Shown: positions 1 through 42,288 of the stretch, in pieces
Position numbering within the stretch: the stretch's first letter is position 1
Layout: every line of letters starts with the position of its first letter
NCBI GenBank assembly: GCA_001600495.1
Contig: BCKE01000011.1
Span: 294,950 to 337,237 of the forward strand
Direction of reading: 5' to 3'
Origin: Pilasporangium apinafurcum
Lineage: Eukaryota; Oomycota; Peronosporomycetes; Pythiales; Pythiaceae
DNA length: 42,288 bases
Translations under genes and position numbers: made by a program
The notes under the pieces: generated by a model
The model's database searches: none
What the model saw: only the letters and a program-made list of their open reading frames with translations
What the model was told of the DNA's origin: nothing

Positions 1-201
1 ACTTATGGCGCACTCTCTAAATTTATATATTGCTCTAGTGCCGTGAATATTGTGAGTTAGTGTTTCAAAGTTTGTCACCAGTATTCAAGCATTTTATATT
101 ATATATACACCAAGTTTCAGCCTCTAAGTTTTAGAATTCAAAAAGTTATTCCAGAAAATAACGTTTTTTTTCGTGTCCAGTTATTTATGGCGCGCACTGT
201 A
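1..201 (-). mobile_element. Possible Tc1/mariner-type transposon end (partial, extends left of window)
   Basis: Read on the minus strand from position 201, the sequence begins TACAGTGCGCGCCATAAAT. A TA followed by CAGTG is typical of Tc1/mariner terminal repeats. A related copy (revcomp GAGAGTGCGCCATAAGT) lies at about 1-17 in the same orientation, roughly 185 bp inside. That is reminiscent of IR/DR-type elements, which carry an outer and an inner direct repeat at each end. No transposase is visible, so this is either the edge of a longer element or a solo terminal repeat. The AT-rich stretch between the repeats has no coding potential I can support. Confidence 0.4.
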
Positions 202-393
202 CAAGAGGGGAATAAAGGTTATTCTGATTCTTCATTAAGTTCGTAATGTATTTTATTGAACCTAAGTGACTTCCAAACTCGAAGGTGTTCCACATGGTGT
301 TCCACATTTTTTTATTATTTTTACCCAATCACCATCACGAGAGTTCTTATGACCACGCCAACCAACAAAACGAAAAGTGCTGCTCCAATCCAT

Positions 394-409
394 TCACTTG
401 ATCCATCCG
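394..409 (+). promoter_or_regulatory. Candidate Inr-like start region of the UTP4 gene
   Basis: TCACTTGATCCATCCG resembles the oomycete initiator core (TCAYTYY...). It lies 85 bp before the ATG at 479. If transcription starts here, the small ATG-started frame at 349-453 is not in the mRNA. The match to the 3' (FPR) half is poor, so this is tentative. Confidence 0.25.
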
Positions 410-478
410 TTCGTTCAGGAGCAGGAAGTCTATCAAGCGTCTCTCTTGTGTGAACCTTCCAGCCAAGAAAGCGGGACG

Positions 479-2698
479 ATGCGTACGACCACCTCTGTCA
501 ATGGCGTCTCGCCTAGCAGCCGCAAGCGCAAAGCCAGCGTTGATGACGAGAAATCCGCCACTACTGCCAGCACCACCAATAATTCTGTGCAACTAAAGGT
601 GCATCGGTGTCGGTTCGTAGACTGGATGCCACACGCCATTCACACGCTCTGTTTCCATCCACGTGGCCATCAACTCGCAGTCGCACGTGCAAATGGTGAC
701 GTGGAGATCTGGCAGGTCAATCGCAAGTGGCACCTGCGGTTTGTAATTCCTGGATCCATTCATAGCAAGATCTCAGCTATGTGCTGGTCAACTAGCAACC
801 GATTGTTTGTTGCGTCTTTTGATGGAACGTTATGGGAGATGGATTTTCAGTTACTGCGTAAGAAGAATGTGACCGATTCCAACGGCGGGCCGATCTGGTG
901 CATGGTGATCAACGAACAAACGGAAACATTGGCGGTGGGTTGTGAAGACGGCCGCATTCGATTGTTCGCTTACAGAGATGACGACTCAATTTACTTCCAG
1001 AAGGGGTTCGTGACAACGGGCAAGCGCATAGTGTCGCTCTCGTGGCACTCCGAGAGCCACAAGATGTTTTCAGGGAGTGAAGATGGCGTGATTCATTGCT
1101 GGAACGCTGTGACTGGCCGGAACGACGCACGCATCACACTCGAGAACGTCGCGAAGCAGAAACCTGTTGTCTGGTCGCTACTAGTGCTAAATGATCTCAC
1201 GGTTGTCAGTGGTGATTCGCATGGGAATCTCAGCTTTTGGAATGGCCATACAGGTACATTGACGCAAAAATTCTCGCATTTGACCGCCGATATCCTCGCA
1301 TTGACTGTTGACACGACAAACTCTGTGCTCTTCGCCTCGGGTGTGGATAATCAAGTCGTCGAGTTTCGACGCGTTGTGGGCCATGAAAACAGTTGGGCGT
1401 ATGCCTACAGTCACCGCGCGCACAGTCACGACGTGCGTGCATTGGCGCTGTCGTCTCATCCTAAGCATCCAGTGCTCGTGTCTGGTGGAATTGACACACA
1501 ATTAGTGTGGTATCATGCTGAGAGCTTCAACGTCCACCGTCCGTCCAAGATCGCATCGATGCCGTACCGTCACACCATTGCACTTGCCAGTGAAAAGCGC
1601 TTGTTGCTCGTCCAGAAATCCAATGCACTGAATCTGTGGCGATTGACGCGTTCTGCTGGTAATAATAGCAGTAGCAATGCAGCAGCTCATCAACAATTGC
1701 TCGTGGAACTTAACATTGGTGATGCGTACAATATCGCGTGCTCCGCGTTGGCGCCGAATGGCAACTATGTGGCGTGTTCGACTTCAGCAGAACTGAAACT
1801 TTTCGCGTTGGATGCCTCGCTGGGCTTCCAACCTCGAAAATTATCACTTCCGAGAGGTGTAGCGTCCGATTCGGCACGAGTATTGGCGTTCTCACCAGAT
1901 TCAACGCGCCTCATCATTGCCTCGGCGTCGCATCACATCTGTGTGCTGGATTTAACGCAGATGGAAGTACTCAAGACATTCAAGATTACTCCACCCAAGC
2001 GCAGCAATCCTGAGTTTAACGAAGAAGATGAAGCCAATTCATCTGTTTCCCCTATCGTATCGCTGAGTGTGTCATTGGATGGCCAGTGGCTTGGCACAGG
2101 TGATGCTGTGAACAATATCGCAATCTACAATCTCGACTCTATGCAATTCTACTGCCATCTACCTCGACCAGCAGAGATGCACACCAGCATGGGCTTCAAC
2201 CCGTCGGGCAAATATTTGGTTGTAACGTTGGTGTCGAACAGTTTTGTCTGCTACGATGTCGAGAAGAAAGGCTTGTCCGAATGGTACCGACAACACCACG
2301 AGCATTTCCCCAATTCCCTTGTCGAGGGCAGAAACGTGAAAGGCATGACGTTTGACCCCGCCAACCCAGATTACCTCTATCTCTATTCGCAGTCTAGTCT
2401 CTACCAAATCAATATGGAGGATTTATCCGTTAAATCCTCCAAGACTAAGAACACATCGAAGAAAGCCCGACGTGGGCGTGCACAAAGTATCGGAACCGAG
2501 TCAGATGGTAAGACCGCCACCGAGGAAGATGTACGCGAGCAGCTCGACGATGGTTTTTGCCGAGTTATCAACCGCTACCGACCGCTGTCGTTTGTTGAAT
2601 TTGTGGATGAGAGTGAGTTGATTGTCGTTGAAACGCCGTGGTTAAAGGTGCTGAGTCGATTGCCAGGCGCATTGCATCGTCACAAATATGGCAAATAA
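479..2698 (+). CDS. UTP4: UTP4/Cirhin-type WD40 protein (small-subunit processome)
   Basis: The 739-residue protein has a basic, serine-rich N-terminus (RKRKAS) followed by WD40 repeats over nearly its whole length. The first repeat, beginning VHRCRFVDWMP and continuing with LAVARANGDVEIW, resembles UTP4/Cirhin, a component of the t-UTP/UtpA complex that binds nascent pre-rRNA in the nucleolus and is needed for 18S rRNA maturation. Later blades such as LSWHSESHKMFSGSEDGVI and VVSGDSHGNLSFW fit two tandem beta-propellers. Yeast and human UTP4 are about 690-780 residues, so the length fits. The frame stays open back to about 377, but only with a GTG; the first in-frame ATG is at 479. The gene is intronless and ends 44 bp from the convergent kinesin, so the 3' UTRs must overlap. 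Family assignment is by recognition, not alignment. Confidence 0.85.
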   Translation: MRTTTSVNGVSPSSRKRKASVDDEKSATTASTTNNSVQLKVHRCRFVDWMPHAIHTLCFHPRGHQLAVARANGDVEIWQVNRKWHLRFVIPGSIHSKISAMCWSTSNRLFVASFDGTLWEMDFQLLRKKNVTDSNGGPIWCMVINEQTETLAVGCEDGRIRLFAYRDDDSIYFQKGFVTTGKRIVSLSWHSESHKMFSGSEDGVIHCWNAVTGRNDARITLENVAKQKPVVWSLLVLNDLTVVSGDSHGNLSFWNGHTGTLTQKFSHLTADILALTVDTTNSVLFASGVDNQVVEFRRVVGHENSWAYAYSHRAHSHDVRALALSSHPKHPVLVSGGIDTQLVWYHAESFNVHRPSKIASMPYRHTIALASEKRLLLVQKSNALNLWRLTRSAGNNSSSNAAAHQQLLVELNIGDAYNIACSALAPNGNYVACSTSAELKLFALDASLGFQPRKLSLPRGVASDSARVLAFSPDSTRLIIASASHHICVLDLTQMEVLKTFKITPPKRSNPEFNEEDEANSSVSPIVSLSVSLDGQWLGTGDAVNNIAIYNLDSMQFYCHLPRPAEMHTSMGFNPSGKYLVVTLVSNSFVCYDVEKKGLSEWYRQHHEHFPNSLVEGRNVKGMTFDPANPDYLYLYSQSSLYQINMEDLSVKSSKTKNTSKKARRGRAQSIGTESDGKTATEEDVREQLDDGFCRVINRYRPLSFVEFVDESELIVVETPWLKVLSRLPGALHRHKYGK

Positions 2699-2742
2699 AT
2701 AGATTTTTGTGTTTGGTTATGTGCTACATGGCTTTGTTACTG

Positions 2743-5730
2743 TCAGTCTGAGTCTCCATTTGGATCGCTCCTCCCAACAATCTGTACTTTTCTCTGTGAG
2801 AGATCCTGCCACTGCTTGTCTCCGTATTCATATTGACAGCAATGCAGCTTCCGTTTTCCATCGTAGCCAACAATCGTGCAAGGATACCAGCAATCGTATC
2901 TAACCAACAAGCAAGTGAGTGCGAGTGCATGAAGACTCCCCAATAATGCGAATCCTGTTGTTAGTCTTACCTAAATTTGTAGACGGTCAACATCAAGCCA
3001 ATGTCGCGTACGGAATTTGTCACCACATTCAGGGTCTTGTTTATCTCATTAGTGTTGCTTGTCTGCTGATTCTGGCTCGGATGGTTGTTGGCATTGTTGC
3101 CAGTTGTGATGTGGCTGCTATTAGTTGATGGCGGTAAGTTGTTGCGTTTCTCAAGCGGTAGCTGCTTTCGATTGTTGAACGAGTATGGGGACGTGGCGTG
3201 AAGCTTTTTGAGTGCTTTAACACTCTTGTGGCCCTGGTGGAGAATCGGAATGGGTGGTGTCGCATTTCCATCTGCATCAGTTTGATTGTTGGGAGTGTTA
3301 AGATCATTGAATAGCCGTGAAGAAGGAGAACGCTGCTTTCCAGCCTCAACTACGCCCCGATGCGGTCCTACGGTAGGTGCTGCTTTGGCAGACTCACCTG
3401 TTGAACTGGAACCACTCGCCATATCTCGGAGACTTCTTCGCTTACCCAATGATCGCGCCTGCAATGGTGTACGTGGTTTCAGTGCGAGGTCTTGGAGATA
3501 GGGACTGGGTCGTCTATCGGCTGATGACGATGCGCGTTTAAGTGGTGGTGGACCAATTACTGGATGAGGAGAACTATCGGAAGCAATAGTGTTGTGCGGC
3601 TGACCGTGGCTGGAATGCTGATTTGTCTCTTCGGATGGGTTTGATTTAGTTGCTGAACTAGTTGAGACAATGCCGTCCTGTGGTGTATTGCTATGCTGGT
3701 TTTGATGCTCGCTGGATTGGGCTGACGATTGCCGTGCCATCATCTCCATCTCTCGATCGATACATTCATCCAACTCTGCATCGCTATGAAAATCAATGAT
3801 GCGGCCACAGATTGGACAGTGCTCCTCGTTGTTACTCGCTTTGTTGCCGTTTCCGGTCCGAGTCATTCGGTCCTCATCTGTTTCGCCATGGTGTCTTGCC
3901 GAGTGTTGTGCGATTCGGTCCAATTGCCGCTCCAGTTCTCGCCGTTCCGATTGAATTTCATGCAAAACCCGCTCCTGCTCCTTTCCCACACCATCCAACA
4001 CCGTCCCACCAGTCATGTCGCTCTCTTCATCCATAAACGCCCCTTTCGGCTTGTTACGAGGTGGAGAATCCATGCTGATCAGATCCAAGCGCAATTTGTT
4101 CAACTGCAGCGTCACCGGACCAGCAGCAATGGGCTCTTGAGTCAAATGGGTTGTAGGAGTTGGCTTCACAACATTCAATGTCGAATTGTCTGCAGTTCCA
4201 TTCACTGTGATGCTTGGCTCTGTTATTACCGCCGCGTTGTTGTTCGTTTTAGCTGCCCGCTGTTTCAACTTCTTGTTTTCCTGAATGAGTACGGCATTCT
4301 CCGTCGTCAGTCGAGCGACTTGCTTTTCCAATTCCGCAATCCGCTGATGAGTATCAGTCTGCTTGAGTAGCAACTTCAATCTCGCAATCTCCCGTTGTGC
4401 TTGGGCCAGGAGGATCGCGTCGTCCACCAACTCGTTCACTTTTACACGTACCATTACAGATTTCGCACGATCAGCGAACTGCAGCGTCGAGATCGTCTCC
4501 TCTAACGAAGCCATTGCCGGTGAAATGGTCGCAATGACCACCGTGCGTGTGTTGCCACCAAGACTGTCCTGCAATAGGCGCGTCAACTTTGAATCTCGAT
4601 ATGGAATATGCGTCCGTTTCGGGTTTGTGAGCGCTGAGATGACGTTGCCCAATGCTGACAAGCTCTGGTTGATGCTCGTGAGCTCCTTGCAACGATCGAC
4701 GCCCATCATGGCAGGGTCAGTGCCCCATTTCTCTGAGCCAGCCAAGTCCACCAAGCTCAACTTGGCACGACGAATGATCGTTGTGGCGCCTTCTAACCCA
4801 CGCGATTCGACCTCGGTCGAGAGCTGTAGCAGCGCGTGGCTGCGACTGCTTCTCTCGTTGTACTCAGTCGCGCGAATTGTTCGATTTTTGTTGCCGAGTT
4901 TCAAGAGTTTCATCGTTTCCTCGAGGTTGGTGACACGAAATTCAGACAGTCCGCTCACAAAGACGTGCTTGGCGTTACCTTTGATCATCTCACGCACCGG
5001 GAGTGGCTCCTTCATGCGCTGCTTATTGGCCTGCAGGAGATCGAAGACGTCATTATTGTAAATTTGCATGTACGAACAATGCACGACACCCGAGGCGCCG
5101 TGGAGACTGATCGATCGAAGTTCCTCGAAGAGACTCTCGATCGCACGCGGAATGACCCCCCACTGAGCAGAGGAAGCTGTGATAGTTGTTGAATCATTAG
5201 ATGTAGAGGAAGCAAAATACTTTTCCACATCCTTGCCGCTTTGATAGACAAAGATGCCACGAAAAGAATATCACGACAAAGGCAAGATGATTAAAAACTC
5301 AAAATATGAAGCTGCTTACAGCATGGTGTGCGTCTTTCCAGTGCCGGTTTGGCCGTAGGCAAACATCGTGCAATTAAACCCCTGTGCGACCTGCTGTACC
5401 GAATCCTGAAGGTATTCAAATACCTCCTGTTGAGTAGAAAGTTCACTGAAGACGCGGTCATACGTGCACCGCAGTTCACGGTCAATCTCGCGCTCATTTT
5501 TTCGTTTGCAGACGTAGATTTGACCATTTGTATCGTTGACATTCAGCACCTAAAGTGAGATATGAAAGAAAAGGCTGTGAGTATATGTGCGATGTAGATC
5601 GATATAGAGTATAGCAGTCTCGTACGTGCAACGAATCAGCACCTAGCTCTTGTTGTTCTTCCCGCTCGTTCCGCGGTCGGACGCGAACAACGACTCGCAC
5701 ACGCTCTGGTTCACTGGACAATTCATCCAT
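2743..5730 (-). CDS. Kinesin, N-terminal motor, four exons, C-terminal Tudor-like domain
   Basis: Proposed exons are 5730-5626, 5549-5320, 5238-2971 and 2899-2743, separated by GT..AG introns of 76, 81 and 71 bp; the joins keep frame and give 919 residues. The motor domain occupies about 10-373, with P-loop GQTGTGKT (101-108), switch I NERSSRSH (239-246) and switch II DLAGSE (276-281), all intact. A neck with VNELVDD and a coiled coil follow (about 393-440). The next part is long, polar and Ser/Asn/Gln-rich, with a C-x2-C-x6-H-x7-C cluster at 586-604. The final exon completes a Tudor-like fold (about 857-912: VYKFRYDCWY, then YDGKRK and YGDKQWQDLS). It is a plus-end-type N-kinesin by layout, but I cannot assign a subfamily. 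Without the third intron the protein would stop at 2967, cutting the Tudor-like domain in half. The gene converges on UTP4. Confidence 0.85.
2900..2970 (-). other. Third kinesin intron (71 bp), contains the apparent stop
   Basis: On the minus strand the donor reads AG|GTAAGA at 2971/2970 and the acceptor TTGGTTAG|ATACG at 2900/2899. Splicing joins a split arginine codon (AG+A) and keeps frame with an exon running to the TGA at 2743. The unspliced reading stops at the TAA formed by the donor itself, at 2967. Confidence 0.7.
5239..5319 (-). other. Second kinesin intron (81 bp)
   Basis: The donor GTAAGC follows the codons for HTM, and the acceptor ATCAAAG precedes CGGCAAGGATG. Splicing creates the conserved leucine-glycine right after the P-loop helix (THTMLG), which confirms the boundaries. 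Confidence 0.8.
5550..5625 (-). other. First kinesin intron (76 bp)
   Basis: The donor GTACGAG follows the codons for DSLH, and the acceptor CTTTAG precedes GTGCTGAATGTC. The join is in phase 0 and connects the first motor strand (VRVVVRVRPRN) to VLNVNDTNGQ. Confidence 0.75.
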
Positions 5731-6451
5731 AATAGCTATGTCAAAAGATTCCCGTATTCAACAACGACGCACATACATACAATCGTTAAGCGAGCTAATT
5801 TTGGGAGCTCTGGTTTCTCACAGAAATAGCGCTCATATCCTGCCTAGTACTATGAGACGAAAAGCTGGTCTGTCACTCGTTGGTTGCTGCCAACGCCAGA
5901 ATGAAATCTTCGGGATCAATTCATGAATGTGCAGTAGATTGTATTTGGCCATGCATGGAACAAGTAGAGAAGTTTCACGAAATGCTTCTGCATCAGCGTG
6001 CGATCATTTGTAACAGCAAGTCAAGTCTGCAGTGGATATAGAAATACTGGAATCTTGCGTCACATTTCAGCGCAGGAGACATGACTAAAGACAACTTTGA
6101 TGAAGTTTACTCTAGGTTGCTAGAGATGATGATTTGCTGGGAAGGAGAGATCAGCAACGGCATCCTAGCAAATATATGACACCATAACGCTGGTCACTTC
6201 CACTGTTTGGGCTTTAATTGGCTCTGCTGCTCCATCTTTCACTTTATCGAAATGACGCGTGCTTTGCGGGATGGTACCTTATCATGTAGCTCTCTATTGA
6301 GAGATAATGTACATGTGTGTATCATGGTTGTAGTGGGCGGAAATAATCACATAAGCGGATTACGATCGTATCTTTCGACAGACCTATCTCGGCTATGAAC
6401 TGCCAGCATATTCATCCCATTATGCCTCTTCAGCAGAAATATCTACGACTG

Positions 6452-6700
6452 TTGGAAGAACGGCCAAACCGACGCTCAAAAGCTTCAAGACCGCATTGTG
6501 CCAGAAGAAAGCATGGGCGAGCTGCATATAGATATAGGTGAATCCATCCCATTCGACGCTGTAGCAGATGTACGCGCGCATAGCCAAAGATCGCTCTTGC
6601 GGATAGATCGACCAGCGTCCAAGTCCCTTTGATCATTGCCATGGAAAGTTTCACATTAGATAGGACGCGGGTGCTGTTGCCAATCCCAATCGGAAGAAAA
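6452..6700 (-). pseudogene. Possible frameshifted relic of a polytopic membrane protein
   Basis: On the minus strand one frame reads coherently for about 45 residues (STRVLSNVKLSMAMIKGTW, then LVDLSARAIFGYARVHLL). A second frame then continues sensibly (VEWDGFTYIYMQLAHAFF, then AVLKLLSVGLAVLPTVVD). The hydrophobic, protein-like character switching frame in the middle suggests a gene fragment broken by a frameshift. I do not recognise the family, and there is no intact start or stop structure. Confidence 0.3.
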
Positions 6701-6921
6701 AAGAAGCCTTAGAATGTTGCTCTTTATGCAATCATTCCATTTAAATTCACTAGTCGCACCAAATTAATTACCCATTACCCTACAAGAATTGGAACCCTCT
6801 CAAATTTGGTGAATGACAAGTATCAGTTTTGAAGTAACCTTCACTCATGTCCACATAATTCTGTACAATTTCAACAACAACGGTACTTGAATTCAAGTTG
6901 CTGGGTTATTGGATACCTTTG

Positions 6922-6940
6922 TCATTCATTTCCAGATTTG
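6922..6940 (+). promoter_or_regulatory. Initiator (Inr/FPR-like) of ABCC gene 1
   Basis: TCATTTCCAGATTTG (6926-6940) matches the oomycete core-promoter pattern TCAYTYY followed by an ATTT-type FPR. It lies 106 bp before the ATG. Comparable 16-17 bp sites lie 33-111 bp before all seven ABCC genes of this window. Confidence 0.5.
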
Positions 6941-7031
6941 ACGTCTAAATCCCATAGGCTACTCGTTTGGCATCCTGAAGAAGAGCATTGAGCTAGTTCA
7001 GCAGAGCATTTTTGATGGAGAACGTAGAGAA

Positions 7032-10000
7032 ATGGATACTCGATACGAAACATTCCCATCCACACCAAATGCACTCAACGCCTGTCTTGACGCCAAATCT
7101 ACCAAATCTCGGAACCTACAAGCACTAGATACTGACCACCATCCATCAGATCAAGAACAATGTTTCTTCAGCAGTCAACCAAATCCGTTGGCTACAGTAT
7201 CGCTTCTATCGGTGGTCGTGACACAATGGATTCAGCCGCTGATCGTGCTTGGTGCCAAGAAGATCTTGAACAAAGAAGACATTTGGCCCGTGTGTCCTCA
7301 AGATTCTTGCCAGGCGTTAGAAGCTCGATTCCTGCAGCATTACGATCCGCACGCAGATCCCTCTACGCCATTTGGGTTGTCGCGCGTGGCGACTGCGTTC
7401 GCCAAGACCTTCCGACGTGAGCTTGTCGTGATATTTGCCAACTATTTCGTCTACATCTTGGCCATGGCCGTGCAGTCCTACATTGCACAGTCGATCCTGA
7501 ATTTCCTGAATGACCGCCCAAATGTCTTTCATATCGACAACGGTTATGCCTTAGCGGCGATGTTGACGACTGTGTCGATGATATCGACAACCTGTATGAA
7601 CTATGGGTTCTTTGTCTCTTCTCGATTGGGTGTTAACGTGCGCACACTAGTGATGACTATCGTTTACCAGAAATCGCTTCGGCTTTCCTCAACAGCCCGA
7701 CAGCGGTACACGACAGGCGAGATTGTGACGCTCATGAGTGTCGACGCTGAACGAGTATTTACTTCCATGATGCAGGGACCATGGCTGTTTGTTGCCCCCA
7801 CAGCGTTTATCACCTGTGTCATATTGATCGCGTTGCTCTTTGATGTCCTCACTGCGCTCTGTGGCGCTACGGTGCTGGTAGCTATGGTGATGATTTCTTT
7901 GCGTCAATCAAAGCATATCGGGTCGCTACAGCGTGCTCTTTTGAGTGTGGTGGATGAGCGTGTGAGGGTCACAGCAGAAGCGCTTCAAGGGATCCGAGTA
8001 ATGAAATTTTACGGATGGGAGCAAGCCTTGGCGCAACGCGTCGAAAACCTTCGTGAGAAAGAAATGCAATTGTATCGAAAGTTCCATTACCATCAGATCA
8101 CAAATGCCGCCATGTGGTTCCTCACACCAGTGATTATGTCTGGCACGACACTTGGATTCTACGTGGTTACGAATGGGAATGTGACAGTGACCGATGCATT
8201 TACATTGGTGGCAATCGTGAATATCTGTCGAGCAGCGGCATATGTGCTTCCACATGCCGTGACGACACTTTCGCAGGTGCGGATCGCCTACAGTCGCATT
8301 GATGCATACTTAGCGAGTGAAGAGTTGGACGAGAGTCATTTAATTACTCACAAGCATGTAGAGAATGAAGAACGCGGAAATATTCTCATCCGACATGGAC
8401 GATTCGAGTGGTCAGGCGTGTCATCTTCTTCTTTCGGTACTGTGGATGTCTGTCCAAGCGACCAACTGAACGTAAAAATGGACGAATTTTCCTTAAAAAA
8501 CCAGAACGAGGAAGTTGAAACGATCCACAAGGGATTTGCGCTACATGATATTAATCTTGAGATCGCCTCCGGTTCGCTTGTCATGATCGTCGGCACTGTT
8601 GGATCCGGCAAATCTAGCCTTCTCAATGCACTTCTTGGAGAAATGACTCTGGTGTCTGGCGAAGTAACCATCGATGGAAGCATTGCTTATGTGAGCCAGG
8701 AAGCATGGATCCGAAATTCGAGTGTCAAGGAAAATATCCTCTTTGAAGCGGAATTTGATCGCGATCGATACGAAAAGGTAGTGACTGCATCGCAACTAAA
8801 TGAGGATTTGTGCTCTCTACCCAATGGTGACGAAACGGAAATTGGAGAGCGCGGAATCAATCTCAGTGGAGGCCAAAAGGCACGCGTAGCTATTGCAAGA
8901 GCGGTGTACCGTCCTGACTACAATATCTTGATCATGGACGATCCTCTCAGTGCTGTGGATCCGCATGTAGCCCATGCGATCTTCAATGAGTGTGTACTGG
9001 GACTCGCCAAGAACAAGACACGCTTGCTTGTCTTGAACAGCCACTATGATCTATTGACTCACGCTGACAATATCTTGTTTATCGATCACGGTCAAATTGC
9101 TGGTGAAGGCACATACAAGGAAATTATCACGCAGTTTCCTAAACTCCGAACGGAAATCAAGGCAATGAACAAACTGGAAGAGATAGAGCGTGATCAGCCG
9201 GGACAAATAGTGGATTCCAGTGACAAGGTAAATATCATCACTACAAACGCTGATATTGATCAACAAGCACCAAGTGATGACCAGATTCGGCTGGTGCAAG
9301 ATGAAGACCGTGTGAAGGGCCGAGTGAGTGGCCAAATGTACAAGGCTTATTTTACTGCAACTGGTTATAATTGCGTGTTTATCGCGCTTGCAATCCTCGT
9401 AGCATATACAACCAGTCAGGGCGTCTCCATCCTCGTTGATTGGTGGCAAGGCCATTGGGCAAACAACATGCCCAGAAAGGGAGTTGATCCCAGCTATTCC
9501 GGTACATGGTTTGGTGTCTGGTATGCAAGTTTCATAGTACTCTGCGTGATTCTGACGGTAGGTCGTGGACTATTGGTAATGGGTATATGCTTGGAGACAG
9601 CCAAAAGTTTACACAACGAGCTATTTCGTCGCGTTTTGCAGGCGCGGGTGAACCGATACTTTGACGTGACACCCGTGGGAAGAATATTGAATCGATTTTC
9701 GAGTGATTTGGATCAAATGGATTCCGTGTTACTCATCCAGTATCAGACACTGTTTCAGAATTTTAGTGTCTGTGCAGGAAGTTTGGTGATCTGCACGACG
9801 GCTTCAGTCTGGATCGGTCTGTCCTATATCCCGATGATTCTGGCATTTTTAACTACCGCCTACTATTACAAAAAGACATCGAGAGAAGTCAAGCGACTGG
9901 AGGGCATTACTCGGACACCAATATTTAATCTGTTTGAAGAAACATTAACTGGACTGTCGACGATTCGCGCATTTAAGATGCAAAACGCGTTTGTGCAACG

Positions 10001-11069
10001 AAGCAAGCAAGCAGTGGATGAGAATACCACATTGTATTTCACGTTTTGGTCGGTGGGGCGATGGATTGGTGTCCGATTGGACTATTTGTCGGTAATTATC
10101 ATCGTCGTTGTCTCATTCTATTTGGTGGCGACGAAAGGTCAAATCAGCGCGGTCGTCGCTGGCATTGTGCTCAGTTACTCCCTAATGCTCACATACAACG
10201 TATCCACCACAGTACGAATTGCCGATCGAACCGATAATGCAATGACAAGTGTCGAGCGATTGTTGCATTTCCGGAATATCCCCGTCGAAGACGAAGGTGC
10301 AGATTGTATACCGATTAATACGGAGGCTTGGCCATCACAAGGTGCGATTAAATTTGACGCTCTCCATCTTAAGTACCGTCCAGAGCTTCCACTGGTGCTT
10401 CGTGGTGTGAATATGGAAATCGGTGGTGGTGAGAAAGTAGGGATCTGCGGTCGCACAGGCGCCGGCAAAAGTTCGTTGATGATTGCACTTTTCCGGATCT
10501 GCGAGTTTGAGAGTGGCACAATCTTCATTGACGGTATTGACATCACGAAGGTGAAGCTTCATGACCTTCGACGCAGTCTGGCGATCATCCCTCAAGATCC
10601 AGTGTTGTACAGCGGCTCGCTTCGGGAGAATTTGGATCCATTCGGCTATTACTCGGACAATCTGATTTGGTCAGTCTTGCAGCAGGTTCATTTAGCAGAG
10701 AGTATGGTCACATGGGGTGCTGGTCTAGATTTCATGGTCTCTGAACGCGGTGATAACTTGTCGGTCGGGCAACGACAATTGCTATGTATTGGTCGTGCAT
10801 TGTTGAAGAACAGCAAGATTGTGGTGCTGGACGAAGCCACAGCGAATGTTGACTCTGCGACCGACAGTATGATCCAAGTGACAATCAAAGAGACGTTTGT
10901 AGATAAGACAGTTCTCACCATCGCGCATCGAATCAATACCATCATGCATTGTGACAAGATCGCTGTTATGGATGCTGGTCAAGTTGCAGAGTTTGACTCG
11001 CCAATGAACCTTCTTCGTCGACCGGACTCGATCTTCGCTTCTCTTGCAAGTCGATCGAAGCAGAATTAA
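7032..11069 (+). CDS. ABCC (MRP-type) transporter, array gene 1
   Basis: The 1345-residue full-size ABC exporter is arranged TMD1-NBD1-TMD2-NBD2 without a TMD0. The N-terminal tail has ETFPSTP, followed by the family block QPLIVLGAKKIL. NBD1 has Walker A GTVGSGKSS (521-529), LSGGQ (611-615) and ILIMDD (632-637), with Asp where the catalytic Glu is expected, as is usual in ABCC NBD1. NBD2 has GICGRTGAGKSS (1137-1148), LSVGQ (1243-1247) and IVVLDE (1263-1268) with the catalytic Glu, so ATP hydrolysis should rest mainly on site 2. About 45 residues intervene between FEW and the NBD1 Walker A. It probably exports anionic conjugates or drugs from the cytosol; the substrate is unknown. From residue 1065 to the end the DNA is identical to gene 2. 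The gene converges on gene 2 and has no introns. Confidence 0.92.
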   Translation: MDTRYETFPSTPNALNACLDAKSTKSRNLQALDTDHHPSDQEQCFFSSQPNPLATVSLLSVVVTQWIQPLIVLGAKKILNKEDIWPVCPQDSCQALEARFLQHYDPHADPSTPFGLSRVATAFAKTFRRELVVIFANYFVYILAMAVQSYIAQSILNFLNDRPNVFHIDNGYALAAMLTTVSMISTTCMNYGFFVSSRLGVNVRTLVMTIVYQKSLRLSSTARQRYTTGEIVTLMSVDAERVFTSMMQGPWLFVAPTAFITCVILIALLFDVLTALCGATVLVAMVMISLRQSKHIGSLQRALLSVVDERVRVTAEALQGIRVMKFYGWEQALAQRVENLREKEMQLYRKFHYHQITNAAMWFLTPVIMSGTTLGFYVVTNGNVTVTDAFTLVAIVNICRAAAYVLPHAVTTLSQVRIAYSRIDAYLASEELDESHLITHKHVENEERGNILIRHGRFEWSGVSSSSFGTVDVCPSDQLNVKMDEFSLKNQNEEVETIHKGFALHDINLEIASGSLVMIVGTVGSGKSSLLNALLGEMTLVSGEVTIDGSIAYVSQEAWIRNSSVKENILFEAEFDRDRYEKVVTASQLNEDLCSLPNGDETEIGERGINLSGGQKARVAIARAVYRPDYNILIMDDPLSAVDPHVAHAIFNECVLGLAKNKTRLLVLNSHYDLLTHADNILFIDHGQIAGEGTYKEIITQFPKLRTEIKAMNKLEEIERDQPGQIVDSSDKVNIITTNADIDQQAPSDDQIRLVQDEDRVKGRVSGQMYKAYFTATGYNCVFIALAILVAYTTSQGVSILVDWWQGHWANNMPRKGVDPSYSGTWFGVWYASFIVLCVILTVGRGLLVMGICLETAKSLHNELFRRVLQARVNRYFDVTPVGRILNRFSSDLDQMDSVLLIQYQTLFQNFSVCAGSLVICTTASVWIGLSYIPMILAFLTTAYYYKKTSREVKRLEGITRTPIFNLFEETLTGLSTIRAFKMQNAFVQRSKQAVDENTTLYFTFWSVGRWIGVRLDYLSVIIIVVVSFYLVATKGQISAVVAGIVLSYSLMLTYNVSTTVRIADRTDNAMTSVERLLHFRNIPVEDEGADCIPINTEAWPSQGAIKFDALHLKYRPELPLVLRGVNMEIGGGEKVGICGRTGAGKSSLMIALFRICEFESGTIFIDGIDITKVKLHDLRRSLAIIPQDPVLYSGSLRENLDPFGYYSDNLIWSVLQQVHLAESMVTWGAGLDFMVSERGDNLSVGQRQLLCIGRALLKNSKIVVLDEATANVDSATDSMIQVTIKETFVDKTVLTIAHRINTIMHCDKIAVMDAGQVAEFDSPMNLLRRPDSIFASLASRSKQN
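9922..10051 (+). repeat. Near-identical 130 bp tract shared with gene 2 (13027-13156, inverted)
   Basis: Over 130 bp genes 1 and 2 differ at only two positions (AGC versus AAT, the Ser/Asn in QRSKQ versus QRNKQ). The segments either side are clearly more diverged. It encodes the end of the cytoplasmic helix following TM10 (TGLSTIRAFKMQ region). It looks like a separate, slightly older conversion tract. Confidence 0.7.
10224..11067 (+). repeat. 844 bp NBD2 tract identical to 12011-12854 (inverted)
   Basis: The tract runs from the first base of the Asp codon in DRTDNAM to the first base of the stop codon. I saw no mismatch with the reverse complement of 12011-12854 in the stretches compared, and the overlapping antisense frames are also identical. 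Synonymous sites are included, so selection on the protein cannot explain it. Gene 3 and gene 4 encode nearly the same NBD2 with many synonymous differences. Confidence 0.9.
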
Positions 11070-12008
11070 GCAAACCATGGATTTTTAATGTCAAGTTTCG
11101 GATGTTACGTGTTTTGTCTGTATTCACGTCGACGATAATGAAGAGCTTGCAGTCATCTACGAGCTGCCGTCGCGATCATGTGTGCTCACATGTCTCGAAA
11201 CAAAGGATATACAAAGTACATCGCGATATTTCCATCCATTGCATGAGTATGGCTTTATCTTCTGAACGTTCGGATTAATGTTAATATGCTCGATGAGCTC
11301 GGAGTCGGTGATCATCGAGATGTTGGACATGATGATTAAACAAGATGACCTCAGAGAAACAGCGAAAGTGATGACGTACACGACAAAATTTCCATGCGTA
11401 AGCTGGTACCGCTGAAAAACACTGCATCGTTTGGTCGTTCCAAGAATCAATTATGCATGAGAGCGATTGATGTGATGTCCAAGCTGGTCATAGGTATCTA
11501 AACAACAGTATCAGATCTAGCTAAAAACGGTTACTAGTGGGTTTTTGTGTTAAACTCGTTCATCTTTGATTTGTAATTTCTTTGGGTTTTTATGCTTTGC
11601 GTTTGGTTAGTGGCAAAAACCCATTATGTACTAATCTAAAATCTAAACCCGTTACGGGTCTATGTACTATATATTTTTAGCTCAGGATCAGAAAATGTTA
11701 ATCTGATTCCTATAAACCGGGTTGGGCTGGTTATGCAATGCAAACCCGGAATATTTGGGTTAATCGACCATAGGTTTTTCCCTTTCAAATGTCTTGGTGA
11801 GGTTGGTAACCATCTGGGTTTTTTACTGTAGCAATTAACGTCGCCACAACTGCTGGACTTGCATGCCTGACTTGCACATTCCCAGCAACAGATAGACTGC
11901 TGTTGCTCAACTTCGTGAATGTGCAAATGATGATCGTTTGGCAATGTGGCTGTGCCTGATCGAAGAGCCATGAAGCTAATTGCTTGCTTGTAGCGAAGAT
12001 GTTTGACG
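11070..12008. other. Intergenic region between convergent genes 1 and 2
   Basis: This holds the 3' ends of genes 1 and 2 and forms the spacer of the 844 bp inverted repeat. The part at about 11520-11830 is rich in GGGTTT/AAACCC words and contains a 10 bp inverted repeat (TGGGTTTTTG at 11538-11547, CAAAAACCCA at 11614-11623). A coding relic may lie at 11157-11450. There is no gene here that I can support as functional. Confidence 0.5.
11157..11450 (-). pseudogene. Possible coding relic with a membrane-like segment
   Basis: An open frame of 97 codons has no ATG at its start. It reads coherently (YQLTHGNFVVYVITFAVSL, then SCLIIMSNISMITDSELIEH and KIKPYSCNGWKYRDVL), with a hydrophobic segment followed by polar sequence. 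It may be the tail of a membrane protein. I do not recognise it, and it could be chance. Confidence 0.2.
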
Positions 12009-15000
12009 TCAATTCTGCTTCGATCGACTTGCAAGAGAAGCGAAGATCGAGTCCGGTCGACGAAGAAGGTTCATTGGCGAGTCAAACTCTGCAACTTGAC
12101 CAGCATCCATAACAGCGATCTTGTCACAATGCATGATGGTATTGATTCGATGCGCGATGGTGAGAACTGTCTTATCTACAAACGTCTCTTTGATTGTCAC
12201 TTGGATCATACTGTCGGTCGCAGAGTCAACATTCGCTGTGGCTTCGTCCAGCACCACAATCTTGCTGTTCTTCAACAATGCACGACCAATACATAGCAAT
12301 TGTCGTTGCCCGACCGACAAGTTATCACCGCGTTCAGAGACCATGAAATCTAGACCAGCACCCCATGTGACCATACTCTCTGCTAAATGAACCTGCTGCA
12401 AGACTGACCAAATCAGATTGTCCGAGTAATAGCCGAATGGATCCAAATTCTCCCGAAGCGAGCCGCTGTACAACACTGGATCTTGAGGGATGATCGCCAG
12501 ACTGCGTCGAAGGTCATGAAGCTTCACCTTCGTGATGTCAATACCGTCAATGAAGATTGTGCCACTCTCAAACTCGCAGATCCGGAAAAGTGCAATCATC
12601 AACGAACTTTTGCCGGCGCCTGTGCGACCGCAGATCCCTACTTTCTCACCACCACCGATTTCCATATTCACACCACGAAGCACCAGTGGAAGCTCTGGAC
12701 GGTACTTAAGATGGAGAGCGTCAAATTTAATCGCACCTTGTGATGGCCAAGCCTCCGTATTAATCGGTATACAATCTGCACCTTCGTCTTCGACGGGGAT
12801 ATTCCGGAAATGCAACAATCGCTCGACACTTGTCATTGCATTATCGGTTCGATCAACTGCACGAACAGTGGCTTGCATCATGGACGTGAGCATCAATGAG
12901 TACGAAAGTGATATACCAGCGACGACCGCGCTGATTTGACCTTTTGTAGCGACCAAGTACAGTGCAACCACAAATATAATCATCACTGACAACCAATCCA
13001 AACGAACAGCGAGCCATCGTCCTGCAGACCAAAACGTGAAATACAATGTGGTATTCTCATCCACTGCTTGCTTATTTCGTTGCACAAACGCGTTTTGCAT
13101 CTTAAATGCGCGAATCGTCGACAGTCCAGTTAATGTTTCTTCAAACAGATTAAATACTGGTGTGCGTGAGACGCCTTCGATGCGTTTCAGTTCGCGAGAA
13201 GTTTTCTGGAAATATTTGCCAGTGAACACGAAGATGGCGATCATTGGAATGTACGAGACACCGATCCAGAAAGAAGACGCTGCTGAGACGACCAACGAAC
13301 CAACACACATAGCTACATTTTGGTACATGGCTTGGTATTGTTGGGGCAGCACTGAATCCATTTGGTCCAAGTCGTTCGAGAAACGATTGAGAATGCGGCC
13401 GATGGGTGTCACATCAAAATAGCGATTGATCGGTGCACGCAGCACTCGACGGAAAAGCTTATAATGTAGATTCTTGGAGCTAAGGATGCAGGATTCGATC
13501 ACCAAAAAGCTACGTCCCACTGTGAGCACACAACAAATGATGATAAACCCAAAGTACCACAATCCATAGGTTGTGTTTGAGTATTTCGGATCAACATCTT
13601 CGCGGTCCATGTTGTTCGCCCAATGACCTTGCCACCAATCCACAAGCACACGCACGCTCTGACTTGCGACATATGCCACAAAAATTGCAAGAATCACCAA
13701 GTAACTGTTATACCCGGTCTCATAAAAATACGTCAGATACGTTTGCCCCGTGACTTTGCCTTTGATGCGGTCTTCGTCCATGACCAGTCGCGCGTCATCG
13801 TTATTAGTGTCAAGTGATGAGGTATCTTCAGTCTTTGTAGAATTTGACACGACAGCATTAGCTATTACTGGCTTCTCAAACCCCTCTGTTTTCTCCAACA
13901 TATTGCTCTCATTGCCATCTTCATGCGTGTCAACAGTGACTGGAGAGTGCAAGTCCGGAAATTGTTCTATGATCTCCTTATATGTGCCATCCGCGACGAT
14001 ACTTCCACCCTGTATGACCAGAACCTTGTCGGCATGAACCAACAGATCGTAATGACTGTTCAACACCAACAAACGAGTTTTGCCGCGAGCCAAACCCGTG
14101 ATACATTGGTCGAAGATGGCATGCGCCACGTGCGGGTCTACAGCACTGAGTGGGTCGTCTAAGATGAGAATATTGTAGTTTGCGCGATACATCGCTCTTG
14201 CGATAGCAACTCGCGCTTTTTGGCCACCACTCAAGTTGATTCCACGCTCACCTATCTCAGTTTGGTCGCCATTAGGGAGCGCACGCAAGTCCGTGGCGAG
14301 TTGCGTGGCTGTCAACACTTGCTCATATCGTTGTGCGTCAAAAGGAGATTCAAACAGAATGTTGTCCTTAACACTGGAATTTCGGATCCAGGATTCTTGG
14401 CTCACATAGGATACCTCACCTTGGATGGCGACCGAACCAGCTGTCAAATTCATCTCACCAAGCAATGCATGGAGCAGGCTGGATTTGCCCGATCCGACCA
14501 CACCGACGATCATAACCAACGAGCCGGGATCGATTTCTATGTTGATATTGCTCAGGGTGAAGCCGTGAGGAGCCGATGCATCCAACTGTTTCTCGTGGTC
14601 AGATAAGAAAATATCGTCAGCCTTGGTCGGACTGGATGTGTCGACAATTACGAAATCTTTAGCCGAGGATGGCGTTGCCCATTCGAAACAGGCGGTTTCG
14701 ACGACAATACTTCCGGGTGGATGTATCTCACCTGTAGTGGCCATCATACTAGTGTGGGGACTTTCCCCGTTGGGCTCATTCACTGGCAGTTCATCGCTGG
14801 CCAAGTATCGATCGATCCGCGCATACGCAATCTTGGCCTGCGACAGCGCTGCAATCGCGACAGGCATGACATTGACTGACGCGCGACAGATATTAACGAT
14901 AGCCACGAGAGTATAAGCATCTGTGACAGTGATGCTGCCGTTCACAAGCACGTAGACAACAAGCGTGACGCCTGAGATGAACACTGGTGTCAAGAACAGC

Positions 15001-16076
15001 ATGACCGTGTTCATGATCTGGCAAAAATGGAACTTGCGAAACAGTTTCACTTCAACAGCGCGAATCCGCTCGACGCGATGCGCGAGTGATTCTTCCCAGG
15101 CATAGAACTTCATCACGCGGATACCTTGTAACGCTTCAGAGGTTACTTTCACACGTTCGTCGATGACACGGAGCAGCTCATGCTGCAATTTACCGATCTG
15201 ATTTCCTTGTTGGATGGAAATTAGACACACCAGCACCATCACGATGGCCCCCGAGAGCGCGGCGACGATATCGAAGAGTAGCGCGATGAGAATGACCGTG
15301 ACAATGAATCCCATCAAAGCACAGAAAATCCAGGGCCCGTTCAGCATGGCGCTAAAGGCACGATCTGCGTCGACGCTCATGAGCGTCATAATCTCCCCTG
15401 TGGTGTATTCTTGTCGCGCCATGGATGAGAGCTTTAGGGACTTTTGGTAGACAATATCCATCACCAGCGTGCGCATATTGACTCCTACTCTGGATGAGAG
15501 ATAGAAACCATAGTTTAAACAAGTCACCGCGGTTAAAGAAACACAAGACATCAGAATAACTAGTACATAGCCGTTGTCGATGTGGAAGCTGTTGACGCGG
15601 TCGTTTAGAAAATCGAGAATCGCCTGTGCGAGATAGGCTTGTAATGCCAGCGCGAGGACGTAGATGAAATGGTTGATAAAGAGCACGGACATTTCTCTAC
15701 GAAACGTCTTCATGAACGCGATGACGACGGGTGATAACCCAAATATTGTCTTTTGATGTTTACTGGGGCAATAGACCTTGCGGAAGCGTTCTTCCAGTGC
15801 ATCACAGGTGTCTTCGTGGCAGAGTGGCCACACGTCTTCTTTATTGAGAATCTTCTTGGCACCCAACGCGATAAGCGGTTGCAGCCACTGTATTACAATG
15901 ATGGAAAACAGCGACGCGGATGCTAAGGGACTTTCTTGTTGGCTAAATGGGACGGTGGTTGGCTGTTGATGCTTGAATGAGACATCACATTGACCCACAG
16001 TCTTGGGTGTGGGTTGCACCTCAGTGTAGGGACTGTCCTCGCTTACCCGTTCCGGTGCCATTGCGTAACTCTGCAT
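12009..16076 (-). CDS. ABCC (MRP-type) transporter, array gene 2
   Basis: The 1355-residue full-size exporter has the same layout as gene 1. The N-terminus contains YTEVQPTPK. NBD1 has Walker A GVVGSGKSS (525-533), LSGGQ (about 615-619) and ILILDDPLSAVD, again with Asp at the catalytic position. NBD2 starts with GICGRTGAGKSS near 1147 and is the same 844 bp as gene 1. The start at 16076 is the first ATG after the initiator-like site; a second in-frame ATG at 16061 would remove five residues. TMD2 is closer to gene 1 than to other members around TGLSTIRAFKMQ, but TM11-TM12 (LDWLSVMIIFVVALYL) differ. The gene shares a 1.7 kb divergent promoter region with gene 3. Confidence 0.92.
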   Translation of the reverse strand: MQSYAMAPERVSEDSPYTEVQPTPKTVGQCDVSFKHQQPTTVPFSQQESPLASASLFSIIVIQWLQPLIALGAKKILNKEDVWPLCHEDTCDALEERFRKVYCPSKHQKTIFGLSPVVIAFMKTFRREMSVLFINHFIYVLALALQAYLAQAILDFLNDRVNSFHIDNGYVLVILMSCVSLTAVTCLNYGFYLSSRVGVNMRTLVMDIVYQKSLKLSSMARQEYTTGEIMTLMSVDADRAFSAMLNGPWIFCALMGFIVTVILIALLFDIVAALSGAIVMVLVCLISIQQGNQIGKLQHELLRVIDERVKVTSEALQGIRVMKFYAWEESLAHRVERIRAVEVKLFRKFHFCQIMNTVMLFLTPVFISGVTLVVYVLVNGSITVTDAYTLVAIVNICRASVNVMPVAIAALSQAKIAYARIDRYLASDELPVNEPNGESPHTSMMATTGEIHPPGSIVVETACFEWATPSSAKDFVIVDTSSPTKADDIFLSDHEKQLDASAPHGFTLSNINIEIDPGSLVMIVGVVGSGKSSLLHALLGEMNLTAGSVAIQGEVSYVSQESWIRNSSVKDNILFESPFDAQRYEQVLTATQLATDLRALPNGDQTEIGERGINLSGGQKARVAIARAMYRANYNILILDDPLSAVDPHVAHAIFDQCITGLARGKTRLLVLNSHYDLLVHADKVLVIQGGSIVADGTYKEIIEQFPDLHSPVTVDTHEDGNESNMLEKTEGFEKPVIANAVVSNSTKTEDTSSLDTNNDDARLVMDEDRIKGKVTGQTYLTYFYETGYNSYLVILAIFVAYVASQSVRVLVDWWQGHWANNMDREDVDPKYSNTTYGLWYFGFIIICCVLTVGRSFLVIESCILSSKNLHYKLFRRVLRAPINRYFDVTPIGRILNRFSNDLDQMDSVLPQQYQAMYQNVAMCVGSLVVSAASSFWIGVSYIPMIAIFVFTGKYFQKTSRELKRIEGVSRTPVFNLFEETLTGLSTIRAFKMQNAFVQRNKQAVDENTTLYFTFWSAGRWLAVRLDWLSVMIIFVVALYLVATKGQISAVVAGISLSYSLMLTSMMQATVRAVDRTDNAMTSVERLLHFRNIPVEDEGADCIPINTEAWPSQGAIKFDALHLKYRPELPLVLRGVNMEIGGGEKVGICGRTGAGKSSLMIALFRICEFESGTIFIDGIDITKVKLHDLRRSLAIIPQDPVLYSGSLRENLDPFGYYSDNLIWSVLQQVHLAESMVTWGAGLDFMVSERGDNLSVGQRQLLCIGRALLKNSKIVVLDEATANVDSATDSMIQVTIKETFVDKTVLTIAHRINTIMHCDKIAVMDAGQVAEFDSPMNLLRRPDSIFASLASRSKQN
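12011..12854 (-). repeat. 844 bp NBD2 tract identical to 10224-11067 (inverted)
   Basis: Partner of the gene 1 tract. The arms are tail to tail with a 943 bp spacer. Sequence diverges at once on both sides: GTT versus GCC before the Asp codon, and TGA versus TAA in the stop codon. Confidence 0.9.
13027..13156 (-). repeat. 130 bp near-identical tract shared with gene 1 (9922-10051)
   Basis: Partner of the short tract in gene 1, with two substitutions in 130 bp. A diverged block (12855-13026) that encodes TM11 and TM12 separates it from the 844 bp tract. Confidence 0.7.
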
Positions 16077-16115
16077 GCAAGAGGAAATGCGGACACGAGA
16101 CGCTGGCCCTTGGCT

Positions 16116-16132
16116 GCGAATTCAGAAATGAG
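16116..16132 (-). promoter_or_regulatory. Initiator (Inr/FPR-like) of ABCC gene 2
   Basis: The minus-strand sequence TCATTTCTGAATTCGC lies 56 bp before the ATG and aligns with the sites of the other array genes. Confidence 0.5.
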
Positions 16133-16662
16133 GCTCACATTTAATAGAGGCACACGTCTGTTTGCCCATCCTTCTAATGATGACAGTGGTGTCACATGGG
16201 TAGTGGCTCTTTTCTGAGCATGATACGGATTTTTAGAGGTTCTTAGCATGGATAGCCTGCTGTTTTCCAATTTGTTGATTGGAAAATAAAGAGATCAAAT
16301 TCATTATCCCCTGTATCGAGTGGTAGAAACTATTCAAAACACAGAACCATCTCAGTGTTTGACGATGAAGGAAAGCCACAATAACGTAATATACTTGCAT
16401 AGCCCGATACATCTCGAAACTACGGAACTTATGAACAACGCTAGATGCAATTATCGATGAAGATCAGAAATGAACTGAGGTTATGGATGTTTGGTGTCAC
16501 TGCATGATGACATGATTGGCGACAATGTCGTCAAAAAGAATTACCTGCTAACCCAGACCAAATTACTGACTAACACAAACTACCTTCAGTAAACTCTTCA
16601 TATAAATTTCAGATCTGCAAGTAGTGGATGCTCATCACAAAATAAGGTGAAACCAACTCACG

Positions 16663-16735
16663 GATGAGTGCACATCAGCAGACTTAGAAGCTTGATGAGT
16701 GCATCATATTACATAGACGGGCCGTGATGAGTGCA
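16663..16735 (+). promoter_or_regulatory. Three phased GATGAGTGCA boxes
   Basis: GATGAGTGCA occurs at 16663-16672, 16694-16703 and 16726-16735, so the start-to-start spacing is 31 and 32 bp, about three helical turns. They lie 590-660 bp upstream of gene 2. Single copies at 17561-17570 (inverted) and 17654-17663 lie 150-250 bp upstream of gene 3. They may bind a transcription factor. Confidence 0.5.
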
Positions 16736-17653
16736 CCACAGCCATGTAAGGAAAGAACGCTGATAATATGTGTCGATTTGTTATATTTGTTGTAGTCTTG
16801 GTTTCCAGCTGATAATGGATGCCGACCCCTTCCACAAACCAGCAAGCCGTATTCCATCAGCAGAATGATGTGTCGGCATAGACCATTGAAGTATCATTTT
16901 ACCATATTCATGTTCCCTGATTAGCTGGATAAGATACAGGCGATGTACATGAGCTCGTCGGCCTCCGGTGCGAGTCCATTTGTTCATAGTCACATCTCGA
17001 TTGCTTGTAAGAGCTTTATGAGAAATGTAATCATGTGTGCATGTGCGCATAGGTTTTGTCTGGGGCTGTGAGACCTCTATATGACAGAAAAGTGTTTGCA
17101 TGTGGCCAAGTGCATGTGTGTTGTGCTCATTATGCTTACTGGGTAAAGGTACTGCCTTACTGCTGATGCACACATTCAGGTGTCAAAGCTTATATTGTAA
17201 GCATTACTGTCATGATTCCCTACACATCGATCTACTTATGTCCATCCTTGGCAAGCTCAGACGATGGCCATTATACGGTAAAGCCATCAGACGACTTTGA
17301 CCTCCATTTCCAATCGGGGATTAATAAGGGATTTCGGGACGATTGCCTTTCCTTCTGCAGCGTCCACTAAATTTCCCCTTCACGTTCGCTAATCTTTCTG
17401 CTTTAGACCACGATCGATCGAGAACATGTCCAACAACTACATCCCAAACTATCAAAAGATGGTAAAAAATAAAGAGTATAGTAATGTCCAAGTACCTACT
17501 ACATATCATCACGTGTTATGATTTGTGGTTGATCCAAAGCCCTCAACTCCTCAACCACCTTGCACTCATCCAGATCGGGTCATCCGACTGGCACATAACG
17601 TAGCAAAGTGGCTGGTTTGTATTTTGCGCATTCACCGAAACGACCCAAAGCCT

Positions 17654-17663
17654 GATGAGTGCA
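17654..17663 (+). promoter_or_regulatory. GATGAGTGCA box upstream of gene 3
   Basis: An exact copy of the decamer, 161 bp before the ATG of gene 3. An inverted copy, TGCACTCATC, lies at 17561-17570. Confidence 0.45.
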
Positions 17664-17781
17664 CGGTGAGACATGGCACAGCCGTTCTTTTTTGTGTGTC
17701 TGCACTTTCTTTCCCTCTCAAAGTTTATATGGAGCCATCACTATACTGGCAGGAGCACTGACTACAGGAATTCGTTCGTGC

Positions 17782-17797
17782 TCATTTTCTAACTTGC
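17782..17797 (+). promoter_or_regulatory. Initiator (Inr/FPR-like) of ABCC gene 3; decides the start codon
   Basis: TCATTTTCTAACTTGC lies 33 bp before the ATG at 17815. The frame is open back to 17659, but an mRNA starting here would exclude that part. The protein beginning MDRVEDHYEALPATP matches the N-termini of the paralogues. Confidence 0.55.
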
Positions 17798-17814
17798 TGT
17801 CAGACACACAACAA

Positions 17815-20800
17815 ATGGATCGGGTGGAAGATCATTACGAGGCGCTGCCTGCCACACCCAGGTTAGTGAACCATAGCGATGAAAATCAGCCGCCGAAGCA
17901 AGATAAAAAGCAGCAAATACCATTCAGTCAGCAGACGAATCCACTCTCGAGTGCGTCATTAGTGTCAGTGCTAGTGACACATTGGATGCAGCCGCTCATC
18001 TCACTCGGTGCCAAGAAGATCCTCGACCGAGAAGACATTTGGCCTGTGTGTCATGAAGACTCATGTGACGTTTTAGAAGCGCGATTCGCGCAGAAATACG
18101 ACCCAACTAAACCCACTCCATTTGGGCTTTCGCCCGTCGCTGTGGCCCTTCTGAAAACGTTCCGCCGCGAATGGACAGTCGTGTTTGGTAATTATTTTGT
18201 CTACATCATCATGTTGTCGCTGCAAAGTTATTGTGCACAGGCGATTCTCGCATTCCTGAGCGGCCAAGATAATGTATTCCATATCCACAATGAGTATGTG
18301 CTAGCGCTATTGCTCACAGGGGTCTCCTTCACGGCAACGACATGCATGAACTATGGTTATTTCCTCTCGTCAAGGATTGGTACTAATGCTCGGACGCTAA
18401 TCATGGATATGGTCTACCAGAAATCGCTACGTTTGTCTTCCGTGGCGCGGCAAGAGTACACTACTGGCGAGATTGTGACGCTCATGAGTGTCGATGCTGA
18501 ACGCGTTTTCACAGCCATGCTCAATGGCGCATGGCTGATCGTCGCACCATGTGCATTCCTCGCTTGCATCATTCTAATCGGATTGCTGTTGGATTTCATT
18601 ACGGCGTTATGTGGTGCTGTGGTATTGATCATCTTGATATCCATTTCCTTCCAGCAAGCCGATCAAATTGGCTCAACACAACGTGAATTACTAGGTGTTG
18701 TTGATGAACGCGTGAAAGTTACCTCTGAGGCGCTGCAGGGCATTCGTGTGATGAAGTTTTACGCCTGGGAAGAATCCTTGGCTCGAAGAGTCGAGAAGCT
18801 GCGTGATGTGGAGATCAACCTGTTTCGGAAATTTCAATACTATCAGACTATGAACACCGTTATGCTGTTCCTCGCTCCAGTGTTTCTGGCAGGGGCGACT
18901 TTTGAGCTCTATGTAATTAAAGGCGGCATGATTTCGGTCATAAATGCGTTCACTCTAATTGCAATCGTTAACATCTGCCGTGCAGCTGTGTATGTGCTTC
19001 CGCAATCGGTTGCAGCGATTTCTCAGGCAAAAATCGCGTACGGACGGATAGACGCGTACTTGGCCGCGGATGAATTTCAGCCAATGATACTACCGTCGGC
19101 GATGACACAAGTTACTCAGAAGAATGCTGAGGCTGGTTCTATTGCCATTGAACACGCAGAATTTCGCTGGCCAGAGGCAGCGAATGCCGGAGATGTTGTG
19201 GTTGTGAGCTCAGAAAAAGCAAATACCATCGACCTATCTCAATGTTCATCCAGTGGACATCGCGCATCGAAAATAACACAATCAGGATTCGCGTTGCATG
19301 ACGTGAATCTTGAGGTTGCTCCAGGATCACTAGTGATGATTGTTGGTACTGTTGGATCAGGGAAATCCAGTCTGCTCAACGCTTTGCTTGGCGAGATGAC
19401 ATTACTTTCAGGCAAAGTTGACATGCATGGTACTATCGCTTATGCGAGTCAGGAAGCATGGATCCGCAACTCAAGTGTCAAGGATAACATCCTATTTGAA
19501 TCTCCCTTTGATGCCAATCGGTATCACCAAGTCCTTGAAGCGTCTCAGTTGGGTGAAGATTTGCGTGCACTCCCTAATGGTGATCAAACGGAGATCGGTG
19601 AGCGTGGCATCAACCTGAGCGGTGGTCAAAAAGCACGGGTGGCTATCGCTAGGGCAATGTATCGACCAGATTACGATGTTTTGATCCTGGATGACCCGCT
19701 GAGTGCTGTAGATCCACATGTTGCGCACGCCATCTTTGACGAATGTGTGCTTGGACTCGCTGGCAACAAAACTCGGTTGCTTGTGCTGAATAGCCACTAC
19801 GACTTGTTGAAGCATGCGGACAAGATTTTAGTCCTTGAACACGGGCAAATTGCAGGGGATGGCACATACGAAGCAATGATGAACCACTTCCCGGATTTGC
19901 TGGCCCAGGTGGTTGTGATGGATAAAGAGGAGCAGGAGATTGTAGATGAACACAAGCGCATCGACAGATCGGTGGAAACTGCCACGGAAAAAAGTATTTC
20001 GAAGAAACGAGAGAAGGCTACGGAACAGAAAACGAATGAAGACGACAATCGGTTAATCAAAGACGAAGATCGAGTAAAGGGACGCGTCAGCGGTGAGACC
20101 TACAAGGTCTACTTTGAGATGACTGGATTCAGCAGTACTCTGGTCGGAATCGTAATCTTTGTAGCATATTCGACAAGTCAAGCCGTGCGCACGCTTGTTG
20201 ATTGGTGGCAGGGCTACTGGGCGAGAAGTATGTCTCATGACGATCCATCGTATTCAGAAGGGCTCTATGCATGGCGGTATTTTGGCTTCATTGTAGTTTG
20301 TACTATCCTCACGTTCGGACGCGGCCTGTTGATCATGGAAGCCTGCATTCGTAGCTCTAAGAATTTGCACGATGAACTCTTCTGCCGCGTGTTGCGCGCA
20401 CCGATCAATCGTTACTTTGATATTACACCTGTTGGTCGCATATTGAATCGATTCTCGAATGATCTCGATCAAGTGGATTCTATCTTACCGCAACAATATC
20501 AGGTTCTTTTCCAAAACTTTGGCGTGTGTGTTGGTAGCTTGATCGTTTGTACGCTCGCTTCGTACTGGATTGGAATCACGTACATCCCAATGGCGGGTAT
20601 GTTCTTTGTGACGGCCCAATATTTCAAAAAGACATCACGAGAAATCAAGCGCTTGGAAGGAATCACACGAACTCCGATTTTCAGTCTTTTTGAAGAAACA
20701 TTGTCTGGATTGCAGACCATTCGTGCCTATAAGATGCAAGACACGTTTGTGAAACGCAACAAAGAGGTCATAGACGATAACACCGGCGTATACTTTGCGT

Positions 20801-21825
20801 ACTACTCTGCAGCTCGATGGCTTGGTGTGCGATTGGACTATTTGTCAGTACTTATCATTTTCGTTGTCTCGCTCTATTTGGTGTCAACTAAAGGGCAAAT
20901 TGGTGCCATTGTGGCGGGTATTACGTTGACATACTCGCTTGTGCTCACAACCAATTTGCACGCCACCATGCGTGGTGTTGATCGAACTGACAACGCTATG
21001 ACGAGCGTGGAACGTTTGCTGCATTTTAGGAACATTCCAATTGAAGAAGATAGCCCAAACTGTGTACCCATTAACAGTGAAGTCTGGCCCTCCCAAGGAG
21101 TGATTCAGTTCGACAATCTCCATCTTAAATATCGTCCAGAACTCCCACTTGTGCTTCGTGGTGTCAATATGGAGATTGGTGGCGGCGAGAAAGTGGGGAT
21201 CTGTGGTCGCACAGGTGCTGGCAAAAGTTCGTTGATGATTGCATTGTTTCGGATTTGTGAATTCGATAGCGGCACAATTTTCATTGACGGAATTAACATC
21301 ACAAATGTGAAACTGCGTGATCTTCGTCGTAGCTTGGCAATTATCCCTCAAGATCCAGTATTATACAGTGGCTCACTGCGTGAAAATTTGGATCCGTTTG
21401 GTGATTATTCGGATGATGTGATCTGGTCGGTCTTACAGCAAGTGCATTTGGCAGAGAGCGTGAAGAAGTGGGGAGCTGGCTTGGACTTTGTGGTGTCCGA
21501 ACGCGGTGACAACTTGTCAGTCGGTCAGCGTCAATTGCTGTGTATTGGTCGCGCACTACTGAAAGACAGTAAGATCGTTGTTCTGGATGAGGCAACCGCA
21601 AATGTTGATACTGCCACTGACAATCTTATCCAAGTAACGATCAAAGAGACATTTGTGAGCAAGACCGTGTTGATCATCGCTCATCGCATCAACACGATTA
21701 TGCATTGTGATAAGATTGCTGTTATGGATGCTGGACAAGTCGCCGAGTTTGGGGCACCCGTGGATCTGTTGAACCAGCAGGATTCGATTTTTGCGTCACT
21801 AGCGAAGAAGACGACGCATAATTAA
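17815..21825 (+). CDS. ABCC (MRP-type) transporter, array gene 3
   Basis: The 1336-residue full-size exporter begins MDRVEDHYEALPATP. A 52-codon in-frame extension to 17659 is rejected because the initiator-like site lies inside it and the paralogues align from 17815. NBD1 has Walker A GTVGSGKSS from residue 511, LSGGQ and VLILDDPLSAVD (Asp at the catalytic place). NBD2 has GICGRTGAGKSS near 1128, LSVGQ and IVVLDE. The linker between NBD1 and TMD2 is highly charged (EKSISKKREK, then DEDRVKGRVSG). The last NBD2 part is identical in DNA to gene 5, although gene 4 lies between them. It is on the same strand as gene 4, 952 bp upstream of it, probably with its own promoter. Confidence 0.92.
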   Translation: MDRVEDHYEALPATPRLVNHSDENQPPKQDKKQQIPFSQQTNPLSSASLVSVLVTHWMQPLISLGAKKILDREDIWPVCHEDSCDVLEARFAQKYDPTKPTPFGLSPVAVALLKTFRREWTVVFGNYFVYIIMLSLQSYCAQAILAFLSGQDNVFHIHNEYVLALLLTGVSFTATTCMNYGYFLSSRIGTNARTLIMDMVYQKSLRLSSVARQEYTTGEIVTLMSVDAERVFTAMLNGAWLIVAPCAFLACIILIGLLLDFITALCGAVVLIILISISFQQADQIGSTQRELLGVVDERVKVTSEALQGIRVMKFYAWEESLARRVEKLRDVEINLFRKFQYYQTMNTVMLFLAPVFLAGATFELYVIKGGMISVINAFTLIAIVNICRAAVYVLPQSVAAISQAKIAYGRIDAYLAADEFQPMILPSAMTQVTQKNAEAGSIAIEHAEFRWPEAANAGDVVVVSSEKANTIDLSQCSSSGHRASKITQSGFALHDVNLEVAPGSLVMIVGTVGSGKSSLLNALLGEMTLLSGKVDMHGTIAYASQEAWIRNSSVKDNILFESPFDANRYHQVLEASQLGEDLRALPNGDQTEIGERGINLSGGQKARVAIARAMYRPDYDVLILDDPLSAVDPHVAHAIFDECVLGLAGNKTRLLVLNSHYDLLKHADKILVLEHGQIAGDGTYEAMMNHFPDLLAQVVVMDKEEQEIVDEHKRIDRSVETATEKSISKKREKATEQKTNEDDNRLIKDEDRVKGRVSGETYKVYFEMTGFSSTLVGIVIFVAYSTSQAVRTLVDWWQGYWARSMSHDDPSYSEGLYAWRYFGFIVVCTILTFGRGLLIMEACIRSSKNLHDELFCRVLRAPINRYFDITPVGRILNRFSNDLDQVDSILPQQYQVLFQNFGVCVGSLIVCTLASYWIGITYIPMAGMFFVTAQYFKKTSREIKRLEGITRTPIFSLFEETLSGLQTIRAYKMQDTFVKRNKEVIDDNTGVYFAYYSAARWLGVRLDYLSVLIIFVVSLYLVSTKGQIGAIVAGITLTYSLVLTTNLHATMRGVDRTDNAMTSVERLLHFRNIPIEEDSPNCVPINSEVWPSQGVIQFDNLHLKYRPELPLVLRGVNMEIGGGEKVGICGRTGAGKSSLMIALFRICEFDSGTIFIDGINITNVKLRDLRRSLAIIPQDPVLYSGSLRENLDPFGDYSDDVIWSVLQQVHLAESVKKWGAGLDFVVSERGDNLSVGQRQLLCIGRALLKDSKIVVLDEATANVDTATDNLIQVTIKETFVSKTVLIIAHRINTIMHCDKIAVMDAGQVAEFGAPVDLLNQQDSIFASLAKKTTHN
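20978..21797 (+). repeat. 820 bp NBD2 tract identical to 27751-28570 (inverted)
   Basis: I found no mismatch with the reverse complement of 27751-28570 in the stretches compared. The tract starts one codon position before the Asp of DRTDNAM and ends in the alanine/serine codons of FASLA, so the final residues (KKTTHN) stay specific to gene 3. Other array members differ here at many synonymous sites. Confidence 0.9.
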
Positions 21826-22582
21826 CCATTAAACGCACCGTTGCATCATAACTATGCAAAAAAGAAGCGGTGCATGAACGTGTTGATGCACTGAATTACA
21901 TCTTGTTTTCATGTTTTATTTAGGCTGCTAATAGAAGCCCCAGTATGTTTAGTATGTGGATCTAAAAAGGCAATCGTCCCGAATCCCGCACGCAACATTA
22001 CTGGCCAATTGCATATTCCACTCACGTTTGATCGGTGATGGCGGTTCCTCTGCTTTTGTAATGGCAAACGAGGTTTCCATCTGGGATAGTAAAGAGCTGA
22101 TTGTACATTAGATCTCATTTGGCAGCGACGTTAAATGCACACACGCAACGCTAGGTAGCGATAGACCGTATGCGCCAGATCGCTTGTCGAACGATCACCC
22201 CTATCCCTGGAAAGAAAGAGGATGAATGCGTACGCTAAATTTGCCAAAGCATGCTGAGCAACGAAGCTGACAGCTTCTTCTGTGAAGTAAAAAAAGATCT
22301 TTCTTCATGTCTCTTGAGGAAGACGTCATCTGCAGTCAATCGTTACAGGAATGCTGCAGTCCTGATCTTTTGGGTATGGTAAAGAAAATTGTAGGCACTC
22401 TCTTGTGGTACGTTTAACACCGTTCCATTCTTCCATCGAAAGGCAATATGTTTTCTTATTTGTTGGATATATACTCTAAATTCATGGTCATGCTCAAACG
22501 GACAGACTTACCTTCACTCATGTGCACCCTTTCATGGATAATCAACCGCCATTTTGATCACTCGGTTATCCAGTAATAGCTT

Positions 22583-22602
22583 GATGAGTGTTTTGCTCAT
22601 CT
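22583..22602 (+). promoter_or_regulatory. GATGAGTG box with a facing partial copy, gene 4 promoter
   Basis: GATGAGTG at 22583-22590 is followed after four T by GCTCATC, an imperfect dyad. It lies about 190 bp before the ATG of gene 4. Confidence 0.4.
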
Positions 22603-22677
22603 CCACCTCTCAAATTCTATATGGTTGAGTCCCTTCTTTGAATTTATTCGTGGTCAATACTCATCTACATCTGTAGC

Positions 22678-22693
22678 TCACTTGTCAATTTGC
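22678..22693 (+). promoter_or_regulatory. Initiator (Inr/FPR-like) of ABCC gene 4
   Basis: TCACTTGTCAATTTGC is the best match in the window to the oomycete Inr plus FPR pattern (TCAYTYY.. then CAWTTT). It lies 100 bp before the ATG. Confidence 0.6.
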
Positions 22694-22777
22694 TTTAAAG
22701 AACCCACTGAGTCAGTCAGTCGGTCAGTTGGCTGACTGTTGTAGATCATTTAATTTGTCAAGCATCAGCCACTCACC

Positions 22778-25700
22778 ATGACGGTGCAAGACGAGAGTCA
22801 TGATGGACATTACGTAGCTGTGCCACCGACACCGACCACACAGTCTCAGTTAGACCACCATCGTATCTCCATTCCATTAGTAAAGAAGAACGCAATTGAT
22901 CCCAAACAATCCTCAACAACGACTGAGCAACAGATATCATTCAGCCAGCAGGAAAATCCATTGTCTACCGCGTCCTTGCTATCAGTGGTAGTAACCCATT
23001 GGCTCCAGCCTCTGATCACACTCGGTGCCAAGAAAATCCTCGAAAAAGAAGACATTTGGCCAATCTGCCAAGTAGATTCTTGTGACGCTTTGACTGCACG
23101 GTTTCGAAGTGTTTACAATCCCAAAAGTCAGACACCGTTGGGTATGTCACCCGTGGCGTGGGCGTTCCTGAAGATGTTTCGTCGCGATCTCGTGGTGGTG
23201 TTCGCCAACTACGTCATCTACATCATGATGATGGCCATGCAATCCATCCTCGCACAAGCGATTCTCGATTTCCTCAATGACCGCGTCAATCGGTTTCATA
23301 TCAACAGTGGCTATGTACTGGTGGTGATGCTCACGTGTGCATCGATGACAGCGATCACGACACTCAACTACGGCTTTTTCCTGTCCTCTCGCTTGGGCGC
23401 CAACATGCGGACAGTCATTATGGATGTTGTCTACCAGAAATCGCTGCGCTTGTCATCTGCCGCGCGTCACGAGTACACAACTGGTGAAGTCATGACTCTG
23501 ATGAGTGTCGACGCAGAACGGGTGTTTAATGCCATGATGCAAGGTCCGTGGCTGTTTTGTGCGCCATTTGGATTCCTTATTGCATTGGCACTGATTGTCG
23601 TCATTTTTGACTGGATTTCGGCGCTCATTGGCGCGGCTGTCATCGTCATCGTGCTGACGATTTCCGTCCATCAAGCAAAATGGATTGGTATCACGCAACG
23701 GGGTCTACTGGATGTCGTGGACGAACGTGTGAAAGTAACGTCAGAAGCTCTGCAGGGCATACGTGTGATGAAATTTTACGCCTGGGAAGAGTCGCTCGCA
23801 CGTCGTGTTGAACGCATTCGTGGGTTGGAAGTCCAACTATTTCGAAAATTTCACTTCTACCAGATCACCAATTCAGTCATGCTCTTCCTCACACCAGTTT
23901 TCATCTCTGGTACGACGTTGGGGTGTTATGTGCTTATTAACGGGACGATCTCTGTCACAAACGCATTCACATTGATTGCGGTTGTCAACATTTGCCGTTC
24001 AGCCGTGAACGTCTTGCCACTGGCGATTGCTGCGCTTTCACAGGCGAAGATCGCCTATGCACGAATTGATCGATATCTGTGCAGTGGTGAGTTAGAACGC
24101 GTTGAATCTGCGGTGACTCATGTAAAAGATTCAATTGAGAAGTTTCACGAACTTCCGAGGGGCAACATTTCTATTGAAAACGCGCACTTTGAATGGTCTG
24201 TTCCACCGACGGCAAGCACAACGGATGTGGTGATCGTGACCAACGGGAGCCCGATGGTTGATAATAAAGGCGCCCATAATGATGAAGAACCTGAGGCTAC
24301 ACCATCTCAAGGGTTTTCACTGGAGGGAGTGAACATGGAAATCGACGCGGGATCGCTCGTTATGATTGTTGGTGTCGTCGGATCAGGAAAGTCGAGTCTG
24401 CTCAATGCGTTACTGGGTGAAATGAATCTTAAAACGGGATCCATGACTGTCAACGGCGAAGTATCATACGTGAGTCAGGAATCCTGGATCCGGAATTCGA
24501 GTGTCAAGGACAATATTTTATTCGAGTCTCCATACGACCCTGATTTGTATGAAAAAGTGCTGGAGGCAGCGCAACTGGCAACAGATTTGAATGCGCTGCC
24601 AAACGGAGATCAGACGGAGATTGGTGAGCGTGGCATTAACTTGAGCGGAGGTCAGAAAGCTCGTGTATCGATTGCGAGAGCGATGTACCGATCAAACTAC
24701 GACATTCTGATCCTGGATGATCCGTTGAGTGCTGTAGACCCCCACGTCGCGCATGCCATTTTCGACCAATGCATTGTGGGGTTAGCGAAGGACAAGACCC
24801 GCTTGCTGGTTCTGAATAGTCATTACGATCTGCTGAGTCGAGCAGACAAGATTTTTGTCATTGAGCATGGACGGATTACTGGGGATGGCACATACGAGGA
24901 GATTTTGGCGCAGTTCCCCGATTTATACACCAAGACCGAGGTTCTTGACGACATTGAAAACGACGTGATTGATGAGCACGATCAAGAGGAAATAGAAGCA
25001 TTAAAAATGCACGCAGCTGCTGAGGCTTTGGTGGTTACTGGTGATGACCACTCGAAAGCAAACCATCCATTGGCCGCTGATGAGGATAACAGGTTGATCA
25101 AAGACGAAGACCGCGTAAAGGGCGAAGTTTCGGGTCAAACGTACATGACATACTTCAACGAAACCGGCTACAATGGCGTTCTCGTAATTATCGTGATCAT
25201 AATCGCCTACGCGTCCAGCCAAGGAATGCGAACACTTGTCGATTGGTGGCAAGGACACTGGGCGAGTCGAATGTTGAGTGTTTCGTATAACGGTACGGCG
25301 TTTGGCATGTGGTATCTCGCTTTCATTATACTGTGTACAGTATTGACAGTCGGTCGCAGTCTCTTAGTGATCGAAGCGTGTATTCGCAGTGCCAGCAACT
25401 TGCACGATGAACTCTTCAGACGCGTATTGAAAGCCCCAATCAATCGGTACTTTGACGTTACTCCCATGGGTCGAATCTTGAATCGGTTCTCAAACGATTT
25501 AGACCAAATGGATTCTATTCTACCGCCACAATACCAGCTCATGTTTCAGAACATGGCTCTTTGTGTGGGCTGCTTGATTGTCTCGGCGTCTTCGTCCATT
25601 TGGATCGGAGTGTCATATATACCGATGATTGTAATCTTTGTGCTGACGGGTCAGTACTTTAAAAAAACCTCTCGAGAGGTGAAGCGCTTAGAAGGGATCA

Positions 25701-26860
25701 CGCGTACACCAGTATTTAACCTGTTTGGAGAAACTTTGTCCGGTCTACAAACAATTCGTGCTTTCAAAATGGAAGATGCCTTTGTGGAACGCAATAAAAA
25801 AGTCGTGGATGAAAATACATCTCTGTATTTCATGTACTGGGCTGCTGGACGATGGCTGGCTGTTCGACTCGATTGGCTTTCCGTGGTGATCATCTTTGTG
25901 GTGTCGCTATATATCGTGGCGACGAAGGGACAGATCACACCCGTAGTAGCGGGGATTTCGTTGACGTATTCACTTATGTTGACGTCGATGATGCAGTCAA
26001 CCGTTCGCGCTGTCGATCGAACCGATAACGCCATGACGAGTGCCGAACGTTTGCTACACTTTCGTGAGATTCCTCAAGAAGATGACGGTGTAAATTGCAC
26101 ACCTATCAATAGTGAACTCTGGCCATCCCAGGGGACCATTCGCTTCGACAATCTGCATCTCCGATATCGTCCAGAACTCCCGCTCGTACTTCGAGGCGTC
26201 AATATGGAGATCGGTGCGGGGGAGAAAGTGGGGATTTGCGGCCGTACGGGCGCTGGCAAGAGTTCGTTGATGATTGCATTGTTTCGGATTTGCGAGTTTG
26301 ATAGTGGTACAGTGTGGATTGATGGGCTTGACATCAAAAATATCAAGTTGCATGACCTTCGTCGAAGTTTGGCGATCATCCCCCAAGATCCCGTACTCTA
26401 CAGCGGGTCTTTACGCGAGAACTTGGATCCGTTCGGCGATTACTCGGACGATATGATTTGGGCCGTCCTACAGCACGTTCACTTGGCTGAGAGTGTCAAG
26501 AAGTGGGGAGCTGGTCTGGAATTTGTCGTGTCGGAGTGTGGTGACAACTTGTCAGTCGGTCAGCGACAGCTGCTGTGCATTGGGAGAGCACTTCTGAAGA
26601 ACTGTAAAATTGTAGTGATGGATGAAGCGACCGCAAATGTCGACACAGCAACCGACAGCTTGATCCAAGAAACCATCAAAGATACGTTTGTGAGTAAAAC
26701 GGTGCTGATCATCGCACATCGTATTAACACAATCATGCATTGTGACAAGATCGCTGTCATGGATGCGGGCCAAGTGGCCGAATTCGGCTCTCCTTCGAGC
26801 CTGTTAAGCCAGCCAGATTCGATCTTTGGGTCACTTGCGAAGAAATCATCCGAGGCATAG
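22778..26860 (+). CDS. ABCC (MRP-type) transporter, array gene 4
   Basis: The 1360-residue full-size exporter starts at an ATG in a good context (CACCATGAC). The N-terminus includes HYVAVPPTP and a longer polar lead than its neighbours. NBD1 has Walker A GVVGSGKSS from residue 532, LSGGQ and ILILDDPLSAVD with Asp at the catalytic place. NBD2 has GICGRTGAGKSS near 1152, LSVGQ and IVVMDE. Just before LSVGQ it reads SECGDN where every other complete member has SERGDN, an Arg-to-Cys change. Its NBD2 DNA is not part of either homogenised pair, yet it sits between the two arms of the gene 3/gene 5 repeat. It converges on gene 5. Confidence 0.92.
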   Translation: MTVQDESHDGHYVAVPPTPTTQSQLDHHRISIPLVKKNAIDPKQSSTTTEQQISFSQQENPLSTASLLSVVVTHWLQPLITLGAKKILEKEDIWPICQVDSCDALTARFRSVYNPKSQTPLGMSPVAWAFLKMFRRDLVVVFANYVIYIMMMAMQSILAQAILDFLNDRVNRFHINSGYVLVVMLTCASMTAITTLNYGFFLSSRLGANMRTVIMDVVYQKSLRLSSAARHEYTTGEVMTLMSVDAERVFNAMMQGPWLFCAPFGFLIALALIVVIFDWISALIGAAVIVIVLTISVHQAKWIGITQRGLLDVVDERVKVTSEALQGIRVMKFYAWEESLARRVERIRGLEVQLFRKFHFYQITNSVMLFLTPVFISGTTLGCYVLINGTISVTNAFTLIAVVNICRSAVNVLPLAIAALSQAKIAYARIDRYLCSGELERVESAVTHVKDSIEKFHELPRGNISIENAHFEWSVPPTASTTDVVIVTNGSPMVDNKGAHNDEEPEATPSQGFSLEGVNMEIDAGSLVMIVGVVGSGKSSLLNALLGEMNLKTGSMTVNGEVSYVSQESWIRNSSVKDNILFESPYDPDLYEKVLEAAQLATDLNALPNGDQTEIGERGINLSGGQKARVSIARAMYRSNYDILILDDPLSAVDPHVAHAIFDQCIVGLAKDKTRLLVLNSHYDLLSRADKIFVIEHGRITGDGTYEEILAQFPDLYTKTEVLDDIENDVIDEHDQEEIEALKMHAAAEALVVTGDDHSKANHPLAADEDNRLIKDEDRVKGEVSGQTYMTYFNETGYNGVLVIIVIIIAYASSQGMRTLVDWWQGHWASRMLSVSYNGTAFGMWYLAFIILCTVLTVGRSLLVIEACIRSASNLHDELFRRVLKAPINRYFDVTPMGRILNRFSNDLDQMDSILPPQYQLMFQNMALCVGCLIVSASSSIWIGVSYIPMIVIFVLTGQYFKKTSREVKRLEGITRTPVFNLFGETLSGLQTIRAFKMEDAFVERNKKVVDENTSLYFMYWAAGRWLAVRLDWLSVVIIFVVSLYIVATKGQITPVVAGISLTYSLMLTSMMQSTVRAVDRTDNAMTSAERLLHFREIPQEDDGVNCTPINSELWPSQGTIRFDNLHLRYRPELPLVLRGVNMEIGAGEKVGICGRTGAGKSSLMIALFRICEFDSGTVWIDGLDIKNIKLHDLRRSLAIIPQDPVLYSGSLRENLDPFGDYSDDMIWAVLQHVHLAESVKKWGAGLEFVVSECGDNLSVGQRQLLCIGRALLKNCKIVVMDEATANVDTATDSLIQETIKDTFVSKTVLIIAHRINTIMHCDKIAVMDAGQVAEFGSPSSLLSQPDSIFGSLAKKSSEA

Positions 26861-27722
26861 ACTAGCAGTCGAAACTGATTTCATATTTGCGTTAAATTTC
26901 ATATTATTCTACCGTTTTGCAAATGACACACTCTTGTAGAAACTTGCTTCCTGTGTGACCAGTACGTACTGTTTTGTGAATAGCAAATCTACCATTAAAT
27001 CTACTGCATTTGGAGAATAGAACTTTAATGTTGGAGAAAGGTCTTGATGAATAGTAGCACACATTGATTGGTCGCACAAGATTGATTTTTGACGGATATG
27101 ATATTCTCTATCTTATTGTATGACTAAAAGTAAGTGTGCCGAATGCCCTATAAAGAAATGGCATGGATTGACCCTTAGTCTCTGTCCCCCATTTTTCCTA
27201 TCTCTAGGATACGCTCTGACGCATTTCTTGACGCGAAACAGCCCCTATCGATAGAAGCAGAAACTTGTTGTCAATTCTTTGCGATGAACCCCATTCTTCT
27301 TTTTCAAGAACGGATGCGAGGTGATGACAGTGCATGTCTGAAGACATCGAGTATGTGGAAAACCAAAGCGATTATCCAGAAAGGATGGCGTGGTAGTATC
27401 GGTTCGAAAGGAAGGCAAACATTACATTAGAAACATCTTTCTCAAGAATGAAGACCTATTCACTTGAACTCAATGAATCCAGGTGTCGGAGATCTCTACT
27501 CTGCAGTTGCTTAGTCTTGCCTAGCTTTTGCTGGTCAAGTTGGACCCAAAGAAAAAATAGGAGTTCCTTCCTGAGGTACTTCGGTATCTCACATGATCTC
27601 TTTGAAATTAGCTATACATAAAACAACATAAGTGATAGACATATATGCGCAGATTGTCTTATTTAGCATTCTAATCGACCAACATCATCATCCATATACC
27701 GACATCCATAAATCACTTGTGT
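26861..27722. other. Intergenic region between convergent genes 4 and 5
   Basis: The region contains only the 3' flanks of the two genes, and I find no coding or repeat signal. It lies inside the spacer of the 820 bp inverted repeat. Confidence 0.5.
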
Positions 27723-30700
27723 TCAATGTTGTGCTGAACAATTTGCAAGAGACGCAAAAATCGAATCCTGCTGGTTCAACAGATCCACGGGTGCCCCAAA
27801 CTCGGCGACTTGTCCAGCATCCATAACAGCAATCTTATCACAATGCATAATCGTGTTGATGCGATGAGCGATGATCAACACGGTCTTGCTCACAAATGTC
27901 TCTTTGATCGTTACTTGGATAAGATTGTCAGTGGCAGTATCAACATTTGCGGTTGCCTCATCCAGAACAACGATCTTACTGTCTTTCAGTAGTGCGCGAC
28001 CAATACACAGCAATTGACGCTGACCGACTGACAAGTTGTCACCGCGTTCGGACACCACAAAGTCCAAGCCAGCTCCCCACTTCTTCACGCTCTCTGCCAA
28101 ATGCACTTGCTGTAAGACCGACCAGATCACATCATCCGAATAATCACCAAACGGATCCAAATTTTCACGCAGTGAGCCACTGTATAATACTGGATCTTGA
28201 GGGATAATTGCCAAGCTACGACGAAGATCACGCAGTTTCACATTTGTGATGTTAATTCCGTCAATGAAAATTGTGCCGCTATCGAATTCACAAATCCGAA
28301 ACAATGCAATCATCAACGAACTTTTGCCAGCACCTGTGCGACCACAGATCCCCACTTTCTCGCCGCCACCAATCTCCATATTGACACCACGAAGCACAAG
28401 TGGGAGTTCTGGACGATATTTAAGATGGAGATTGTCGAACTGAATCACTCCTTGGGAGGGCCAGACTTCACTGTTAATGGGTACACAGTTTGGGCTATCT
28501 TCTTCAATTGGAATGTTCCTAAAATGCAGCAAACGTTCCACGCTCGTCATAGCGTTGTCAGTTCGATCAAAAGATCGTACAGTGTTTTGCATCACCGTCG
28601 TCAGCATGAGTGAGTATGTTAGGGAAACTCCAGCGATAACTGTACTGATATTCCCCTTGGTGGCTACCAAATAGAGCGCGACCACAAAGATAATTATCAC
28701 AGAGAGCCCATCAAGTCGAATCGCAAGCCATCGACCGGTGATCCAAAACATGAAATACATGGCTGTGTTTTCATCGACATACTGCTTGTTTCGTTCTACG
28801 AAAACTTCTTGCATCTTAAAGGCTCGAATAGTCTGTAGCCCGGTCATTGTCTCTCCAATCAAGTTAAAGACTGGAGTGCGAGTAATTCCTTCCAAGCGCT
28901 TGATTTCTCGTGATGTCTTCTTGAAATAGAGACCAGTGACCCAAAAGATGGCGATCATCGGCAAATAAGATAACCCAATCCAAATCGACGAGGATGCCGA
29001 GACAACTAAACAACCCAGCGACATGGCAATATTCTGATACAATAGTTGATATTGCTGAGGCAGTGTCGTATCCATTTGATCTAAATCATTCGAGAATCGA
29101 TTCAGAATCCGACCAACAGGTGTAATATCAAAGTAACGATTGATTGGAGCCTTCAGTATGCGACTAAAGAGCTCATCGTGCAGATTCCTAGAGCTATTAA
29201 TGCACATTCGGATGACCAATAGACCACGGCCGAGTGTGAGCAATGTACAAATCACAATGAATACAAGGTACCACATGCCAAACGCCGTGCCAGAGTAGGT
29301 TGAGTCGACATCCTTCCGGGTCATATTCTTCGCCCAATGACCTTGCCACCAATCAACAAGCGTACGCATCCCTTGGCTGCTAAAATATATAAGTATTATC
29401 GCCACCAATAATATACCATTAAATCCACTTTCGTTGAAGTATGTCATGTATGTTTTCCCGCTGACTTCGCCTCTCACACGATCCTCTTCTTTGACCAGTT
29501 GATTGCAATCCTCTGAATCTGACGGATTGTCAGTCTTGTTGTGTAGATGCGCAGATACAGCCAGTGGTTCAGCAGTGACATGCTGCTTGATCGACTCGAT
29601 TGCACCCTGCTCCTCAATGACATCGCGTTGTTGATCGTCTAACACGTCCATCTGTGCATGCAAACCCGGGAACTGAGCGATAATCTTGTCATACGTACCA
29701 TCACCCGCAATGTTTCCGTCCTGGATCACCAAAATCTTATCGGCATGCACCAACAAATCGTAATGGCTGTTCAATACCAGTAATCGTGTTTTGCCCTCCG
29801 CCAAGCCCAGGACGCATTGATCGAAAATAGCATGAGCGATAAGTGGATCCAGAGCGCTAAGTAGGTCATCCATAATCAAAATGTCGTAGCTGGAGCGGTA
29901 CATGGCTCGTGCGATGGCCACACGTGCTTTCTGACCGCCACTTAAATTGATCCCGCGCTCTCCGATTTCCGTTTGATCACCAGTCGGAAGTGCCTTTAAA
30001 TCCATTGCGAGCTGTGTGGTTTCTATAACTCGTACGTATCGATCGGCATCGAAAGGCGATTCAAACAGGATATTATCCTTCACACTTGCATTTCGGATCC
30101 ACGGTTCTTGGCTGACGTACGAGATTTCTCCATTGATTTTGCATTGGCCAGAAGTTAACGCCATTTCTCCAAGAAGTGCATTCAAAAGACTGGATTTTCC
30201 GGATCCCACTACGCCCACAATCATGACGAGGGATCCAGCGTTGATTTCAATATTTACATTGTTGAGAGAGAATCCATGTGGGATGCTTTGCTCTTGCTCA
30301 TGATCTAGCATCGACAAACTTTTGTCGACTAATGCATCTTGGGTGATGACAACCAACTCTGATGCTGAACTGGACATTTGCCATTCAAAACGAGCGCTTT
30401 CTACTAGAATGGCACCACGTGGCAGATCCGGCTGGGCCGTTTGCGCATGTGTTTCGAGTTCCTCACTTGCCAAATAAGCATCAATCTGGCGGTAGGCTAT
30501 TTTCGCTTGTGAAAGTGCTGCGATCGCAAGTGGTAACGAGCTCACAGCAGACCGGCAGATGTTAGTGATGGCGACCAGTGTAAACGCATCTGTGACAGAG
30601 ATTGTGCCATGCATAAGCACATAACTCCCCAGTGTCATTCCAGAGACGAACACTGGCGTGAGGAACAGCATGACTGTGTTTAGAATCTGATAATTGTGGA

Positions 30701-31754
30701 ATTTGCGTAAGATTTGGATTTCCACCGCACGGATTTTCTCAACTCGACGCGCCAGTGATTCTTCCCAAGCGTAAAATTTCATCACTCGAATCCCTTGAAG
30801 CACCTCGGATGTGACCTTGATGCGCTCATCCACAACGTGCAACAGATCGTGCTGTGTTGTGCTAATGGCTTTCGCTTGATTAGTGGAAATCACCAGTACA
30901 GCTACAATCACAATCGCACCAGTCAACGCTGAAAGTACATCGAAGAGTAGCGCGATGAGAATGATAGTGATGACAAACGCAAACGAAGCGCCAATCAACC
31001 ATGGTCCTTGCATCATGGCAGTGAAGATCCGCTCACCGTCTACATTCATCAATGTTGTGATCTCTCCCGTGGTGTACTCTTGCCGGGCTGCTGAAGAAAG
31101 CCGAAGTGATTTCTGATAGACGATATCCATGGCCACCGATCGCATGTTGACTCCCACATGCGATGACAGAAAGTAGCCATAGTTCATACTCGAGATCGCA
31201 AGCAACGATACCCCACTAAGCATCGCAACCAGGACGTACCCGTTGCTGATGTGGAATTTGTTGACACGGTCGTTGAGGTAATCCAGAATCGCCTGAGCTA
31301 TATAAGATTGGATAGCCATACAGCAAATGTAGACCGAGTAGTTAACCAATATTAGCATAATATCGCGACGAAACATCTTCAACAGCGTCCAGGCAAAGGG
31401 AGAAATCCCTAGTGGTACCGGTTTCGTGGGGTCATACTCATCGAGGAATTTAGCGGTCACGGCGTTGCATGAGTCCCGTTGGCACACAGGCCAAATGTCT
31501 TCTTTCTCGAGGATTTTCTTGGTACCTAGTGTGATCACTGGATTCAGCCACTGCGTTGTCAGAATATTCAGTACCGACGCCATCTTTAAAGGGTTTTCTT
31601 GCTGGCTGAACGGCTGCTGCTGATCGGTCACAACTGGTACCTTCTTCTGGATTTCGGAAAGGGAATTCTCGCGATTGCAGTGTTCGGTTGGTGTGAGCGG
31701 ACCGGCCGCATAATAACTATCTTCTTCCACTCGCATCGCACTCAATTGGCTCAT
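27723..31754 (-). CDS. ABCC (MRP-type) transporter, array gene 5
   Basis: The 1343-residue full-size exporter starts at the ATG at 31754 (MSQLSAMRVEED). The frame stays open to 31796 only with a GTG, and a second ATG lies at 31736. The N-terminus carries SYYAAGPLTP. NBD1 has Walker A GVVGSGKSS from 514 and LSGGQ, but the Walker B/D-loop reads DDLLSALDPLIAH where the other six have DDPLSAVDPHVAH, so four positions change together. NBD2 has GICGRTGAGKSS near 1135, LSVGQ and IVVLDE, on the 820 bp tract identical to gene 3; the tail (NCSAQH) is its own. Three regularly spaced CACTCATC boxes lie 190-290 bp upstream. ABC reading is secure; substrate unknown. Confidence 0.91.
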   Translation of the reverse strand: MSQLSAMRVEEDSYYAAGPLTPTEHCNRENSLSEIQKKVPVVTDQQQPFSQQENPLKMASVLNILTTQWLNPVITLGTKKILEKEDIWPVCQRDSCNAVTAKFLDEYDPTKPVPLGISPFAWTLLKMFRRDIMLILVNYSVYICCMAIQSYIAQAILDYLNDRVNKFHISNGYVLVAMLSGVSLLAISSMNYGYFLSSHVGVNMRSVAMDIVYQKSLRLSSAARQEYTTGEITTLMNVDGERIFTAMMQGPWLIGASFAFVITIILIALLFDVLSALTGAIVIVAVLVISTNQAKAISTTQHDLLHVVDERIKVTSEVLQGIRVMKFYAWEESLARRVEKIRAVEIQILRKFHNYQILNTVMLFLTPVFVSGMTLGSYVLMHGTISVTDAFTLVAITNICRSAVSSLPLAIAALSQAKIAYRQIDAYLASEELETHAQTAQPDLPRGAILVESARFEWQMSSSASELVVITQDALVDKSLSMLDHEQEQSIPHGFSLNNVNIEINAGSLVMIVGVVGSGKSSLLNALLGEMALTSGQCKINGEISYVSQEPWIRNASVKDNILFESPFDADRYVRVIETTQLAMDLKALPTGDQTEIGERGINLSGGQKARVAIARAMYRSSYDILIMDDLLSALDPLIAHAIFDQCVLGLAEGKTRLLVLNSHYDLLVHADKILVIQDGNIAGDGTYDKIIAQFPGLHAQMDVLDDQQRDVIEEQGAIESIKQHVTAEPLAVSAHLHNKTDNPSDSEDCNQLVKEEDRVRGEVSGKTYMTYFNESGFNGILLVAIILIYFSSQGMRTLVDWWQGHWAKNMTRKDVDSTYSGTAFGMWYLVFIVICTLLTLGRGLLVIRMCINSSRNLHDELFSRILKAPINRYFDITPVGRILNRFSNDLDQMDTTLPQQYQLLYQNIAMSLGCLVVSASSSIWIGLSYLPMIAIFWVTGLYFKKTSREIKRLEGITRTPVFNLIGETMTGLQTIRAFKMQEVFVERNKQYVDENTAMYFMFWITGRWLAIRLDGLSVIIIFVVALYLVATKGNISTVIAGVSLTYSLMLTTVMQNTVRSFDRTDNAMTSVERLLHFRNIPIEEDSPNCVPINSEVWPSQGVIQFDNLHLKYRPELPLVLRGVNMEIGGGEKVGICGRTGAGKSSLMIALFRICEFDSGTIFIDGINITNVKLRDLRRSLAIIPQDPVLYSGSLRENLDPFGDYSDDVIWSVLQQVHLAESVKKWGAGLDFVVSERGDNLSVGQRQLLCIGRALLKDSKIVVLDEATANVDTATDNLIQVTIKETFVSKTVLIIAHRINTIMHCDKIAVMDAGQVAEFGAPVDLLNQQDSIFASLANCSAQH
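27751..28570 (-). repeat. 820 bp NBD2 tract identical to 20978-21797 (inverted)
   Basis: Partner of the gene 3 tract. Together the arms flank gene 4 completely, with 5953 bp between them, so recombination between them would invert gene 4. Confidence 0.9.
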
Positions 31755-31798
31755 GCCACAGTAACAATGACAACAAAGCGAGGTTGTGGAAGTCACAA

Positions 31799-31815
31799 GC
31801 TAAATTCATAAGTGA
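31799..31815 (-). promoter_or_regulatory. Initiator (Inr/FPR-like) of ABCC gene 5
   Basis: The minus-strand sequence TCACTTATGAATTTAGC lies 61 bp before the ATG at 31754. It contains an out-of-frame ATG that would be almost at the cap and is probably skipped. Confidence 0.5.
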
Positions 31816-31946
31816 CACAAAACGCACTGCAAATTACATACCGGCTTGTACTAACACCAACGCTATCTCCACGGCTCAATCCGATTACCATTCGCTTTGA
31901 TATCATTTCGACAGGGAAAAACAGAGCTCATGATCCTAATTGAAAA

Positions 31947-32039
31947 CACTCATCCCATTGCTATGGAAATTGCACCTTCTATGTCCAACACTCATCAGCC
32001 AAGATGGGTACATGCCCATTTTTTGCACAACACTCATCA
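31947..32039 (-). promoter_or_regulatory. Three CACTCATC boxes at exact 42 bp spacing
   Basis: CACTCATC occurs at 31947-31954, 31989-31996 and 32031-32038, exactly 42 bp apart (about four helical turns). Read toward gene 5 they are GATGAGTG. The last two extend to CACTCATCAG and follow CAA. They are likely transcription-factor sites for gene 5. Confidence 0.55.
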
Positions 32040-32179
32040 GCGAGAGCTACAGAAATCGATAAGTACTAGACCGAGATTACAAAATGGAAAGAAATAAGAT
32101 GCTATTCACGAGTTTTCGCAAGTTTATTCATCTTTGTTGATGTTGTTCTATGATGGATGCATTCATTAAGCAAAACAAT

Positions 32180-35100
32180 TTATCTGGTGGCTTCGTTTTG
32201 CATCGCCTTGTTCGCTAACGCCGCAAAAATGGATTGTGGTTGGCTGAGTAATACTGATGGCGCACCGAATTGAACGACTTGACCGGCGTCCATGACAGCG
32301 ATTTTGTCGCAGTGCATAATGGTGTTGATGCGATGCGCAATGGTCAAGACGGTCTTGTCGACAAAAGATGTCTGAATCGTTGACTGAATCAAACTGTCGG
32401 TCACGTTGTCGACATTCGCGGTAGCTTCGTCCAGGACCACAATTTTACTGTCTTTTAGTAGTGCTCGGCTGATACACAACAATTGACGTTGACCCACTGA
32501 AAGATTATCCCCACGCTCAGATATCACAAAGTCCAGTCCAGAACCCCAGTTGACAACAGTATCGAACAAGTGTACTTGCTTCAAAACGGACCAGATCCGA
32601 TCGTCAGTATGCTCGCCAAACGGATCAATGTTCTCGCGAAGCGACCCACTAAAGAGAACGGGGTCCTGAGGGATAATCGCCAAACTTTGGCGTAGATCCT
32701 GCAGCTTGATGCTCATAATGTCGACGCCATCAATAAAAATCGTTCCTCGCTCAAACTCGCAGATGCGAAACAATGCGATCATCAACGAACTTTTGCCTGC
32801 ACCTGTACGACCACAGATCCCTACTTTCTCGCCTGCAGCAATCTCCATATTGACTCCCCGAAGCACAAGTGGTAGATCTGGACGATACTTGAGATGGAGA
32901 TTATCAAAGCGAACCGCTCCGTGCAGAGGCCAAACACCATTGCTGATCGGGGTGGCATTCGCATTGTCATGTTCCACTGGGATTTCACGAAAATGAAGTA
33001 GCCGCTCGACGCTTGTCATCGCGTTATCGGTTCTGTCCACGGAGCGGACGGTCGACTGCATGGTGCTGGTCAACATGAGCGAATACGTCAGGGAAATACC
33101 GCTCACGATCACACTGATTTTACCCTTCGTTGCGACCAAATAGAGCGAGACTATAAAGATAATCACCACCGAGAGTGAGTCCAGTCGAACTGCGAGCCAA
33201 CGACCAGCAGCCCAGTACGTCAAGTACAGAGTCGTATTCTCGTCTACAGTCTGCTTGTTGCGATTCTTGAACGTTTCCTGCATTCGGAACGCGCGTATAG
33301 TCGACAGCCCCGTCAGTGTTTCATTAAACACTGAAAAGACTGGCGTCCGCGTGATTCCTTCCAATCGCTTGATCTCACGAGATGATTTTTTAAAGTATTG
33401 TCCAGTCATTACAAACAAAACTACCATTGGAACGTAGGAGATACCGATCCAGAAAGATGCCATTGCTGCCACAATCAAACTTCCGAGCGTCGTGGTCATA
33501 TTCTGGAACAGAAGCTGGTATTGCTGCGGCAAGAACGCGTCCATCTGATCCAAATCATTTGAAAAGCGATTCAAGATTCGACCCACGGGTGTGACATCGA
33601 AATACCTATTTAGCGGTGCACGCAATATCCGACAAAAGAGCTCGTTGTGTAAACGGGCGGAGCTACGGATACAAGATTCCATCACCAACAGTCCACGACC
33701 AAATGCAGCAATAGTACTGAGTACGATAAATGCCAAGTACCACACCCCGAACCACGTAGCAGAGTACGTCGGATGGATGCTTTTGTGGTTCATGTTGCTC
33801 GCCCAATGTCCTTGCCACCAATCCACAATCGTACGCAAGCCTTGAGTGCCACTATAGGCGACAAACAGCACTAACAGTACTGTAATAGCATGGAACCCTG
33901 TTTCGTTAAAGTACGTCATATACGTCTGGCTGGTCACTTTCCCTTCTACTCGATCCTCCGCTTGAATAAGGCGTTGGTTCTCGTTAGAACCGGACTTCTG
34001 ATTTTCCGCTACAGTCTTGACTGCTCCAGTACTACCAATACCCTCCTTTGTTTCTTCCGGATATTGATATTCATCAACCAACTCATTCTCCATTTCCGCC
34101 AAAGCCTTGGTTTGCACACATAGATGAGGAAACTGAGCCATAATTGCTTCATATATGCCATCCCCAGCGATTTGTCCGTCCTGAACAACCAGGATTTTGT
34201 CCGCATACGACAGTAGGTCATAGTGACTGTTCAGGACGAGTATGCGAGTCTTGTCCTTTGCCAGCCCCATGATACATTGATCGAAAATAGCGTGAGCAAC
34301 ATGAGGATCCACAGCGCTCAGCGGATCATCAAGGATTAAAATGTCGTAATTCGGTCGGTAGATAGCTCTTCCAATAGCGACACGTGCTTTTTGGCCACCA
34401 CTGAGATTGATCCCGCGCTCACCGATCTCAGTCTGATCTCCATTCGGTAACATTTCCAAATCCATCGCAAGTTGTGTGGCTTCCATCACTTTGTCGAATC
34501 GTTCAGGGTCGAAGGGTGAGGCAAATATGATGTTGTCCTTCACACTTGCATTCTGAATCCACGCCTCCTGGCTGACGTAAGAGACCTCACCATTAACAGA
34601 ACATATCCCCGTAGTCAGCTTCATTTCGCCGAGTAACCCATTGATAAGGCTGGATTTGCCTGCTCCAACTGCACCAACGATCATCACCAAGGATCCTGCA
34701 TCAATAGTGATGTTAATTCCATCTAGTGCGAATCCATGTCGAGCTTCGAATCCTCCTGTCTGTGGTTCAGGAGTACTCAGGATCTCCATAGTGATATCTG
34801 GAAGCGATTTCGAAGCGGAAGTGATCCATTCGAACCGAGCGTCAGTAACCACAACGCTTCCCTTCATACTCATCCCGCCTGAATTGTGCGAAAATAGTAT
34901 GTTGGACTGAAGCTCTTCGCTCGATAAGAACTTGTCGATCCGACTGAAAGCAATCTTTGATTGCGACAACGCTGCAATCGCAAGTGGGAACAAGTTGACC
35001 GCTGTACGGCAGATATTGACCACAGCAATCAATGTAAACGCATCAGTGACCGAGATGGTGCCATGCACGAGCACATAACAGCTTAGCGCTACACCTGACA

Positions 35101-36172
35101 TGAACATGGGTGTGAGGAATAGCAACACGGCGTTGGTGATCTGGTGGAACTGGAACTTGCGGAAGAGTCGTATTTCCTTCTCACGAATCATTTGGACACG
35201 GCGCGCGATGGCGTCCTCCCAGGCATAGAGCTTTAACACGCGGATTCCATGAAGTGCCTCAGCGGTCACCTTGACGCGTTCGTCCACGACTCCCAGCAAA
35301 TCCTGTTGAGAGGAACTGATTTGTTTCGCTTGATGGGCTGAAATGAATAGCACACCGACCAGCACAACTGCAGCACACAGGGCTGCAATAAAATCAAACA
35401 GTAGTGTGATAAGTAGAATGGTGATGAGGAAGCCAAGTGGCGCACATATGAGCCATGGACCTTGGATCATGGCGTTAAAGATCCGCTCGGCATCAACACT
35501 CATCAACGTCGTGATTTCACCCGTAGTGTAGCCTTGACGCGCCATTGAAGAGAGCCGAAGTGATTTTTGATAGACTAAAGTCATAATCAACGAACGAATG
35601 TTCGCCCCCACACGTGAGGCATAGAAGAACCCAAAATTCAAGGTCATGATCGCGGTTAACGACACTACACTGAGCATCGCAACTAGGATATACCCATTGT
35701 CGATGTGGAAAGCATTCTTGCGGTAGCTTAAGAAGTCAAGCACTGCCTGTGCGATGTAGGCTTGCAGTGCCATGGCAAAGATGTAGATAAAATAATTGGC
35801 AAACACAATCGTCAGTTCTCGACGAAAGGTCTTGAGGAATGCAAACGCCACGCGAGTGATACCAAACGGTGTTTTACACATGGTAGAATCATATGCTTGG
35901 AAGAAGCGTGTTTCCAAAGCATCACTGGAATCTTGACTGCATACTGGCCAAATGTCTTGTTTTTGGAGAATTTGCTTTGCGCCGAGTGCGATCAACGGGT
36001 GCACCCAACGTGTCGTCAAAATGGACCAAATGGACGCTGTCGTCAAGGGGTTCTCTTGTTGGCTGAAGGGTAATGGTGGCACTTGATACGACTGAGAATT
36101 CTTTGGATCGATCGCTTGCCTAGGAGTGAGCGGCAGCGCGTTGTAAGGTTCCTCTTCTTGAGTGACAACCAT
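32180..36172 (-). CDS. ABCC (MRP-type) transporter, array gene 6
   Basis: The 1330-residue full-size exporter has N-terminus MVVTQEEEPYNALPLTP. NBD1 has Walker A GAVGAGKSS from 500 (Ala where others have Ser, tolerated in ABC proteins), LSGGQ and ILILDDPLSAVD. NBD2 has GICGRTGAGKSS near 1118, LSVGQ, IVVLDE and the H-loop IAHRINT. Its C-terminus is four residues longer (QNEATR). The NBD2 DNA is distinct from both homogenised pairs, and several residues differ too (ENIDPFGEHTDD, LFDTVVNWGSG). Upstream it lacks the GATGAGTG box found before its neighbours and has TTTGCGCAA repeats instead, so it may respond to other signals. Confidence 0.92.
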   Translation of the reverse strand: MVVTQEEEPYNALPLTPRQAIDPKNSQSYQVPPLPFSQQENPLTTASIWSILTTRWVHPLIALGAKQILQKQDIWPVCSQDSSDALETRFFQAYDSTMCKTPFGITRVAFAFLKTFRRELTIVFANYFIYIFAMALQAYIAQAVLDFLSYRKNAFHIDNGYILVAMLSVVSLTAIMTLNFGFFYASRVGANIRSLIMTLVYQKSLRLSSMARQGYTTGEITTLMSVDAERIFNAMIQGPWLICAPLGFLITILLITLLFDFIAALCAAVVLVGVLFISAHQAKQISSSQQDLLGVVDERVKVTAEALHGIRVLKLYAWEDAIARRVQMIREKEIRLFRKFQFHQITNAVLLFLTPMFMSGVALSCYVLVHGTISVTDAFTLIAVVNICRTAVNLFPLAIAALSQSKIAFSRIDKFLSSEELQSNILFSHNSGGMSMKGSVVVTDARFEWITSASKSLPDITMEILSTPEPQTGGFEARHGFALDGINITIDAGSLVMIVGAVGAGKSSLINGLLGEMKLTTGICSVNGEVSYVSQEAWIQNASVKDNIIFASPFDPERFDKVMEATQLAMDLEMLPNGDQTEIGERGINLSGGQKARVAIGRAIYRPNYDILILDDPLSAVDPHVAHAIFDQCIMGLAKDKTRILVLNSHYDLLSYADKILVVQDGQIAGDGIYEAIMAQFPHLCVQTKALAEMENELVDEYQYPEETKEGIGSTGAVKTVAENQKSGSNENQRLIQAEDRVEGKVTSQTYMTYFNETGFHAITVLLVLFVAYSGTQGLRTIVDWWQGHWASNMNHKSIHPTYSATWFGVWYLAFIVLSTIAAFGRGLLVMESCIRSSARLHNELFCRILRAPLNRYFDVTPVGRILNRFSNDLDQMDAFLPQQYQLLFQNMTTTLGSLIVAAMASFWIGISYVPMVVLFVMTGQYFKKSSREIKRLEGITRTPVFSVFNETLTGLSTIRAFRMQETFKNRNKQTVDENTTLYLTYWAAGRWLAVRLDSLSVVIIFIVSLYLVATKGKISVIVSGISLTYSLMLTSTMQSTVRSVDRTDNAMTSVERLLHFREIPVEHDNANATPISNGVWPLHGAVRFDNLHLKYRPDLPLVLRGVNMEIAAGEKVGICGRTGAGKSSLMIALFRICEFERGTIFIDGVDIMSIKLQDLRQSLAIIPQDPVLFSGSLRENIDPFGEHTDDRIWSVLKQVHLFDTVVNWGSGLDFVISERGDNLSVGQRQLLCISRALLKDSKIVVLDEATANVDNVTDSLIQSTIQTSFVDKTVLTIAHRINTIMHCDKIAVMDAGQVVQFGAPSVLLSQPQSIFAALANKAMQNEATR

Positions 36173-36206
36173 GTTGAACAGAAGGAGAGACCTTGTGCTC
36201 TGGTAT

Positions 36207-36222
36207 GTAAGTTCACAAATGA
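36207..36222 (-). promoter_or_regulatory. Initiator (Inr/FPR-like) of ABCC gene 6
   Basis: The minus-strand sequence TCATTTGTGAACTTAC lies 50 bp before the ATG and aligns closely with the gene 3 site. Confidence 0.5.
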
Positions 36223-36390
36223 ATATTCACAGCAGCAACACGCATCACTTGACTAGTGCCATGATTTCATAAATACAAAGCATGGTTTGGCGATGGTGGT
36301 GATAGTATACCTGCATACACGTTCGTACAATCACTCCAGTTATGCTTGGTGAAAAGTCAGAGATCGGTCGATCTTTTGAAGTTTTTTCCT

Positions 36391-36808
36391 GTTTGCGCAA
36401 TTGGTCTAGCTATTGTATATGAATAAAACTGTTTGCGCAACCGTTGTCATTTTTCCCCCCAAATGAGCCCTACCAAAAAAACAAAGCGTTCGTCAGATCA
36501 ACAAATGATACATCTTTTCTGGACAGAATGCAGGATAATTCTCTAGTGGTGGGGGTTGTCTGTATATGAAATAATCATGTCATATTGTATTTGCGCAAGC
36601 ACAAACTCTAACAGATACCCACAGAGCTCGTGAATAAATCAAAGTCGATTCCTCGTGGTGTAGAAAACAACAGGAGCAGTCGATTTTCTACAAGATCGCC
36701 GTTTATTGTCATTTGTTTGCGCAAATCAACATCAGCTCCAACAATGTGACAGGGAATGGCACCACACCGAAGGTACAAATGGGTACAGAATTGCCGCTGT
36801 TTGCGCAA
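36391..36808. promoter_or_regulatory. Cluster of five TTTGCGCAA palindrome-like boxes
   Basis: TTTGCGCAA occurs at 36392-36400, 36432-36440, 36590-36598, 36716-36724 and 36800-36808. The core TTGCGCAA is a perfect 8 bp palindrome of the kind bound by C/EBP-type bZIP dimers. They lie 220-640 bp upstream of gene 6. I did not notice the motif in other intergenic regions of the window. Confidence 0.55.
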
Positions 36809-37136
36809 ATAGCTTCAAATGTGTGGACCATCGGAATACACGTTTTACCATTTGAGCGACACAATGTCTACGTTCGCAGCTATTATTCAACTAAAAGGCT
36901 TGCTGCATTATTTATTGTATTGTACGTGGCACTCATTTCTAAGGCTGCTTTCTAAAGACTTAATAGTAGCAACATACGCATCTATGCACCACACCAAATT
37001 TGTATTGCTTATTTGCCTCGTCAGAGCATGGTTCCAAATAATATAGGAATTTCTTTATGGAGAATAGAACATATGCAAATTATGTGTTTATGTGATGTTC
37101 GTTCAGCACGATGTTAACAGGAATATTTGCATTCGA

Positions 37137-37406
37137 CTAAACCTTTACAGGCTGTTCCGCTAGAGATCCAAAGTTCGTGTCGGGTAACCTTAAGAGAGCC
37201 ACTGGCAAGCCAAACTCGGTGACCTGCCCAGCATCCATGACAGCGATCTTATCACAGTGCATGATAGTGTTGATACGATGTGCGATGATCAGCACAGTTT
37301 TACTCACAAACGTCTCTTTGATGGTTTTCTGGATCAAAGTATCTGTTGCGGTATCGACATTGGCAGTGGCTTCGTCAAGTACAACAATCTTGCTATCTTT
37401 TAGCAG
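37137..37406 (-). pseudogene. ABCC C-terminal fragment (relic of an eighth array member)
   Basis: About 90 codons match the last part of NBD2, from [18 protein letters not shown] through the H-loop IAHRINT to a stop. Upstream of 37406 the homology ends abruptly, and the frame runs on for some 30 unrelated residues to an ATG. Walker A, signature and both TMDs are absent, so it cannot be a transporter. No frameshift or stop has entered it. It is closest in DNA to gene 4 (both share GTGCTGATCATCGCACATCG), but its tail ([18 protein letters not shown]) is unique, so it is the end of a lost gene or a partial duplication. Confidence 0.8.
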
Positions 37407-38474
37407 GATGAAATTTGACCGATGTAGGCAGCCAAGTTTCATTCTAATTGAAGTTGGCTCCACGTAGTTGCTCATTTTTACGACAACGGGTTCATCCATA
37501 ATATCTGGAAACGATTATCGGTTTTGATTGCAAGAAACCGAGGGAATAAATATGTTTCCAAGGAAATGCACCGTCGCTGGCCAGTCGATATTACACTTGG
37601 AGAAATAACATGTACGAATATTTTAGACTACCGTACCCGTGATTCCTAATTGGTACACTCTGCAGCTCAATGACATATCGCTTAGAAATAACATTTATAA
37701 ACGGGGACTAAAGGTTAATCACAGGTCGTCATCACTGATGTGACTGCTCAGTGTTATTCGCAATACATCACTACAGCCGATGAGAGAAAATCTTGCCTCA
37801 TCTGATCAAGAAATCCAAAGCCGATCGAGCATCTACATTTCGAAAAATCTTGACGCGACCTTTTACGGAATCTGTTGGTATGACGAGAGATCTTGTCGGA
37901 ATCGCACCTGACGCCCCGAATACGCAAAACCGCATGAGAGGCTACACTCATCACAATTTCTGGTGCATGTCGCAACAGTCGAACGCGATCTCTTGGGTTC
38001 GCCAGTGACTGAGCGGATTGGTGAAACGGAGATGCCTCTAAAATTTAATAACTGTAGTTGAAAGTTCTGTGCCGGACTATGCAGGCAAATTAATTGGCTA
38101 AAATTCAAAACAGAGCTCTTTCACTAACAGACTGAAGCTAATGTGACATGCATTCTTTGTCGCCATTGGGCACAATGGAAACGAACAAGGTGTGTATTCT
38201 CTTGATCCCTGCGGCAATAGCAGTAACGATAATAATTATGTAGGGTGATCAATTGATACCAAACCTCGTATTTCCAATGTTAGCGTCTCATTTTTGATTT
38301 GGAAGCCGTTGTGACGAGGAACCTATATCTTAACCGTTTATGACTGCACTTCGTAGACCCATTCGCAACTCAATCAGAAATTAGAGGTAAGTTAAACTGG
38401 CCCATCAGCTGTATCCCTCTATTGTACCTCAAACGTAGGCGAATGATAAAAGACTTGAACCTCGCTCTTACCGA

Positions 38475-38569
38475 CACTCATCTTGGGCAAATTGGAATCT
38501 TGTGGTGGATCGCACCCTCTTGTTCATCATTTCGTGTGATTGGATGAGTGAGATGGGTCCCACTCATCA
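38475..38569. promoter_or_regulatory. GATGAGTG/CACTCATC boxes of gene 7, including a facing pair
   Basis: GATGAGTG (38543-38550) faces CACTCATCA (38561-38569) across a 10 bp gap, forming an inverted pair. A further CACTCATC lies at 38475-38482. They sit 280-370 bp before the ATG. Confidence 0.45.
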
Positions 38570-38734
38570 CCAGTCGATGACTTAATTTAAACCAATCATC
38601 AAGAACATAGTCGCTTTAATCAATTAATATACGTCCAATCAGCAATCCGTATCATCTCATGAACCAATCAAATGGAGGAACCTGTTGGGTTCCATCAGTT
38701 GGATCATGCAGAAACGGTCGACGAAAATGACGAC

Positions 38735-38750
38735 TCATTCGGTATTTCTC
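38735..38750 (+). promoter_or_regulatory. Initiator (Inr/FPR-like) of ABCC gene 7
   Basis: TCATTCGGTATTTCTC lies 111 bp before the ATG. This is the weakest match in the set; TCATTTGAACCAG near 38809 is an alternative. Confidence 0.35.
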
Positions 38751-38845
38751 TTTGAAGTGCGTTCGTTCATCCCTTTTGGATACAACAACAGACGAGCAGC
38801 TGGTTTCTTCATTTGAACCAGTCATTCGAGTATATCACTGCCATC

Positions 38846-41800
38846 ATGACAGAACTCGAAGATCATCTACAAAGCGGACTATCCTCGCCACAACATTCGC
38901 AGGTGTATGTACCATTCCCAGATCCAACGGACCACAATCAGCATGATATCGATAACAATAGCAAACAGCGTAAACGATCGCGACCAAAATCTACGGTTGC
39001 TGAAATCTATGCATGTGGTAAACCTTTTAGCGAATGCGAAAACCCATTGCGTTCGGCGTCGCTTCCGTCTGTCATATCGACGCAATGGCTGCAGCCGCTG
39101 ATCACGCTGGGAGCCCAAAAGATCCTAGAAGCGGAAGATATTTGGCGGATCTGTCCAGAAGACTCATGTGATGTATTACAAGAGCGATTCATGAAGGAAT
39201 ACGTGCCTGATCTTCATCATCAGCAACAGAAGAAACGATGGTTTGGTGCCTCGCCCTTTGGTATTGCGCTTGTGAAAACGTTCCGCCGCGAGTTCTTGAT
39301 CGTGTTTGCAAATTTCACGTTATACATTGGCTGTATGGCGTTACAGCCCTACGTATTACAGGCCATTCTCGATTATCTCAATGAACGCGAGAACGTGTTC
39401 CATATCAAGAGCGGTTGGGTGCTAGTACTGTTAATGTCACTGGTGTCGTTTGTTGGGGTCACATGTCTCAATTACGGCGTCTTCCTGTTGTCCCGCATCG
39501 GGGTCAACATGCGGTCAGTGGTGATGGATTACGTCTATCAGAAATCACTTCGACTCTCCTGCGCTGGCCGACAAGCACACACCACGGGAGAGATTGTGAC
39601 TCTCATGAGTGTCGATACCGAGCGAATCTTTAATGGGGTAATCAACGGGCCTTGGTTGTTGTTTGCACCGCTAGCGTTTCTGATCACGATTTTGTTGATT
39701 GCATTGCTGTTTGATGTAAGTTCCGCAGCCGGTGGAGCACTCTTGTTAGTGTTGGTGCTGTATATCTCCACTTGCTTCGCTGATAGAATCGGAAAATTCC
39801 AGGATGACCTATTTAAAGTAGTTGAAGAACGTGTCAAAGTCACTTCTGAGGCACTACAGGGCATTCGTGTTATGAAGTTTTACGCATGGGAGCAATCACT
39901 GGCGACTCGTGTGCAGAAATTACGGGACGTTGAAGTTCAGCTGTTCCGCAAATTCCACTTTTGTCAGGTCAACAACACGGCGTTGTTGTTTCTAACGCCA
40001 GTTCTGCTTGGAGGAGTGACGCTTGGATTGTACGTCATAATTCAAGGAAACATGACTGTGACTGAAGTGTTTACATTAATTGCGATGGTCAACATCAGTC
40101 GATTGGCTGTCAACATGTTCCCACTTGCCATTGCTTCATTATCGCAATTAAAGATTACGTTCCAGCGAATGGATGATTACTTGGGGAGTGATGAGCTACC
40201 TCCATGCGACTTAATCGCTGGTAAATACAGCGATAAAGAACGCATTCGAGGGAGTGTTTTTGTCCAAAATGCACAATTTCAGTGGGCGCCATCATCAACA
40301 ACTCGTGAAATGGTTGTTGTGAGTACGATTAGCCCACCTGAATATGCCAGTGTGCTGTCGTGTAGTGAAGATGTAGGTCCAGCAGTTCCTCAAGCAGCAT
40401 TCAAGTTTGAGGGTGTGAATTTGGAGATTGATGCGGGTTCATTGGTGATGATACTCGGGACGGTTGGTTCCGGCAAAACAAGCCTACTAAATGCACTTCT
40501 CGGCGAAATGACCTTGGTCGCTGGAAATGTGGATTTACATGGAGAGGTCTCGTACGTGAGCCAGGAATCATGGATTCGCAATTCCAGTGTCAAAGAAAAC
40601 ATTCTCTTTGAAAATGCGTTTGATGCTGACTGGTACACCCAAGTACTGGATGCAACGCAACTAACGTTAGACTTGCGTGCGTTACCGGACGGAGATCAAA
40701 CAGAGATTGGTGAGCGTGGGATTAATCTGAGCGGTGGGCAGAAAGCTCGAGTTGCTATTGCTAGAGCGATGTACCGCTCCAACTACGATATCTTGATCTT
40801 GGATGACCCCCTCAGTGCTGTCGATCCTCATGTAGCGCATGCTATCTTCAACCAATGCATTATCGGCATAGCGAAAACCAAGACACGCTTGCTAGTATTG
40901 AATAGTCACTATGATTTACTGATCCATGCTGACAAGATTTTAGTGCTTCAAGATGGGCGAATTGCAGGTGATGGAACTTACCAGGAAATCATGGCTCAGT
41001 TTCCTGAGTTGGCAGAGCAATGCAAGTCCCTGAAGAAGATAGAACAGAATGTCATTGCTGAACACGAGAACATGGTGAAGCAATCAGCTTTGAACCATCC
41101 AGCGAAGGATGCTTCGTCGGAACCAGCAAAAGCGGATGTAGTGTTGCTAAACAAAGTTGAAAACACTGCCAATGATGGTGAGGCAAACCGTTTGATTCAA
41201 GAAGAAGATCGTGTAAAGGGAAAAGTCACTGGCCAGACGTACAAAGCCTACTTTGACGAGACTGGGCACAACGGGTGGGTCGTGGTCTTCGTTATCATTG
41301 CTAGCTATGCTGCTAGCCAAGGAATCCGTATTCTTGTTGATTGGTGGCAGGGTCATTGGGCAAGAAATATGGAACGCGACGGAATTGATCCAACGTATTC
41401 AGGCACATGGTATGGCATGTGGTACTTGGCCTTCATCGTGCTGTGCTCACTGCTCACGGTCGGACGTGGCCTCTTGTTAATTGAAGCGTGCATCCGAAGT
41501 TCCAAGAACTTGCATGATGAGTTGTTTCGCCGCGTGCTATGTGCACCAGTGAATCGGTACTTTGATATCACACCTGTTGGCCGCATCCTGAATCGTTTTT
41601 CAAACGATTTGGACCAAATGGATTCAAATTTGCCCTATCAGTATCAAAATCTTTTGCAGAGCATGGCTGTGTTCTTCGGCTGTCTTGTGGTGTGTGCGAT
41701 GGCATCATTCTGGGTCGGTGTGTCCTACCTCCCAATGCTGGTCGTCTTCGTGATGTCGGGGCTGTATTTCAAGAAAACATCGCGTGAAGTGAAGCGGCTG

Positions 41801-42288
41801 GAGGGAATCTCGCGAACGCCTGTATTCAACTTGTTTGGGGAAACCTTGAATGGGCTACACACTATTCGAGCATTCAAAATGCAGGACACGTTCATCCGAC
41901 TCAACAAAAACGCCGTAGATGCAAACTCGACGATGTACTTTACGTTTTGGGCGGCAGGTCGATGGCTAGCAGTACGATTGGATTGGCTTTCTGTCGTCAT
42001 CATCTTTGTCGTGTCGCTGTACTTGGTGTTGACCAAAGGTCAAATCGGATCAGTGATCGCTGGGATCTCGCTAACATACTCACTGATGCTCACATCAATG
42101 GTACAATGGGTTGTGCGGTCACTTGATTACACTGACAATGCAATGACAAGCGTGGAGCGTTTACTATACTTTCGTGAAATCCCCGTGGAAGAGGATGGAG
42201 CGAATTGCACCCCAATTAACAGTGCCATTTGGCCATCGCAAGGAGCGGTTCGATTTGACAATCTCCATCTCAAGTATCGTCCAGAACT
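38846..42288 (+). CDS. ABCC (MRP-type) transporter, array gene 7 (3' end outside window)
   Basis: The frame from the ATG at 38846 (MTELEDHLQSG) is open for 1147 codons to the window edge. It includes the N-terminal tail (VYVPFPDPT in place of YxAxPxTP), TMD1 (starting QPLITLGAQKIL), NBD1 with Walker A GTVGSGKTS from residue 538 (Thr where paralogues have Ser), LSGGQ, ILILDDPLSAVD, the charged linker, and all of TMD2. It breaks off at LHLKYRPE, just before the NBD2 Walker A. The frame carries no stop or frameshift. The N-terminal half is the most divergent of the array (SEALQG and KFYAWE retained, but different TM residues, e.g. FCQVNNTALLFL). Confidence 0.9.
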   Translation, partial: MTELEDHLQSGLSSPQHSQVYVPFPDPTDHNQHDIDNNSKQRKRSRPKSTVAEIYACGKPFSECENPLRSASLPSVISTQWLQPLITLGAQKILEAEDIWRICPEDSCDVLQERFMKEYVPDLHHQQQKKRWFGASPFGIALVKTFRREFLIVFANFTLYIGCMALQPYVLQAILDYLNERENVFHIKSGWVLVLLMSLVSFVGVTCLNYGVFLLSRIGVNMRSVVMDYVYQKSLRLSCAGRQAHTTGEIVTLMSVDTERIFNGVINGPWLLFAPLAFLITILLIALLFDVSSAAGGALLLVLVLYISTCFADRIGKFQDDLFKVVEERVKVTSEALQGIRVMKFYAWEQSLATRVQKLRDVEVQLFRKFHFCQVNNTALLFLTPVLLGGVTLGLYVIIQGNMTVTEVFTLIAMVNISRLAVNMFPLAIASLSQLKITFQRMDDYLGSDELPPCDLIAGKYSDKERIRGSVFVQNAQFQWAPSSTTREMVVVSTISPPEYASVLSCSEDVGPAVPQAAFKFEGVNLEIDAGSLVMILGTVGSGKTSLLNALLGEMTLVAGNVDLHGEVSYVSQESWIRNSSVKENILFENAFDADWYTQVLDATQLTLDLRALPDGDQTEIGERGINLSGGQKARVAIARAMYRSNYDILILDDPLSAVDPHVAHAIFNQCIIGIAKTKTRLLVLNSHYDLLIHADKILVLQDGRIAGDGTYQEIMAQFPELAEQCKSLKKIEQNVIAEHENMVKQSALNHPAKDASSEPAKADVVLLNKVENTANDGEANRLIQEEDRVKGKVTGQTYKAYFDETGHNGWVVVFVIIASYAASQGIRILVDWWQGHWARNMERDGIDPTYSGTWYGMWYLAFIVLCSLLTVGRGLLLIEACIRSSKNLHDELFRRVLCAPVNRYFDITPVGRILNRFSNDLDQMDSNLPYQYQNLLQSMAVFFGCLVVCAMASFWVGVSYLPMLVVFVMSGLYFKKTSREVKRLEGISRTPVFNLFGETLNGLHTIRAFKMQDTFIRLNKNAVDANSTMYFTFWAAGRWLAVRLDWLSVVIIFVVSLYLVLTKGQIGSVIAGISLTYSLMLTSMVQWVVRSLDYTDNAMTSVERLLYFREIPVEEDGANCTPINSAIWPSQGAVRFDNLHLKYRPE

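What the first reader, a model, noticed from the sequence alone, without database searches (positions are those of the whole stretch)
10224..12854. 844 bp identical inverted NBD2 tract between convergent ABCC genes 1 and 2
The whole NBD2-coding end of both genes is the same DNA, including synonymous positions, with sharp borders: the Asp codon of DRTDNAM and the first base of the stop codon. NBD2 of genes 3, 4 and 6 encodes nearly the same protein with many synonymous changes. This points to very recent gene conversion between the arms of an inverted pair. A misassembly that copied one arm is the alternative.
Basis: seen in the sequence. Interest (0 to 1): 0.75.

Follow-up and report, generated by a model that had tools for sequence, protein, structure and literature searches.

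The report
Repeated NBD swapping among ABC transporters
In an oomycete genome, neighbouring and otherwise very different ABC transporter genes share stretches of identical DNA covering exactly one ATP-binding domain, which points to repeated copying of that domain from gene to gene while the substrate-handling parts stay different.

Summary
Confirmed and extended. Window 10224-11067 and 12011-12854 are an exact 844-bp inverted repeat forming the NBD2-coding ends of two convergent, intact ABCC genes whose upstream parts are 62% identical. Four-fold sites differ at 0 of 126 and 0 of 120 inside the tracts, but are saturated in the 26 other pairs of eight readable genes. Similar tracts cover NBD1 in two other clusters: C26, 802 bp exact, direct; C56, 780 bp, inverted. 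A further gene (g10, contig C119) is an older mosaic: 86% identical to gene 4 upstream, but its NBD2 groups with genes 3/5, switching 16-30 bp from the same border. Best explanation: recurrent ectopic gene conversion of NBD modules. Inverted orientation is not required. Wholesale misassembly is unlikely (g10 and a 130-bp patch do not look like collapse). But this assembly writes one consensus into several near-identical places (shared single Ns), so zero divergence is not read-verified. The process is known (Candida krusei ABC11-ABC1); domain-sized, border-sharing conversion in two ABC subfamilies is a variant for which I found no report.

The parts
7032..11069 (+). gene 1, ABCC full transporter, 1345 aa, intact
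   Evidence: ORF; two ABC_membrane and two ABC_tran stretches; best PDB matches ABCC2/ABCC4
12009..16076 (-). gene 2, ABC full transporter of the same family, 1355 aa, intact, convergent with gene 1
10224..11067 (+). identical tract A, arm in gene 1: linker plus NBD2 to the T of the stop codon (Walker A, LSVGQ signature, Walker B present)
12011..12854 (-). identical tract A, arm in gene 2
11068..12010 (.). 943-bp spacer between the arms (3' ends of two convergent genes)
   Evidence: first 60 nt after each arm 27% identical
9922..10051 (+). second, 130-bp patch (2 mismatches) in TMD2 of gene 1
   Evidence: flanks 0.615 and 0.663
13027..13156 (-). partner of the 130-bp patch in gene 2
17659..21825 (+). 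gene 3, ABC transporter of the same family (first ATG reading from 17815, 1336 aa)
27723..31796 (-). gene 5, ABC transporter of the same family (ATG reading from 31754, 1343 aa)
20978..21797 (+). identical tract B, arm in gene 3 (820 bp, NBD2)
27751..28570 (-). identical tract B, arm in gene 5
22778..26860 (+). gene 4, same family, 1360 aa; upstream sister of g10 on contig C119 but with a different NBD2
32180..36172 (-). gene 6, same family, 1330 aa, no recent tract seen

Best explanation
Recurrent ectopic (interlocus) gene conversion that replaces one whole nucleotide-binding-domain module of an ABC transporter gene with the copy from a paralogue. Shown, in this assembly: two NBD2 replacements without any later difference in this ABCC cluster (genes 1/2 and 3/5), one older NBD2 replacement in g10 or gene 4, and NBD1 tracts in two other clusters. 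Inferred: a break in or near an NBD-coding segment is repaired from a paralogue. DNA synthesis runs until homology fails, on the 5' side at the divergent end of the last TMD2 helix (local identity 0.54, stepping to 0.78 at DRTDNAM) and on the 3' side at or near the end of coding homology, which gives sharp and nearly coinciding borders. Also inferred: chimaeras with an exchanged NBD stay functional, so the motor domain is shared while the substrate-binding TMDs keep diverging. For the 3/5 tract the direction was probably gene 5 to gene 3. For genes 1/2 it is unresolved.
For: Exact 844 and 820 bp tracts. Four-fold sites: 0/126 and 0/120 differ inside, while the 26 other pairs of eight readable C11 genes are at 0.26-0.42 identity in the same region. 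Runs of 404 and 386 shared polymorphic sites against a permutation maximum of 21. Upstream protein tree joins g1+g3 (99/99) and g4+g5 (97/95), against the NBD2 pairs. AU test: upstream g1+g2 p=0.041, g3+g5 p=0.013; NBD2 g1+g3 p=1e-8, g4+g5 p=0.030, g10+g4 p=0.032. g10: nt identity to g4 0.857 upstream (459/3207 differ) but 0.734 in NBD2, where g3/g5 give 0.831. Switch 16-30 bp upstream of the same border, with a g5-like, not g3-like, stretch there. Further tracts: C26 802 bp exact, direct, NBD1 (877 bp if its two Ns are passed over); C56 780 bp inverted NBD1; C56 NBD2 mosaics at 82-100%. Identity step at the 5' border.
Against: SH tests do not reject the alternative upstream groupings g1+g2 and g3+g5 (p 0.27, 0.16), nor NBD2 g4+g5 and g10+g4 (p 0.16, 0.23), and those AU rejections are modest. 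First- and second-position nucleotide trees support g4+g5 only weakly (55.5/42). The homology-barrier idea is imperfect: the same scan shows troughs of 0.59 some 60-90 nt inside the tract and 0.53-0.55 near its 3' end, through which the 1/2 tract runs. Conversion between sequences now about 75% identical should be rare, and 780-877 bp is long compared with the 50 to several hundred bp estimated for most ectopic data sets (passages of PMC3924818). In C11 the events are either without differences or old; apart from the 130-bp patch nothing at 90-99% was seen, an odd age spectrum. The assembly shares consensus between near-identical places, so recency may be overstated. No second isolate or sister species could be examined.
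Confidence: 0.8

Rival explanations
1. Assembly artefact: an assembler collapsed the two NBD2 segments into one contig and wrote it into both places, so one arm's true sequence is lost or the arms are only similar.
For: All five isolated-N places met in the fetched stretches (C26, C27/C106, C56, C41, C11:285905) lie in duplicated or repeated DNA; how often a random place does was not measured. Ns are shared at the same offset by both copies of the C41 duplicate and of C27/C106, so one consensus was placed twice. The C26 tract carries two Ns in one copy only.
Against: Paralogues at 75% identity should not collapse (general knowledge of assemblers). The window has no N, although Ns, taken here as ambiguous sites, are written elsewhere. 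Among the 14 and 13 places listed by the genome searches no unassigned full NBD2 appears that could be the lost arm; unassembled pieces would not be seen. The 130-bp patch is bounded by divergent sequence and differs at 2 sites. g10 is an 83% mosaic with nearly the same border.
Confidence: 0.12
2. Long-term trap: the arms of each pair were never allowed to diverge; conversion within the pair has been continuous, and the border was inherited when an inverted pair duplicated (g1-g2 to g3-g5).
For: Same border to within 2 bp in both pairs. Zero differences in both. Each pair joins one g1/g3-clade member with one g2/g4/g5/g6-clade member (that second clade 92/89). Conversion rate falls steeply at about 80% identity (PMC3924818 passage), which would make identity self-maintaining.
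Against: The NBD2 of g3=g5 groups with g10 of the g4/g5 side, which fits a transfer into g3 better than long joint evolution. g10/g4 shows nearly the same border in genes that are not a homogenised pair.
Confidence: 0.2
3. cDNA-mediated replacement: a 3'-biased reverse transcript of one gene recombined with the other.
For: In C11 the tracts lie at the 3' end of the genes and stop at or before the end of the coding sequence.
Against: The NBD1 tracts in C26 and C56 are internal. The genes are single open frames, so loss of introns cannot be tested. The 3' border is equally explained by lack of homology in the UTRs.
Confidence: 0.04

Closest known systems
Candida krusei (Pichia kudriavzevii) ABC11-ABC1 tandem PDR transporters
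   Same: Neighbouring ABC transporter paralogues homogenised by recurrent gene conversion (passage in PMC6053246, citing Lamping et al. 2017, which is not held)
   Different: There the pair is 98% identical in DNA sequence; here identity is confined to one NBD module and the rest of both window pairs is 62% identical, in an oomycete, in ABCC and ABCB genes, in inverted and direct pairs
Palindrome-arm gene conversion (human Y palindromes and similar inverted repeats)
   Same: Inverted arms kept identical by conversion (passages of PMC3403216)
   Different: Here arms are under 1 kb, coding only, cut at a domain border, and the process is not limited to inverted pairs; the Y palindromes are far larger (size recalled, apart from a 23-kb rabbit example in the passages)
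Mitotic recombination in Phytophthora
   Same: Oomycetes show frequent mitotic recombination (PMC6414701 passages; P. sojae mitotic gene conversion seen only as a cited title)
   Different: That is between alleles; here between paralogues
Other ABC families examined for conversion
   Same: A yeast PDR tandem array is suggested to have evolved with gene conversion (PMC2763886 passage)
   Different: In bird ABCG2 paralogues GENECONV found no clear evidence of it (PMC7362505 passage)

Membership tests
Ectopic gene conversion between paralogues | a bounded tract far more similar than the flanks, beyond chance | tested here: met
Ectopic gene conversion between paralogues | synonymous sites equally homogenised | tested here: met
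   0/126 and 0/120 four-fold sites differ; 26 other pairs 0.26-0.42 identity
Ectopic gene conversion between paralogues | tree of the tract conflicts with tree of the rest | tested here: met
   AU significant throughout; SH significant only for NBD2 g1+g3 and upstream g10+g3+g5
Ectopic gene conversion between paralogues | donor and recipient identified by an unconverted relative | tested here: inconclusive
   searches suggest g5 to g3; g1/g2 unresolved; no sister species available
Ectopic gene conversion between paralogues | read-level proof that both loci carry the tract | not testable with these tools
Inverted-repeat (palindrome) arm conversion | restricted to or dependent on inverted arms | tested here: not met
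   direct pair in C26 and direct mosaics in C56; g10 on another contig
C. krusei ABC11-ABC1 type pair | near-identity over the whole gene | tested here: not met
   upstream identity 0.62 for g1-g2 and g3-g5
ABCC (MRP) full transporter | two TMD-NBD units, best solved relatives ABCC | tested here: met
   gene 1; gene 2: Pfam only; the other genes only by similarity to these
Collapsed-repeat assembly artefact | same consensus placed twice, orphan remainder or Ns in the tract | tested here: inconclusive
   seen elsewhere in the assembly; no N in the window, no orphan among the listed places

The most novel reading that the evidence does not exclude
ABC transporter clusters in this oomycete evolve by module exchange: NBD cassettes of about 0.8 kb, cut at nearly one fixed point at the end of the last transmembrane helix before the NBD, circulate among paralogues of a cluster by gene conversion and are re-homogenised again and again, so that the motor is shared while the substrate-specific TMDs diversify independently. 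It happens in both the ABCC and the ABCB subfamily, at NBD1 and at NBD2.
Probability: 0.4. Interest if true: 0.65.

Novelty: new variant of a known kind. Interest (0 to 1): 0.5.

Why it matters
If true, one gene family shows nearly the same domain border used repeatedly for conversion, at different ages and in two ABC subfamilies. That allows a direct test of whether the border is set by a recombination barrier (an identity trough) or by selection for working NBD-TMD combinations. It also warns that trees of ABC transporters built on whole proteins or on NBDs can mix different histories, and that transporter paralogues in oomycetes can exchange motor domains.

Tried and rejected
Rejected: purifying selection or low mutation as the cause of identity. 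The 26 other pairs of eight readable C11 genes are saturated at four-fold sites in the same segment.

Rejected: recent duplication of genes 1/2 or 3/5. Upstream parts are 62% identical and group otherwise.

Rejected: g10 as a second haplotype. It is 86% identical to g4 upstream, with a different NBD2.

Led nowhere: naming the species. Fifty elicitin matches say oomycete; no fungal Zn-cluster match says little, since nothing rang in the controls. Size and contig count (36.47 Mb, 136) differ from the Pythium oligandrum and P. periplocum assemblies read about, but the held copy may be filtered. NBD2 trees did not resolve the donor for genes 1/2. Control: a pair of non-ABC paralogues in C56 (183980-185605 / 187078-188724) is 69% identical over 1574 bp with no exact match of 45 bp or more listed.

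Papers. Whole text in one part: PMC5477391, PMC5364223. Part 1 of 3: PMC7003069. Passages only: PMC2763886, PMC7362505, PMC3681718, PMC6053246, PMC11881565, PMC6414701, PMC3403216, PMC3924818; PMC8544900 and PMC8211738 gave only an entry in the reference list. Not held: Lamping 2017 and Chamnanpunt 2001, seen only as citations. No report of NBD-limited conversion in oomycete ABC clusters was seen in the listings of ten searches, three of which were aimed at assemblies, not at conversion.
Full report
What was checked. The window (G000:C11:294950-337237) has no N and is 46.7% GC. It holds six complete long reading frames for ABC transporters and part of a seventh. Genes 1 and 2 each have two ABC_membrane and two ABC_tran stretches. 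Gene 1's best solved relatives are ABCC2 and ABCC4; the other genes are placed in ABCC by similarity to it. The genome is an oomycete's by its elicitins (50 matches, 0 of 14 controls). The species was not determined.

The longest exact inverted match is 844 bp, 10224-11067 against 12011-12854, between the 3' ends of convergent genes 1 and 2. The 5' border is the Asp codon of DRTDNAM, 11 residues after the Pfam end of TMD2 (TMD match to residue 1054, tract from residue 1065). The 3' border is the T shared by TAA and TGA; the next 60 nt are 27% identical. The tract encodes the linker and complete NBD2 with Walker A, the LSVGQ signature and Walker B.

It is not alone in the window. Genes 3 and 5 share an exact 820-bp inverted tract, 20978-21797 / 27751-28570, which starts 2 bases before the same Asp codon and ends 28 bases before the end of the genes. 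DNA searches of the whole genome list each tract at 100% in two places. Genes 1 and 2 also share a 130-bp patch with 2 mismatches in TMD2, flanked by 61.5% and 66.3% identity.

Strength. Eight C11 genes were readable (g1-g6, g8, g9); at least two more lie in stretches that are withheld. The 26 unconverted pairs of these eight have four-fold-site identity of 0.26-0.42 in NBD2, that is, saturation. The two converted pairs have 0 of 126 and 0 of 120 differences. Zero differences in 1664 bp puts the 95% upper bound near 0.18% per site, if the assembly is right. In a Sawyer-type runs test the longest shared runs are 404 and 386 polymorphic sites; no permutation of 500 exceeded 21 for any pair. One further pair, g2-g5, has a marginal run of 18 sites (1 of 500). 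The upstream protein tree unites g1+g3 (99/99) and g4+g5 (97/95); the first- and second-position tree keeps g1+g3 (99/99) but hardly g4+g5 (55.5/42). Forcing g1+g2 or g3+g5 upstream is disfavoured by the AU test (p 0.041, 0.013) but not by SH (0.27, 0.16).

The process is wider than this pair. In the fetched ABC stretches together (clusters C11, C26, C56, plus single genes on C10, C41, C44) the four longest exact matches are 844, 820, 802 and 780 bp. The 802-bp match is a direct pair in C26, covers NBD1, and is 877 bp long if two single Ns in one copy are passed over. The 780-bp match is an inverted NBD1 pair in C56; the one C56 gene tested is ABCB type. In C56 the NBD2 segments of four frames, one of them truncated, form mosaics at 82-100% identity, so conversion of different ages is visible there. 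A non-ABC paralogue pair in C56 is 69% identical, without such tracts. Outside ABC genes one more sharp case was met by accident: on C41 two inverted copies about 96 kb apart are identical for at least 2049 bp beside a clearly less similar stretch.

The strongest independent evidence is g10, an intact 1360-aa frame on contig C119. Upstream of NBD2 it is 85.7% identical to gene 4 (459 of 3207 nt differ; 299 of 434 four-fold sites identical), but in NBD2 only 73.4%. There it is 83.1% identical to genes 3/5, with 53 of 104 four-fold sites identical against 46 of 150 for g10-g5 in the TMD2 part (Fisher p = 0.0016); support for g10+g3+g5 in NBD2 is 98/97, 94/90 and 95/95 in three trees. The best switch point lies 16-30 bp upstream of the DRTDNAM border, and the short stretch between is g5-like, not g3-like. 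So after g4 and g10 parted, one of them had its NBD2 replaced at practically the same border; which one is not resolved, since the g10-g5 NBD2 similarity is, if anything, older than the g4-g10 split (Fisher p = 0.026). Because the g3=g5 NBD2 groups with g10 of the g4/g5 side, gene 5 was probably the donor and gene 3 the recipient. An 83% identical mosaic is not what collapse of repeats by an assembler produces (inference).

Why the borders coincide. Averaged over unconverted C11 pairs, identity drops to 0.54 in the 30-nt window at the end of the last TMD2 helix (8th percentile of the gene) and jumps to 0.78 at DRTDNAM (87th percentile); NBD2 as a whole is 0.74, TMD2 0.66. A conversion tract that runs until homology fails could stop there. 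Against this, windows of 0.59 lie 60-90 nt inside the tract, and windows of 0.53-0.55 near its 3' end; the 3/5 tract ends about there, but the 1/2 tract runs through them. Selection against chimaeras cut inside the TMD would give the same 5' border. These two are not separated here.

The misassembly rival. Single Ns in this assembly seem to mark unresolved repeats: all five isolated-N places met in the fetched stretches are duplicated or repeated; the background rate was not measured. In two of these (C41, C27/C106) both copies carry the same N at the same offset, so one consensus was written twice. Exact identity in this assembly therefore means 'not distinguished by the assembler'. Against a wholesale artefact in the window: no N there; no unassigned full NBD2 among the 14 and 13 places listed; paralogues at 75% should not collapse; and the 130-bp patch and g10 exist. 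My estimate is 0.12 that the genes 1/2 identity is mainly artefact.

How it most likely works. Shown, in this assembly: bounded, domain-sized replacement between paralogues, more than once, with a nearly shared border. Inferred: repair of a break by copying from a paralogue, with length set by homology, and tolerance of NBD exchange because NBDs are interchangeable motors. A long-term trap, in which identity keeps conversion frequent and so maintains itself, is a serious alternative (0.2) that other species would decide. Rates fall steeply with divergence, and most ectopic tract estimates are 50 to several hundred bp (passages of PMC3924818), so 780-877 bp tracts between genes now about 75% identical in that domain are unusual.

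Known context. Recurrent conversion between ABC transporter paralogues is known from Candida krusei ABC11-ABC1, 98% identical (passage in PMC6053246; the primary paper is not held) and suggested for a yeast PDR array (PMC2763886 passage); in bird ABCG2 paralogues it was looked for without clear evidence (PMC7362505 passage). Palindrome-arm conversion is known (PMC3403216 passages), and mitotic recombination is extensive in Phytophthora ramorum (PMC6414701 passages). I saw no paper on NBD-limited conversion in oomycete ABC clusters in the ten searches made (three of them aimed at assemblies). I therefore file it as a variant of a known process.

Noticed in passing
window 37192-37406 (minus strand): A 215-bp NBD2 relic stands alone in the A+T-richer spacer (42% GC) between genes 6 and 7; 184 bp of it are 84% identical to the matching part of gene 4's NBD2.
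   Followed up: partly
C41:313256-315305 and its inverted copy near C41:216.7 kb (L047, L048): At least 2049 bp identical between two inverted copies about 96 kb apart, next to a less similar stretch; one single N shared by both copies, another in one copy only. A protein-kinase-domain gene lies beside it.
   Followed up: partly
C106:38074-41268 and C27:424056-427571 (L035, L037): 96.5% identical over 3 kb, running beyond the ABC frame, with four single Ns at the same offsets in both: near-identical copies sharing one consensus, either a haplotype copy or a duplication.
   Followed up: partly
C56:181090-182235: A 381-aa ABC frame much shorter than its neighbours, parts of whose NBD2 are 99% identical to two intact genes; a truncated copy may take part in conversion.
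   Followed up: no
C11:344078-344157 and 345805-354725: The ABC array continues beyond the window: the tail of another gene, then g8 and g9, so the cluster probably has at least ten members.
   Followed up: partly
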